This document shows, one piece after another, positions 1 through 64,000 of a stretch of 64,000 nucleotides of DNA (the first letter of the stretch is position 1; the number at the start of each line of letters is the position of its first letter). The notes under the pieces are model-generated. The model did no database searches. It was given only the letters and a program-made list of their open reading frames with translations, and had not been told where the DNA came from. The stretch is from Unio delphinus. Its lineage: Eukaryota; Mollusca; Bivalvia; Unionida; Unionidae. The position numbers and the translations under genes are program-made. Location: the NCBI GenBank assembly GCA_029339505.1, contig JAQISU010000123.1:5507501-5571500 (forward strand). The letters run 5' to 3'.

Positions 1-266
1 AAATTTTAGTTGCTAGTAATATATTTGTGCTGTACTATTACATTAATAGATACATTTTAGTTGCTAGTAATATATATTTGTGCTGTACTATTGCATTAAT
101 AGATAAATTTTAGTTGCTAGTAATATATATTTGTACTGTACCATTACATTAACAGATACATTTTAGTTGCCAGTAATATATATTTGTACTGTACTATTAC
201 ATTAATAGATACATTTTAGTTGCTAGTAATATATATTTGTACTGTAGGATTACATAATGGATAAGT
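1..266. repeat. 53-bp minisatellite, about 5 copies
   Basis: Five imperfect copies of an AT-rich unit that begins TTTTAGTTGCTAGTAATATA start near 4, 55, 108, 161 and 214. Spacing is 51 bp and then 53 bp. The array lies in intron sequence upstream of the first visible exon. The remainder to 464 is unremarkable AT-rich intron. Confidence 0.85.
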
Positions 267-464
267 ATTAATTGCTATTATTAATTTCTAGTAATAGATA
301 TTTGTGCTTGTTTGAAGGATAGAGAATTTTACTGCATGTTTTTCGCTGATCCTTATATTATTGCTATATAACTAGAATGTATTTTTTTACCATACTTTTT
401 AAAAGATTGTTGCAACTTGGAACTATTATAACAAACCAATCTAAAAATTTTATCTTTATTTCAG

Positions 465-603
465 GCACGTCTATGAAGTTTTCACAGGAATATTTAGTGT
501 TCAGTACAATCCTGCAAAAATAATTATTCCTTCATCTTTTGAGTCAAAGGTTAGGAACTGGCTGGGCAACAGTGAGAAAGTGCTTCAGGAGTCCAAAAAT
601 CAG
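465..603 (+). CDS. GALT/HIT-like protein, exon a (first visible)
   Basis: The exon lies between a polypyrimidine-AG acceptor (463-464) and a GTAAGA donor (604). It starts with the last base of a split codon and then has 46 open codons beginning HVYEVFTGIFSVQYNP. It belongs to a plus-strand gene whose visible exons (465-603, 1539-1642, 10468-10524, 13601-13768, 18319-18449, 24730-24869, 27810-27894, 29140-29198, 32644-32748) all join in frame. Exon phases and splice sites are seen directly. The family call rests on later exons: a CDFC cysteine pair and an HPHLH motif, as in galactose-1-phosphate uridylyltransferase-type enzymes of the HIT superfamily. The amino terminus must lie upstream of the window. 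Its substrate is unknown. Confidence 0.75.
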
Positions 604-630
604 GTAAGAGTAATGTATTAGAAGAAATTG

Positions 631-720
<90 letters not shown>
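631..720. repeat. (AT)n(AG)n microsatellite
   Basis: About eleven AT dinucleotides run directly into about thirty-four AG dinucleotides, just downstream of the first visible exon. Open frames across it (poly Ser-Leu on the minus strand) are artefacts of the dinucleotide repeat. Confidence 0.97.
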
Positions 721-721
<1 letters not shown>

Positions 722-1094
722 CCAAAACTGACCCTTTGTCAATACAGTAATTGACACCAGCACTGATTTATCAGCCTGGGATATGCATAGCTGCATGGAG
801 TGTGCAACTTGCATAAACATTATACATGTACCGGGTATTAAGGGTTATGATAGAAAAACTCAGAAAATTTGCTTTAGCACTGATAAAGGAACATAGAATT
901 AAAAATTTTAATATTTATAGATAATCAACAATTGCAATTACATAAATCCATTCTTTTTTCATTGGATTTATTTTGAGAAATGCTATAAGAAATAAAAAAT
1001 AAAAATTTAAGTAAATGAAAAGAAGAACAGAAGAAATTCATTTAGCATAAATTTAATGTTCAAAACATTATTTTAGCTAAAAGTAATTACCTGA

Positions 1095-1316
1095 TTCATT
1101 CCTTTGATCCAGGTCTTGTTTAAGGTATCATTCAGAATTCCATTGATCCAGTTTAAGGTAGCATTCCTTGAACAATTCCATTGATCTTGTTTAAGGTATA
1201 GCTCTTTGAATAATTCCATTAATCCTGTTTAAAGTAGCATTCTTTAAATAGTTCCAATAATCCTGTTTAAGGTAGCATTCCTTGAAGAATTCTATTGTTC
1301 CTGTTTAAGGTAGAAT
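1095..1316. repeat. about 46-bp minisatellite, 5-6 diverged copies
   Basis: Diverged copies of a unit containing CCTGTTTAAGGTAGCATTCC and an AATTCCATTGATC block repeat about every 46 bp. They lie in the intron between the first two visible exons. Nothing else stands out in 721-1538. Confidence 0.75.
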
Positions 1317-1538
1317 TACCTTCATTTGTTCTCAATACTTTGATTTTCTAAAGACGCAAACTTATTAGACTAGTCCTTGAAAATTAGTCTAATTGCTGGT
1401 TACTTTAGTCTTGAACAGTTTTTAAAAGCATGTTAAGTATAGTAATTACGTTATTGTTAATAGTGCAAATATGATTCACCATTTTTTAAAAATTTAATAT
1501 GATATTGATATAATGTCATTGCTTTTATCTGTTTACAG

Positions 1539-1642
1539 TCTGTAATATTTGTATACAATGAATTCACAAGAGAACAAAATGCATACAATCCCATCCGTGG
1601 AAAAAGGCCACTACCCATACCAGAGGAGCCAGAGAGACTTTA
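1539..1642 (+). CDS. GALT/HIT-like protein, exon b
   Basis: Acceptor GTTTACAG ends at 1538 and donor GTAAGT starts at 1643. The exon has 34 codons plus two bases, beginning SVIFVYNEFTREQNAYNP and containing NPIRGKRP. It ends in the first two bases of a Tyr codon, which is completed only by the short exon at 10468. Joining it directly to 13601 would create a stop, so the 57-bp exon is required. The N-P-I-R-G block resembles the N-terminal substrate-binding region of GALT-type proteins. The intron that follows carries the DIRS insertion. Confidence 0.8.
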
Positions 1643-3092
1643 GTAAGTTGAATTGTTCATGCCCACATGGATAGATAAAGGCTTTTTACTGATGATCCTA
1701 GCTGAGACAGATCTTTTTTGGTTTGATAAAGAGACAAAAAAAAAATTCCCAGTCTATTTACTGGGATGGTGGTAACATGCTTAGATGTTTTTTTACTTCT
1801 CTAAGTGGTGAATTTGGTTGATATTTTAAGGCTGATTTCAAGGTATAAATGGGTGGGGTTTGGATGTATTTAGCACGCTTACCACTTTGTGCCACCATGT
1901 TTGCCTCTCTGAGAATCGTCAATTGTAGTGCTTGAGGTAATACCTGCATGCTAATCCAACTGAATCAAGAAATTAAGAATGTCTTTAAGATGTAAAAGAA
2001 CTTATTTTAAAAGAAAACATTACCTGTAGAGTAAATATATTCTACCATATTAAATGAAGGGTGTAATTGTTATATGCCGACCATCAGGTGGAGGGTGTTA
2101 TATTATGATGTCTGTCCATCTTTTGCATCTCTTGTTACTGGTTTGTTTCCATACAATAACTTGAGTCATCCACCATCTACAATTACTGACTTTGTGAATG
2201 GTGTGCACTTGGGCTAATGAATAATGCTATTTAATTTCAGTCTCAAGCTTAAAGGTCAAAGTCATTGATTAAAAATAAATGATTTATGCACAATCATTTA
2301 GATTTGCCATCCCCTAGAGTAATGTTATGGAACATTTCTGATATTTCGCAGTTGGGGTTTAGGAAGAATTCTGTTGTTGTTGTTGTAGGGTTTAACGCCA
2401 TTTTTCAGCACATGATAGGTTATACATGGTGGCCAGTATTATTGGTTTAGGAAGAACCCGGGAAAAGCCCCGGAAAGAACCACCGACCCATGAGAAGCTA
2501 CTGGCAAGCTTTCTTACATAACTACATTAGCCGAATCTTAGACTCGAAGCCACGCAGACAGAGGTGAGATTGCTTTGATCCGTAACGGAGAGTGCTTTAG
2601 ACCACTTTGCCACTCAGGGCCCTCGAAGAATTCTGTTGATTTTATTGTCTTAAAATCAAAGTCAATGAGACTGAAAGAGGACTTCATTTGGCCATAATAA
2701 CTTTACCTCATGCTGACTTACCTTGGTCAGATATTTGTGGTTGGCTTTGCACTGTTGACATGACTGTTGACATGGAAGAGGACTGACTGTTCACTTAGTT
2801 GAAAGATTAGTGTCATTCTGACTAAAAGAAAAATGAATTTGACAGAATACATTTGTTCAAGACTTGAAGAGCAAGTTTCTTGATGGCTTGAGGTCACATT
2901 TAAGGTATGTTTAATAAGAAAACAGATTTGTGCACAATTAAGTTTAGTCCAATACCACATACCTTGATGAAGGGTCAAGGTCATCAAGACTTGTTTGTCA
3001 GTAATCTCCAGAGTCAGTCATACTATTTGAGTATTATCATAAAAACTATTAAACACTAGATGGTCATGTGATGTTTCTTATGTACTCTGGTG
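1643..3092. other. intron sequence, no gene seen
   Basis: First part of the intron that holds the DIRS element. I see no exon-like open stretch. The only recognisable content is a dispersed repeat at about 2378-2625. Confidence 0.6.
2378..2625 (+). repeat. dispersed repeat, family R1 (non-coding)
   Basis: The segment from a GTT run and GTAGGGTTTAACGCC to CCACTCAGGGCCCT is more GC-rich than its surroundings. It shares recognisable blocks with 18891-19105: the cagcacatga/cagccagtaa region, 'gaaccacc', 'gacaaactttct', 'gagatgagat' and 'ttagaccact'. It is probably an old non-autonomous element. I could not define its ends. Confidence 0.5.
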
Positions 3093-3112
3093 TTTCTCCT
3101 TTGAATACGTTC

Positions 3113-3279
3113 CCCGATCACATTACTTTAGGGATATAGCCTGCTACCTCGCGAATCCAGCCTTACCAAAAGACGAAAATTCGTCTTTCCTGTCTATTTC
3201 ATATAGACAAAGGGCAATAACTCTTGCCCATTACCTCCCCTTGCTATCCTCTAGGTGTCGCTACTTCAGTTTTTAAGCT
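3113..3279. repeat. DIRS left inverted terminal repeat
   Basis: A 167-bp segment from CCCGATCACATTAC to CAGTTTTTAAGCT. It is the reverse complement of 10005-10171, with about one mismatch in the short palindrome GACGAAAATTCGTC. The outer bases before it (3093-3112) are not shared with the right end, but they are matched in the internal complementary region. Confidence 0.93.
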
Positions 3280-3523
3280 TCGCTGACGGGTAATAACACC
3301 GTCAATAGAGCCTCCGATAATCCAAGCCGTAATTTTATGTTCTCGGTCCATCCGAAGTTTATTTGGGATCTATTGTGTTTAGGATTTATTCATCCACAGG
3401 TTGTATACCTTATTTTAACATTTGTCCCAAAAATTGAGTGACTTTGTCACCTTTTATGGTCTTCGGTTATGGAGACCAAGATACAAGCACAATGTCGCGA
3501 TACGCATGTTGATAACTTGATTT

Positions 3524-4024
3524 ACGTGACATTGAATGTTTTAGCTTACTCCGTCAATAACGGTGGTAGCATGAGACAATTTATAACGTTCTGAGTTGCT
3601 TGACGCTCAGTTCTCTCTTGTGTAAGTAGAATATTCATGAAACACTGATAATTTTGCTTATTTCGTTAGTAACGGTTGTGCAGTAGCGCATTTATGGAAT
3701 GCTGATTTGCTAAGAGCGTCGTTTGTAACTAACTTAACGACTCTGAATATTTAGCTTTTCTTGTTACTAACGGTTACGTGACATTGAATGTTTTAGCTTA
3801 CTCCGTCAATAACGGTGGTAGCATGAGACAATTTATAACGTTCTGAGTTGCTTGACGCTTAGTTCTCTCTTGTGTAAGTAGAATATTCATGTAACACTGA
3901 TAATTTGCTTATTTCGTTAGTAACGGTTGTGCAGTAGCGCATTTACGGAATGCCGATTTGCTAAGAGCGTCGTTTGTAACTAATTTAACGACTCTGAATA
4001 TTTAGCTTTCTTGTTACTAACGGT
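3524..4024. repeat. two direct copies of a 252-bp unit, DIRS leader
   Basis: The unit starting ACGTGACATTGAATG occurs at 3524 and again at 3776, with only scattered differences (for example TTATGGAATG versus TTACGGAATG). Within it TAACGGT recurs several times. It lies between the left terminal repeat and the gag start, so it may be a promoter or leader duplication. No long frame crosses it. Confidence 0.9.
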
Positions 4025-4093
4025 TATAGTAGTAACGACTTAACATAACTGAGTTGTTTATGAGTTTGTTTCTCTTGTCTCGTTTCAGCAAGT

Positions 4094-6623
4094 ATGTCAA
4101 CCAAATGTGTAAAGTGCAAGAAATACAAGGCGAGAGAGGACAACCATAAATCCTGCATGGCATGTACAAAGTGCACTTCGTCAAGACCATGCAGTATCTG
4201 TACCATGTGGACAGAACAAATGTGGGCAGACGTTGTCCAAAAAGCTAAAAGGAGAGACAAACGAAAGAAATTGAGTAAAGATAGCACCGATGTCATCAGC
4301 TTACACCCGAAATCTGCCTCTATTAGAAGTGTTGTGGGGGAAATTAGGAGCCCCTCCCCACCGAAACTTCGCCGCATTCAACCGTCAGCCACAGTTACAT
4401 CAGAGGCAGAGGTGGAAAATACGCAGATTAACAAGGACACGGTCCAGCAATCCAATTTTGATCAGATGAGTCGTTTGGTTCAAGATACGACGACGCAATT
4501 CCTGTCATCAGGCCAGATCTGTCTATCGTTAGTTTCCATGCCGGATCAATTAGATCCTTTTTATTATGCACCTTCGCCGGCCGTCCAGCCGACACAGTCA
4601 GTTCAGCCAGCACTAACCGGCACCAGCCGTCCATCCGGCACCTGCCGTTCAGCCCAAATGGCACCGGCAGGCCAGCCGACCTTCCAGCTTGCTTCGACCG
4701 GCACCCGCCATTCAGCCCAAACGGCACCGGCAGGCCAGCCGACCTTCCAGCTGGTATCAACAGGTACCTGCCGTTCAGCCCAAATGGCACCGGCAGGCCA
4801 GCCGACCTTCCAGCCTGCATCAACAGGCACCGGCTGTCCAGCCGGCTCCGGCCGTCCAGCCGGCTCCGGCCGTCCAGCCGGCTCCGGCCGTCCAGCCGAC
4901 CTTCCAGCTGGCACCAGCCGGCACCGGCCGTACATCCGGCTACGACCGTTCAGCCCAAATGGCACCGGTCGTCCAGCCGGCATCAATCGGCACCGGGCGT
5001 CCATCTGGCAATGACCGTTCAGCCCATATGGCACCGGTCATCCAGCCGACCTTCCAGCCGGCACTAACCGGCACCGGGCGTCGATCCGGCAATGACCGTT
5101 CAGCCCAAATGACACCGGTCGTCCAGCCAAGCTTCCAGCCGACACTTGCCGGCACTGACCGTCCATCCGGCTCCGGCCGTCCAGCCCAACAGGCACCGGT
5201 CGTCCAACAGTATGGAGATTTTAGTCATATACCAGTCCGTCCGACTGTACCTCTATACCAGCACGGGGACTTTTATCATACCGCAATCCACACAAATCGG
5301 ATTGACGAAGATTCTAGTGATGTTTCCGGCTGTCAATCCGTACTACCGGTTACATATCACTACCATGACATAGATGTTGGCGATGAATCTTTCGATCCAA
5401 CCCGAACATTCGAGCGGTCGGTGCCAGTCATAGCAGGCCCATCGCAAACATTCAGGCCAAACATTTGCCAATCAATTCATTCGGCATTGCCGGCCGTCCA
5501 TAGGCTAACAGCTCATCCACAAGGGAGAGTGAATGCCTTTATCAGAGATGACGGAATCGAGTCATCTATGCCACCTGGTATGCATTACCCCGATATAGAT
5601 GCTTTACCAGAACAAGATTATGCACATAGTGAGTGCGATGAATCACGGGCAAATCAGCTGTATGCAGATCCAACTATGGAACGGACTGAGTTCAGCTTCA
5701 AAGCCGCAGTGGAGGAAATTTATAGAGTGTTGGCCCCTTCAGAATGCCCTCCACCTCCTGCTGCCATTACCGACTATAAGGTTAGAGCGTCGGTTGATCT
5801 GGATGAGGGGGAAGAGACTCTATCCTTCCGCCTCCTTCCCCAGTCGACAAAAATTAAGGAAATTAATGACCGTCTGTCGACACGTATAGGGGATCCAGGA
5901 AATGCTAAGGCGTTCTTTTCTGAAAGCCAAGTACCAGCGTCGTTTTCAGGTCGATGGTACAAAACTCACTCCGATGCGTTCAGTACTGAGGTCCTGGCTC
6001 TGGATAAAAATATGGCAGCAGTACATATGTCTGCTCCATTGTCTTATAAAGTGGACAAAACTGTGTTCAATGCCACGTCCAAGCTGGTTCGAAATGTAGT
6101 CGCTACATCTTCTCTGTTAGACCTAGCCTCCCGAGCCATTTTCAGGATCGCTGAAAAATCTGGCAATGAACATGCGTGGGAATCAACGGCCCGGTTAGCT
6201 AGGGTTCTTAACAGGGCAGCTCACCATTCCATGGCTAATGAGCTGACTGCTTCTGCCAACCTAGACTTGATACGTCGTGACGCATGTCTGAAGGGCACGT
6301 CGCTTAAACCCAATCATAAGCTGGCTTTAAGGACGACTCCATTTGGGTCACAGTTACTCTTTGGAGGCAAGATTGAAGAAATTCGGAGGCAGGCAGCTCA
6401 GGAATTGCCCCTCCATCTGGCAGCTCAGCCCCTGCAGCTGTTTCGGAAAAAGCAACCCCCGCCACAGCAGAGGTATGTTCAGCGGTCCGGGGACAAAAGA
6501 TCCTTCCCAACAAATATGCATTATGCCGGGAGACAACAGTCTAAACAACCTAGGAGGCAACCATACAGAGGCGACAAGAAACAAAGTTTCTCCGCCTTCA
6601 AGCCTCCTAAACCTAAACGTTGA
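4094..6623 (+). pseudogene. DIRS gag-like ORF, frameshifted in Pro-rich repeat
   Basis: The product starts at 4094 (MSTKCVKCKKYKARED) and opens with a Cys/His-rich zinc-binding module (C-x2-C, H-x2-C-x2-C-x2-C, C-x2-C within the first 40 residues). A long Pro/Ala/Gln/Gly repeat region follows, then an acidic-to-helical C-terminal part. The reading runs in frame 2 to about 4830. From there the same type of repeat peptide (A-P-A-V-Q-P) continues in frame 3 to the stop at 6623, so a one-base offset lies near 4820-4850. Frame 2 itself ends at 5014. A capsid or nucleic-acid-binding role is inferred from position and family. The offset could be inactivation or an assembly error in the GC-rich repeat. 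The 3' end overlaps the RT frame. Confidence 0.75.
4574..5215. repeat. GC-rich coding minisatellite in DIRS gag
   Basis: Degenerate copies of blocks such as GCCGTCCAGCCG, GACCTTCCAGC and GTTCAGCCCAAATGG repeat through this stretch, with a perfect short run of CCGGCTCCGGCCGTCCAG units near 4845-4900. Every frame stays open in places because of the repeat, so long minus-strand frames here are not genes. Copy-number change here is the likely cause of the gag frameshift. Confidence 0.85.
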
Positions 6624-8621
6624 CTTACCCTCCCCACCGCCCGAGGGCAGCCTTCCCGTGGGCGGCCGACTCCTGCATTTTCGGGACCGATGGATCACCT
6701 TATTTCCTCAGAACAAGTGGGTGATCCAGGTCATTTCGGAGGGTCTTCGGATTTCATTTATCCAACCCCCTCCCCTGTCATCCTCTCCCCTCTTTACAGA
6801 CGTACCGTCAGAGAGAGAAAAGGATACCTGTCTGCAGCAGGAGATACGGTTGCTCATAGAAAAACGGGCGGTGGAGATTGTGGAAAAACCACAATCCCCG
6901 GGGTTTTATTCCAGGCTGTTTATTATCCGGAAGGAGACCGGCAAATTGAGACCGATAATCGACCTGAGTCGCCTCAACCGATACATTTTACCACCAAAAT
7001 TCAAGATGGAGACGGCACGATCAATCCGCCTCTCCATACGACGGGACGAGTATGCCGTCAGCCTAGATCTGACCGACGCATATTTTCACGTCCCTATCCA
7101 CAGTGCATCACGGAAATTTCTCAGGTTCGCTTACCGAGACACGGTTTATCAGTTCAGGGTCCTACCCTTTGGCCTCAATATCAGCCCTTGGGCTTTTACC
7201 AAGGTTATGAGTTGCGTCGTCACCTTGTTCCGCTCGACGTCTTCAACAGGGACGGCAGTGTACCTGGACGGCGTCCTTCAGAAACATATGGTAAGTTCTA
7301 CTCTTCTCAAAGGCAGGAACGATCTTCTATCTCTTTTAGATCATCTCGGTTTCCTTGTGAACTGGGAAAAGTCCGATCTCCGCCCCTCCCAGCATTTTGT
7401 ACACCTAGGGATGGAGTTTATAACCGATCTGAATCTAGTACGGCTTCCCAGAGTTCGAGTTCTCAGGATCGTAGAATTCGTCGAGTCCGTTTCAAACCGG
7501 ATGTGGGTTTCAGCAAGAGAGTTCTTGCAACTCCTCGGATTATTCAGCGCAGCGGCGGACTTGATCCCGCTTGGCCGTCTTTTTATGCGTCCCTTACAAA
7601 TGACGTTACTAGCCCAATGGCGCCCCTTTTCAAGTCCCTCAATCAAGCAATAAGGATCACACCCGAGATACGATCATTCCTGCGTCAGTGGCACAACCAC
7701 AGTTGGCTATCCAAAGGAATTCCTCTGGAGAAGCCCCAAGCGGAGATAACGGTATGTACCGATGCCAGTACCTACGGGTGGGGGGCACATTTGCTGCCGG
7801 ACTTCGCAACGGTCAGCGGCACATGGGAGCCAGGGGAGATGGCTCTTCACATCAATCTTTTAGAAATGAAGGCTGTCCTCAATGCATTTCATTTCAGGAA
7901 GGATCAGCTTATAGGGAAAAATGTCCTCATTATGTCGGACAACTCTGTGGTAGTGTCATACCTCCTCAAACAAGGGGGCACCAAATCACCAGACTTGTGC
8001 ATTCTGATCTGGCAGTTTCTCCGTTGGTGCGAAAGCCTCCAAGTCAAGGTACAAATCAGACACATTCCGGGCAGACTCAATGTTTTGGCCGACTCTTTAT
8101 CCAGGAAAGGTCAAATCATTCACACGGAATGGTCACTCCATCAATCGGTCTTTCTTCGGATTTGCACGCTTTGGGGGCGTCCGATGATCGACCTTTTTGC
8201 GACAAGGTGGAATCACAAGTTGCCCACCTTTGTCTCCCCGGTTCCAGACCCAGAGGCTTGGGCCGTGGACGCTCTGTCAATCAGTTGGGAAGGATTGTGG
8301 GCATACGCCTACCCTCCCTCGGTCTTGGTACCGAAAATAATTCAGAAGTTAAGGGGTCAGAATTGTCAGATGATTCTGATTGCCCCTCTCAGCTGGAACA
8401 AGTCCTGGATCAACGATCTACTCGATCTAGCGATAGATCTACCCAGGAAGATCCCAGCGACTCCAAATCTTCTCAAGCAACCACGTTCATGGGTGTTCCA
8501 CCCCCGCCCGGACAGTCTTCTTCTTCACGCTTGGCTCTTGTCCGGACAGCCTTGCGAGCCAAACAATTCAAAAGTTCAGTTGTGGAGAGAATCTCGAGAG
8601 CAAGAAGGCCCTCCACTCTGA
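6343..8621 (+). pseudogene. DIRS reverse transcriptase-RNase H-MT polyprotein, broken
   Basis: Frame 1 (open 6343-7653) carries the RT domain: KLRPIIDLSRLN, AVSLDLTDAYFHVPI and RVLPFGLNISPWAFTKV. The catalytic box that normally reads YLDD is YLDG (around 7260), so one metal-binding Asp is lost. Near 7617-7650 homology moves to frame 3, which runs to 8621. There RNase H is clear: CTDASTYGWGAHL (about 7755), LLEMKAVL, MSDNSVVVSYL and LADSLSR. It is followed by DLFATRWNHKLP, AWAVDALS and YAYPPS, the block usually annotated in DIRS elements as a Dam-like methyltransferase. The start is uncertain because frame 1 overlaps the gag end. The frame change and YLDG both argue against activity. The tail overlaps the recombinase ORF. 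Confidence 0.88.
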
Positions 8622-9595
8622 AAGCTTACGAGGGAAAATGGAGGGTTTTTAGGGACTGGTGCTGTATCAATAACATCGTCCCTTTGAGTGTCTCAATCCC
8701 TCAACTGGCCGACTTTTTTCTCTGGCTTTTCGAGGAAAAGCATTTGGCTCCAATTACTATCAAAGGCTACCGCTCTATGTTATCAGACACATTCCGCCAT
8801 CATGGTCGATGTGATATAGGACAGAACAAAGATCTGTCAGATCTTCTAGCCAATTTTGATTTTAATCGCCCCAAATCAATCACCCTGTTTCCAAAATGGA
8901 ATCTGTCCTGGGTTTTAACATGGCTCAATTCAGACAAATTTGAGCCTTTAGCCCACACTTCGTTAAGGCTACTATCATACAAAACATGCTTCTTAATAGC
9001 CTTAGCTTCAGCATGCAGGGTGAGTGAGTTACATGCCCTGTCCTGTGACCCGAACTATCTCCAGTTCAAATCAGATGGTTCAGTGGTTCTCCTGACGCAA
9101 CCAGGATTCGTAGCCAAAAATAGGTTGCCGTCCATGGGAAATCAGAGAGTAGTCATTCACTCGCTCTCTTCTATAGATAAGTCAAGAACAGCGGCCATGC
9201 AAGATCCCGTTCGAACACTAAAGCACTATTTAAAACGCACAGAGGCGAGTAGGGACACACGCACGCGCCTCTTTCTACCAGTGAAAACGGGGAAACGGGA
9301 TATCACCCCCCAAGCCCTGGCTTCATGGCTGAAGTGGGTTATTCGCTCAGCATATTCTGAACTCTCACAAGACCAGAGTAAACTCATGAAGATTACAGCT
9401 CATGAGATTAGAGCAATTTCGACAAGCCTTGCCTTTGCCCGCAATGTCTCGATCCGAGATATAATAGACGCGGTCGGCTGGCATGCGGAGTCAACCTTCT
9501 CCAGCTTTTATCTTAGAGATTTGACCTCACAGAGGCAAAACTTGAATTTAGTAGGTCCTGTGTCGGCAGCCCAGATGCCCACCAGACCCATTTAA
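8489..9595 (+). CDS. DIRS tyrosine recombinase
   Basis: This 368-residue ORF starts at the first in-frame ATG after the RNase H region. The frame is open further upstream, but there it only shadows RNase H. The N-terminal half has a SAM-like core-binding segment (STLKAYEGKWRVFRDWC, then ITIKGYRSMLSD). The catalytic half has ALASACRVSELHAL (first Arg), TAHEIRAISTSLAF (His-x-x-Arg) and FSSFYLRD (Tyr nucleophile), so the R-H-R-Y set is complete. In DIRS elements this enzyme integrates a circular cDNA without a target duplication. It is the only apparently intact catalytic gene of this copy. Its 5' end overlaps the RT/RNase H frame by about 130 bp. Confidence 0.92.
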   Translation: MGVPPPPGQSSSSRLALVRTALRAKQFKSSVVERISRARRPSTLKAYEGKWRVFRDWCCINNIVPLSVSIPQLADFFLWLFEEKHLAPITIKGYRSMLSDTFRHHGRCDIGQNKDLSDLLANFDFNRPKSITLFPKWNLSWVLTWLNSDKFEPLAHTSLRLLSYKTCFLIALASACRVSELHALSCDPNYLQFKSDGSVVLLTQPGFVAKNRLPSMGNQRVVIHSLSSIDKSRTAAMQDPVRTLKHYLKRTEASRDTRTRLFLPVKTGKRDITPQALASWLKWVIRSAYSELSQDQSKLMKITAHEIRAISTSLAFARNVSIRDIIDAVGWHAESTFSSFYLRDLTSQRQNLNLVGPVSAAQMPTRPI

Positions 9596-9598
9596 AAG

Positions 9599-9737
9599 CA
9601 GCAACACAGCCTCTCAGCTTCGCTGGATTCGCCAGTAAAAAAAAAAAAAAACCTTGTTTAGGTAAGAAGACTTCAATATTTATCTTCTTACCTGTATATA
9701 ACAGTCACCTATCAGGTGACAATAGGCTGTGTTGCTG
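9599..9737. other. cloverleaf-like nested inverted repeats, DIRS 3' region
   Basis: A perfect 14-bp outer stem (9599-9612 with 9724-9737, CAGCAACACAGCCT) encloses two hairpins. One is GGTAAGAAGA/TCTTCTTACC (9661-9670 with 9683-9692); the other is GTCACCT-atc-AGGTGAC (9704-9720). A run of 14 A lies at about 9638-9651. It starts a few bases after the recombinase stop, so it can form a multi-branched structure at the transcript end. Confidence 0.8.
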
Positions 9738-9853
9738 ATGATCTTAGGAGAACGGGTTATCGTTAGTATGGGGGAATCCAGCCATCATTCCCTCGAGGAT
9801 ACCCGGAGTAAAGGTCGGATGCTCATCATTCCCTCCTCCTATTACTTATTCTC

Positions 9854-9947
9854 CTAAAGTAATGTGATCGGGGAACGTATTCAAAGGAGAAAGCAAATTT
9901 TTTAGTAAATTATGTTTCTCCGAGAATACTTACCCGATCACATTACT
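9854..9947. other. DIRS internal complementary region
   Basis: Bases 9854-9892 are the reverse complement of the element's left end (3093-about 3130), and 9888-9947 are the reverse complement of its right end (about 10157-10216). The two overlap at the AGAAA junction. In the DIRS model this region is a template that brings both cDNA ends together for circle formation. Its presence fixes the element boundaries. Confidence 0.92.
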
Positions 9948-10004
9948 AAGAAACCCTCCCGACCACCCCGCCATGCGAGCATCCTCGGGTGTTATATACC
10001 GCTC

Positions 10005-10171
10005 AGCTTAAAAACTGAAGTAGCGACACCTAGAGGATAGCAAGGGGAGGTAATGGGCAAGAGTTATTGCCCTTTGTCTATATGAAATAGACAGGAAAGA
10101 CGAAGTTTCGTCTTTTGGTAAGGCTGGATTCGCGAGGTAGCAGGCTATATCCCTAAAGTAATGTGATCGGG
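10005..10171. repeat. DIRS right inverted terminal repeat
   Basis: Reverse complement of 3113-3279. It is followed by about 45 bases unique to the right end (GTAAGTATTCTCGGAGAAAC and on to 10216), which are also present in complement at 9888-9940. Confidence 0.93.
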
Positions 10172-10467
10172 TAAGTATTCTCGGAGAAACATAATTTACT
10201 AAAAAATTTGCTTTCTACTTTAATTGCCCAAATCAAGTCAGTAAAGTTTTATCCATTTAAGAGGTCCTAATATGACATTCTTTATAAATTATAATGCATT
10301 TTGTTTCCATTTAAGAGATCCTAATATGATATTCTTTATTAATTATAATGCATTTTGTAATTAGGGTACAAAACATAGTAATTAACTAGACTTATGTAAA
10401 TGTTAGTAAGCTAATTAAAAGACTTGAAAAATTTGAATTTTTTAATATTATTATAATTTAATTTTAG

Positions 10468-10524
10468 TGTGGACAGACTTGCAAAGAACACGGCCAGTAC
10501 ATGTGACTTCTGTCAGTATGAAAA
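10468..10524 (+). CDS. GALT/HIT-like protein, exon c (57 bp)
   Basis: A short exon between TTTAATTTTAG and donor GTAGGT. It finishes the Tyr codon of exon b and encodes VDRLAKNTASTCDFCQYE plus two bases of a Lys codon. The C-x2-C pair matches the zinc-binding cysteines near the N terminus of GALT-type proteins. Without this exon the join from 1642 to 13601 gives a stop, which is strong evidence that the exon is real. It lies only about 250 bp downstream of the DIRS insertion. Confidence 0.85.
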
Positions 10525-13500
10525 GTAGGTACTTGTTTATGACTATGCATCAGTTTACACTTTTTAAGTTTAAAACTAATTATATATCTGGTTACATGTA
10601 CATTTTTAATAGATACAGTCCTACCTGTTTATGTCGACATCCTCAGGCCCGAGGAAATATTGTTGACATAGGCAGATGTTGAGATAAATATTTGGGGGGG
10701 GGTCTGAATAAAGATACAAATTAAATTCATCAGTAAGGGGTGACCTGAGGTCAGTGAGTAGCATTTACACTTTGAGAAAACAATGGAAATTTGGAGTACA
10801 TGAAGACAAAACCAGTGTGAAATACACTTGTATATTGAAAAAAAAATTAATTTTGATTACCTTTGTGTAATAAAATCCAAAATAAAATATTGCATCGGTC
10901 ACATCTTGATATGAAAAACATTATAATTTCAATGTTGGCATTAATTAGCCCCTTGTTGCATAGTTATTTACATGCTTCAAGTACATGTACTTAAATTGGC
11001 CTAGATTTTGGTCAGTCTGTTCCCATGTTATTGAGGCTACCAAGGGGATGGGGCTATTCACAGAAAAACTAAACCTGTCAAGTTGGTTTAAACATTTCAT
11101 GTATTCTCCACAAATCCTTTTGTATCCAATATTATGACGAACTTTAAAGCGACTACACCAACCACTTTTTGCAGCAAAGATCTCCACACTACATTTTTTC
11201 TCAAATTCATTTGCTTTTTTGATGATCATATCAGGAACAAGGTGGAATATGCAATGCTGGTTTCATTTCCTCCACGTCTTCAAATTTAGCAGTCTTCTGT
11301 ATCTTCCTTCAACTTAGTCTTTCTTTTTAGACTCGTCTGCTTTCATCCATCCTGACGGTGTTTAAGTGAAAAAAATTACATCTTTGCGAGATGCTCCGCT
11401 CTCAGGTTCTTTAACAGCCAAATATTAAGTTTCCATTGACTGTAAATTTAATCTGCATTTTAAACTGCTATTGGTAGCCATCGTAAATATAAATAAAGTT
11501 GAAAACGAAACTTTCACAGCACAATAAACTTGTTTTAATCACCAATCACTTTGGAACATTCAAGAATCGATTAGATTTCATTGCTTTTATTTAAGTTGCC
11601 ATGAGAGGCCAACATTATGGGACCGAATAAAAGCATGTTTTTTATTTTATTTTATGCAACCACAACATTATAGCCTGGTGGCAAGATCAACTAATTGTTG
11701 AATAAAGTATAGGTCAAAAGTGGCCGCTTGCCGACATAAATGATTAGGCAGGAAAATTAAAGCCTGGTGGTATGATTAACTAATTGTTGAACAGAGTATG
11801 TGTCAGAACTGGCAGCTTGTCGACAAATGATTAGAAAACAAAGGATTTGTCAAAGCTGGGACCAAGGGCTTCTGTTAACATGTATATTTATTTTTTATCT
11901 CGATTTCAACATAAGCATGACAATTTTGGTAGTAATAATAGACCAAGGGACTGGGACTTTGCTTGTTTGTCGAAATAGGCATCTTGATGATATAAGTAAT
12001 GTCGATATAAGTAGGTAGGACTGTATATAAAATAATAAATAAAATCTTAAAATCTTAGTCATTGATTTAGAAGTTTATATTTTAAAAATATTATCACTGG
12101 TTGCGCATTTTAAGACACAAGAACACTGAAATTTTATTTTTATTATTCTGTCAGTAAATTATTAATGATCTGATTTCATTGTCTGTTGAAGCACAATTTG
12201 TGTCCATCCCTCATCAACCTCTTAGTGCCAAACTAGAACTTGCTTCTCCATCATTGATCCTCTTTGAAACTAAGATTTTCATGCACCAAGTATACCTGGG
12301 TGGGATATATCACTGCTTAATGTTAAATGCTTTTATCATGCTAATTATAAACTAATGAAAACTGTTTTATTGGACTGTGTTGACGGTCTTGACACATGGG
12401 CAATAACTCTTATGTATGTAGGATTTGCATGTCTTTTTTTTATTTTATTACTCTCTATGCTTTATTTGATTATAAAAGATGTTCTAATAAGGAAATATAA
12501 AGCAGATAAATTTCTAGTTGATTGTAACAATGCAGCAAATGCTTCTACTAGTAAAAGATCAAAGCAGTCAGAACTTAATTGGGTTTACACACAACACTGA
12601 TGTGCATCACGTTCAGTTAATATTTCTCATATTTGAATGAAAGCTTATATTTATTATGATTAAATTGAAATAAAATTAAAAGATTAAGAAGACCCTCAAA
12701 TTTCACTTGACATGACTTATTACATTGGTATTTGTTTCTTAAAGTGTTGCCACCAGTTGGCATTTCCAACTTTTTCATTGATCAATATTTCAGTACATGC
12801 ATTTACACTATATTACGATTTTTTTATATTAAGAAAATGTCAAAAAATTTACTTCTTATTTAAAGTTTTGAATTTTACTATGTTTATTCCAAGCATCATT
12901 GCATTAACCACCATTGTTAGTGATAAAACAGACAATATCATTGTTTCATTTATCAATTTTGATCACAATTTTATTTAGCATTCATCAAATAGAGACAGAT
13001 AGTTTGGTATTTTGTGTAGGAAGAAATGGGATACACTCTGCTCTCATGTTGTTAGCTGGTTTGTGAATTATCTGGGCATGCTTAAGGGAGAAGTGTATCA
13101 TGTCTGCTTGGTACTATATGAAAATGATGCCAGTCTGGCTACTGACTAACATCACTGACAAATCTTATTATCTGATTTTTCTAGTTTAATCCCATTTTTG
13201 TCTGACTAATATCTTGGATAAAATCACTTCATTGCTTATACATTTTATCAAATTACAATTTGGTTATATCTTAACATAGCTGATAACCAATTCAGTGATC
13301 CATGATATCAAGTTTAAGATCCAAGGCCATGACAGAATTTTGTTCTGTTCTTACAGGTGTCATATAAACATGTTAAATCATACTTAAGAAAATATTGCAT
13401 TACCAATTTTTTTATGTTGGAGTTTCTAACAAATATTTGAGAAATTTTCCATACTCAGCAGTTAAAATGAAGAAATGGACTTGACATTCTGGAACTTTTG

Positions 13501-13600
13501 AAGGCATTAAACACCTCCCTTTAAAGGATTATGTTATAATGTGTCATCAAGATTCATAGAAAGGTTAACATGGTGATAAAATTTACATTTTATGTTTCAG
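10525..13600. other. intron, AT-rich
   Basis: Apart from a small ORF at 12355-12600 I see no coding signal. The text 'gcctggtggcaagatcaactaattgttgaataaagta' near 11670 recurs in changed form near 11760, a local duplication of about 90 bp. Other ORFs here are short and look random. Confidence 0.5.
12355..12600 (+). CDS. possible small membrane protein, 81 aa
   Basis: An ATG-initiated intronless frame within a host intron. A single strong hydrophobic segment (about residues 16-43, MYVGFACLFFILLLSMLYLI) is followed by a basic stretch (KDVLIRKYKADK) and a Ser/Lys/Asn-rich tail. This is the layout of a type-III or tail-anchored microprotein. An AATAAAATTAAA block about 65 bp after the stop could be a polyadenylation signal. 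I recognise no family. It could equally be a chance frame in AT-rich DNA. Confidence 0.25.
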   Translation: MKTVLLDCVDGLDTWAITLMYVGFACLFFILLLSMLYLIIKDVLIRKYKADKFLVDCNNAANASTSKRSKQSELNWVYTQH

Positions 13601-13768
13601 ATTTACAGCTGAGGAGCCTTTTGGTCGTATCATTTCAAATTACTCGGCAACTGCAGCAAACACTTTTAAACTCGACACCTGGCACTCTCTCGTTCTAACA
13701 AGGACACATCATCCCCTTGACTGGACAATGGTACAGTTTGCTGATCTTTACAACACTGCACAAAAATG
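13601..13768 (+). CDS. GALT/HIT-like protein, exon d
   Basis: Acceptor TATGTTTCAG, donor GTAAGG. It completes the Lys codon of exon c and continues FTAEEPFGRIISNYSATAAN, then TWHSLVLTRTHHPLDWTMVQ. The segment corresponds to the central beta-sheet region of GALT/HIT folds, in which a nucleotide-sugar-binding Asn and a 'H-x-L-x-L/V' strand precede the active site. It ends with two bases of a Trp codon (TG|G) completed at 18319. Confidence 0.88.
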
Positions 13769-15379
13769 GTAAGGTTTCTGTAAGTCTACAAATTGATACA
13801 AAATAAATACAAATCCTTGCTATTCTCTATTATTTTTTAAACTGGTCCGTGATCATACACAGACACAAAGCAATTCATTTATAAATTCTATCATTATGGT
13901 ATAAATAATATCAATTGTTAATACATTCATCCTCAGTAAAAGAAAAGTGCAAATATTTTTTAAACAGAGATTATCATAAATCTTTATAATTTTAGTGTTG
14001 GCTACAATAATATACATTTTGAGTGTATAAATGAAGAGGTTGTAACACAGCAAGAACTCGTATATGGGATAGAGTAAGGGAGAAAATGTACCTTAATAAA
14101 AGAAAGAAAAATTGAAATAAAATATTTTTGTTTTCCATATGCATGACTTTGATAAATAATGAAAAATTGAATCCAAACCTTTGTCTAATGACTAACCAGT
14201 TTAGCAGATGCAGTTCCAATTTGTTTAGAAATCATATTGACATATTTAAAGACAGAACAAAGTATAGATAGACAAACATAGATAAGAACAAAATTGTGTG
14301 GAAATAAATATGGTTCAAGTACAGCAAAGATGCATTTTTTCACTATACTTACACATCATTTAGATAACATACACATAATGCAGTGATTTGCATATTTTTT
14401 AACACTGTATATTGAGTGAAGCATATCATTTTCTGGAATTATTATTTGAACCACTGGTAATTTCTTTATCATATAATATTTATGAATAATACATTTTATT
14501 CTTTAATTTTTAAAATTGATATATTTAGAATAAAAGTCACAAAATCTTAACATGCAAAAGCTGGTGGTATCCAAGTTCTTTAGTCTAAGGAAAAATCCTG
14601 AATGCAGAATGTCTATAGTCTCATGGCAGTTTTGTTTTATTGTATATTAAATATTTAGATAATATTTGTATTGAATGCATGAAGGCGGGCAGGGATGCAG
14701 ATTGAATAAAGAATAATAACAATAGCCTAATGATATTACTGCTAATTGACTATTCAGTATTGGGTAATATTTGGGCAAGCGATGATATGATTGCGTAGAG
14801 TTATATGTAAATTGAATGAAAAATGACATTAGCCTTATGATATTATCATTAATCTTGGAAATTAATTTATTAAATGTATGCAAGGGGATGGGGTTGGTTG
14901 TGAGCAGTCAGGGAGTAAAGATTGAGGGTTAAATGAGTATCTCAATGCTGTCTTGACATCACACACAAAATTAGTAATATCATGAACTAGTGATATTATT
15001 AGACAAATGTCTGATATAAAATACAATCATCAATTTCTTACATGAGGGAGAGGGAAGAGAGAGAAGTGATGTGTTTATAACAGCTGCAGATATAATAATA
15101 ATAATAATGAGAACTTTGTAGAGCGCCTAATCTTTAGAAGCTCTAAGCATTTTACAACATTTATAATGATATGACTACAAACAGAAAACAAAAACCATAT
15201 TTTTGTAATACAAGCATTTCTTCAGACCAAAATACTGTATGAACTATATCATATATTGGATGAGGTAGTTTCCTATGCTACCACAGCTTAAAACAAATGC
15301 TGGATCAAAGTGGTAAAATATATTTTTTTTCTTCAAATATATGTCTAGCATAAGGAAACATTTAAAAAAAATATTTTAA
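13769..15379. other. intron, no gene seen
   Basis: AT-rich intron. Around 15085-15170 a short ATA-repeat is followed by GTAGAGCGCCTAATC and TCTAAGCATTTTACAA, which looks like the conserved core of a short interspersed element. I cannot delimit it. Confidence 0.45.
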
Positions 15380-16720
15380 TCAATTTATTATCAGGATTTT
15401 TTACATGTTCCCCATCATCATAACCTGACCTGGTGTATGAGACATTACCTTAATATTATTTTCATCCTTATATTTACATATAATATGTGCCTTTAGACAC
15501 AATAAACACTCATGCACACACAGACACATACACTCACTCAAAGAACAACTCATTTGAAAATCCCAAAGTGTTTTAAATTGCTTGTTGGTTTCTTTAATGT
15601 GAAAATAAAGAAAATTTAAGAAATCATCTACCAAAGTTGACAAATGGGTCAACTTTGTCTTAAATTCATCACTTCAGTTTTTCACTTTTTCCACATAATT
15701 ATCTAACCTTTTGGTATGATAAAACTCAATTTGAGATTTGGAAATAAAATGTGATCTGTACATTAAATATTTCCAAGCGAAATTAGGAAGGTAATAAGAT
15801 TATAAAAATCATTATTTTCCATAAAGATGCTTTTTTGTGTCATTATAACATTTGGATCATAATTTTGATCCATTTGAGAAATAATTTCCGAAAAAGTTCA
15901 ATAACTTAACATTCATAGAATAAGAGTTCAATTTGTTATATTTCCTCCTTACAAAAGGTGCATTTATCATTATTACTTAATCCTTTTTCAAAAACTGGTT
16001 TGTAGAAATGTAGAATTAAAACTTTTCAGTTGCGTTTTTTGTACAAAGTTTGGCCAAAATTTTGTATAAAGTTCAGCCAACACAAAAAGAGTTGGTCCAA
16101 TTCAATTACTTGTTGTATGCCCTAGCTGCCTGGACCAATGTTTTATGTGTATCATTTGGCTTTTGTATACTGGTTCTTATCAGATCTTTATAGAAGTATT
16201 CTTTGGTCTTTCACAAAGGAAAGAAGTTTTGTCGATTATTACATTGAAACTATTTCTACTTTCAAACAAACTTTTAAATTTTTCCCACTTCACTTATTTC
16301 TTTAGATAAGAGCGAAGTACTGTACAAAATTATTAGTTTGTGTTTGTTTGATTTCATATAAACTTAATAGAGAGCCTTTTGTGTTTAACAAGTGCAACAC
16401 CATTTGTTCTCTACCTTGGGATTGATTTAAAATGATCTATATTTATTAAATTAAAATATCTTAAGACAAGTATTCCTGAACAGTCATTGGTTCAGTTTTT
16501 AGTTTTGATAAAAAATAAATAACATCACACCAAAAGATATTTTAATTGATTTAAAAATTTATTTAAATTTTGTTTTTTCCCAAATTTGAATATCAATATT
16601 CCATCCAGTCCAAATATTTGTTCAGAAATTAGTTTTTGCCAAAACCCATTTTCATTTAATAAAAGATGTAAATTGATCCACACAATTAACAGAGACAAAT
16701 AGAGAACAAACAGCTAGAGA
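15380..16720 (-). pseudogene. decayed 3' part of an L1/Tx1-like LINE, reverse strand
   Basis: Read on the minus strand, this matches the 3' part of the LINE at 35.7-58.5 kb. 'NENGFWQKLISEQIFG' near 16640 corresponds to NENGLWQKLVSEQIFG at about 40165. The cysteine-finger region near 15950 and a 3' UTR block near 15400-15440 (CCAGGTCAGGTTATGATGAT) match the LINE's 3' UTR at about 58450. Frames are full of stops and indels, so the copy is old and 5'-truncated. It is uninterrupted where the other copy carries the Polinton, giving a paralogous empty site. Confidence 0.8.
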
Positions 16721-18318
16721 TTTGATTAAAGTGAAGAACTAGAAGAGTGGGTGCATGATGTGTGAGCATCATGAAATTAGAATGGCAGAAAGTGCCACCT
16801 GAACACAATTTTGCTAAATCTTCAAACTGCTTTGAGGGAGATGCTTGTATTCAGAATAGCTGAAGACAGATGACTTCATGATCGTGCTTATTATTTTGAA
16901 CCTGCATAAAAAAAACTTTAAAAAATCAAGGATATTAACCCAGAACATTTCTTTTGCAAAATCAAAAGGGTACATTTTGTATGCATGTTTGGTTTGATTT
17001 TGATTCATATGACACTGTAACACATAAATTCTGAACAAAATCAGACTGGTGGTCTAACCTTATCCTCTTCATTTTGTAATCATTTACAGTTTCAGATACT
17101 GAGGCAATGAAAGATGGTTGGCAGGTTTGCGTAACGTAGTATGTCCTTGTTGAATAATATTTATACATTTCTTGGCATAAGAAATATGAACAAATTCAAG
17201 TTTTAATTTTAATATTGACAGTCACCCACAGTACAGTAGTTTTGTAGCGACACATCTCTGAATAATTAAACTAAATATATCAAATCTAGGCTTAACATAA
17301 GAGAGATATTTGGTTTCTTAGAAAAAATGTATAATTTATAACAATAATGAAAATCAAGCAAACAAACAATATTTGATGGTCCACAGTGTTTTTCCATATT
17401 TATTGGAAGTCTCTGCAACCTAATTATTAGAGGGAAAGAGAGAGGGCCATGATTGCAACTTCTTTATCAGAGAGAAAGTGAGATCTAGTAATCAAGACAA
17501 TTGACAATCTAACCACATTAGTATTTATTTCAGCAATAAATTTTATTTAATTTAATTGCAGACAATTAACAATTTCTGCTGTTAATTGATGGATAATTTG
17601 TGCTGTTAAACAAAACAACATCTGGCTAGATGGCTACATGTTATATAAATGACGCCTTTCCAGAATGAAACTGGCATCCTTGTTTGATGTGAATTTATCA
17701 TGGTAGAGCTGCATAAATAGGGACATCCATAAATGCCAGGCATATTTAGTAAATATATATGCCCTGTGGAAACGTGTGAAGAATTTAAATATGTGAATTT
17801 ATGTTACAGCATTGGAAATCCTCTTTGAATTGGCTCAAACATTATGTTTATGTTTTGTAGTATTTCCACCATCCGTTTTTTATTATAAAAATGCCATGCT
17901 TTTACATCCAGCATCATATTTCAAAGTCTCACTGATTTTATAAACATTAATTACTAATGATGAGCTTCTGCGTGAAATGTTTTCTGCTTTACTAAGATTA
18001 ATCCTGACCTGGATTTCACCAGTATTCAAGTCCACGCTTTCACACTTTAACTTAGTCTGGAATTCTATAATCTAATTGACTGAAATTTAAGTTTCATTTG
18101 CAGTTGATGAACTTCATGTTTAAAATCTTTAATTAACTTTCAGACTTATGTTTGAGAATTTCATGCCTGGTCTTCGAACATTTTTAAAAAATATATTAGT
18201 GGCTGTGACCCTTCAAAATGCATGTGCTCTAGCTCTAAACATCAGATTCCTTTACTTGGCTAAATAATGTTAGTAGGCACATCAGAATTGTATTATCTTA
18301 GTTTGTCTCTTTCCACAG
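16721..18318. other. intron, no gene seen
   Basis: AT-rich sequence with scattered short repeats. I find no coding or repeat family signal that I can support. Confidence 0.5.
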
Positions 18319-18449
18319 GTTTTCTAGGGCCCACATAGAAAATGCAGAATATAAATTTCCATCTCTGATCTGGGATCTTTTACCCCATGCAGGGGCCAGC
18401 CAGATCCACCCCCATCTTCATGTCTTCCTGGACAGGGTCAGGTATCAAG
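18319..18449 (+). CDS. GALT/HIT-like protein, exon e (active-site exon)
   Basis: Acceptor TTTCCACAG, donor GTAGGT. The exon encodes FSRAHIENAEYKFPSLIWDL and then HAGASQIHPHLHVFLDR. The H-P-H-L-H motif preceded by G-A-S-Q has the form of the catalytic GALT/HIT loop, in which the central His forms the nucleotidyl intermediate. A conserved Gln normally found two residues after H-x-H in true GALT enzymes is not present here, so the substrate may differ. The exon ends one base into a Gly codon completed at 24730. Confidence 0.9.
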
Positions 18450-18890
18450 GTAGGTCTGAGGGAAATCTTGGATTTACAAGTCAGGCAGTTATAGCATACA
18501 AATAGTTAATGACCATATTCCACTCATTTTAATGTAATTGGCTATAATTTACATCCATATATATTTTGTTTTATTCTGATGTTACCTGTGCAACAGCAGT
18601 TTTTTCAGTACTTACGTTTGTGTTTGTGATATTGAGTGCTTTGTGGCTTTTTGTTCTTAATGTGCCAGAATGAGTTCATCATCTGTTACTAAACTACACT
18701 CAGTAAATACTTTGCTGGTTTTTACATGGGATTAAATAATTGTGATTCAAGTGACTTCTTCCTCCAATCAAAACTGGACATATTGAATTCTCCCTCCTGT
18801 CTGAATTTGGCAAAAAATACAGGGAAGTGAATTAGAGTTCAAAATTTAGAAGGTCAAGATCAGTTTTCCAAAAACATATTTTGTTAGCTC

Positions 18891-19105
18891 ACCTGGCCAC
18901 AATGCCTTTTTTCAGCCAGTAATCTGATGGAGAAAGAGCCCTAGGGAAACAAAACTGGTAAGAACCACCTACCAGATGGAAACTATTGACAAACTTTCTC
19001 ACATACCCTCTTTGGACAAACTTGAGCCTCAAACCAACACAGAGATGAGATGTTAGTGATCTGTAGAGGCAACCACCTTAGACCACTTAGACATGTGGGG
19101 TCTCT
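18891..19105 (+). repeat. dispersed repeat, family R1 (second copy)
   Basis: Diverged relative of 2378-2625. Shared blocks include TTTTTCAGC, AGAACCACC, GACAAACTTTCT, a 'gagcctcaaa/gactcgaagc' region, GAGATGAGAT and TTAGACCACTT. Confidence 0.5.
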
Positions 19106-20012
19106 GTAATAAGGCAAAGTGAACTTAAAGTTATGGCTGTCTCCATTGTGCATCCATCAGTAATTGCTATTTTCACTTCTCAAAAACTACTTGGCCAAAA
19201 TTTAGGCCAATCTTGGCAAGAAGCAATGTAGGCATGAAGGCCTTTTATGCAAATAGTGCCAATTTGACATCAAAAATGGCCACTATTATAAAAAAGATTG
19301 AAAAAATTAAAACCACCTTATAAAATGCCAAGAACAAGTTTGATATTGCATGGGAATATGTCTGGGTCATGAAGCCAAAATGTATTCATACACTATATCA
19401 AACTAGTTATTTTCCTGGCTTGAAACAAAACACAAATGTGGCTTGGTATTTATTATATAATCTTGTTTTATACGTTGGCCAAATGTTTTCCCTATATGTT
19501 GTGAATGGAATTCAAAACAAATTATGATTTATACAAATTTGTATTTAAGTATGGACGATAAAAAATGCACAGAAGTCAATGCTGACCTTAAATTGTAGAG
19601 TCTGAGTGCATGATACAGAAATATCAATAGAATAGGTGTATCCCACACCAGATCAACCATGTAACATTAAATGGGTGTGTAATGCAATTAAAGAACTTAA
19701 TTTAAAAACAACTCAAAATAGTTGACCAATAGCATTCTGGTGTGAAGAGCTGTTAAGTTTTGTACAAATTATGCAGATTCACTTTAATATATGAACACTG
19801 TTACTAATTGAAATATTTTAAAAACAAATTCTCAAAACCCACTCAGCAGAATTGAACTGAATATTAAGGACTCTCTTAGTATTTACTAGCAATGGCAATC
19901 CACCTTTAAACAAGGCTACCATTCCTAAAACTTTAAACACCTGTAAATAAAATATTTCTCATTAACCATTCAGCAGAATTTGATAAGATTTGATGGAAAG
20001 CATTCTGATATT

Positions 20013-20225
20013 GGATGAGTTCATGTATTTGCAGATAATGCTGATTTGGCATCAAGTTTGGGCATCATTAGTATTAAAAAACCCAGATGAGTTCATGTAT
20101 TTACAGATAATGCTGATTTGGCATCAAATTTAGGCATTATTAGTATTTTTAAAAAACCCAGATGAGTTCATGTATTTACAGATAATGCTGATTTGGCATC
20201 AAATTTAGGCATTATTAGTATACAA
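20013..20225. repeat. 73-75-bp tandem repeat, 3 copies
   Basis: The unit beginning GATGAGTTCATGTATTT starts at 20013, 20086 and 20161. It contains AGATAATGCTGATTTGGCAT. Copies differ mainly in the length of an A/T run at the junction. Confidence 0.88.
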
Positions 20226-22112
20226 AAAAACAGTTTAAGAATTGAAATAAAAATGCTTAATAGTTATTGTCCAACTTTGGATGAAAGCAGCCTATTATAT
20301 AGGCATTTATATATTGGATAAATAATGGTGATTTGTCATCAAATAGGTCAACATTACTAACAACGGAACTATTTGAACAAATTTAAAAATATCAGTATTG
20401 ACCAAATTTGACACAGATCATTCTGTGATATAGCAGGGCTCATTAAAAAAAATGTTTCCAAGCACTCATCCCTGGCCAACTTGGTTTTCTTATAAGTCCT
20501 TAGAGTTAAATAGTATTAAACTAGACAAAATGCTCATCATTTTGTCTAAAATTAAATTTATTTTGCTTCTCTAGATTCTTTCAAACTGCTGCATCATTTT
20601 GTTAATAACACTAGATGATAACATTGAAAATAGGTAACTCCTTCCAACAATATGTGACTATTCTTCATTATATGCAGATGATCTCATCATTTTCATTTGA
20701 AAGGTTGGATAGATTCATTTGCCTTTCCTAATATATAGCTTAAAAATTCCATAAAGCTGTAAAATTTGTCCTTTCAGTATTTAGCAGAAAAATCAACACT
20801 TCTAGCACATTTCACCAATGGCAAATAATCTGCACAAAAGTTGTTTTACACCAGAATGAGTTTAGTATTGTCATTAAATCTTTTGTGGAAAGTATCATAG
20901 TAAAATTGTTCCCATTTTACCATTGTTACATTTTAAACAAAAAATTACTTGTTTTTGTTAGTTTGGCATACAGATTTATAGCACAGTCTGTTATAAGTAT
21001 ATAAAAAAAAAACTTATGGGGAGGAAAGTTACACTATTCTCAGCCAATATTTAATAGAGTTGCTGTCCTTGGTCAAAAGTTAGGTGCATGGTTAATTAGG
21101 AGCAGTGAGGTGAAAAATCACTTAATTTTCTTGGATTTATACTGGTTCTTAGAACATCCAGACTCCATTCCCAATCATCCCAAAACACCCAAGATATTCA
21201 CCCTTTACCCTTCTGAGATTCAAATGTTCCTTTAATATGTGAAGATTTTTAGTCTGTAGCCAAACTGAGCCCTGCTATTGCACAGAAATTAAATAGTGAC
21301 ATTTATTTTCAGCAAAAGGACATTAAATTGTTAAATTATATAGGAAGATTCATAACTGAATGCAACAACAGAGAGTTGGGGAGGATGGGGGAAATTTGAA
21401 TATTGTAATAACACAACTGAAGAAACTTTTAACCTTGGACTGAAATTTTTGTGAGAGGCACACCATGTTCATGTTTTAAAATCACTTAAGTTGGTAATGA
21501 ATTTCTCCCTTTTAATGTCATGCAGCAGTCTTCTGAGTATATCTTTCTCCATCTCTCAGTCAGCCAGGTATATTACATCAGTTTGGTTGTGTAATATTAT
21601 GCATTTCACCCCCACCCACTCACCCCATGCTCACCCCCTTGGTCAACTCCATGAGCCACCTATACTAAATCAGATTACAGGGTAGGACAGTTTTCTTTAG
21701 ACCAGTATAATTCAGCGTTGTTCTTTTCCAGTTGCTGGGTCCTTAGTCATGTATTTCAGGAAAGAAAATATTAAGAGGCTCAGCAAAACAAATGTATACA
21801 AGGAAGTTTGAGATTATAAATTTTCACAAAAATAATTACAAAAATACAAGATTTTTGTAACAAGAAACACTGAAGATAATTGGATGCTTTCAGTGCATTG
21901 ACATATCTTTGCAGTCAATTATTGTGACACTGAGACAAATTTAGACAAAAGAAATATTCTTTGAACTGTAGGAAAACCATATGTTTTTCTGAATCCCCAA
22001 ATTTATTATTGTTAAACTATAGTTTAAAAGTATAGGACACCTAGCTGAACAATAAGTAAATCAGAATTATTATTCATATTTGTGATATCAGTATTTGTTT
22101 GTTTGTTTGAGT

Positions 22113-22367
22113 AGGATTTTTAACATAGCTTTAAGAATTTTTCAGTCATATCGCTTCATTGTCTGCATTGAGACAGTTTATAGTGATGTCTATCACTAGG
22201 GCATCATGCATCAAACATGTAGCATGATGTCCCACCAAGTCACATTATCCTGACACCAGGCTGACCAGTCCTAACACTAACCTCTTAATGCTGAGCGCCA
22301 AGCAAGGCAGCTGTTGGTACCAATTTTGTAAGTCTTTGGATTGAATCCATGACCTCCTGCTTCCGAT
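22113..22367 (+). repeat. dispersed repeat, family R2 (copy 1)
   Basis: Shares long blocks with 23800-24055, and in reverse orientation with 30515-30670: TTTTTCAGTCATATCGC, GTAGCATGATGTCCCACC, AGTCACATTATCCTGACACC and the end block CATGACCTCCTGC. It is a non-coding interspersed element. Confidence 0.8.
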
Positions 22368-22779
22368 GTCAGTATTTCATGCACCTTATAAAAGATCAAG
22401 ATATGAATGGATTTGTATATTATTACACCAATGCTAAATATAGATAATGCTGATTGAGATTTGTTTATTTTAGGACCAAAAAAATAATCTTTTATACCAT
22501 CCTTGGGTATATCATTCATTTCACAACAGATGATGTGTAACATTTTTAATGCAAACTTATATGCTATATTACACTTGCAGGAAAATAGTAATTTAATCAA
22601 CAACTTAGTTGACTACAGAGCATGTACATACAGCATAAGATCCCTTATAATGCCCCATGCATTCATGAAAGTGATATTGTGGCATTTAATTTCATTGTAG
22701 AAGAGAGGGAAAGTGATCAGCGTAAAACCTAGTGGAAGACAAGTCATATATCTTTTTCATCAAATGGAAACAAAAGGAT

Positions 22780-23640
22780 AATCTGTATGTTCACCTGTAT
22801 TTTAACCAGGATAACTTCATTTGTATTCTGACATTATCCAGGATAATTTTTATGTTCATCTCTATTCTGACATTAACCAGGATACTTTTTGTTCACCTGT
22901 ATTCTGACATTATCCAGGATAATTTATATATTTACCTGTAATTAGAGATCAACCAGGATAAGTTATGTTCACCTCTAGTCTGACATTAACCAGGATAATA
23001 TGTGTTCAACTGTATTCTGACATTATCCAGGATAATTTATATATTCACCTGTATTCTGACATTATCCAGGATAATTTATATATTCACCTGTATTCTGAGA
23101 TTAACCAGGATAAGTTATGTTCACCTCTAGTCTGACATTAACCAGGATAATTTGTGTTCAACTGTATTCTGACATTATCCAGGATAATTTATATATTCAC
23201 CTGTATTCTGACATTAACCAGGATAATTTATATGTTCACCTCTATTCTAACATTAACCAGGATAATTTGTGTTCTGTATTATAACATTATCCAGGATTAT
23301 TTATATGTTCACCTCTGTTCTGACATTAACCAGGATAATTTGTATTCTCCTGTATTCTAACATTGTTCAGGATAATGTATATTTTCACCTCTATTCTGAC
23401 ATTAACCAGGATAATTTGTGTTCTCCTTATTCTAACGTTGTCCAAGATAATTTATATGTTCACCTCTATTCTGACATTATCCAAGATAATTTATATGTTC
23501 ATCTGTGTTCTGACATTATCCAGGATAATGTATATGTTCACCTGTATTCAGACATTAATCAGAATAATTTATATATTCACCTGTATTCAGACATTAATTA
23601 GGATAATTTATATGTTCACATGTATTCTGACATTGAAATG
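22780..23640. repeat. about 39-bp minisatellite, about 22 copies
   Basis: The unit contains TTCTGACATTATCCAGGATA and TTATATGTTCACCTGTA and repeats about every 39 bp. 39 is a multiple of three, so frames stay open across many copies. The resulting repetitive ORFs (Leu/Ile-rich on the plus strand) should not be called genes. Confidence 0.93.
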
Positions 23641-23799
23641 AAGACTTCATACTTGACCTTCATAGGTTTATTTTACTGTGCAATTAATAAATTTTATAAA
23701 ATGACTGACATGCAAAATGAAAGTAATGAACAGACCTAATTTACAATAGATAATATTGAAGACTGTGTTAATATGATAACAGATGTGTGTATTTTTAAT

Positions 23800-24055
23800 G
23801 GATCTTTAACAATTTTTCAGTCATATCGCTATGAGTTCTGCAATGTGGCAGGTTTATGATGATTAGCACTGGGGCATCATGCCACAGACATGTAGCATGA
23901 TGTCCCACCCAGTCACATTATCCTGACACCAGGCCGATCAGTCCTAACACTAGCCCCTTAATGCTGAGTGCCTAGAGTGACAGCCATTTAATACCATTTT
24001 TGTTTTATTTTTGGTAGGACACTGCTGGGATTTGAACCCATGACCTCCTGCATAA
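23800..24055 (+). repeat. dispersed repeat, family R2 (copy 2)
   Basis: Same family and orientation as 22113-22367. It ends with GAACCCATGACCTCCTGCA. The internal GTAGCATGATGTCCCACCC block is nearly identical to copy 1. Confidence 0.8.
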
Positions 24056-24149
24056 TTACTATTTGGCCACCAGCGTGGTTATGATAACATAAATTCAAAG
24101 AAAAAAATGTGCAGAAATGATGGAAATATATTGCTTTCATGCAATTTCC

Positions 24150-24440
24150 ACCCAGAGCCTAATTATGATATCTAATTGGTCCTGAATGGAAATGGTGCTG
24201 ATCTGATCTCAAATATAGCTTCCACAATGAACATATTCAAAATCTTGTCACTAAATCTCCTTAATGATTGTCATATTAACATGAGTTTTTTTTATCAAAT
24301 GTCTTTTAATGATGTCTATTTTGTCCTAAATGAAAATGGTGTTGAATTCACATCCAATATGGCTGCCACAATAGCATATGTGAAAATCTTATCACTTAAA
24401 ATTTTCAAAGATCGTTTCAACAGCCTTAAAAAGTCTTAAA
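24150..24440 (+). repeat. dispersed repeat, family R3
   Basis: Two imperfect halves of about 130 bp, each with 'cctgaatggaaatggtgctga' or 'cctaaatgaaaatggtgttga' followed by 'aatatggctgccacaat' and 'aaaatcttgtcact'. The same blocks occur at 29540-29670 with GAAAATGGTGGCAGTC and AATATGGCTGCCATGACAGC. The short ORF at 24176 is part of the repeat. Confidence 0.6.
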
Positions 24441-24729
24441 AGAAGTAATCAAATCTTGAATTTCACGAAATTCTTTTCAGATAGTAGAGCAGACAGTAGA
24501 CCACTAATCCCTTAGATGGGCTCTTGTTTATGGTTACCATGATATAAAAAGATGTATATATGATGCAAAGAGTAGCATTCCCATTGCAATATGGCACAGC
24601 ATCTAATATGTTTATTATTTTTCTTTAGACACACATGGTAAAAATAGGAAATGTCCAGAGTGTGAGGCATCCAGATAAGGTTAAGCAACTAGATTTAAGT
24701 TCTTAAACCTTTTATACGCCCATTCTTAG

Positions 24730-24869
24730 GTGCTATGGAAAACTGGCGAACTGCAGCAAGGGAATATGCACAGAAAAATAAGAGGGACTTCTTCCAAGAT
24801 ATGATAGATCTTCATGCATTGCTAGGTCTTTCTGTCCAATATGGAAAAGCTATAGCCTTTGCTAATTTG
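24730..24869 (+). CDS. GALT/HIT-like protein, exon f
   Basis: Acceptor ATTCTTAG, donor GTAGGT. It completes a Gly codon and reads GAMENWRTAAREYAQKNKRD, then FFQDMIDLHALLGLS and GKAIAFANL, ending in phase 0. It is a helical segment after the active-site loop, as in GALT-like proteins. 'Y-A-x-x-N-x-R-D-F-F-x-D-M-I-x-L-H' reads like a conserved family block. Confidence 0.88.
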
Positions 24870-24957
24870 GTAGGTTGATCTTAAATACTGTTTTATCTTT
24901 AAAAGATTCCAGATGCATTTATTATCTTTTTCTTTCTTTAATTTGCCACCAGAGTCT

Positions 24958-25815
24958 GACAGTATTAAGATGATATGGTCAATATTAATACCATACAGTC
25001 AGTATTAATACATGTAGTCAATATTAATACCATACAGTCAATATTAATACAATGTAGTCAATATTAATACCATACAGTCAATATTAATACAATGTAGTCA
25101 ATATTAATACCATACAGTCAATATTAATACAATGTAGTCAATATTAATACCATACAGTCAATATTAATACAATGTAGTCAATATTAATACCATACAGTCA
25201 ATATTAATACATGTAGTCAATATTAATACCATACAGTCAATATTAATACATATAGTCAATATTAATACCATACAGTCAATATTAATACATGTAGTCAATA
25301 TTAATACATATAGTCAATATTATTACCATACAGTCAATATTAATACATGTAGTCAGTATTAATACATATAGTCAATATTATTACCATACAGTCAATATTA
25401 ATACATATAGTTAATATTATCACCATACAGTCAATATTAATACATATAGTCAATATTAATACCATACAGTCAATATTAATACCATACAGTCAATATTAAT
25501 ACATGTAGTCAATATTATTACCAAGAAGTCAATAATAATACAATACACTCAATATTAATAACAGTACTTTCGATATTATTATAATACAGTCAATATTAAT
25601 ACCATACATTAGCCAGTATTAATATCATATAGTCAGTATTAATACTGTTTTGTCAATATTAATACCATACAATCAATATGAATACCATACACTAGTCAGT
25701 ATTAATGCCATATAGTCAGTATTAATACAGTTCTGTCAATATTATTACTGTTTTATCAACATTAATACCATATAGTCAATATCATTACCATATTATCAGC
25801 AATAATGCCATATTC
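24958..25815. repeat. about 20-bp AT-rich minisatellite (about 40 copies)
   Basis: Variants of GTCAATATTAATACCATACA repeat about every 19-21 bp. Two variants, CCATACA and ATGTA/ATATA, alternate regularly for long stretches, giving a roughly 40-bp higher-order unit in the 25000-25200 part. The core CAATATTAATAC is close to palindromic. Confidence 0.93.
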
Positions 25816-26804
25816 TGTAGTATTATTTATTTTTGTTGGGCTCAATTTTCCTGGTTTTGTATTTTTTTTTAAAGGCATTTTTGTGGGTACTTAAATTCGT
25901 GGTTTTGCCTGTCAGAGTTTGCCTATTAGTTGGTATTTAATTTCATGGTTTAACCTCTACATATACCCAAAATAAAGAATAAAACTATGCTGATGCAAAT
26001 GGTGGTCACATTAATTTTTAAAACAATACTACCACCTGTATGAGTACAAATCAAAGACCTGACTAGTTCAATACTTACACCATGCTTTTGACCACTTGAA
26101 TAACATCAGTCGAAGCTAACACTGCCAACAACACTAAAACAATACTTCCATCTGTATGAGCACAAATAAACCACCTATCAAGATTAATCAGTTTCGCCAT
26201 GTTTTCATTTGAGTGTTCAACATCAAAGGAAGCCGACGCAGCAAACAAAACCGGACTAGTCAGTTATTACATATGAATGGTCTCTTGCTTAAACCATTGT
26301 CCATCAAGTCGCACCATCAGTACTTTCTGACTATCATGGGTTAATACAGTGGCTTCAGAGTGGTAAAATTCAACTTAGATCCCCCTCGATTCCTGGACTT
26401 AAAACCCATCAGAAGCTGCGAACCCAGCACAGGCATTTGCTTACCAGGCAGCTAATAATGCAGTAAAACCCCTGCTTTAGTCAGTGTCCTGAAAAGAAAA
26501 CAAGGAGAGTATAACATTTATAACAAGAAAATCCATGCAAAGATAGCCAGATATTCCATCGATAATGGTGTTTCCAAGGCAGTATGCAAATTCAGTAGCG
26601 ATCTGAGTTATACAAAATTACAGTATTGACCTTGTTTTAACAAATACAAGTAGGTGTGTTAATCTCTAGGAATGAAACAATGTAAGAAAATGGGGGTGGG
26701 GTCATCATCCTAAGTGACTCATTTTTCATTGGAGATTTAAATTCATGGTTCATGGCAACAATATAAACCACGAAGATTGGTCCCCCATGAATATTGATGA
26801 TACT

Positions 26805-26975
26805 ACAGTAGTCAATATTATTACCACATAGCCAATATTAATAACATACAGTCAGTATTAATACTATAAAGTCAGTATTAATAGCATAAAGTCAGTATTA
26901 ATACAATACTGTTAGTATTAATACAATACAGTCAATACAGTATAGCCAACATACAGTCAGTATTGATAATATATA
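26805..26975. repeat. second, diverged block of the 20-bp minisatellite
   Basis: About nine diverged copies of the same GTCAGTATTAATAC unit, separated from the main array by about 1 kb of unrelated sequence. Confidence 0.85.
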
Positions 26976-27106
26976 GACATTAAATGCATAGATATCTTCC
27001 TTTAAAGGCACTGGTATTATTTTTAGAATAAAAGATCACCACTGACACATTTTTAAGCTTTACTTACATGAATGATTGTTCAGTTTTATCCATTGTGGTG
27101 TCAGTG

Positions 27107-27350
27107 TCAACACATAGCCATGTTTGCTAATTTGGCGTAGCCATAGTCAACACATAGCCATGTTTGCTAATTTGGCATAGCCATAGTCAACACATAGCCA
27201 TGTTTGCTAATTTGGCGTAGCCATAGTCAACACATAGCCATGTTTGCTAATTTGGCATAGCCATAGTCAACACATAGCCATGTTTGCTAATTTGGCGTAC
27301 CCATAGTCAACACATACGACATAGCCATGTTTGCTAATTTGGCGTAGCCT
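27107..27350. repeat. 40-bp tandem repeat, 6 copies
   Basis: Unit GTCAACACATAGCCATGTTT followed by GCTAATTTGGCGTAGCCATA, with alternating GGCGTAG and GGCATAG variants. The last copy carries a small insertion. Confidence 0.93.
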
Positions 27351-27424
27351 AAACAAAAGTAGAGTACAAATAAGCTTTATTTTAATTGTACCAGTTATAG
27401 CCATAGATATCTTGCATGTTTTTT

Positions 27425-27760
27425 TATGATAGTAATTGACAGCAGTTTTTTTAATGTTATTCTCATTGACAGCAGTGTTTGTAATGACATTCTAATTGAC
27501 AGCAGTGTTTTTTTACAATGATTGATATTCTAATTGACAGCACTGTGTTTATTCTTATTTACAGCAGTGTGATTTTTTTAATGAGTCTTTATCGACAGAT
27601 GTTTCTTTTAATGACCATCTAATTGACAGCAATACTTTTAATGACAGTCAAATTGACAACAGTGTGGTGTTTCTAAATAACATTCTAATTGACAGCAGTA
27701 TGTTTTTTTAATGTATAATGGAAGTTTTTTTAATGAGTCAAATTGACAGCAGTGTGGGGG
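27425..27760. repeat. diverged tandem repeat containing ATTGACAGCAGT
   Basis: About ten diverged copies of a roughly 30-35-bp unit with ATTGACAGCAGTGTG and TTTTTTAATG lie just upstream of the next exon. Confidence 0.8.
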
Positions 27761-27809
27761 TTTTATTGGGAGGATACTAAGGATAGCTATTTCACTATTT
27801 CTCTTACAG

Positions 27810-27894
27810 GTTCCAAAGAAAGAAAATGAAATTGTAGTAATTAGTGAAGAACCAAATGAAGATTTCTCAAAGTTATTATATTTTGTGTTAAGAG
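27810..27894 (+). CDS. GALT/HIT-like protein, exon g
   Basis: Acceptor TTTCTCTTACAG, donor GTAAGA. It encodes VPKKENEIVVISEEPNEDFS and then KLLYFVLR plus one base of the next codon. The pattern 'P-K-K-E-N-E-I' followed by a beta strand fits the second half of the GALT-like fold. Confidence 0.87.
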
Positions 27895-29139
27895 GTAAGA
27901 TGTCATTAGGAACTGAAATGATCATTGAAGTATGAACCCCCAAAAATTGTACAAACCTATCATACCTAAATTTGCACAGCATTTTTTCAGTTTATTACTC
28001 GAGTAGGAATAAAATATTAACTGGTCAATCCTTATAATTAAATCTAGTAAAGACTAAATAATTGAAATTCTTTTAAAGCATTTTAAATAAATCATAGCCT
28101 TTACTAGCCATGCATGAATACATGCAAAGTAGCAGTCATATCCATCATAATTTTCACTACAGCCAATTGAAAAACAGGAACCAATTCTCTGATAACAAGC
28201 ACAAACAACATGGCACCCTTTGTCATAATATGAAAAGTCTCCATCGTATTATGTTGTCACAGTATCCAAAGTGAAATACACGGTGGAGAAATAGGCATAT
28301 GAATAAACTGCCACATTAAATTAATTAATTTTACCCTAATTTCTCGATGTTGAAATGTGGAAGTGATGCTGACTTGTCCTAGCAAGTGTACAGCATTCAA
28401 TTTAGTCTGGATATGAAGATCATGAAAAGAATTCTAAATCCATCTATGAGTAAAGCTTCTTTTATGTGCATTAAAATCGGCATAAATTGGGATAGCTATG
28501 TTTAGAATCATATCCTATATTATTGACAATCTTTGAGCTCAAAATTTAAACTTAAGTGTTAAAGAAATAGACATTTTGACCATCATTTGTACAGACTGGA
28601 TCTCAGAATATTTTTTACAAAATTGAAGACTTATTTTTTTTATAAATTATAAAGACATCTTTGTTGACTCGACCTTGATGTAATCTACTCATAGCAATCA
28701 CTTAGGCATCCCTGTGTGTGTCTGTCAATCCTTAAATCAACATCTTAGATGAACCTTAATGTTAGAGATTGTCTATCCTTATATATTACACATTTCTAGC
28801 AGAATCTAGCTTGACAAAAATGGGATCACTTGTTAAGTATAAGTAAGATACTGATCTTACGAAATATTCCACTCAAAATGTTAATGTTCCGAAGGCTAAT
28901 TCGATCAGATCACAAAACAATGGTCAGATTTCAATAGTTTTGATGACATTTGGAATGCTGTACTGTGAATTTATATCGTAACTTACCCTCCATTAACATT
29001 GATGTAGTGCAGTATGTTTTCATTTTGAAATTCCACATTTTTTACAATAATAGAATTTAATGACTGAAATCAAACAGGAAATGTTGTGCTGTTCTTTTAT
29101 GTAGTCAAAGATTATTTCTAAAACTATTCTATATTTCAG
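27895..29139. other. intron, nothing recognised
   Basis: AT-rich intron with no coding or repeat signal that I can support. Confidence 0.5.
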
Positions 29140-29198
29140 CTTTTATTGATGATATGCAGCAGCTCTGCTTTAGTTCTGGAGTAGCCTATCCTAGCCTG
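29140..29198 (+). CDS. GALT/HIT-like protein, exon h
   Basis: Acceptor ATATTTCAG, donor GTATGT. The 59-bp exon completes an Ala codon and reads FIDDMQQLCFSSGVAYPSL, ending in phase 0. Confidence 0.85.
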
Positions 29199-30514
29199 GT
29201 ATGTACACATTTTTAAAGAAGCAAATTCTTGCAGATGGTTATTACATGGGCAGTCTGTATACCAGTTTTTTGGTAATCTCCAAGAAGTGATTTTTGTTTG
29301 TCTGACTAGTAATATACCAGAAAAGCTTTAACACATCTGTTATTACTACTGATCCTAGACTTGTTTAGAGGATTATCCTAAATGTTACACTTTCATTCTG
29401 TGGTCTAGGTAGACTTAAGTGAAAAAGGTGCCACTTGGATATCCACAATGGTTACCTAAGCAGTAATTTGACAAATCTTGTTATCACGACCCTGAATGGA
29501 TGGTAATATCAACATGGTATTTTCACTTAAAGACTTCTTAGGATACCAGGTTATGGTCTGAAATGAAAATGGTGGCAGTCTTGTTTCCAATATGGCTGCC
29601 ATGACAGCCATCTTGAAAATCTTGTCACTACTTCTGATTTGATGGCCATATTGACATGAGGGTTTTACAAAAAAGACAAGTGATGTATATGTTTTCCTAA
29701 GGGGGCGCTCACCAGTTAATATGTACTTTTCAGATAGTGACGTATGTGAGGTGAAGTTGTTTGCATTCGTAACATGCACAATGGAGATAATGTTGGCATA
29801 TCTCAATGCTACTTTGATGTAATGTAGCTGATATTTCTTTGGATACTGCACTTGTGGAAATTGTAAATGATCTATGCGCATGGTATAACAAAATGGATGC
29901 TCCCATGTGCTTGAAAAATTAGCCAGAATTAATCAAAAGTACACTAACTTTAGCAGTTATTAAACTAGGGAAAACAAATTTTGCTGAAGTAGGCAATAGC
30001 AGCTTCTGAAAGTGCAATGAACAAATTACAAAATATCTGAAAAGTAAAAAAAGTTATCGTACCATTTTTCTACAGTTTACCTCTGAAGTCCAGGGAGTGA
30101 AAATGACCATGCGGAGCTAGCAGTTTGTTTACATGAGCACATCTTATGTTAGCCCAAGCTGTATACTCTAGAACCTAAAGTACACCCATCAATCATACAT
30201 CAAAATAAAGGGAATTGAAAGTTCTTCTCCCAACACCTAAGATATACAAAGTCTTTATTATATTGCCAGTATAACCAGTAAAGAAATCTCAGAAAATTAT
30301 TTTTCTTTAAAATTCTAACCCTGTGCAAAGTACGAAACTGTAGAGCTCCACCTAAATGAACATAGTGCAAATCTGAAATCAGTTATGTCCACTTTAGCAG
30401 CTTTTTTTAAAAAGACTTTTTATCACTGAAGAATATCTAAAGTGGTTTCAGCACTACACAGTTAAAAGAATGATATGGTCTTATCTTGACATAAAGACAT
30501 AAAAATGATACTAA

Positions 30515-30670
30515 CAGCTGCCTTGCTTGGTGTTCAACATTAAGAGGTTAGTGTTAAGACTGGTCAGCCTGGTGTCAGGATAATGTGACTGGGTGGGACA
30601 TCGTAACAATATGATTTAAAAATTGTTAAAACTACGTTAAAAATCCTAATCAAACAAACAAACAAACAAA
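30515..30670 (-). repeat. dispersed repeat, family R2 (reverse copy, partial)
   Basis: Reverse complement of part of 22113-22367. GGTGTCAGGATAATGTGACT and GGTCAGCCTGG are complementary to the internal blocks there. It ends in a short CAAA run. Confidence 0.75.
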
Positions 30671-31998
30671 TCATATAGGTAGTCATTTTACTTTATAAAT
30701 GTATGGCTTACTTTGTTCCTTGTTTCAAATAAAATTTATGAAACTTGTTGACAATTTTCAGTCTTGCTTGATATGGCTTACACATGAAAGAAATTATTTA
30801 ATTTGTTTCTTAAATTACATTTAAAATGAGCACACAAGATCTTTTATATACAGTCGAATTTATTGTTAAGACCATGTATAGCCTATGTTGGCTCCCTCAT
30901 TGTGTCCTTTGGAAAGGCACTGGCTCCCATTTCCACAGCATGATAATAGTCATGAATGTGTTTAAAGTTCCATTAATTCCATGAATATTACACAGAATCT
31001 TTTAAGAGTTAATTTCTCTTGCAGACACAAAAGTTGTGAAGATAAATATTTTTAAAATGTTAATTAAAAGAGTACCTGTCTTAAAAGAGACAACTTTTTA
31101 TTCCCATGCTTTAGTAGGTGATATTACAGTGCCATCAATCTGACTATGCTTAGAAGTTTGTTTGCAAGATTGTACAAAAATAACAAATTGATATTAAAAA
31201 AAATACAATTTTGCCTGCATTTTTGTATCCTTGTAAAGATGACCTGATTCAATTTTCAAGCCATGAGAGAAATGTTTCGTTTTTCCTCCACAATTTTAGC
31301 TTTTTGGACTATTTAGAACCTTTTTGTCTGCATTGGGGGCATATGTGTTTTGAAGACCATAAGTTCAGTTTTCATGCAGATGTTACATGACACCAATAAC
31401 TACACATACAGTACAATCAGAATACAAGCAAAGAAGAGGTTTTCAAGACAAAAAATATATTTATTTTAAAAGTCAGTTTGGAATGAATGATAAGTTCCAA
31501 CTACACACAGATTTTGTATATTTAATGAATTGATGACAAACAGGAATGCACACTGTAATTCATGATAACAACAGAAAATTTCTGTGTTGGTTTTTTATAT
31601 CATAAATCATTTGCTTTAAGAAATACACACATTATTAATTATAGCTGTTGGCATGCTTCCAGTAGACTGTTTTAGAAGTTGCCTCCCTTATATCCAATAT
31701 GGAAGCATCTAAGTAGGACTTGTATATGGATAATAGTTTGTACTGATATATTGCAAGCAAGATTGAAGTAAAATGGGATAAGCTTGCAAACCCCATAAAC
31801 TTGTGGCAAAAACAAAATTTCTAATGGTAAAATGATTTATAATTTATTATATACTCAGTATCAGTAAATTAATAAATTGAACTTAAAATGTTGTTCCCAA
31901 ATTTTAAATGATACAGTTGTTATTAAAAATAAATTCTACTTTTTTATTAATGAATGAATCACACACAAGCACTTGTATGTATGTGAGTTTGTATGTAT

Positions 31999-32001
31999 GT
32001 A

Positions 32002-32047
<46 letters not shown>
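31999..32047. repeat. (TG)n(TA)n microsatellite
   Basis: TGTATG steps run into TG and then TA dinucleotides. Confidence 0.95.
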
Positions 32048-32050
<3 letters not shown>

Positions 32051-32249
32051 GTATGTTGTGATCTTGTGTACTCTCTTATCTCATGATAGACCTGTAGTGA
32101 GATCATTTTATGCAGCAACAAACTTGTTGTGTCATTTATTTGCTTGACATTGTCCAGTAAATATGAAAATGTACTAGATCATCTCAAGCAATGCATTTGC
32201 AAAGGAAATCATGAGCTGGATATATAACAAGATGGTTATGATAGTTTTT

Positions 32250-32460
32250 AGGGGTGATTTTGAGAGACTAGATGGTCAGCCCTTGGTGGCATGAAGTGGT
32301 GTTATAGAGTCGTTACCAGTTGGTGCAGGGTGGGTTGTGAGAGACTTGACAGTCAGCTCCTGGTTACATGAAATGTTGTGATGTATGAGTCATTACCAGT
32401 TAGAGAGGGGTGGTTTTGAGAGACTTAAGGGTCAACTTCTGTTAATAGAAGGTGTGGTGA
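32250..32460. repeat. about 80-bp tandem repeat, 2.5 copies
   Basis: GGGTGATTTTGAGAGACT, 'ggtgggttgtgagagactt' and 'gggtggttttgagagactt' mark three unit starts. Each is followed by a 'gtcagctcctggt' block and a 'gtcattaccagtt' block. Confidence 0.8.
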
Positions 32461-32643
32461 TATTGATTTCTGTTTTCTTTTGTCATGTGTAAAAAAATGT
32501 TTGTGTTGTATTCAAAATGATGATACATGTAATTACAAGGAAGTCCAACACATCTCTGGGAGAGATTGTGGATTCCAGCCCATTTTACGGATTTTATGGA
32601 TGTACAGCTTCTTCTATAATGTTTTTTTTAAATTTATTTTCAG

Positions 32644-32748
32644 GATAGTGAGAAAAATGAAGATAGAATTCCAGTGTTTGCAAGACTTGTTACACGGGGA
32701 GCAGTGGCAGAAATTCGCTCTGATGTCAGCTCGTTAGAGCTGTTTGCA
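32644..32748 (+). CDS. GALT/HIT-like protein, exon i (last found)
   Basis: Acceptor TTTATTTTCAG, donor GTAAGT. It encodes 35 codons in phase 0, beginning DSEKNEDRIPVFARLVTRG and ending SSLELFA. The downstream donor shows that the gene continues. I did not find the next exon in 32.7-64 kb, so it is either outside the window or too short for me to recognise. In the latter case the next intron would contain the LINE/Polinton nest. Confidence 0.85.
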
Positions 32749-33001
32749 GTAAGTATAACTGATTGTAGCAATAGAAAAACATAATCAAATCTGTCTTTGC
32801 AGCTATCTTTTAATGAGTAATGCTAGTTTTTTTTTGTTTTGTTTTGTAAAGCATCATTTTGATTCCTATATTTTTTCTTTAAGTATAAAGAAAGTGTACT
32901 TGATGATTATGATCCAGTATCCTAAAATTTCATTTATAGATATTTCCTTTGCTATAGTTAATGATTTCATTTTCTTGTGAATTAGTCATTGTATGTATGT
33001 G

Positions 33002-33050
<49 letters not shown>

Positions 33051-33691
33051 TGATGATGATGATGATAATAATAATTTTATATTTAAAAAAAAAAAAAAAA
33101 AAATTTGGTTTGGATGTGTACCATAATGAGTGCAGTTATCATCAGGCAGTTAGTTTTGACTAGATTTCTTAAGGAAGGAACCATGCTAGAGGAATTATTT
33201 TTTCATTCAGCCACTAACTTGCCCCACTTGAAGCTTCTAATTGGATCATGGAATAAAATTTCAGATCAAATGTTTCTCTGTCACAGTAAATTTTTTGCTA
33301 TTCATTTTTCAGTACAAGGAATATTAAATATTTGTGCTTGTGTGGGTTTAAAAATGAAGAGAGGTCACAGACCATTGCAAAAATAATGATGTCCAAACAA
33401 TTTCTTTTTTTGTTCACAAAATGGCTTTTACAATAAAACTTTATATTGTTATTAAAAATTGCACTGTGGATTCATGAACTAGAATTTTTGTGTCACCTAC
33501 TTTCTGAAAAATAATTTAGTAACTGAAGATCATGTTCAAAACCCCAAAGTTAGATGGGAAACTTTAAGTACACATATGACATGCAAATTTAGCAATCTTA
33601 TAGAGGGCACAGGTTGTGAAGCTATGAAAAATCAAATGTTCTGTGATCCTAGCACTATTCTAAAAAAATTTATTAACAGAGTTTTGATACT
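32749..33691. other. probable intron, microsatellite, no gene
   Basis: Contains a TAA/ATG trinucleotide microsatellite (33003-33075) and a poly-A run (33085-33102). The 93-residue frame at 33105 lacks any recognisable feature. Confidence 0.5.
33003..33075. repeat. (TAA)n(TGA)n microsatellite
   Basis: About sixteen TAA triplets followed by TGATGATGATGATGA and more TAA, then A-rich sequence. Confidence 0.95.
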
Positions 33692-35060
33692 TTGAGCTTG
33701 TTTCTTGCTGACATGACAGAAAGAAAAAAAACTAACGTTTATCTCATGAGCAAAGTATGTGCAAAACAGGTCTCAAAAGACTTTGTTGTTGGTGGTGGTA
33801 GTCATTGCTCATCACAGGCAAAACCATACCTTCACATGCTGGTATTGCGTTCAGCTGCCTCATTCTATCTGTTAAAGTATAAATCAGTGTCATCTGCAGC
33901 CATGAAGAATCAGTGTCGTCTGCAGCCTTGAAGAGACTTAATGGTTATATCCAAGATATTGACACGTGACACTCTCTACAGTGCTACTTCACCAAAGGGA
34001 CACAGCCTATGGCTATTCAAAGGGCCAATCAGTATTTAAGGTCCTGGTTAATAAGTGGTTAATACTGAGAAACAACCAACAAAATAATTCCAAGTTGAAA
34101 ACCCTTTTCTGCCCATAATTCATTCTTACATCCAGGTGGCAGAAGGGGCTAGGGGAAATCTCTGCAGACCCATACCCCTTCATTAAGGAGGGAGGCAATC
34201 ACTCCTAGGGAGTTGCACATCCTCCTGAAAAGTGTGCCTCTTCCCTTTGTCAGTTGAAGCTTTTATCCAGAGGTTTACTCAGGTCTCACATACAGCACAT
34301 GGATTCTTTCAGCTATAATAAAGGGTTCCTGGTGACCCTCCACCACTTTCAGAGACACCATATTTTCTTCTCTTAAAAGACACTGACTTAACTAGGTCTA
34401 ATCTCATATCAGAAGTTATATCAAGAATTATTATTATCTCAGAATTTTGTTAACATGGTAAGGAATTTTCACAGCTGTCTAGAAGCCCATATGTTCATCT
34501 CAAGTAAAGATACTTGCTCTCTGTTTAAGACTGGATAAGATGGCATGATTGCTTATCTCTGTCACTCCTGGGGACTCTGCTCGTGGCAGCAAAGGAAGGC
34601 TTCTTGCAGTCTCACAGATCTGTACAGGTGTCTGACCAGAATGTTTGTTCAGGTTCTGGAACTATTTGGAAATGCTGGCTGTTTTTCTAGCACTTATTGC
34701 ACAAATGCATCCTCTGTTGTACTTCTTTTGGAGAAATTATTACATTAGTGCTAAATTCTGGGCATGAGAAATGTTCAGCTTGTCCAGACAATGATGAGCA
34801 ATCCTCATTAAATGGTCTCTTTCCCACCCCTACTCGGTATCAGAGATACTTTTTCATATCTGGAAAATGCTGATTGTAGATTTGTTTGTAAGGAAGCTGA
34901 ATAACAAGCATCCTCTTTATGTCTCTATAGTGCCAAAGGGCATGGGCAGTTGATGCCTTAAGTCTGAAGTGAGATTGACTGTATGCCTATTCATCATTTT
35001 GAATAGTCTCAGGTTCTTGGCATAGTCATGGCTCATCACTCCTTCTGGTCTAAAAGATCA
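33692..35060 (+). pseudogene. decayed DIRS-like fragment (RNase H/MT part clear)
   Basis: At about 34650-35000, reading with frame changes, I see an RNase H-like 'NYLEMLAVFLAL' block. Further on come 'HPYSVSEILFHIW' and 'VDLFVRKLNNKHPLYVS', which parallel LLEMKAVL, 'LHQSVFLRICTLWG' and DLFATRWNHKLPTFVSP of the DIRS element at 3-10 kb. 'LYAYSSF' parallels LWAYAYPPS. Many stops and indels separate these pieces. The earlier part (33692-34500) may be gag-like or RT-like remnants but I cannot show it. It is a different and much older copy than the intronic DIRS. Confidence 0.55.
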
Positions 35061-35442
35061 TGATCCAGAAATCTCATCAAGATGTTGATTAATTATTGCA
35101 TACAATTGCTGATGAGGAGGAATTTTCTTTTGCACTAGATAAGGTCAAAACTGTTAAAGTCATTACATCTGACTGGGAAACTTAAGCATGGTGTTTTAAA
35201 AGCACATGTCATCAATAGTAAATCAGAATTTTGACTTCTGTTGACTGTTTTCCGTTTTTAAATCAATGTGTATTAATATATATATTTAACACATTTAAAG
35301 AGATACAGTTTTTGATACCCTGGATGATCATTTATTCAGTGCTTCTTCTTCTGTTTGGTAAATACAATCAAAATTATAAGACTTCACCAGTTTCTGTTAA
35401 AAATTAAGACGCACGAGGAAATTTTAACAGTATTCAGAGTAA

Positions 35443-35682
35443 GTTTCACATTATCCTTGGTCATTATAGCCAGACATAGGATAATATAATAACCATTAAG
35501 TTTCACATTATCCTTGGTCATTATAGCCAGACATAGGATAATATAATAACCATTAAGTTTCACATTATCCTTGGTCATTATAGCCAGACATAGGATAATA
35601 TAATAACCATTAAGTTTCACATTATCCTTGGTCATTATAGCCAGACATAGGATAATATAATAACCATTAAGTTTCACATTAT
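35443..35682. repeat. 57-bp tandem array, left part (4 copies plus partial)
   Basis: Units begin GTTTCACATTATCCTTGGTC at 35443, 35500, 35557 and 35614, with a partial unit at 35671. They are nearly identical. The array stops abruptly where the LINE begins and resumes at 58526. 57 is divisible by three, so the minus strand stays open through the array. That frame is not a gene. Confidence 0.95.
35669..35682. repeat. LINE target-site duplication, left copy
   Basis: AAGTTTCACATTAT lies immediately before the LINE 5' end and is repeated directly after the poly-A tail at 58524-58537. Because the tail is A-rich, the exact length could be 12-14 bp. Confidence 0.8.
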
Positions 35683-36063
35683 ATCCGGCAAGATGGCCGG
35701 CAGTGAAAGTAGCTAAGAAAATCTTTCCCAAAAATGTTGGTGATATTTACAGTTTGCAGTGTGATGTAGAGATTCATCTTTAGTCGAGCATCTATGTGAA
35801 GTTTTTTATCTTCAATCTATAGTTCCATTTCATCTGTGGATTATGTGTTTTTTGCAGAATTTGTAGTTTTGTGAAAGTTTTTTTTTTTTTTTGTTTTGTT
35901 TTAAATGGGTCTCTTATCTATGGTTTGTGTAACCTGGTGTTGATTTACACCTTTTGAGAAGACCCTCAAAAACATTAATCTGCACAATTCACAATACTTG
36001 CTCACAATTTCATTGAGGCAGTTTAGAATACAATAAGTGAGCTGAACTCTCTTAACTGACAAA

Positions 36064-36963
36064 ATGAGCAATTCAAAGAAAACTGTTCAGTCTACCTTGA
36101 ATAGTAGTTTTCAGAGTGCTAAGAAGGAATCCAGTAAACCACAAACAAGGTCAACTACAAGCTCTCAGTCAGGGGATTCGACTGTTACTAATGAAGAGGT
36201 GAGTTGTGTTGAATTAATCCAGAGGGATCTACTCGAAATAAAAACTAGTATTAATTTATTAGTGACCAGAGAGGAATTAGGTGGATTAGTGTTCGACATA
36301 GTATCCAAGCTGTTTGAGAAACTGAAAATCGAACTGATGAAGGAAGTGGACAAACAAATTGTTAACAAAACAAAAGAGTTAGAGGAAAAAATAGAATCAA
36401 TGAACTTCGAAAATAATCAGTTAAGAGAAGAATTAGTTGATTCTAAGAAAGAATGTGAAAAACTAAAAGAAGAAATGAAAAGTAATACAGATTGTTCCAA
36501 AGACGCCATGAAGATTGCAAACCACAATGAGCAATACTCAAGGAAAAATAACATAAAAATTTTCAACTTGCCTGAATCACAAAATGAAAATGTCAGAGCA
36601 AAGTTTGCAGAGATGGTGAAGAATGTAACAGGTCATGAGGTAGATGAGAGAGATATTCTCGCAATACATCGGATCCCTGGGAAGAATGGTGTCCCTAAAC
36701 CATTAATTGTGAAATTTTGGAATGCAGAATCCAAAGTTAACATCGCCAAGAGGAAAAGGGATTTCAAGAACAAATGTAATGTAAGAATAGTAGAAGATGT
36801 TACTAGACAAAATATGGGTCTCATAAATAGATTAACTTCCCATCCAAAAATTGAATCTGCCTGGTACTTTAATTGCGGTGTGTATGCAAAAACAAAAGAG
36901 GGAAAAAGGTACAAATTTGACCTTTTTGACGACATTAGTGAAACACTAAATCGCAATTTATAA
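36064..36963 (+). CDS. LINE ORF1p-like nucleic-acid-binding protein
   Basis: 299 residues, intact. The N terminus is Ser/Thr/Lys-rich. Residues about 65-155 are a Glu/Lys/Leu-rich coiled coil (for example KELEEKIESMNFENNQLREE). From about residue 158, QYSRKNNIKIFNLPE starts an RRM-like domain as in L1 ORF1p (Transposase_22 type), followed by a basic C-terminal domain (IVKFWNAESKVNIAKRKRDF). By family it trimerises and coats the LINE RNA. No break is seen, in contrast to ORF2. Confidence 0.88.
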   Translation: MSNSKKTVQSTLNSSFQSAKKESSKPQTRSTTSSQSGDSTVTNEEVSCVELIQRDLLEIKTSINLLVTREELGGLVFDIVSKLFEKLKIELMKEVDKQIVNKTKELEEKIESMNFENNQLREELVDSKKECEKLKEEMKSNTDCSKDAMKIANHNEQYSRKNNIKIFNLPESQNENVRAKFAEMVKNVTGHEVDERDILAIHRIPGKNGVPKPLIVKFWNAESKVNIAKRKRDFKNKCNVRIVEDVTRQNMGLINRLTSHPKIESAWYFNCGVYAKTKEGKRYKFDLFDDISETLNRNL

Positions 36964-37467
36964 ACAAAATGATTTTTCTCCATATTGATTTTGGATACAT
37001 TTGGAGGTATAGAACTTTGTTCTAAAATTGGATATGCACAGTTTTAATTTTAATTATATATATTTAAATTAGAAAAGTAATTTTCGGAAAAGGACAAAAC
37101 CTGTAAAAGGTAAGAATGTTCTTATAATCTTGTATCTAAAATTTTGAAATATGCACATTGTATTTCAATCTTGAATCGATGGACAAAAAGTATTATTTCT
37201 CAATCATACTGTATTGATATTTATATTTACTAATTATACCAACACTCCAGCGTAGAACAGAGTTCATGTATCACTATATTGGGAAACATTATATATGTAC
37301 CCAATGGTGCATGACACTGTACTACACTTATCGATTTTTTAAGCATTATGTGGTTATGTGTGTGAGAGTGTGTCCCAAGGTGTATGTGAGCATTTTTCAT
37401 GATAATGGTTTTGTGATGCATGTCTATATAAGCCCTGTGAAAGTTTTACTTAAAACAAGATTTAACA
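36964..37467. other. LINE inter-ORF spacer
   Basis: About 500 bp of AT-rich sequence between ORF1 and ORF2 with no coding signal. A GT-rich stretch lies at about 37360-37390. Confidence 0.7.
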
Positions 37468-40400
37468 ATGGATAATCAAATTAAAATTTTGTCAGTGAAC
37501 GTTAGGGGTCTACATAGTTCTGATCTCAAAAGAAGAGATATTTTCTGCTGGGTCAAACAAACAAAAGCATCTATTATATGTTTACAAGAGACACATAGTA
37601 CAGTTGAGACTGAGAAGTATTGGGAGGCTGAATGGGGATATAAGTGTGTTTTTAGCCATAAATCTAGCAGTAGTGCTGGTGTTGCTATCCTGTTTAGAAA
37701 TAATTTTGAATTTCTTATTCTTAGAAACAGATGTGATTGTCAGGGCAGATACATTCTCTTAGATTTATTAGTTAATGGACAGAGATTCACACTAGTGAAT
37801 CTATATGGTCATAATGATGATAATGCTGAGTTTTTTAAAACTTTGAAAGAGGATATTATAAATTTTGAAAATTCCTCTGTTATTATTTGTGGTGACTGGA
37901 ATGTTGTTCAGGACATGGAGCTTGACTCTTATAATATCTTGCATGATAAACACTCCATGGCCCGAGCAGCAGTCCAGGACATCAAGAATCAACTAGATTT
38001 ACTGGATCCTTGGAGAACAGTCAATCCTGACAGTAGAGTATTTACTTGGCATCAGGCAAGCCCTGTGAAACAGAGTAGACTGGACTATTTTTTAATCTCT
38101 GAGGACATGTTTTCAAATTGTATAGACGCCTCTATTATTCCTGGCTATAAAACAGATCATTCAGCAATAACACTCAAATTGTCTTTATCTGCAGCACCGA
38201 GAGGTCCTGGATACTGGAAATTCAATTCAAAGCTATTAAAGCAAAATGAATATATTAAATTGGTAAAAAAATGTATAACTAGCACAGTAGAAGAATATTA
38301 TTGTGAAGGTGATAAGAAAAACCCACTTCAGGTGAAACTAACATGTAATGATCAATTGTTTTTTGAAATCCTTAAAATGATAAGATCAGAATCTATTATG
38401 TATTCACAAGCTAAAGCAAAACAGGAAAAACAAAATCTCAGGAAAATGGAAGCTGAAATAAATACCTTACATGCTTTAGTGAATCAAAATCATAACCCCA
38501 CTACGATGAAAGAATTGAACAAAAAACAAGCGGAGTTAGAAGAAATGAGGAAAAAAGAGGTGGAAGGTATAATGTTAAGATCTAAGGCACGATGGTATGA
38601 ATCTGGTGAAAAAAATTCTAAATATTTTCTTAATCTCGAAAAGAGAAATTACACAAACAAAACAATAAAAGAGTTAACTAAGGAAGATGGAACAAGGGTA
38701 ACAGATTCAAAAGAAATATTAAATCAACAGAAAGACTTTTATGAAAAATTATACCAAAGTAAAAACAAATGTAACTTTCAAACGCTTAACCACTTTTTTA
38801 ACCATGATAAAAAACTCAGATTTTGAAAGAAGTTCATGTGAAGGTAAGTTAACGTTTGAGGAATGTGGTTTAGCACTAAAAAATATGAAAAATGAAACTA
38901 GCCCTGGTTCTGATGGATTTACGGTAGAATTTTACAAATTCTTTTGGAAAGACCTAGGCGGTTTTCTCTTTAGGTCTCTAAATACTGGATATGATATGAA
39001 TCATTTTTCAGAATTTCAGTCTCAGGGGATCATAACGTGCATTCCAAAAGAAGATAAAGACAGGAAATTTATAAAAAATTGGAGACCAATCTCTCTACTT
39101 AATGTGGATTACAAGATTGCTTCAGCGTCAATTGCTAATAGGGTCAAAAAAGTACTCCCGTTTATCATCAGTGACACCCAAAAGGGTTTTATGAAAGGGA
39201 GATTCATTGGTGAAAATACAAGATTGTTGTATGACCTGATGCAATACCTTGAGGAAAAAAATGAATTTGGTCTTCTCCTATTGATAGACTTTGAAAAAGC
39301 GTTTGACTCAGCTGAATGGGACTTTCTAGAAGCTGCTCTGAAGTCTTTTAACTTTGGAGAATCAATTTGTCACTGGTTCAGGCTATTTTGCAATAAATCA
39401 AAAAGTTGTGTTATTAATAATGGACATTTATCCCCATTCTTTAATTTGGAGAGAGGTTGTCGCCAGGGAGACCCCTTATCACCCTATTTTTTCATAATAG
39501 GAATTGAACTTCTTGCAACAGAACTAAAGAACTAAAGAAAAGCACAGATGTTACAGGCATTTTTTATAATGAAATGGAGTTTAAAATAGGGCAGTACGCT
39601 GATGATGCTTTTCTATTATTAGATGGTTCTCAGTTGTCCTTGAGGACAACCATGCAGATTTTAAATGATTTTGCTTTGGTGTCAGGTCTGCACTGCAATG
39701 TTTTGAAATCGAAAGCAATTTGGATTGGAAACAAAAAATATTCTAATGAAAAAATATGTCCAGAAATTGATATTAACTGGTCAATGTCTAATTTTAGATT
39801 GCTGGGAGTATATTTCTCTTTGAACTTGGAGGATATGGTAGAGCTTAATTATTCGATGAAGTTAAAGGAAGTTAAGAAACTGCTTGGCTGGTGGAGTAGA
39901 AGAAATTTATCCATTATTGGAAAAATTACTTTGATAAAGTCCTTGCTTTTGCCTAAATTCATTCATCTTTTTGCAGCTTTGCCAAATCCTCCACCCCATA
40001 TAGAAAAGGAACTGAATACATTATTTTTCCAGTTTATTTGGGGCAGTAAAAGTTAAACGAGACACACTTATTGCTTCTTTTGAGGAAGGGGGGTTAAATA
40101 TGATTCACTTGCACTCATTTGTGTGTTATATAAAACTTACCTGGATTAGGCGCCTCTTAATAAACGAAAATGGCTTATGGCAAAAACTGGTTTCTGAACA
40201 AATATTTGGAAAATTTGGAGGTATGCTGTTACTTTCATTAGGAAAAACTAAACTAAAAGTAATCTCTAAATTAATTAAAAATATTTTTTGGCGTGATGTT
40301 ATTTATGCGTTATCTCAATGGAAAAATGAACCATCTACTGTCAATGAATACTTGTCTCAAGATATTCTTAATTTAGTGACTGTAGATAATTTTAAATCAT

Positions 40401-40570
40401 ACACAAGGTGGAGAACAAATGGTATTATAATTATTAAACATCTTTTTGATGCACAAGGGTCTCTATTAAGTTTTGATGAAATAAAACAAAAAACAAAAAC
40501 AAATAATTTCATACAGTACTTTGCTCTTATTTCAAAGATCTCTGTGATGTGGAAAAAGAAAATTAAAACT
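37468..40570 (+). pseudogene. LINE ORF2 (endonuclease + RT), 5' part, frameshifted
   Basis: The start MDNQIKILSVNVRGLHSSD opens an APE-type endonuclease with CLQETHST, ICGDWN, SRLDYFL and TDHSAIT, so the catalytic set is present. The RT follows: SPGSDGFTVEFYK, NWRPISLLNVDYKI, LLLIDFEKAFDSAEW, RQGDPLSPYFF and GQYADDAFLLL (YADD intact). The frame changes near 38810 (A-run), at 39521-39536 (a tandem 8-bp duplication GAACTAAA) and near 40045 (extra A in an A-run). The piece stops at 40570, where the Polinton begins. Its 3' end is at 57514-58187. Confidence 0.92.
40566..40570. repeat. Polinton target duplication AAACT, left copy
   Basis: AAACT borders the left terminus and is found again at 57514-57518 directly after the right terminus. 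Polintons usually make 6-bp duplications. Here five bases match exactly and the sixth does not. Confidence 0.75.
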
Positions 40571-40995
40571 AGCAGCAGAGGAGGTGAACAGACCAAGTTT
40601 TCAAGCAAAAATAAGGCTTCTACGGAAACCGAAACTAAATCAGACAAATCGAAACTAAATTAGATAAACTGAAACTATTTCACATAAAAGGCTGCTATAG
40701 AGTCTCCCTAGGTAGGAAAGTGAACAGACCAACTTTTACAGGCGTCGATTTAGCAAACTGAGGCTTTCTCGAAAATGCTTAATATAAGCCTCCATTCATC
40801 AAAATAAAATTAAAAAAAAAACGACGCTATTTTTGTTGTCACCATCCCCTTTGCTGCTACGATGCTTGGAAAATTCGTGGAGTTTTCGGGTAAAAAAAAA
40901 GACGCCATTTAGTTGACGTTCACCTCCTCGGCTGCTATGAAAATCTTCGATTGGAAATCCGAAGGATTTCACTAACTAAATATTTGATCAAGTCC
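40571..40995. repeat. Polinton left terminal inverted repeat (425 bp)
   Basis: Matches the reverse complement of the right terminus (56816-57513), except that the right copy has two additional 136-bp units. The inner end (TTTGATCAAGTCC) includes the last codons and stop of the ATPase gene. A/T homopolymer lengths differ slightly between the two sides. Confidence 0.95.
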
Positions 40996-41634
40996 GATAC
41001 GATATCTTGTCCGAGGGTCTGATAAATTTATCGTCACAAATCCGTGTGGGATTGTCTGAGCGTGGCTAAAGAAATTTCTAAATCGATTATGATCCATATC
41101 ACCACCGCACCAAGTTTGCCAAATATTTCTAAGAGTATGAGTATCAACTCCGTTAAATACACACAGCATATTGCAGTTATCTCTGATCACTTTTGGTATT
41201 TGAGTGTAACGTTGAGTGATATATATCACATCGGTGTTTTTATGTCTGCCTCTGGAAAATATTCTAGCAGGATTCTTTTGATTATCTAACATAATATCAT
41301 CATATACGACTAAATTGTTAATACTTCCATCAATATCATCAATATTCGGTGCCTCTTCGATATCGGTTATAAATTCAATAACACCATCGCCGTTAATTTC
41401 TTGCGCGGCATCATTAAAATCCTTTAATACTTCATAACATCGTTGATCGTCTACACTCGGAGCAATCATGTACAATTTATCCCACTTCATCCATCTCGTT
41501 ATCAAATTAAGTAGCAATTGTGTTTTACCACTTCCAGATGGTCCGATGATAATCGCGCGAATAGAATTTGGTAACATTGCATGGTGTCTAATAGGTTCCC
41601 GTCGTCGAGTAGCTGAATAATCAATTACATTCAT
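40972..41634 (-). CDS. FtsK/HerA-type DNA-packaging ATPase
   Basis: 220 residues. The frame extends upstream, but the start MNVIDYSATRRREPIR at 41634 is preferred because the domain begins there and upstream sequence belongs to a divergent gene. Walker A is GPSGSGKT (residues 31-38) and Walker B is NLVVYDD (107-113). 'DVIYITQRYTQIPKVIRDN' resembles the sensor and arginine-finger region of A32-like viral packaging ATPases. The role is to pump DNA into capsids (known for the family). The stop codon falls inside the left terminal inverted repeat. It is divergent from the zinc-ribbon ORF, with ATG codons only 20 bp apart around a TATATAATATAATT block that may serve both. Confidence 0.92.
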   Translation of the reverse strand: MNVIDYSATRRREPIRHHAMLPNSIRAIIIGPSGSGKTQLLLNLITRWMKWDKLYMIAPSVDDQRCYEVLKDFNDAAQEINGDGVIEFITDIEEAPNIDDIDGSINNLVVYDDIMLDNQKNPARIFSRGRHKNTDVIYITQRYTQIPKVIRDNCNMLCVFNGVDTHTLRNIWQTWCGGDMDHNRFRNFFSHAQTIPHGFVTINLSDPRTRYRIGLDQIFS

Positions 41635-41653
41635 GCCGTTATATAATATAATT

Positions 41654-41836
41654 ATGGATCTATATTGTGTGAAGTGTAGGACGCGTACTGGCACAAATGA
41701 CTTGACGACGATTACAACGAAAAATAATCGATCAGCGCTTTCTGGTAAATGCGTACAATGTAGTACAAAGAAATTTAGATTTACTTCCACGAAACCTTTA
41801 AAAAAAAACGAGGAGGTGATATTGCAGCCAAATTGA
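41654..41836 (+). CDS. small zinc-ribbon (DUF5679-like) ORF
   Basis: 60 residues starting MDLYCVKCRTRTGTNDLTT, with CVKC near the N terminus and CVQC about 33 residues later, then KKFRF. This is the four-Cys ribbon of DUF5679-like proteins. It ends in a Lys-rich run encoded by A9 (41800-41808), after which this frame stops within ten codons. The -1 frame from the A9 leads without a stop into the PLA2-like ORF. The two may be one protein made by slippage, or one gene with an indel. In some viruses such ribbons precede PLA2-like domains (recalled from family knowledge, not checked). Confidence 0.75.
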   Translation: MDLYCVKCRTRTGTNDLTTITTKNNRSALSGKCVQCSTKKFRFTSTKPLKKNEEVILQPN

Positions 41837-42168
41837 CAAAACTCCCAGGAACACCGTGGGCAAAGTATCCAGGAGAAAAGCACCTTCCAGGATATAGCTA
41901 CTGTGGACCGGGAACACGATTAGATATCAGACTTGATGATCAAAATCAGCCCCGACCCGGCGAGTATCCAATAAACGCTATTGATAAGGCGTGTCATGCT
42001 CATGATGTCGCTTATAAAAGCAGCAATCTTCAACATAGACATCTCGCAGATGTAAAATTAATTCATGCGTTAAATGCTATTCCTGATAAATCCTTCAAAG
42101 AAAAGTTGGCTTCTTGGTTGGTAAAATCTGCTATGAAGGGTAAATTGATGTTAGGTGCTGGTAATTGA
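41809..42168 (+). CDS. phospholipase A2-like virion protein (parvovirus VP1u-type)
   Basis: From about 41809 the frame reads RGGDIAAKLTKLPGTPW, then LPGYSYCGPGTRLD (Ca-binding loop), DKACHAHDVAY (His-Asp active site) and LADVKLIHAL. These are the signatures of the short viral PLA2 family, thought to help virions leave endosomes. There is no ATG before the catalytic motifs in this frame; the conventional frame would need a TTG at 41833. That supports expression as a -1 fusion with the preceding zinc ribbon through the A9 run. The C terminus is helical and ends MKGKLMLGAGN. The TGA stop overlaps a perfect 16-bp palindrome. Confidence 0.85.
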   Translation, partial: RGGDIAAKLTKLPGTPWAKYPGEKHLPGYSYCGPGTRLDIRLDDQNQPRPGEYPINAIDKACHAHDVAYKSSNLQHRHLADVKLIHALNAIPDKSFKEKLASWLVKSAMKGKLMLGAGN

Positions 42169-42183
42169 AAATGCTAGCATTTT
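42168..42183. terminator. palindrome at PLA2-like gene end
   Basis: AAAATGCTAGCATTTT is a perfect 16-bp palindrome whose first base is the last base of the TGA stop. The integrase ATG follows at 42187. It may mark a transcript end, by analogy with the hairpins at gene ends in some large DNA viruses (inference). Confidence 0.5.
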
Positions 42184-42186
42184 AAT

Positions 42187-43143
42187 ATGGAATCTATTTA
42201 TTATTCTCCGAGAGGATACTGGAGAGGTTACGCAGCAATTAATAAACTCGCTAGCGCATCAAAGGTGAAAAAAACTACAGCGGCAAACTGGTTATCTAAA
42301 CAGGCAATATGGCAAATTTATCTACCAGCGCCTAAACAAATTAACTATTCGCATTTTGATGTTACAACACCTAATGAAGTTCATCAAGCTGATATACTAT
42401 TTCTGCCGCATGACAACGGTTACAAATACGCGTTAACGTTAGTTGATATTGCAAGTCGATACAAAGAAGCAGAACCGTTAAAAACAAAATCATCTACTGA
42501 AGTAGCTTCTGCATTTGAGAGGATTTATCGACGAGGTCCTCTGCGCTGGCCAAATCTGTTACAAGTTGATCCTGGCAAGGAATTTCAAGGTGTTGTTACA
42601 TCTACGATGAAACATCATAATGTCGCCATCAGACGAGGACACACTGCGCTACATCGCGATCAGGCAATTGTTGAACGGTTTAATAAAACCCTTGCTGAGC
42701 GGTTATTCGGATATCAATACGCAAAAGAATTCATCCAGGATAAACGATCCCGTGAATGGGTCAAGAGATTACCAGCTGTGATTACCGCAATCAATAATGA
42801 GATTACTAGAACAATTAATATGAAACCTGTCAACGCTATTAAGAAGGCGTCTATCAAAATGGAAATCCAAGGAATTTCACAAAAAGATTTCAAAGAACCA
42901 ATTCTTGGTAGTAATGTCATTGTAAGGTACTTATACGAACCAGGAGAGCTTGAGGGTGGTAAAAAAAGAGCTACTGATCCTATTTGGAGTGTCACTACGC
43001 ATAATATATCCGGTATAACACGATCAACTGGTAGACCTCCAGTCTATAAACTGGATTCAACTGCTCCTCAGCGAGGATTTACACGCAAACAATTACAAGT
43101 GATTCCCGAGGATACTCAATTGCCACCGCGTGGTCTTAACTAG
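42187..43143 (+). CDS. Polinton DDE integrase (retroviral-type)
   Basis: 318 residues. The rve core has Asp69 (HQADILFL), Asp128 (LQVDPGKEF) and Glu163 (AIVERFNKTL), a DD35E spacing. The region from about 215 to 318 is a basic C-terminal domain with SNVIVRYLYEPGELEGGKKR and WSVTTHNISGI, typical of Polinton integrases, where a chromodomain-like fold is often found. The N terminus (WRGYAAINKLASAS, then NWLSKQAIWQIYLP) is a helical region in place of a clear HHCC zinc finger. The enzyme inserts the element and makes the target duplication. It is convergent with the polymerase gene; the stop codons overlap by a few bases around a small palindrome. Confidence 0.95.
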   Translation: MESIYYSPRGYWRGYAAINKLASASKVKKTTAANWLSKQAIWQIYLPAPKQINYSHFDVTTPNEVHQADILFLPHDNGYKYALTLVDIASRYKEAEPLKTKSSTEVASAFERIYRRGPLRWPNLLQVDPGKEFQGVVTSTMKHHNVAIRRGHTALHRDQAIVERFNKTLAERLFGYQYAKEFIQDKRSREWVKRLPAVITAINNEITRTINMKPVNAIKKASIKMEIQGISQKDFKEPILGSNVIVRYLYEPGELEGGKKRATDPIWSVTTHNISGITRSTGRPPVYKLDSTAPQRGFTRKQLQVIPEDTQLPPRGLN

Positions 43144-46100
43144 CACCTAAGGTGCTGTCACCCCGGCGTCTATTACACTCAAGACAGGTCAACCTCACAT
43201 TGTTTCTGACATGACCGAGATTGTTATCTTTTCTATCTACGGTGAATTGGCGAGGATCTTTATCCGACCAATTCCAACTCATTATACAATTACAACTCGC
43301 GCAGTGATTGTTCTGTTGTTGCTTTAGTGTCTTAATTAATTCAGCATCAATGTCAAATTCTCTTTTATTTTTTTTATCCTGTTGTTTATAACCAGAGAGT
43401 TTTTTTCTGATTATATTATCATCGGTGTGTATATTACTTATTGTATTGTCATTATCATTAACCACAATTCTTCGAAGTTGGTTTATTCGCCGTACTCTGG
43501 ATACTGCGAGATAAACTAAATTTGACCACTCAATATGATTATCTACTATCCAAAGAGTTGTATCGGATATAGTCAATCCCTGTGAAGAGTGTATTGTTGC
43601 TGCATAACCTAACGTCCATGGGGATTTATCAGCACCTAATGCATCTTTAACGACGCTGATATCAACCAGCACAATATCATTTAATACTAAATTCTGCTTT
43701 TGTTGTTGTCCAGGAATGTCAACGTCGATATTCTGCTTTCGTGTATCCTTAGGTCTATAACAGAGTGGTACTGGAAGCGTTGCAAATTTTTCTTTATGTA
43801 GCGCAAACAACTTCATCTGAAGTGCGTCTCTGACTATTTTTCTACTCGCGATTATTAAATCATTTGGCTTCCACATTTCCCAAAAATCATTCATGGGAGT
43901 TTCTGAAATTATTTCACGCGCTATTTCACATTGGATTTTATCCGGTTGTAATCTAATTAGCGCTTTGAATTCTCGTAATTGTTCATCAAGTGATCTATGG
44001 TCGGTATTAATCTCTTCATAATAATCTACAAATCCTTTTAGCCATTCATGTGGAGATCCACCAACAAATGGCTGCGGTTGGCCGTGATCCCCGCACATGA
44101 CGACTTTTGTGTTTTTTGTCAACAACCATGATAGAAATGTCTGTAATACTGTCAACGATATAGTACATACTTCATCAATGATTATTACATCAGGAATGAA
44201 TTTATCGCCCATTCGATCAGGAGTCCATGTATCGCCTTTCCATCGAAAGAAGCTATGATAAGTACAAGCTTTTACTCCACGCGCTATCATCTCTCTGGCG
44301 AGTCTGTGAGTTGGTGTTAACACAATCATGTTAGAAACGCTAGCGTTTCTACGAAATAATTCGATTGCACGAGTTGTCTTTCCTGATCCACCACAGCCGT
44401 TTAAATAAACTGTCTTGTATCTACAAATCGGATCGGATACAGGTGGTGCAGTAGAAAATTCTTCAGAAATATTATCTATATTTCTACAAATATATTTATC
44501 ATCCATAGCAACATCTGCGGATTTACAATACTCATGTAGTGTTTCTTTTTTAAACCTCCAATTCCCCCACGCTTCCTTAGGATCTGTGAATTTAGCTACA
44601 TCTGATTTGTATTTCTCATGGATATACATCGAATCAGTAGCTACTCTAACCGCGGTATTAGGAAATCTATTTATCATCGAGAATAGATTAATACAAGAAT
44701 AGGCTAGCATAGAACTTCTCAATTGTGTGTATTGACAACTTTTTCCATCACAGTAGGTAACAACCGTACCTAGTTTCTTACCATTTCGAAGGACATCATC
44801 TACCCAAACATTATTAGTTCCGCTCGCAGATTTGTAAGCTTCCTCATCTAATTCCCCTGATAGAAAAGCATTCTTACGGGTTACAAATTTCCCTTTTTTT
44901 ATTAAATCAGATATTATGAAATTGTATTCTTCATCGTCTATGATTAATCTCGAAGAATATTTTGCATTGTCAAATCTTCCACCTTGAGTGAATTTACCGA
45001 TTATTTTTCGTCCGAGATCTTTAGCCTCTCTATTACTACCTTCGAATAATTTCTTAGACCAATCTATGATTTGTTCCTCGCTGAAATTCTTCGAATTTCC
45101 ATCTAGAAATTGTTTTCGTTGTTCGTTAATTATTTTTTCGAGATCGGGTTTTGGTAACCAAACATCTTTCTGAGCGTTATAACAAATAATCGCTTCACTG
45201 ACAATTAACGATATTAGCATACCACAATCGATCATATACCGCAATAGCACAATTGGCATCCACGCTTTTTCATACATATGTCTACCAAGCCAAAGATAAC
45301 TACACGGATGTAACCCTGTAGCTAATTCGAATGATATCACACGAGCGAACCCGGTTAAATCAAAATCAGGCAATGGACCATTAATCGCAACACGAGTCAT
45401 TTCATGTGTGGGATGTCCAAATCGTTTGAAGTACTCAGAGCATTCTCCATATCCGAGAAAACTTCCAGGATAACACGCGGATATATCAATTGAAATCATA
45501 CCATCACGTGAGTATTTCGTATTCCACAATCCTCCATGACCAAATTCGACGCAACTCAATTTCACGTCCTCCAGAAAATCACTTCGTGTTGGGCGCCATG
45601 AATTCTTTTCTCTTGCGAAGTGAGCTACCACTGATGGAATAGTAAAACTATCCGTAAGTAGTTTTTCTGTAGAAATGCTAGTGTTTCCTTCTAAATACTC
45701 ATTAGCGATTTTTCTCATTCTATTATCTAATTCTTCAGTTCGATATAATTCACCATTTGGTTTTACAAACTGATCAAATCCTATTTCCGGATCCTCATTA
45801 CTCCTGAGTAACCATACTGACACAGGGTCGTCTTTGGTTAACGCGTGAATAGCATCAAATAATTTCTCTTCATAGAAACCATCCCAAGAAAATTCTTTAG
45901 GAATATATCGAACAGTTCTTTCTCGTGGAAATATATTTACCGCGGGTGTCCACGCGTGTTTGTTATGATCGATAATTTCAATTGGAGCTCCTCGCGATTG
46001 ATATTTTGGTTCGTATAATACTTCTCCGGTTATTGTCGCTACCGATATTGGAAATTTTAATAATGCTTCTAATTTAGCTATATCGGAAATCCTTGCTCCA

Positions 46101-46765
46101 TGTTGATTCACTGTTAGTTCCCATTCGGTTATTTTTTTTCTTCGTAGATCAGTTAATTTGTTTCCCCGGGATGCATTTGTGAAGTGTTCTATTAACCGTG
46201 TTGCTACACAATTAAGTGGCAAAGCCACTGATGATGAAAACATCGGAGCTAGTTTTGCAATATTAGGATTATTATTTATTGGATATAACCCATACACAAC
46301 TGCTGTTACAGGGTAAGATTTCTCATAGTATGGTTTGTCAATTCCAGTTAGAATTCCTGGTTTGGAATCTCTACTCACAATAACAGTTTTTTTATCCTTA
46401 AGGATTGGGTCAAATTTATCTCTGATAATCCATTCACCTTCCTCTTCGATAATAAATTTTATTCTAAAAAAATACCTCCGTAGAAATTGCTTTGCAATTT
46501 CACCAAGGTGTGAAAGTATCACAGCTGCTCTTATATCATTCATAGTAGCATCAATTATGGGTATATTGACATCTTCATCAATAATTCGAAATGTCGACCA
46601 CGTATGAGATGCTCCATCACGCTTAAACTCATTAAAACAGTCGCTGATTTTACTCAATAGTGGTTTATCATCTACTAGACTTTTAGGTATATCAGAGATT
46701 CTATCGAGATTAAATCTAGCATTTTTCCAAGGCTTAATTTTCGATAATCTCTTGAATCCTTTCAT
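43136..46765 (-). CDS. family-B DNA polymerase fused to SF1 helicase and HNH
   Basis: 1209 residues. Residues 1-410 are N-terminal sequence with no recognisable exonuclease motif (no FD/ET-type box). PolB motifs follow: A at 426-435 (IDISACYPG), B around 579-596 (REAKDLGRKIIGKFTQGG) and C at 707-714 (RVATDSMY). Next comes an SF1 helicase: Walker A GCGGSGKTT (790-798), Walker B IIIDE (861-865), GDHGQPQ (892-898), ATIHSSQG (1056-1063) and YLAVSRVR (1085-1092). Residues 1154-1201 form a CxxC...TVDRKDN...NNVRL...CLECN domain of HNH nuclease type. Polinton polymerases are normally protein-primed PolB with an exonuclease. The fusion and the missing exonuclease are atypical. It is divergent from the Cys-rich gene at 46809. 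Confidence 0.92.
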   Translation of the reverse strand: MKGFKRLSKIKPWKNARFNLDRISDIPKSLVDDKPLLSKISDCFNEFKRDGASHTWSTFRIIDEDVNIPIIDATMNDIRAAVILSHLGEIAKQFLRRYFFRIKFIIEEEGEWIIRDKFDPILKDKKTVIVSRDSKPGILTGIDKPYYEKSYPVTAVVYGLYPINNNPNIAKLAPMFSSSVALPLNCVATRLIEHFTNASRGNKLTDLRRKKITEWELTVNQHGARISDIAKLEALLKFPISVATITGEVLYEPKYQSRGAPIEIIDHNKHAWTPAVNIFPRERTVRYIPKEFSWDGFYEEKLFDAIHALTKDDPVSVWLLRSNEDPEIGFDQFVKPNGELYRTEELDNRMRKIANEYLEGNTSISTEKLLTDSFTIPSVVAHFAREKNSWRPTRSDFLEDVKLSCVEFGHGGLWNTKYSRDGMISIDISACYPGSFLGYGECSEYFKRFGHPTHEMTRVAINGPLPDFDLTGFARVISFELATGLHPCSYLWLGRHMYEKAWMPIVLLRYMIDCGMLISLIVSEAIICYNAQKDVWLPKPDLEKIINEQRKQFLDGNSKNFSEEQIIDWSKKLFEGSNREAKDLGRKIIGKFTQGGRFDNAKYSSRLIIDDEEYNFIISDLIKKGKFVTRKNAFLSGELDEEAYKSASGTNNVWVDDVLRNGKKLGTVVTYCDGKSCQYTQLRSSMLAYSCINLFSMINRFPNTAVRVATDSMYIHEKYKSDVAKFTDPKEAWGNWRFKKETLHEYCKSADVAMDDKYICRNIDNISEEFSTAPPVSDPICRYKTVYLNGCGGSGKTTRAIELFRRNASVSNMIVLTPTHRLAREMIARGVKACTYHSFFRWKGDTWTPDRMGDKFIPDVIIIDEVCTISLTVLQTFLSWLLTKNTKVVMCGDHGQPQPFVGGSPHEWLKGFVDYYEEINTDHRSLDEQLREFKALIRLQPDKIQCEIAREIISETPMNDFWEMWKPNDLIIASRKIVRDALQMKLFALHKEKFATLPVPLCYRPKDTRKQNIDVDIPGQQQKQNLVLNDIVLVDISVVKDALGADKSPWTLGYAATIHSSQGLTISDTTLWIVDNHIEWSNLVYLAVSRVRRINQLRRIVVNDNDNTISNIHTDDNIIRKKLSGYKQQDKKNKREFDIDAELIKTLKQQQNNHCASCNCIMSWNWSDKDPRQFTVDRKDNNLGHVRNNVRLTCLECNRRRGDSTLGAS
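43142..43156. terminator. palindrome between convergent integrase and polymerase genes
   Basis: AGCACC-taa-GGTGCT, a 6-bp stem with a 3-nt loop. It encodes the last residues of the polymerase (S-T-L-G-A-S) and lies next to the integrase stop, so it could end transcription on both strands (inference). Confidence 0.45.
44333..44350. repeat. in-gene CTAG palindrome (polymerase-helicase)
   Basis: AGAAACGCTAGCGTTTCT is a perfect 18-bp palindrome translated as R-N-A-S-V-S (residues 806-811), just after helicase motif I. The identical 18-mer occurs in the protease gene at 53905-53922, read in the same codon phase. Confidence 0.9.
45083..45099. repeat. in-gene triloop palindrome (polymerase)
   Basis: GAAATTC-ttc-GAATTTC, a perfect 7-bp stem, translated on the minus strand as part of G-N-S-K-N-F-S (residues 556-562). 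The same DNA sequence occurs at 50597-50613. Confidence 0.9.
45672..45687. repeat. in-gene CTAG palindrome, slightly degenerate
   Basis: GAAATGCTAGTGTTTC, one mismatched pair, translated on the minus strand as G-N-T-S-I-S (residues 360-365) in the same phase as the other CTAG palindromes. Confidence 0.75.
46215..46229. repeat. in-gene triloop palindrome
   Basis: AGTGGC-aaa-GCCACT, within the N-terminal region of the polymerase (residues 179-184). Confidence 0.7.
46483..46501. repeat. in-gene triloop palindrome, 8-bp stem
   Basis: GAAATTGC-ttt-GCAATTTC, translated on the minus strand as E-I-A-K-Q-F (residues 89-94). A shorter relative, AAATTGC-aaa-GCAATTT, is intergenic at 49129-49145. Confidence 0.85.
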
Positions 46766-46808
46766 ATTAATAATTAAAACAAGTATTTAAATAGAAAATT
46801 TTTATATA
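46766..46808. promoter_or_regulatory. divergent AT-rich promoter region
   Basis: A 43-bp gap between the divergent ATG codons of the polymerase (46765) and the Cys-rich gene (46809). Both ATGs are directly preceded by AT-only blocks (ATTATTAAT on the polymerase side, TTTTTATATA on the other). See the finding on start-abutting TATA-like blocks. Confidence 0.5.
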
Positions 46809-47138
46809 ATGAATCATTGCAAATGGCTTATGATTGGATCAAAGACTCCGTGTAATAAATCATGTAGAAATGAATTCTGTGGGTATCATATGCAGAGTGT
46901 GAGAAACGGTTCGGAGGGACCTCTACCATGCTTGCATTGTGGGGTAGGTGTAAGAGGCAAGTCGCAGTTATGCATTAATTGCGGGGGTAAGCGTTATAGA
47001 GAGTTAAAACGTTATTATGACAAGCGAAGAATCAAAAATCCTGACGACGTCAATGACAAAATCATAAAAACTGCTCAAGATTACTTAGGCAGATTTTCCA
47101 ATGTTATAATTCAGCCAATTAACGAATTAGACAAATAG
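46809..47138 (+). CDS. Cys-rich zinc-finger protein, 109 aa
   Basis: The N-terminal half has C4, C15, C19 and C24 with H27, a possible CCCH/CCCC finger. Next is a zinc ribbon C41-x2-C44 with C55-x2-C58 (CLHCG, CINCG). The second half is basic and helical (RYRELKRYYDKRRIKNPDD). ATATA directly precedes the ATG. A DNA-binding or regulatory role is plausible but not shown. I do not recognise a named family. The stop (TAG, 47138) is followed 16 bp later by the homing-nuclease ATG. Confidence 0.75.
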   Translation: MNHCKWLMIGSKTPCNKSCRNEFCGYHMQSVRNGSEGPLPCLHCGVGVRGKSQLCINCGGKRYRELKRYYDKRRIKNPDDVNDKIIKTAQDYLGRFSNVIIQPINELDK

Positions 47139-47153
47139 ATATATTATATATAA

Positions 47154-47639
47154 ATGAACCAAGAATTTCAAAGACATCCTGTTATTAAAAATTACGAAGC
47201 TTCTAGTGATGGTGTTGTTAGACACAGTAAAAATAGGAAATCTGTTGGGCGGGATAATGGTATGGGTTATTTGATATTTAAAGCTGGAGGGAAAATGTAT
47301 CTCAATCACCGTTTCGTTTATGAAGTGTATAATGGATTAATCAAGGATGGTTTTGTTATTGATCATATTGATTCTAATCCCAAGAATAACAAATTGAACA
47401 ACCTTCAAGTTATTTCTCAATGTGAAAACACAAAACGAGGAAGAACTGGGAAATACTCGAAAATTGCTAGACCTGTAAGATCGTTTAATACTGACACGGA
47501 GATGGTATTTCAATCAATGTCAGAAGCTGGTAAGTATTTCGATATTCACACCTCCTCGGTACAAAAAGTAGCAGAAGGAATTTATAAGACCGCTTTTTCA
47601 AAGCGTTTTAAAAACAAAATTCAGTTTGTTTATGTATAA
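47154..47639 (+). CDS. HNH homing endonuclease-like protein (NUMOD type)
   Basis: 161 residues. FQRHPVIKNYEASSDGVVR resembles a NUMOD4-type start. Then come HRFVYEVYNG and FVIDHIDSNPKNNKLNNLQV (HNH core with D-H and two N residues). The C-terminal SMSEAGKYFDIHTSSVQKVA is a NUMOD1-like helix-turn-helix DNA-binding segment. Such free-standing nucleases drive homing in phages and large viruses. Finding one beside the polymerase gene in a Polinton suggests acquisition from another virus, or a role in competition between co-infecting elements (inference). The ATG is preceded by ATTATATATAA. Confidence 0.88.
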   Translation: MNQEFQRHPVIKNYEASSDGVVRHSKNRKSVGRDNGMGYLIFKAGGKMYLNHRFVYEVYNGLIKDGFVIDHIDSNPKNNKLNNLQVISQCENTKRGRTGKYSKIARPVRSFNTDTEMVFQSMSEAGKYFDIHTSSVQKVAEGIYKTAFSKRFKNKIQFVYV

Positions 47640-47743
47640 TTTGCATTGGAAATTGCTTCGTGAAATTGTGAAAGAATTTCCATTGAAAATCTTCAATTTT
47701 GCAATTTCACATGGGAGATAACTCCGTTAGGTATAACGCGTGT

Positions 47744-47760
47744 GAAATCCATAGGATTTC
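47744..47760. terminator. triloop palindrome downstream of homing nuclease
   Basis: GAAATCC-ata-GGATTTC, a perfect 7-bp stem, about 100 bp after the homing-nuclease stop. The same arms with loop ttc occur in the terminal repeats (56841-56857), and AAATCC-ata-GGATTT ends the protease gene. Confidence 0.4.
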
Positions 47761-48015
47761 CACCAATGACAGAGTTACGGATCTTAAACACGGAAACGCT
47801 AGTGTTGGAAAATCTTCGATTTTTCATTGGCTGTTATAATTAAATAAATCTGAACAAAACACAATCAATTTTGTCTTTTTTCAAGTATTAACAGAACTGT
47901 TTTATAAACACGTCGTATTTAAACATTTTTTTTAATGTCTGTTTTAAGTATTATATGTGTTTTCAACGTTGTCAGTGATCGCTAATAAACAAACAAATAA
48001 TTACAATCACTACAC

Positions 48016-48237
48016 CTATTTTATATCACCTCGTCGTAATGAGTGTATATATACAAATTCGTCTTTATTATAATTGGGCATTAGCCGAAATTCAAGTGTA
48101 AACAAAACCACACCGTCACACGTGGTATGAACGTTATTATTGACATTCAAAACCAAAGTTTCGATTTTGCGGTTTTGTTTACACTTGAATGTAGAATAGC
48201 CCGCGTCATCCATTGTCATTGAAATCAATTCATTCAT
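48016..48237 (-). CDS. possible small protein, 73 aa
   Basis: The only minus-strand frame of note between 46.8 and 57 kb. It starts MNELISMTMDDAGYSTFKCK and has no recognised domain. The ATG lies in the first copy of a 59-bp repeat, so leader and start are triplicated upstream. It also contains both arms of a perfect 20-bp inverted repeat, which could make the frame incidental. Confidence 0.35.
   Translation of the reverse strand: MNELISMTMDDAGYSTFKCKQNRKIETLVLNVNNNVHTTCDGVVLFTLEFRLMPNYNKDEFVYIHSLRRGDIK
48090..48190. repeat. 20-bp perfect inverted repeat, 61-bp spacer
   Basis: ATTCAAGTGTAAACAAAACC (48090-48109) is the exact reverse complement of 48171-48190. Confidence 0.9.
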
Positions 48238-48378
48238 TGTTCACCTATAATCTATTGTTGTACCGTCGTCATTGTCATTGAAATCAATTCATTCATTGTT
48301 CACCTATAATCTATTGTTGTACCGTCGTCATTGTCATTGAAATCAATTCATTCATTGTTCACCTATAATCTATTGTTA
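48211..48378. repeat. 59-bp direct repeat, 2.8 copies
   Basis: Units start CATTGTCATTGAAATCAATT at 48211, 48270 and 48329. Each contains ATTCATTGTTCACCTATAATC. Read on the minus strand, every copy has an ATG in the same context as the start of the 73-residue ORF, so this looks like a repeated promoter/leader. Confidence 0.93.
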
Positions 48379-48625
48379 TGTGTTTGTCGGTTAACCGTTG
48401 AGCGCGCTGCTTGATGTATAAAACACCAAGGGGGTTTAAAACGGTAAATGTGCCGTCGTCATTCATTATATATAATCATAATCACCTATAATCGCATTAA
48501 GCTTCTGGGTATACTAAGATGATCAACACCTTAGTGTATCCAGAATTCATTTTAAAATACTTTGTATTTTTAATACTTTGTATTTGAAATACTTTGCATT
48601 TAAACAAATATATTTTTATATATAT

Positions 48626-48994
48626 ATGAATATTGAAAATCTCAAATTGATTATTATTGAAATCAACAAGTTGAAGGATGAAAATATAAAATTATGTTCA
48701 GGTTTGGATTGTGATCAAATTATGACCAATTTCGAGGATATACAATTTGCAGAACAGACAGGAAAATATGTCCTATCTAAAAAATATTTTTTAATTAAGA
48801 ATATCCAAAAGCTTATACGTGAGAGCTTAGTAAATACTGAAGATGTTAATGTCTTCGTACCATTATGTAGCATCGTTGAACGTGTACGTAAGCAATTAGG
48901 ATTAGAATATGAACAAAAGAGACTTATTAATTGTAAAGTGAGACAATTAAAAATGTTAATGGAAAACTCTGAAGGTGATGAACCCCACGCGTAG
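48626..48994 (+). CDS. uncharacterised Polinton protein, 122 aa
   Basis: Starts at ATG 48626 (MNIENLKLIIIEINKLKDEN), right after TTTATATATAT. The frame is open upstream without an ATG. Predicted all-helical and Lys/Glu/Leu-rich, with an N-terminal amphipathic segment and a C-terminal basic helix (RVRKQLGLEYEQKRLINCKV). I recognise no family. A regulatory or structural role is possible. Confidence 0.6.
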   Translation: MNIENLKLIIIEINKLKDENIKLCSGLDCDQIMTNFEDIQFAEQTGKYVLSKKYFLIKNIQKLIRESLVNTEDVNVFVPLCSIVERVRKQLGLEYEQKRLINCKVRQLKMLMENSEGDEPHA

Positions 48995-49169
48995 AGAGCC
49001 TCCTTTGTTTGTATAACCAGTACGGTATGAGGAAGTAAAATTATGTGTGTAACAACAAGGAAGTATTAAAATGATTTGCATTTTTAGGTTAGTGATTTCT
49101 TTCGAAATGCTTTGGATTTTTTAATTAAAAATTGCAAAGCAATTTGACAATAGTAATACTCTTTTAATA

Positions 49170-50255
49170 ATGGTAGGAGAATCATTAACAACGAGATTAG
49201 CTAGAGAAAGACTTGAAGCTCTTAAGAAAATATTACCCCTTCGTGATAGAATCCGCGAAAAACTTCAACAGCGGCAATTATTTCAGACTGACTTCACAGA
49301 GGATACAGAACAACTCTTCAAACCTATTGTTAGTGCAACTGAGGGTGTGAAAACAGCAATCTCTAAACAAGAAAGCTCGCAAAAAGAGTCCTTTCTCCCT
49401 GTGTTAGAGAAAATATCAAAACGAACTAAACAAACGAAAAAATCATTAAAAACACTTCCTGGTGATATAATAACTGCTGCAAGACGACAAGAAGAACAAC
49501 AACGAGAACTTCAGGAAGAAATTGAACGATTAGGTGATGTTGATATTTCCTCACTAGAAACGCAAGCATTTCCACCTGAAGAATTTCAAGAACAACAACA
49601 ACAAGAAGAAGAAGAAGAGGGAGCTGTTTCAAAAGAGTATTATTCTCCTGAAAATATATTTACAGTTGATGCGTTAAATACAATCAGAAATATCCCAACA
49701 CTTGCTGAATTAGCTAAATTTACCAAAGACAACGTTAAAAAAGTGAAGAGAGTTAATTATTTAAAAGACGACACAGCTAAGGATTTTATAAAGGGTTCAG
49801 AAGTTTGGGCAAATAAGGTGTTTTTAGCAAACAAGAGGAAAACAAAAATCACAAAAGAAATAAAATCTGATTATAACCAATTTCTAACTATGGTAAAGGG
49901 GATCACAGTACCACCACCAGTATACACAGCAGACCCAATCCCTGATGAAATACAAATAATGGCAGAGGCTGATTCTAAGAAGGGTGCAACTGGTACAACT
50001 AAAAAAAAGGGTAGTGGTTTAGTTGGAAACTCTTCGAGTTTCTGTCCCGGCAATATTCTCGGTGATATAGCACGATTAGAAATACTTGTAGGAGGAAAAC
50101 GAGCCGGAAATAACTCACCAGAAATAATCAATGAAGCAGCTGATATCTGTAGGAGGTTATTTCAAGGTGGTATCATGGATATTGCAACATATAGAGATTT
50201 CATTGAGGAGTTAGCCGAAAATTCTTCGAATTTCTACGGTTATCATAGTGACTAA
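49170..50255 (+). CDS. coiled-coil Polinton protein (virion-gene neighbour), 361 aa
   Basis: Residues 8-135 are helical and Arg/Lys/Glu/Gln-rich, with a strongly acidic Gln/Glu stretch near 140-150 (EEFQEQQQQEEEEEG). A Lys-rich helical middle follows, then a short Gly/Lys linker and a conserved-looking C-terminal block (DIARLEILVGGKRAGNNS and then ADICRRLFQGGIMDIATY). That C-terminal block is common to a protein in many invertebrate Polintons, adjacent to capsid genes (recalled, not checked). Function is unknown; a scaffold or minor virion role is plausible. Two triloop palindromes lie inside the gene (50026-50042, 50217-50234) and its stop sits in the loop of a third. Confidence 0.7.
   Translation: MVGESLTTRLARERLEALKKILPLRDRIREKLQQRQLFQTDFTEDTEQLFKPIVSATEGVKTAISKQESSQKESFLPVLEKISKRTKQTKKSLKTLPGDIITAARRQEEQQRELQEEIERLGDVDISSLETQAFPPEEFQEQQQQEEEEEGAVSKEYYSPENIFTVDALNTIRNIPTLAELAKFTKDNVKKVKRVNYLKDDTAKDFIKGSEVWANKVFLANKRKTKITKEIKSDYNQFLTMVKGITVPPPVYTADPIPDEIQIMAEADSKKGATGTTKKKGSGLVGNSSSFCPGNILGDIARLEILVGGKRAGNNSPEIINEAADICRRLFQGGIMDIATYRDFIEELAENSSNFYGYHSD
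50026..50042. repeat. in-gene triloop palindrome
   Basis: GAAACTC-ttc-GAGTTTC, a perfect 7-bp stem, translated as part of G-N-S-S-S-F-C, the same phase as 50217-50234 and 50597-50613. Confidence 0.88.
50217..50234. repeat. in-gene triloop palindrome
   Basis: GAAAATTC-ttc-GAATTTC, translated E-N-S-S-N-F, eight codons before the stop of the coiled-coil gene. Confidence 0.88.
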
Positions 50256-50279
50256 TGTCACTGGAAATCCTACGGATTT
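50247..50279 (+). terminator. two consecutive hairpins at coiled-coil gene end
   Basis: AGTGAC-taat-GTCACT (50247-50262) carries the TAA stop in its loop. It is followed at once by AAATCC-tac-GGATTT (50265-50279). Confidence 0.55.
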
Positions 50280-50310
50280 TGCGATTAGATAAATAGCAAT
50301 TGAATAGAGA

Positions 50311-50841
50311 ATGATCATACACTACAACCATGATAAACCAACTAACGTCTACGTGGTAAACTCACGATTACCAAAATACCGAGTATACTATGGAGATGGT
50401 CTCGGTAATACTATAATGGGATTATTTTCAAGAATGGCTCCAAAAGTGGCTCCATTTGCAAAACAGGCAGCAATGAAAGCAATTGATGTTATCCGAGATA
50501 AGGGTATTAACACTGTTGGTGATCTTGCTAGTAAGGCATTTTCAGCCGCTCGGGATAAACTAACAGCGCTAGTGAAATCACGAAGTGATTTTCGTAGAAA
50601 TTCTTCGAATTTCCAATCAAAACCTGGAAATGCTAGCATTAGAAACACTAGTGTTTCTGGAATGACTTCACTGCCATCTACTGCAGTAATGCCTACACAG
50701 GTTAGTAAAATAATAAATAACGCCGTGGATAAAAAACTACAGTCGTTAATGACTAACGCCCAGGATAACATAACAGCAAATATGATAGCAGGAAGTGGGC
50801 TTTCGGGAAGTGGTTTTAAGAAGATTCGCCGGAAACGTTAG
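50311..50841 (+). CDS. pVI/pX-like small basic virion protein, 176 aa
   Basis: Starts MIIHYNHDKPTNVYVVNSR. YYGDGLGNTIMGLF has a Gly-rich site like those cut by adenain-type proteases. An amphipathic Ala/Lys helix follows (MAPKVAPFAKQAAMKAIDVI), and the C terminus is GSGLSGSGFKKIRRKR. Such small basic proteins with a Gly-rich processing site lie next to capsid genes in Polintons and resemble adenoviral core or membrane-lytic proteins (family knowledge). The middle (residues 88-118) is almost wholly translated palindromes (50574-50658), so it may be a tolerated insertion region. Confidence 0.7.
   Translation: MIIHYNHDKPTNVYVVNSRLPKYRVYYGDGLGNTIMGLFSRMAPKVAPFAKQAAMKAIDVIRDKGINTVGDLASKAFSAARDKLTALVKSRSDFRRNSSNFQSKPGNASIRNTSVSGMTSLPSTAVMPTQVSKIINNAVDKKLQSLMTNAQDNITANMIAGSGLSGSGFKKIRRKR
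50574..50658. repeat. cluster of four palindromes inside a gene
   Basis: In order: GAAATCAC-gaa-GTGATTTTC (50574-50592), GAAATTC-ttc-GAATTTC (50597-50613), AATGCTAGCATT (50629-50640) and AGAAACACTAGTGTTTCT (50641-50658). All four are translated within the 176-aa protein without breaking its frame. Confidence 0.92.
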
Positions 50842-51535
50842 AAATATTTATTTGAACAGGATTTCCAATTATGATAGTTATTGTAGAAACACTAGTGTTT
50901 CTAATATTTGTGTCAGAATCACTTGTGATTCTATTTATTTGAATAGGATGCTCAGTTGTTATGGTTATTGTAGAAACACTAGTGTTTCTAATATTTGTGT
51001 CAGAATCACTTGTATCAGAAACATTAATGTCAGAATCACTTTTGATTCTACTAACGCTATCTTCATTATCAGAGATTTTCATCATCATTATTAAAATACA
51101 CCCAACTAAATATTTATTTTAAAAATTCTTTTCAAAATTCTTTAGAATTTTTATATTATAAAATATTTATAATTTGCTAATTTTGTTAGATTTTTTACTT
51201 TTTTTACTCATTTTTCTAGTGTTTTTACTCATTTTTCTAGTGTTTTTATGCAATTCATCGACAAAATTTCATGAAAATCGAGGATGAAAACCCAAGGAAT
51301 TCATTTAGAGAAAATCGATTTTGATCAGATTTTTTATCCTGTGAGGCTAAAATATGTTGTTGTCATCGAATTTTCGATGTTTTTTTTATTGATTTTGTAT
51401 TGTTTTTTAGCTAATCCGTCGACAAAATTTCATGAAAATCGATTTTCTCTAAATGAATTCCTGGGGTTTTCAATTCAAAATTCCTTCAGAATTCTTTCAG
51501 AATTTTTGATTTAGACCATCGGATATATAATAAAA
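50842..51535. promoter_or_regulatory. intergenic repeat region upstream of capsid gene
   Basis: About 700 bp. First part: two copies of a roughly 87-bp block, each with AGAAACACTAGTGTTTCT (50885-50902, 50972-50989) and AGAATCAC-tt-GTGATTCT (50915-50932, degenerate later). Second part: a 37-bp near-perfect inverted repeat (51286-51322 with 51435-51471) and a 22-bp direct repeat CGACAAAATTTCATGAAAATCG (51259-51280 and 51420-51441). A doubled TTTTTACTCATTTTTCTAGT motif lies at about 51200-51245. The short ORF at 51284 lies across the inverted repeat and is not convincing. GGATATATAATAAAA precedes the capsid ATG. Confidence 0.6.
51286..51471. repeat. 37-bp inverted repeat upstream of capsid gene
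   Basis: Left arm 51286-51322 (GAAAACCC then GGAATTCATTTAGAG and AAAATCGATTTT). Right arm 51435-51471 is its reverse complement with one or two differences. The arms are separated by about 110 bp. Confidence 0.88.
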
Positions 51536-52966
51536 ATGTTCAAACAAAACCCTGATGTTGCATTTGACATGGAAGCCCCAGTACTTAAAGATACTTCTGT
51601 ACGTGATTATCAATTTTTTGCTTATCACGCAGTACAACCTGATCTTCGTGGAAGAATTGAACTCCAGGTTCATGATACCAGTAAATACTTTTTACCCGCT
51701 GAAGCTTTTATTGAAGTCGAAGGTGAACTTTTACAGCATGATGAAACACCATATGCAGATGACCCAACTATCCGAGTTGGTTTTGTTAACAATGGCATCA
51801 TGGCTTTATTTGAAAGCGCAAGATATCTCATTGATGGAAAAGAAATCGAATCTATTGAACGTGAAGTTGATGTTGCTACGGGAATAATCGGGTTAGCGAG
51901 ATATTCTGATGATTATACTAGATCGGCTGGTCCATCTATGATGTTCTCTAAGGATATCACTGATCACGCTGAGCACATTCCGTATATTAAAATACATACT
52001 CCAAGAGCTACTGCAGTTGATCCACAACTTGATACCCCTGAACATAGAGACAGACCAGCTGCTACCTTTGATATTCTCGGAAGCGTTAATAATAATTTCA
52101 ATTTAGGGTTTGCAACACGAAAAGGAACATTGCAGGGAGAGCGTCGACGGTTTTCATATGCGATTCCGCTCCATCACATATTTGGATTTTGTAGAAACGT
52201 CAGAAAAGTTATTTATGGAGTAAAGCATACTGTAGCACTAGTGAGAAAGGGTACTGATAATAATGCAATCTGGCGCGCTGCTGGCGTTGCCGCTGGTAGA
52301 GTAAATTTATCAAAACTAACATTATGGATGCCAGTGTTGACTCCATCATTGTCAGTAGAACCGCGGTTGCTATCATTTATGGATCAAGGGGGAAAGAGAT
52401 TATTAAGCTGGTTGACAACGTCCACAGATACCATGGATTCTAATATTGATGGTACATTTACATGGCATTTGGCAGCACGACAGGGTGTTTCAGCTCCACG
52501 GCATATTTTTATTGCGCTACAGAATAGAACGCGATTGGATAATCAAGAACGTTCCCATATGATATTTGATCAAATCGGATGTAATGAAGTTTCACTAAAA
52601 ATAAACGGACAACAAGAACCATCAGAGGATATACAACTTAATTACGGTCAAAACCATATTGCACGAGTTTATCATCGATTGCTATCATTTATGGGACGTG
52701 ATCAAAATGTAGATACTGGTCTACAAATATCACAATTAGATTTTAAAGGTCTGTATCCGATTTATTACTTTTCGTTGGAACATCTTGACTTGATGAAACA
52801 GTCCGTAGTTGATATACACTTCCGAGCTCATGTAAACCGTCCTGCTGGTGCTGGTGCTATTGCTAATTATAGAGCGGTTGCTGTCATTCTTAGTGATAAA
52901 TCAATGATACTCGAAGGTGTTGGTGGACGAATGAGACTAGTAGATGCACCAGTGGAAAATCTGTAA
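51536..52966 (+). CDS. Polinton major capsid protein (double jelly-roll type)
   Basis: 476 residues, starting MFKQNPDVAFDMEAPVLKD. The length, beta-rich pattern and conserved-looking blocks (FLPAEAFIEVEGELL; FFSLEHLDL-like YYFSLEHLDLMKQSVVD; RRRFSYAIPLHHIFGF) fit the Polinton/adintovirus hexon-like major capsid protein. The fold assignment is inferred from family and position, directly upstream of the pVI-like gene and protease. No stop or frameshift is seen. The ATG follows TATATAATAAAA. The stop codon lies in the loop of a perfect palindrome (52955-52973), so the last codons (V-E-N-L) are set by the palindrome. Confidence 0.88.
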   Translation: MFKQNPDVAFDMEAPVLKDTSVRDYQFFAYHAVQPDLRGRIELQVHDTSKYFLPAEAFIEVEGELLQHDETPYADDPTIRVGFVNNGIMALFESARYLIDGKEIESIEREVDVATGIIGLARYSDDYTRSAGPSMMFSKDITDHAEHIPYIKIHTPRATAVDPQLDTPEHRDRPAATFDILGSVNNNFNLGFATRKGTLQGERRRFSYAIPLHHIFGFCRNVRKVIYGVKHTVALVRKGTDNNAIWRAAGVAAGRVNLSKLTLWMPVLTPSLSVEPRLLSFMDQGGKRLLSWLTTSTDTMDSNIDGTFTWHLAARQGVSAPRHIFIALQNRTRLDNQERSHMIFDQIGCNEVSLKINGQQEPSEDIQLNYGQNHIARVYHRLLSFMGRDQNVDTGLQISQLDFKGLYPIYYFSLEHLDLMKQSVVDIHFRAHVNRPAGAGAIANYRAVAVILSDKSMILEGVGGRMRLVDAPVENL

Positions 52967-52973
52967 GATTTTC
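52955..52973 (+). terminator. palindrome holding the capsid-gene stop codon
   Basis: GAAAATCT-gta-AGATTTTC: an 8-bp perfect stem with a 3-nt loop. TAA (52964-52966) spans the loop and first stem base. Confidence 0.6.
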
Positions 52974-53029
52974 TTAATCCAAAATTCTTTAAAAATGACT
53001 CGCGATTTAGAATCAATCTATTTTGTATA

Positions 53030-53491
53030 ATGTCGTATAGTAATATCAATGTTACGTTGACACCTGGTCAAATAAAAAAATTACAATCCAAATCAGCTAA
53101 GCAATGTGGAACCACAATAACGCTGAAACCTAATCAAATGAATGGCGGAGGAAATAAACTATCGCTGACGAAAACTCAAACTAATCATTTTAATAAAGCG
53201 CTGAAAGAAAAAAAGGGAGTTCAGGTTACTCTTTCTACAAGTGCGATCCGTAATATGGAAAAGACTGGTGGTATATTCCCGTTGTTAGGGTTGATTCCAG
53301 GGTTGATTGCCGCAGCAGCCCCAGCGGTAGCGAAGGCAGCAGCGTTAGGAGCTATTGGTACCGCAGCAGGAATGGCGTTGAAAAAGGCAACTGGAAAAGG
53401 GTATAAAAAAAAAGGAAAGGGTCTAAGACTACCAGGAACCCCGAGTTCATGGTACAGCGGAAAGGGTCTTCGAATTCCAGGAACGATATAG
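53030..53491 (+). CDS. pVI/pX-like minor virion protein, 153 aa
   Basis: The N-terminal half has two similar segments (NVTLTPGQIKKLQS and GVQVTLSTSAIRNMEK; LSLTKTQTNHFNKA). Then come GGIFPLLGLIPGL and a long Ala-rich hydrophobic stretch (IAAAAPAVAKAAALGAIGTA), and a basic Gly-rich tail in which GKGLRLPG and GKGLRIPG repeat. Polintons commonly encode such an N-x-x-L-T/S-x-x-Q protein next to the capsid gene; membrane-lytic or core roles are inferred from its similarity to adenoviral pVI/pX. TTGTATA precedes the ATG. Confidence 0.78.
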   Translation: MSYSNINVTLTPGQIKKLQSKSAKQCGTTITLKPNQMNGGGNKLSLTKTQTNHFNKALKEKKGVQVTLSTSAIRNMEKTGGIFPLLGLIPGLIAAAAPAVAKAAALGAIGTAAGMALKKATGKGYKKKGKGLRLPGTPSSWYSGKGLRIPGTI

Positions 53492-53502
53492 TTCAGGAAC
53501 CG

Positions 53503-53940
53503 ATGGTTCCCATGTCCAATTTTGATTTAATTGATACCGCTAAAAAATTAAAAATAAAAAATTTCAGAGGGGTTTTTATGAGAGATCAGTTACCGGCACA
53601 ACCAAATGATGTTGAAACCGGTATTATTAATTTAGATAACAGCTCCGGACCTGGAACTCACTGGGTTTGTTACGCAATTGATCCACGTGGGATTATTTAT
53701 TTTGACTCATATGGATTAGCGCCGCCGAAAGAATTTATGCGTTATATTAAAACCCTTCCAATGAAGACTTGGTATTCTACGTTACCAACACAAACAATGC
53801 TTGATCCACCAATATGCGGTAATGAAGTATTAAACGTACTTGATGCTATATCCAAAAGATTTTCGAAACCACCTCATATAGTAGTAAATGAGTATACTAG
53901 CGGTAGAAACGCTAGCGTTTCTCGGATTAGAAATCCATAG
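53503..53940 (+). CDS. adenain-type cysteine protease
   Basis: 145 residues from ATG 53503. The frame opens at 53449, but the earlier part overlaps the previous gene, and 53512 is another possible start. The catalytic set is His53 (GTHWVCYAID), Asp68 (IIYFDSYG), a Gln (about 97) and Cys105 (PPICGNEVL), the layout of the C5/adenovirus maturation protease. It should cleave virion precursors at Gly-rich sites such as those in the neighbouring small proteins (family knowledge). The last dozen residues (G-R-N-A-S-V-S-R-I-R-N-P) are encoded by two palindromes, 53905-53922 and 53931-53945, so the C terminus appears to be added by them. It has no AT-rich block at its ATG, unlike its neighbours, so it may share a transcript with the upstream gene. 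Confidence 0.9.
   Translation: MVPMSNFDLIDTAKKLKIKNFRGVFMRDQLPAQPNDVETGIINLDNSSGPGTHWVCYAIDPRGIIYFDSYGLAPPKEFMRYIKTLPMKTWYSTLPTQTMLDPPICGNEVLNVLDAISKRFSKPPHIVVNEYTSGRNASVSRIRNP
53905..53922. repeat. in-gene CTAG palindrome (protease C terminus)
   Basis: AGAAACGCTAGCGTTTCT, identical to 44333-44350, translated R-N-A-S-V-S in the same phase. Confidence 0.92.
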
Positions 53941-53945
53941 GATTT
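53931..53945 (+). terminator. palindrome holding the protease stop codon
   Basis: AAATCC-ata-GGATTT. TAG (53938-53940) spans loop and right arm. Confidence 0.55.
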
Positions 53946-53970
53946 GAATAATAAAAAGATTTCTATAATA

Positions 53971-55005
53971 ATGATTGATATTTGGGGACGACCTTTATCA
54001 TCGCTGAAGAAACCTGATAGTGGAGTTGAAACCGTTGATAACAAGGATATTAAAAAATTAATCGAAGATGAAATATCCGAAATATTAAACCTAGCAAATG
54101 TTGATCCTGGTGAAATAGTTGTATTTCAAGATCGTCAGGGTAAATTGAAAAGTAGTAATATCTCTCTTAATGATATTTTGGTTAAACAACGAGACGCAGT
54201 AGAGGATACTATCGTGTTATTTTCTGATGAGGGTAAACTCAAACCAGGTGTACTTGTTTCAACAATTACGGATAAATTAACAACATATGATAACACAGTG
54301 AATTCATTAAAATCGCTTAATGATAAGTATGATGATCATATAATTGTATTTGACCAGTTTACTGCATTACAAAGAAATATAGTTGACAAAATTGATAAAC
54401 CCCTGCTAGAATTTTTTGGAAATCCACCAGTGACTGAACCAAAACTCACCGTAATAAAAGATTCTATGTTAGAACTAGCAACTCTTCAATCCGAATATGA
54501 AAAACACACGAAACTATTTATGACGTTTCGTAAAAACCTCATGGATAAGTTTATTGGGAGCCCATTTGATAAAATTGAAATAACACTTCCCGATATTAAA
54601 AAATCCATCGATGAACTTAAAACATTCAACAACGCAATAAAGGATGATGCAACGAAGATGATAAACATTATTGAAAAAGTAAAAATTCCTCATAATAAAT
54701 CTATCGTCAACAACGTAGTATACACGATTCAACACGGATCATATACGTGGACACCTACAGATAACATTTTAGACATAACCGCAGCAGTCAAGGGTATTTA
54801 TCGATTAACAATAGTATCACCGATTAAATCTCAGTTTGAAATATCATCAAGTAGTTCATTTGGAGTCAATAATACGATATCAACGATCATCGACAAGAAT
54901 ACAATTGAACAATTCAAGATAACGAATACAGATGATAATCTAGCCAAGGCTTCAGTAACGTGGTACGTAGAATTCGTAGCGGATTTAAGTAAACAGTTAA
55001 ATTGA
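53971..55005 (+). CDS. possible fibre-like or attachment protein, 344 aa
   Basis: The start MIDIWGRPLSSLKKPDSGV at ATG 53971 is chosen because the longer frame has no ATG and CTATAATA precedes this one. N-terminal beta-rich part, then a long helical region (about residues 90-245, Asp/Lys/Leu/Ile-rich with heptad-like spacing), then a beta-rich C-terminal domain (VVYTIQHGSYTWTPTDNILD and ASVTWYVEFVAD). A shaft-plus-head plan with a short conserved N terminus suggests a capsid spike or fibre (inference). I do not recognise a named family. Confidence 0.55.
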   Translation: MIDIWGRPLSSLKKPDSGVETVDNKDIKKLIEDEISEILNLANVDPGEIVVFQDRQGKLKSSNISLNDILVKQRDAVEDTIVLFSDEGKLKPGVLVSTITDKLTTYDNTVNSLKSLNDKYDDHIIVFDQFTALQRNIVDKIDKPLLEFFGNPPVTEPKLTVIKDSMLELATLQSEYEKHTKLFMTFRKNLMDKFIGSPFDKIEITLPDIKKSIDELKTFNNAIKDDATKMINIIEKVKIPHNKSIVNNVVYTIQHGSYTWTPTDNILDITAAVKGIYRLTIVSPIKSQFEISSSSSFGVNNTISTIIDKNTIEQFKITNTDDNLAKASVTWYVEFVADLSKQLN

Positions 55006-55029
55006 AAATACTAACGCTTTTAAAATAAA

Positions 55030-55587
55030 ATGACTCCATCATCGAATCAGTATCGCTATGATCAAGTCAAAGAGTTTCAAACTAAACTCAGTTCTCTCTG
55101 TGAAGAATATCAAATAAAAATCAAAAAATACAAACGAAGAATAACCACAGTTGATATCACCGTGTACTCGGTGTCAGGAGTAATCACTGCTGCTGGAATA
55201 ATACTATCTTCGGTTACAATGATTGCTCCGGTCGTAGTTCCAATCGCTATTTCCGCAGTGGCTACAATTGCTGGTATATTAACTGGGATCACAAAAAAAC
55301 TATCATCGTGTAGCCAGAGTAAACTACATGATTATTTAATTAAATATCATATTGCATCTGCCGGTTACTCGCAATTATCCTCGTTGATATCATCGTCGTT
55401 GGATGACACAACAATATCAGATAGCGAATTTTCAACTATGGCTCAATTGTATAAATCAACAATGCTGAAATTAGAGCAGAATAATAATAATAATGTCGTC
55501 GCAAGAACTACTTCAACAAATAGTAACAAATACAACACCGGTGAAAACAAGCACGATATCAATAACCTCAACACGTCCCGAATTTAG
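55030..55587 (+). CDS. two-TM membrane protein, possibly SLATT-like, 185 aa
   Basis: An N-terminal helix (QVKEFQTKLSSLCEEYQIKI) is followed by two hydrophobic segments (about residues 41-60 and 63-85, ITAAGIILSSVTMIAPVVVP and ISAVATIAGILTG). A further helical region has HIASAGYSQLSSLISSSLDD. The order helix, two TM, helix is that of SLATT-domain proteins, a link I can only suggest. The last 32 codons overlap the next gene in another frame. TTTTAAAATAAA precedes the ATG. Confidence 0.65.
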   Translation: MTPSSNQYRYDQVKEFQTKLSSLCEEYQIKIKKYKRRITTVDITVYSVSGVITAAGIILSSVTMIAPVVVPIAISAVATIAGILTGITKKLSSCSQSKLHDYLIKYHIASAGYSQLSSLISSSLDDTTISDSEFSTMAQLYKSTMLKLEQNNNNNVVARTTSTNSNKYNTGENKHDINNLNTSRI

Positions 55588-56815
55588 TGTTAATTTTCCA
55601 ATTCCTGTTCCCGTGAGCGAGATCGCACTAGCAAAACTACGAGTGTATCATAGCTGGCCTAATATTAGATCGGTAGCATTTGGTGGTCAACAACCGAATA
55701 ATTCCTTGGTATTTGCAAACAAGAATCGTGAAGACGGAACACCAGATTGGCAGGTTGTTTCTATACCAACTGGGTCATATCAAATCGAACAGATCAACGC
55801 TGAATTTCAACGAAGAATAAAATCTCTCACTGGAAAAGAATCAAAAATCGCTATAACAGTTCATGAACCAACACTATCATCTGCTATCGAGATAAATACA
55901 GAAGGATACGTTGTAGATATTTATCAGAGTTCTATAAGATCAGTGTTAGGATGGCCTGAATTACCACCGGATAACTCGCGAGAAAATTCGAAGGATTTTC
56001 CACCCGAACCTAAGAAATCCGATTATATCACCAACAAAATAAAACCCGTCAATGAAGTCAAGAGTTATCAGGATTATGCTCCTAATAAATTCTTGAATAA
56101 AGAAATTTATGTTCCTCTCATTAACGGAAATTTCACAGCAATGAATAACGATTTTTCACTACTACTAATATCTATTAAATCCGGCTCTCTCACCAAGGAT
56201 GAATTTATCAACGTCGTAGAAACGGGTAATAAAATCATCGACGATATGAAAATATTTCACTCGAAAATTATTCAAGAAGTATTAAATGAAGAAATCTTAC
56301 ATGATAAGTTTGCGGATCTATACAATATTAATAAAACGGAGATTAAAGATTTTAAAATCCCTGGATATAACCCGGATAAACTAAAGAAACAACTTGACGA
56401 TGCTATTAATATTGGGTTTAAAAGAATCCACGATAATTGGAAAAAATCGAAGAATCCTACAGCAAATATTCTGAAATATAATAATGATCCAGAAGGCGGC
56501 GGTAGACATATTGCTCCGAACAATGTGAATATTTCAACGGTGATTGCGCTCAATTTAGTATGTGACGTTATCGAAGGAAATTATCAAATAAATCTCGAAC
56601 AATCAAATCAAGCTCAGCAAGGATATATTTTATACTCATTTGCACCAACGGCTCCTCCAGGATTTCTAATTATTGAAGACCCAACTAATCTAGTCTATAT
56701 GCGATGTCATAATAATTTGTTAACGAGAATTAATTTCAAACTCACTGACCAATCTAATAATCTGATTGATTTACGAGATGAGGTTTTACAAATTAGTTTA
56801 TTTGTGAAATCTTAA
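55493..56815 (+). CDS. predicted Polinton minor capsid/penton-like protein
   Basis: 440 residues. The N-terminal third is beta-rich with LAKLRVYHSWPNIRSVAFGG and SIPTGSYQIEQINAEFQ. The middle (about residues 165-340) is Lys/Asp-rich and helical, and looks inserted. The last 100 residues (NLVCDVIEGNYQINL, YSFAPTAPPGFLIIED, FKLTDQSNNLIDLRDE, LQISLFVKS) form a beta-rich domain found at the C terminus of a single-jelly-roll-type Polinton protein. A vertex (penton) role is inferred from family and from being the last late gene. It ends one base before the right inverted repeat begins. The middle contains a degenerate palindrome (55982-55999, E-N-S-K-D-F). Confidence 0.7.
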   Translation: MSSQELLQQIVTNTTPVKTSTISITSTRPEFSVNFPIPVPVSEIALAKLRVYHSWPNIRSVAFGGQQPNNSLVFANKNREDGTPDWQVVSIPTGSYQIEQINAEFQRRIKSLTGKESKIAITVHEPTLSSAIEINTEGYVVDIYQSSIRSVLGWPELPPDNSRENSKDFPPEPKKSDYITNKIKPVNEVKSYQDYAPNKFLNKEIYVPLINGNFTAMNNDFSLLLISIKSGSLTKDEFINVVETGNKIIDDMKIFHSKIIQEVLNEEILHDKFADLYNINKTEIKDFKIPGYNPDKLKKQLDDAINIGFKRIHDNWKKSKNPTANILKYNNDPEGGGRHIAPNNVNISTVIALNLVCDVIEGNYQINLEQSNQAQQGYILYSFAPTAPPGFLIIEDPTNLVYMRCHNNLLTRINFKLTDQSNNLIDLRDEVLQISLFVKS

Positions 56816-56840
56816 GGACTTGATCAAATATTTAGTTAGT

Positions 56841-56857
56841 GAAATCCTTCGGATTTC
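56841..56857. terminator. triloop palindrome in terminal repeat
   Basis: GAAATCC-ttc-GGATTTC, perfect 7-bp arms, shortly after the minor capsid stop (56815). The left terminal repeat carries the same palindrome just after the ATPase stop, so both terminal genes end with it. Confidence 0.5.
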
Positions 56858-57081
56858 CAATCGAAGATTTTCATAGCAGCCGAGGAGGTGAACGTCAACT
56901 AAATGGCGTCTTTTTTTTTTACCCGAAAACTCCACGAATTTTCCAAGCATCGTAGCAGCAAAGGGGATGGTGACAACAAAAATGGCGTCGTTTTTTTTTT
57001 AATTTTATTTTGATGAATGGAGGCTTATATTAAGCATTTTCGAGAAAGCCTCAGTTTGCTAAATCGACGCCTGTAAAAGTT

Positions 57082-57489
57082 GGTCTGTTCACTTTCCTAC
57101 CTAGGGAGACTCTATAGCAGCCTTTTATGTGAAATAGTTTCAGTTTATCTAATTTAGTTTCGATTTGTCTGATTTAGTTTCGGTTTCCGTAGAAGCCTTA
57201 TTTTTGCTTGAAAACTTGGTCTGTTCACTTTCCTACCTAGGGAGACTCTATAGCAGCCTTTTATGTGAAATAGTTTCAGTTTATCTAATTTAGTTTCGAT
57301 TTGTCTGATTTAATTTCGGTTTCCGTAGAAGCCTTATTTTTGCTTGAAAACTTGGTCTGTTCACTTTCCTACCTAGGGAGACTCTATAGCAGCCTTTTAT
57401 GTGAAATAGTTTCAGTTTATCTAATTTAGTTTCGATTTGTCTGATTTAATTTCGGTTTCCGTAGAAGCCTTATTTTTGCTTGAAAACTT
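57082..57489. repeat. 136-bp direct repeat, three copies in right terminus
   Basis: GGTCTGTTCACTTTCCTACC begins units at 57082, 57218 and 57354. The same block restarts at 57490 as the outer end. The left terminus contains a single copy, so the two ends have unequal copy number. Confidence 0.95.
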
Positions 57490-57513
57490 GGTCTGTTCAC
57501 CTCCTCTGCTGCT

Positions 57514-58187
57514 AAACTTTCTATGAAAGTGGAAATAGTTTTCTTGTAGCTTTGGACAAAACATCTCTCCTTAGGGTAAGAGCAAAGAATAAATTTATCT
57601 ATAAAGACCTGATAAGAACCAAAATAATAAAGCCAAATGGTAAACAGGAAACTTGGTCCAGACAGCTAGAGTGTGCGATTGGTACAAATGAATGGACCAA
57701 CTCTTTTGTTTCGGCTAGATTTTGTACAAAAGACACAAAACTGATTAGCTTTAACTTTAGATTTCTCCACAGAAATATTACCACAAACCAGTTTCTAAAA
57801 AAGATTAATTTAAGTGATAATGATAAATGTACCTTTTGTAATGAGGGAATAGAAGAAATTGAGCACTTATTTTATGACTGTTTAATTACTGAAAACTTTT
57901 GGAAACTGTTGGTAGAATGGATACAAACTTATGACCCAAATTTTCGAATTACACGAAAAGATGTCTTTATAGGAAATAACAACTTTGACGATCTTATTAA
58001 CTTCCTAATTTTGCTTGCAAAATATGTTATATACAGATCACGTTGTGCATCAAAAAGCCCAAATCTTGCCTATTATAAAAATTGTGTTTTATCATATAAA
58101 ACGCTGGAAAAATATGTCGCCAAAGTGAATAACAGCAGTGACGAGTTTAAAAGAAAGTGGACCCTATTATCAACTTTAGGTACATGA
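57514..58187 (+). pseudogene. LINE ORF2, 3' part
   Basis: Begins with the duplicated AAACT. Read in phase with the codons before the Polinton, it continues FYESGNSFLVALDKTSLLRV without a break. It has the C-terminal Cys finger of L1/Tx1-type ORF2 (CTFCNEGIEEIEHLFYDC), then ASKSPNLAYYKNCVLSY and a stop at 58187. It shares ancestry with the decayed copy at 15.4-16.7 kb. Confidence 0.92.
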
Positions 58188-58230
58188 ATTATTATTATTA
58201 TTATTACTATTTTTACTTTTAAAATTTACA

Positions 58231-58280
<50 letters not shown>

Positions 58281-58525
58281 TTTAAATGCAATTTCATGCA
58301 TCTTGGGGTTTGTATGCGAGTATGACTTTGTGTACAATAATTGTGATTGTAAGTAAGTGTCTGTGTGTGTATGTGTGTGTGTGTGTTGTGTAGGGAACAC
58401 ATGTAGAGATCAGGACACAAAAGAATTTAAGATCATGCCCCATACGCCAGGTCAGGTGGTGATGTAGGGGAATATGTAAAATCCTGATACCTTGTGTTCA
58501 ATAAAAAAAAAAAAAAAAAAAAAAA
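58188..58525 (+). other. LINE 3' UTR with microsatellites and poly-A tail
   Basis: A TTA/TTAT microsatellite (58188-58280), a GT-rich stretch (58360-58390) and CAGGTCAGGTGGTGATGTAG are followed by AATAAAAA and an A-run to 58525. Confidence 0.85.
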
Positions 58526-58870
58526 GTTTCACATTATCCTTGGTCATTATAGCCAGACATAGGGTTAATATAATAACCATTAAGTTTCACATTATCCTTG
58601 GTCATTATAGCCAGACATAGGATAATATAATAACCATTAAGTTTCACATTATCCTTGGTCATTATAGCCAGACATAGGATAATATAATAACCATTAAGTT
58701 TCACATTATCCTTGGTCATTATAGCCAGACATAGGATAATATAATAACCATTAAGTTTCACATTATCCTTGGTCATTATAGCCAGACATAGGGTTAATAT
58801 AATAACCATTAAGTTTCACATTATCCTTGGTCATTATAGCCAGACATAGGATAATATAATAACCATTAAG
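58526..58870. repeat. 57-bp tandem array, right part (6 copies)
   Basis: Copies start at 58526, 58584, 58641, 58698, 58755 and 58813, identical or nearly identical to the left part (35443-35682). Two copies have a one-base-longer AGGGTTAATAT variant. With the LINE removed the array would have about ten copies. Confidence 0.95.
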
Positions 58871-60642
58871 TTCAAAGAATCCTATTTCATGGAATGTTTG
58901 CTTTTTTTTAGATGATAACCATATAGTCTGAACAATAAAAAGCAGCTTTGCTTTTTATATATTAATAAATGTGACCTTAGAGAAAAGATTTGGTGTGCAA
59001 TGAAACATGTTATTTTTTCCCTTCTCTTTTATCCCAACAGTACAGTGTTATACATTTGTCAAATATATTCCATTTGTACTTATTGAAAAAGACTAGTATT
59101 TGGCAGTGCATTGGCTTGAGATTTAGTAAAAAGTCTTGGAAATGACAATTACCCAGACTTCCTGAGTATACAGACGTAAAAACACAAATAATATTATGAG
59201 ACTATGTAGTAACCCACCTTGGCATTTGTGTCCAGTTTGGGGGTGGGGGGTGGGGGGGATTTAACAAAATTTTACTAAATCTCAACATTTTTCACACCTC
59301 AAAGCTGTAGAAGTTGATTTTGGCTTGTCACTTTTATTGAGTAATTATAGTGATAGAGCTTTTTGAGTAACAATTATCATCTTACATGAACAATATGACA
59401 GTAGCAGAGCTATCATTGCACATGGATCATTTGGCACACTGATGGAAATATTGCACATGACCATATGGTATGGTGACAGAAATATGTCTCGTGAACTGTA
59501 TGGCACAGTAATTGAAATATGGCACATAACCATATGGCACAATGATAGAAATATGGCTTCTAGACCATATGGCACAGTGGTAGAAATATGGCACATGAAC
59601 CATATGACATGTAACAGGAAGCACAGTAACAGAATTATCATGGCACATAAACCATATGGAACATTAACAGAAATAGCATGGCACAGTAAAGAGTGGGTCT
59701 CAAATACAACTGGACACAAAATGTTCAAATACCAAATGCCCAAGTTTACCTGGATGATCCATATGGGAAAATGATGTGCATGTAATTTAAGAGTGCATCA
59801 CATTAAATTACATGCTGTATAATTATGCTATAACTATGATGATATGAAGAAGAAGAATATTCACTAAAAGAAATGCCGGTTTTAATCATTAGAAAGATAC
59901 AAATTCTTAATGGTGTTTGAAAGTGTTTATATGATGTCACATGTAATGAATACATTGTAAAAAGGATAAGAAAATGGAAACCTGATATTGTTGTTCTGGT
60001 TCATAGCTCAGTTTTTCATGGAAAATATTTCATTGTATTTGTACCTACTTTCACTTTTGCATTATATGTTTGTTTTTACACAAACTTACAGTGTTGTTTT
60101 GGTTCATCTATCAGGTGAAGTTTTGCATTTTCATCAGTTTTATCACTTTGGTGGGGCACGAGCTGTAACTATGTTATTGTCATGGTAACTTCCACTTCTG
60201 AATAAAAATTTATGTTCGATTCTGATACTATATTGTGAGCAAACTGACAGTTGAAATCCAATTCATCAACATAAATTTTATTATACTGAATTATCCAGGT
60301 GCACCTATTGGAGTAAATGTAGACTGCCAGTGCATTATTATATCATATTCATGTACATACACTTGTTATTACCAACTGCATATATTGAAATTACATGTAA
60401 TTCATCTAAAGCAGGCAGCACAAGGAACAGTACGTTTATTGATATGTACTGTATTATATTCCTATCATTGTATAATTTGGGGTTGTTTTGGAAAATTGGA
60501 TTTAGCTGAATTAAAATGATCAGTAAGTTTAAATTTCTTTAAACCTGTTTTCAGTTATTATTTTATAAATTGGCTTATTTTTTATGCTTGGAATGAAAAC
60601 TTTAGGAATGAACTTCAGAACATAAAAAAACATTAATGAAAA
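58871..60642. other. gene-free AT-rich sequence
   Basis: No gene is seen. A 33-34-bp diverged repeat with ACCATATGGCACA and GAAATATGGCACAT occupies about 59425-59690. A G-run lies at about 59238-59256. The ORFs here are short and repeat-driven. Confidence 0.55.
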
Positions 60643-63600
60643 GTGGCATCCCTAGCATAGAACATAAAATGGTATAGAACATAAAACCCATGATTTAAGT
60701 GCTTCATCCCTAGCATAGAACATCAAACCCACGATTGAAGTATGGCATCCCTAGCATAGAATATCAGACACACGATTGAAGTATGGCATCCCTAGCATAG
60801 AACATGAGACCCACGATTGAAGTATGGCATCCCTAGCATAGAACATGAGACCCACAAATGAAGTATCGCATCCCTAGCATAGAACATGAGACCCACGATT
60901 GAAGTATGGCATCCCTAGCATAGAACAGGAGACCCACGATTGAAGTATGGCATCCCTAGCATAGAACATGAGACCCACGATTGAAGTATTGCATCCCTAG
61001 CATAGAACATGATAGAACATGAGTCCCACAATTGAAGTATTGCATCCCTAGCATAGAATATCAGACACACGATTGAAGTATGGCATCCCTAGCATAGAAC
61101 ATGAGACCCACGATTGAAGTATGGCATCCCTAGCATAGAATATCAGACACACGATTGAAGTATGGCATCCCTAGCATAGAACATGAGACCCACGATTGAA
61201 GTATGGCATCCCTAGCATAGAATATCAGACCCACGATTGAAGTATGGCATCCCTAGCATAGAACATGATACCCACGATTGAAGTATGGCATCCCTAGCAT
61301 AGAACATGAGACCCACAATTGAAGTATCGCATCCCTAGCATAGAACATAAAATGGTATAGAACATCAAACCCACGATTGAAGTATGGCATCCCTAGCATA
61401 GAATATCAGACACACGATTGAAGTATGGCATCCCTAGCATAGAACATGAGACCCACGATTGAAGTATGGCATCCCTAGCATAGAATATCAGACACACGAT
61501 TGAAGTATGGCATCCCTAGCATAGAACATGAGACCCACAATTGAAGTATGGCATCCCTAGCATAGAACATGAGACCCACAATTGAAGTATCGCATCCCTA
61601 GCATAGAACATGAGACCCACGATTGAAGTATGGCATCCCTAGCATAGAACAGGAGACCCACGATTGAAGTATGGCATCCCTAGCATAGAACATGAGACCC
61701 ACGATTGAAGTATTGCATCCCTAGCATAGAACATGATAGAACATGAGTCCCACAATTGAAGTATTGCATCCCTAGCATAGAACATGAGACCCATGATTGA
61801 AGTATCGCATCCCTAGCATAGAACATGAGACCCACAATTGAAGTATCGCATCCCTAGCATAGAACATAAAATGGTATAGAACATCAAACCCACGATTGAA
61901 GTATGGCATCCCTAGCATAGAATATCAGACACACGATTGAAGTATGGCATCCCTAGCATAGAACATGAGACCCACGATTGAAGTATGGCATCCCTAGCAT
62001 AGAACATGAGACCCACAATTGAAGTATCGCATCCCTAGCATAGAACATGAGACCCACGATTGAAGTATGGCATCCCTAGCATAGAACAGGAGACCCACGA
62101 TTGAAGTATGGCATCCCTAGCATTGAACATGAGACCCACGATTGAAGTATCGCATCCCTAGCATAGAACATGATAGAACATGAGTCCCACAATTGAAGTA
62201 TTGCATCCCTAGCATAGAACATGAGACCCATGATTGAAGTATCGCATCCCTAGCATAGAACATGAGACCCACAATTGAAGTATCGCATCCCTAGCATAGA
62301 ACATGAGACCCACGATTAAAGTATGGCATCCCTAGCATAGAACATGAGACCCACAATTGAAGTATGGCATCCCTAGCATAGAACATGAGACCCACGATTG
62401 AAGTATCGCATCCCTAGCATAGAACATGAGACCCACGATTGAAGTATCGCATCCCTAGCAAAGAACATGATAGAACATGAGACCCACGATTGAAGTATGG
62501 CATCCCTAGCATAGAACATGAGACCCACAATTGAAGTATTGCATCCCTAGCATAGAACATGAGACCCACGATTGAAGTATCGCATCCCTAGCATAGAACA
62601 TGATAGAACATGAGACCCACGATTGAAGTATGGCATCCCTAGCATAGAACATGAGACCCACAATTGAAGTATGGCAGCCCTAGCATAGAACATGAGACAC
62701 ACGATTGAAGTATGGCATCCCTAGCATAGAATATCAGACACACGATTGAAGTATGGCATCCCTAGCATAGAACATGAGACCCACGATTGAAGTATGGCAT
62801 CCCTAGCATAGAACATGAGACACACAATTGAAGTATCGCATCCCTAGCATAGAACAGGAGACCCACGATTGAAGTATGGCATCCCTAGCATAGAACAGGA
62901 GACCCACGATTGAAGTATGGCATCCCTAGCATAGAACATGAGACCCACGATTGAAGTATTGCATCCCTAGCATAGAACATGATAGAACATGAGTCCCACA
63001 ATTGAAGTATTGCATCCCTAGCATAGAACAGGAGACCCACGATTGAAGTATGGCATCCCTAGCATAGAACATGAGACCCACGATTGAAGTATTGCATCCC
63101 TAGCATAGAACATGATAGAACATGAGACCCACAATTGAAGTATCGCATCCCTAGCATAGAACATGAGACCCACGATTGAAGTATGGCATCCCTAGCATAG
63201 AACAGGAGACCCACGATTGAAGTATGGCATCCCTAGCATTGAACATGAGACCCACGATTGAAGTATCGCATCCCTAGCATAGAACATGATAGAACATGAG
63301 TCCCACAATTGAAGTATTGCATCCCTAGCATAGAACATGAGACCCATGATTGAAGTATCGCATCCCTAGCATAGAACATGAGACCCATGATTGAAGTATC
63401 GCATCCCTAGCATTGAACATGAGACCCACGATTGAAGTATCGCATCCCTAGCATAGAACATGATAGAACATGAGTCCCACAATTGAAGTATTGCATCCCT
63501 AGCATAGAACATGAGACCCATGATTGAAGTATCGCATCCCTAGCATAGAACATGAGACCCACAATTGAAGTATCGCATCCCTAGCATAGAACATGAGACC

Positions 63601-64000
63601 CACGATTAAAGTATGGCATCCCTAGCATAGAACATGAGACCCACAATTGAAGTATGGCATCCCTAGCATAGAACATGAGACCCACGATTGAAGTATCGCA
63701 TCCCTAGCATAGAACATGAGACCCACGATTGAAGTATCGCATCCCTAGCAAAGAACATGATAGAACATGAGACCTACGATTGAAGTATGGCATCCCTAGC
63801 ATAGAACATGAGACCCACAATTGAAGTATTGCATCCCTAGCATAGAACGTGAGACCCACGATTGAAGTATCGCATCCCTAGCATAGAACATGATAGAACA
63901 TGAGACCCACGATTGAAGTATGGCATCCCTAGCATAGAACATGAGACCCACAATTGAAGTATGGCAGCCCTAGCATAGAACATGAGACCCATGATTGAAG
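60643..64000. repeat. 41-bp satellite array, about 80 copies, runs off window
   Basis: Unit GCATCCCTAGCATAGAACAT followed by GAGACCCACGATTGAAGTAT and G. Frequent variants are CGCATC/GGCATC/TGCATC, CACGATTG/CACAATTG, AATATCAGACAC and a longer unit with an extra ATAGAACATG insertion. A higher-order duplication with 1290-bp spacing (62121-62710 and 63411-64000) is visible. No spacer-like unique sequence exists between units. Confidence 0.97.

Follow-up and report, generated by a model that had tools for sequence, protein, structure and literature searches.

To our knowledge, it is not settled how the palindromic elements of Rickettsia multiply. Excerpts of the published accounts describe the elements of Rickettsia and Wolbachia (RPE/WPE) as palindromes that lie in open reading frames without breaking the frame, with possible insertion hotspots (PMC3767692; PMC4224334), and the palindromes described here share these properties. 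RPEs are, however, bacterial and 100–150 bp long, whereas ours measure about 15–21 bp and reside in a non-Rickettsiales genome; moreover, orthologues carrying an RPE share the insertion locus, while the copies of our provirus differ within one genome (PMC3767692, in part). The enterobacterial RU repeats are likewise small mobile repeats within genes, but are bacterial and 103–168 bp long (excerpt of PMC2759123).

In the GC clusters of yeast mitochondria, short palindromes vary in presence between related genomes and merge or shuffle, as do ours; how they multiply is unsettled, and the authors ask for more evidence (PMC4478555, in the part available). Hairpins that form families, with loops of 3–5 nt and with palindromes inside palindromes, are found among the short palindromic repeats of Volvox, which differ in belonging to organelle genomes and in averaging about 50 nt (PMC2670323, in part). 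The hairpin-forming elements of sponge mitochondrial DNA are also dispersed repeats, but intergenic ones (PMC2800124, in part), and the coding palindromes of nematomorphs, like ours, sit in genes with arms that stay complementary, but reach 284 bp and belong to mitochondrial genes; for these, template switching is discussed by the authors (PMC6649704, in part). No account of palindromic insertions in Polintons was found in the open-access literature, surveyed short of full text.

Such insertions occur in a Polinton-like provirus within the 64,000-nucleotide stretch of DNA that was analysed (the window), from a host genome of 2.5 Gb that appears to be a freshwater mussel's; LINE- and DIRS-like open reading frames are also present in the window. 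The parts of the provirus that concern us are the following.

40571..57513, Polinton-like provirus with terminal inverted repeats (TIRs) beginning AGCAGCAGAGGAGG and the 5-bp direct repeat AAACT at 40566–40570 and 57514–57518
40954..40970, hairpin GAAATCC-GAA-GGATTTC in the left TIR, with a partner at 56841–56857 in the right TIR
43136..46765, minus strand, polymerase-SF1 helicase fusion gene (PolB-helicase), 1209 aa, Pfam AAA_19/AAA_30, 49 homologues
47154..47639, plus strand, free-standing HNH_3 endonuclease gene (Pfam)
47640..47840, intergenic palindrome cluster adjoining the HNH gene, variable among copies
49170..50255, plus strand, gene of 361 aa with hairpins at 49557 (degenerate), 50026 and 50218
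50311..50841, plus strand, gene of 176 aa with stacked palindromes at 50575, 50597, 50626 and 50641
50816..51088, minus strand, open reading frame of 90 aa, mostly palindrome-type peptides with RNTSVS twice, recovered from 17 of the 18 copy fragments
51536..52966, plus strand, DJR major capsid gene (MCP), 476 aa, its stop codon within the hairpin 52955–52973
53449..53940, plus strand, protease-like gene (weak match) with a palindrome at 53905–53922 near its C terminus and its stop inside a palindrome at 53930

The features that mark a Polinton/Maverick are present, namely TIRs (with arms of 317 nt at 100% and 113 nt at 96%), an RVE integrase, a packaging ATPase and a DJR capsid. The label Polinton in the original prediction holds for integrase, ATPase, capsid and TIRs, but a Tlr1-like fusion is found in place of a separate pPolB (protein-primed PolB). 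The scanned proteins gave no Pfam PolB match, and apart from the helicase fusion no ORF of the provirus is larger than the capsid of 476 aa, so no separate pPolB was found. With its RVE integrase, A32 ATPase, DJR capsid and polymerase-helicase fusion, the provirus counts as a Polinton only if the term is taken broadly, and is nearer to Tlr1 than to a classic Polinton. Tlr1-type Polinton-like elements have a similar fusion and, like the provirus, combine an RVE integrase with an SF1 helicase protein replacing pPolB; palindromic insertions, which the provirus has, are not mentioned in the excerpt describing those elements (PMC11071308). No close DNA relative was found among the viral contigs or genome contigs searched. 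L004, the single match of one viral-contig search (26% identity), was not used, and the three viral contigs with the 18-mer pattern (L001–L003) match neither the provirus nor its proteins. No phages were found, and Rfam gave nothing at gathering score.

The palindromes that the original prediction described within genes are real, and they are more numerous than it listed. They form a family of ultra-short hairpin-forming sequences of about 15–21 bp, with the half-arm GAAAYNC and either a loop of TTC, GAA or TTT or a CTAG centre. Counting palindromes of 16–18 bp in which 6 or more of the 7 arm pairs are complementary, we find 36 in positions 40700–57000, against a mean of 4.6 and a maximum of 10 in 200 dinucleotide shuffles; 19 have all 7 pairs complementary, against 0.5 in the shuffles (maximum 3). 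The density is 2.2 per kb in the provirus and 0.3–0.6 per kb in the flanks. At the 15 GAAA-N8/9-TTTC sites of the provirus, complementarity holds for inner pair 5 in 13 cases, for pair 6 in 13 and for pair 7 in 14, while neither of the two such sites in the flanks pairs. With the laxer ends [AG]AAA...TTT[CT], in a test that counts overlapping registers, all three inner pairs are complementary in 17 of 40 provirus sites; the corresponding flank figures are 1 of 59 and 0 of 4. As the variable inner arm positions are mostly still complementary, a hairpin is retained. Of the 29 clear elements, 16 are intergenic or at a gene end, which is more than expected from the 2806 of 16013 bp that are non-coding (P = 5e-6, with elements at a stop codon included), and palindromes hold the stop codons of both the MCP gene (52955–52973) and the protease gene (53930). 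The main sites inside genes are these.

44333..44350, palindrome AGAAACGCTAGCGTTTCT, RNASVS, PolB-helicase, 3–4 residues longer here than in the homologues covering the site
45083..45099, hairpin GAAATTC-TTC-GAATTTC, GNSKNF, PolB-helicase
45672..45687, imperfect palindrome GAAATGCTAGTGTTTC, GNTSIS, PolB-helicase, with an adjoining +21 hairpin in L035 and L036
46215..46229, hairpin AGTGGC-AAA-GCCACT (non-GAAA; gene offset 536–551), at the 3-residue insertion VAL
46483..46501, hairpin GAAATTGC-TTT-GCAATTTC, EIAKQF, PolB-helicase, about 6 residues more than in P0001–P0003
50626–50643, imperfect palindrome, GNASIR
50641–50658, perfect palindrome, RNTSVS
53905–53922, palindrome AGAAACGCTAGCGTTTCT, RNASVS, protease-like gene, near the C terminus
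50026, 50218, 50597 and 55983, second subfamily, reading GNSSSF, ENSSNF, RNSSNF and ENSKDF

All five CTAG sites that had been named exist, but those at 45672 and 50626–50643 are imperfect palindromes. For the second subfamily, which was to read N-S-S-N-F or N-S-K-N-F, this is correct at 45083, 50218 and 50597, but 50026 reads GNSSSF; the case at 55983, which had been named as degenerate, reads ENSKDF. Two identical 18-mers in opposite-strand genes are indeed found at 44333–44350 and 53905–53922, both reading RNASVS. Identical 18-mers at two unlinked sites are also compatible with transposition or gene conversion, and not just with the template switching favored below. Alignment of the host proteins with homologues, as had been anticipated, reveals inserted residues that are missing from the PolB-helicase relatives, are in frame, lie in variable linkers and read as a small polar peptide. 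Of the 9 insertions in PolB-helicase that are specific to the window, 5 fall at a hairpin (1.1 expected, P = 0.003), and the VAL insertion at 46215..46229 is missing from four close homologues. Relatives bear the same peptide types at other positions, which is evidence at the protein level from a search built on idealised palindromes, in which the phase-A matches P0067, P0084, P0133 and P0135 are probably due to chance.

The claim that the palindromes always fall in one codon phase was too strong. Ten of 13 clear coding cases are in phase, with P = 0.0016 under equal phases, which are not a strict null because the CTAG type is barred from one other phase by an in-frame TAG. The exceptions are 46483 (EIAKQF), 50575 (KSRSDF) and the degenerate 49557 (ETQAFP). 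Left out of this tally are two imperfect palindromes, one at 42862 (EIQGIS) in another phase and one at 44467 (RNIDNIS) in the common phase, together with the element at the stop of the protease gene (53930), also in the common phase; with 42862 and 44467 added it becomes 11/15. Palindromes at 54112, 46634 and 43142 were judged to be chance occurrences and left out.

Individual palindromes differ separately in presence between provirus copies of one genome, in copy fragments that are 91.8–99.8% identical to the window and are found on contigs reaching tens of megabases, not in an organelle genome. When 64 copy fragments were aligned with the window, 68 indels of at least 9 bp were seen, of which 38 carry a hairpin with arms of at least 6 bp, against 5.4 expected; these indels come from one pairwise aligner, with complex regions split and indels less than 20 bases from a fragment end dropped, and the comparison leaves gain and loss unseparated. 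A whole hairpin can be the difference between two alleles, and some are nested inside another. Site 45366, for example, is empty in the window, whereas three copies have +18 with GAACTGCTAGCAGTTC and a fourth has +36, with GAAACGCTAGCGTTTC nested inside the GAACTGCTAGCAGTTC unit. Nested insertions are seen in L027 and L059. GAAATCACGAAGTGATTT is absent from 6 of 18 copies, an 18-bp difference between the alleles L062 and L058. In the 176-aa gene the palindromes at 50575, 50597 and 50626 each vary separately, and 8 of 18 copies have a half-palindrome at 50604; the linker before CPGN in the 361-aa gene is a variable hotspot, and the N-terminal site 53490 of the protease-like gene is variable as well. 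In annotated genes 19 of 21 hairpin indels are multiples of three, but so are 9 of 11 non-hairpin indels outside annotated genes, which weakens a simple reading as frame selection. The palindromes are distributed patchily over the tree of copies, which suggests that recombination may also move them.

The 18-mer AGAAACGCTAGCGTTTCT occurs 930 times in the 2.5-Gb genome, in a genome-wide search for this sequence alone. There is no sign that it has spread through the host genome: 20 of 20 sampled sites (of 930) are the two known provirus positions, the sample being non-random, taken from the first-listed contigs C1–C8 and made up mostly of sites that lack a partner at a distance of about 9.5 kb. 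The suggestion of a mobile miniature element is borne out in that presence varies among copies, which need not mean a transposase-mobilised MITE: lengths vary and no recurrent target duplication is obvious by eye.

We favor, as the probable explanation, that the hairpin family multiplies inside one Polinton-like provirus lineage by template switching, combined with selection on frame and linker. Replicating provirus DNA would expose hairpins, and the polymerase could switch template to another palindrome or a complementary arm, leaving a new copy. Such switching, which we infer, would yield variable lengths, half-palindromes and nested and mixed-arm forms with no need for a transposase. In genes, selection would retain mainly multiples of three and favor the phase in which the palindrome reads (G/R/E)-N-x-S-x-(S/F) and gives a small polar linker, located in loops or termini. 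Alternatively, a trans-acting nuclease, such as the HNH protein of the provirus, could cut at hairpins or insert them as units. We consider this unlikely, yet several observations speak for it: whole hairpins differ, with both arms inside the indel (overlap 1.0) at 45366, 48127, 50573 and 50839, identical units occur at far-apart sites, and the HNH gene, speculatively a candidate helper of the palindromes, adjoins a palindrome cluster. Intron endonucleases have also been proposed for mitochondrial GC clusters by Lang et al. (cited in the available part of PMC4478555). On the other hand, net lengths are variable (9–36 bp in 35 of 38 hairpin indels, longer in the others), no recurrent target duplication was seen by eye at the insertions, and there are half-palindromes of which one arm pre-existed.

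That the palindromes belong to no element family and arose by plain local inverted duplication, through template switching at random, seems improbable, even though non-GAAA palindromes such as CCTTGGTGCAACCAAGG at 41788 and GGAACCGATGGTTCC at 53490 derive partly from flanking sequence; the same handful of sequences turns up at one unlinked site after another, most ends are GAAA...TTTC, palindromes are rare in the flanking host DNA, and the exact recurrence of GAAACGCTAGCGTTTC at 44333, at 53905 and nested in L027 weakens this reading. We judge it very improbable that the palindromes are RNA 3′-end hairpins at which transcripts are terminated or polyadenylated, in the manner of Mimivirus and Marseilleviridae. 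Hairpins do lie just past or across stops at 40954, 50264, 52956, 53930 and 56841, and an intergenic excess is common to our palindromes and Marseilleviridae (PMC5413956, in part), but stop proximity is not clearly significant (4/16 within 30 bp, P = 0.21; 6/16 within 60 bp, P = 0.11; 8/16 within 100 bp, P = 0.05), many hairpins are mid-gene, both loop orientations occur and presence differs among copies. Binding sites for a dimeric protein, born by point mutation, could account for a half-site, GAAA, that is constant and a spacing that is nearly so, but hardly for variable inner positions that stay complementary, or for arrival as indels and not substitutions, which is why we give this reading almost no credence.

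Beyond the template-switching explanation that we favor, we put forward tentatively, as a possibility on the unlikely side, that these sequences of about 15–21 bp are self-propagating mobile DNA, among the smallest known, in an animal DNA provirus. Their sole content would be a hairpin and a peptide-safe phase, and they would build linkers and the gene 50816–51088 (minus strand) largely from their own copies, possibly helped by HNH. With many near-identical copies in one genome, the provirus offers a natural experiment in which empty, half, full and nested sites occur in frame-selected genes, so that the birth and loss of palindromes can be measured, as can their preference for a phase and their choice of target. 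The insertions also reveal a way in which a virus lineage may acquire linker peptides.

The comparison with Rickettsia palindromic elements, made in the original prediction, is apt for the way in which in-frame hairpins occupy unrelated genes, but is not one of membership, as size and genome differ. Presence/absence variation, merging and nesting, known from organelle repeats, are all found in the provirus palindromes. Yeast GC clusters are GC-rich (e.g., the 42-nt GC42), with a putative target duplication, and belong to mtDNA (PMC4478555, in part); the provirus palindromes, at about 15–21 bp, are mostly AT-rich, often coding and on nuclear-sized contigs. By analogy, the palindromes of the provirus work as do the GC clusters of mitochondria and the palindromic elements of Rickettsia, but in a genome of a different kind.

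The palindromes lie in a genome of 2.505 Gb on 1246 contigs, and chiefly concern two features of the window:

40571-57513: Polinton-like provirus, with TIRs and a 5-bp direct repeat, AAACT
50816-51088, minus strand: 90-aa ORF consisting largely of palindrome peptides (RNTSVS, SDSD)

The provirus encodes a Pox_A32-like ATPase, an RVE integrase, an SF1 helicase fusion, an HNH_3 gene, a DJR capsid and a protease, whose match to adenovirus endoprotease is weak and below threshold. By its motifs the region fused to the helicase looks polymerase-like; it has no Pfam polymerase match, and no separate pPolB-sized ORF was found among the provirus ORFs, an absence that agrees with Tlr1-type Polinton-like elements as PMC11071308 describes them. 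Among protein relatives, those with names are from the freshwater mussels Potamilus and Sinanodonta and, for the helicase, from Elysia, a sea slug, and from a Thiodiazotropha MAG record; on the strength of these the host is probably a freshwater mussel. LINE-like ORFs (Exo_endo_phos, RVT_1) occupy 36064-40663, and as the ORF at 40100-40663 runs into the provirus, the latter looks inserted there. At the right provirus end (57075-57500) terminal repeat sequence is present in three tandem copies spaced 136 bp. Elsewhere in the window, 4094-9595 is DIRS-like (RT, RNase H and weak tyrosine-recombinase matches), and hairpin pairs resembling each other lie at 3169-3209 and 10075-10115; another palindrome, ATTATCCAGGATAAT, occurs in six copies at 22833-23531, outside the provirus, and a 41-bp unit is repeated in tandem over a long stretch from 60622 towards 64000.

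Palindromes were found by two scans, one unconstrained and one for the GAAA...TTTC family, whose chief types are GAAA-YN-CTAG-NR-TTTC and GAAA-YNC-(TTC, GAA, TTT, others)-GNR-TTTC. The 40.7-57 kb region holds 36 family palindromes vs 4.6 (SD 2.2) in 200 dinucleotide shuffles, 19 of them with all seven arm pairs (0.5 in shuffles), and their density per kb is 2.2 in the provirus, 0.42 in the left flank (1-36 kb), 0.64 in the LINE-like region and 0.29 in the right flank. When sites were chosen by the outer GAAA and TTTC alone, ignoring the interior, inner pairs 5, 6 and 7 were complementary in 13, 13 and 14 of 15 provirus sites (among them 50973 is a tandem duplicate and 56841 the partner of a TIR site), and 0 of 2 flank sites paired internally. 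This inner-arm pairing speaks for a hairpin, as a plain dimeric binding site would have no need of it. Sixteen of 29 clear elements are located in the non-coding part (2806 of 16013 bp) or at a stop codon (P=5e-6), which would follow from the removal of most insertions into coding sequence.

The original prediction, that palindromes in genes are always read in one codon phase, went too far: 10 of 13 clear coding elements are in the N-x-S phase (phase A), and the others read EIAKQF (46483), KSRSDF (50575) and the degenerate ETQAFP (49557). Phase-A peptides are found in 3/4 close helicases, 0/45 distant helicases, 13/69 relatives of the 176-aa protein and 10/23 of the 361-aa protein, with 3, 0, 19 and 12 occurrences vs 0.4, 2.3, 2.2 and 0.7 in shuffled proteins; phase-B peptides were found in no protein of these four sets and phase-C peptides in 0, 0, 1 and 1. 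By the coding-element tally and these counts, the N-x-S phase is strongly preferred but not absolute. For the CTAG type, one of the two other phases contains TAG and the last gives more hydrophobic residues.

In-frame insertion relative to homologues was seen at 44333, at 46483 and in the stacked block of the 176-aa gene; at the CPGN linker of the 361-aa protein, the window's GNSSSF is no longer than P0118, which has GSASIT. At 44333 the covering homologues (P0048 and P0049 do not reach the site) have 3-4 residues fewer in the stretch from Walker A to the conserved block that follows. EIAKQF is about six residues extra relative to the close helicase homologues P0001-P0003, and P0004 has four residues there. 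The linkers holding GNTSIS and GNSKNF are shorter in P0003; P0001 has ENPSDF and ASIS close to these places, and other parts of the protein have GNASIS in P0002 and RNASIS in P0004. P0050, 76% identical to the 176-aa protein, is without the stacked block NSSNF...GNASIRNTSVS and carries GNSKDF close to its C terminus, and in the 361-aa family the linker preceding CPGN is GNSKSFNASIS, GNSSSFNASVT, GNASVS or ENASVT, depending on the member. Among window-specific PolB-helicase insertions of >=2 residues, 5/9 overlap a hairpin vs 1.1 by random placement (P=0.003), the imperfect GNTSIS palindrome being left uncounted and two of the five hairpins being outside the GAAA family type.

The 18-mer shared by the PolB-helicase and protease genes has 930 sites in the genome (reversed control: 0). 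There is no sign that it has dispersed through host sequence: 20/20 sites examined (two batches, 4 + 16, from the first listed contigs and not a random sample) are provirus positions homologous to 44333 or 53905. The 930 sites therefore most likely reflect the number of provirus copies, of which there would accordingly be hundreds; a helicase search gave at least 38 copies. We compared 64 fragments with the window: 29 over 41.6-48.3 kb (97.0-99.0% identity), six covering a portion of the helicase gene (95.3-97.8%), 11 from the protease region (91.8-99.4%) and 18 spanning 49.9-51.2 kb (95.1-99.8%), the last being more pieces of proviruses among the 29.

The copies show directly that alleles can differ by an entire hairpin, that a few units recur exactly, and that nested palindromes and half-palindromes occur. 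Three copies have 18 extra bp with GAACTGCTAGCAGTTC at 45366 (L033, L034, L038), and a fourth, L027, has 36, the same unit with GAAACGCTAGCGTTTC nested in it. Further additions are 21 bp at 45688 (GAAAATTCTTTAGAATTTTC, two copies), 17 bp at 48127 (AGAAACACTAGTGTTTCT, four copies), 15 bp at 53496 (GAAATCTTCGATTTC, 4/11 protease copies) and 15 bp at 50038 (GAAATACAAGTATTTC, 3/18 copies, a fourth having a variant that differs by one base). In the 176-aa gene, AAATCACGAAGTGATTT is missing in 6/18 copies (a net difference of 15 bp from the window, and of 18 bp between, for example, L062 and L058), the right arm of GAAATTCTTCGAATTTC in 8/18 and AATGCTAGCATTAGA in 6/18. At 50839, 5/18 copies have 18 extra bp and L059 has 36, with AGAATCACTTGTGATTCT nested within that unit; around 50300 a single spot holds different palindromes depending on the copy. 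The minus-strand ORF 50816-51088 is open in 17/18 fragments even with several indels of 15-18 bp (the filter did not retrieve L060), and is thus probably a real gene. The HNH gene and the spacer behind it (47154-47840) have block differences in L014, L015, L029 and partly L026, which look as if exchanged between copies.

Collapsing indels of >=9 bp between fragments and window gave 68, of which 38 contain a hairpin (arms >=6 bp) vs 5.4 expected from random equal-length provirus segments, a conservative null since provirus sequence is palindrome-rich; a smaller earlier subset gave 17/30 vs 2.3. Inside annotated genes 19/21 hairpin indels have lengths divisible by three, and the other two lie at the stop codons of HNH and MCP. 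Outside them 6/17 do, of which five are in ORF 50816-51088 and the sixth is in an ORF of 67 aa (41633-41836); leaving out these ORFs, post hoc, gives 0/11. Non-hairpin indels, partly pieces of complex changes, are also often multiples of three (genes 12/19, outside 9/11), which weakens a plain reading as selection for frame.

As to how the palindromes arise, movement by a simple transposase is argued against by the variable net length of the indels, at which target duplication is not evident by eye. Hairpins at 41788, 50604 and 53490 are only partly within the indel (overlap 0.53-0.67), which agrees either with template switching that copied an arm already present or with loss of one arm. For the palindromes of nematomorphs, PMC6649704 discusses template switching. 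An endonuclease helper is possible; for yeast GC clusters, section 17 of PMC4478555 discusses both endonuclease and RNA-mediated routes. On the gene tree of copies the palindromes have a patchy distribution, so the copies probably recombine, and it is therefore likely that palindromes both pass from copy to copy and insert anew.

We found no description of such palindromes in Polinton-like elements in listings of open-access papers. Palindromes entering genes are already known in Rickettsia and Wolbachia, according to PMC3767692 and PMC4224334, and spreading palindromes in organelles. The provirus palindromes differ from both in size and in the type of genome, and furthermore in being polymorphic among copies in one genome.
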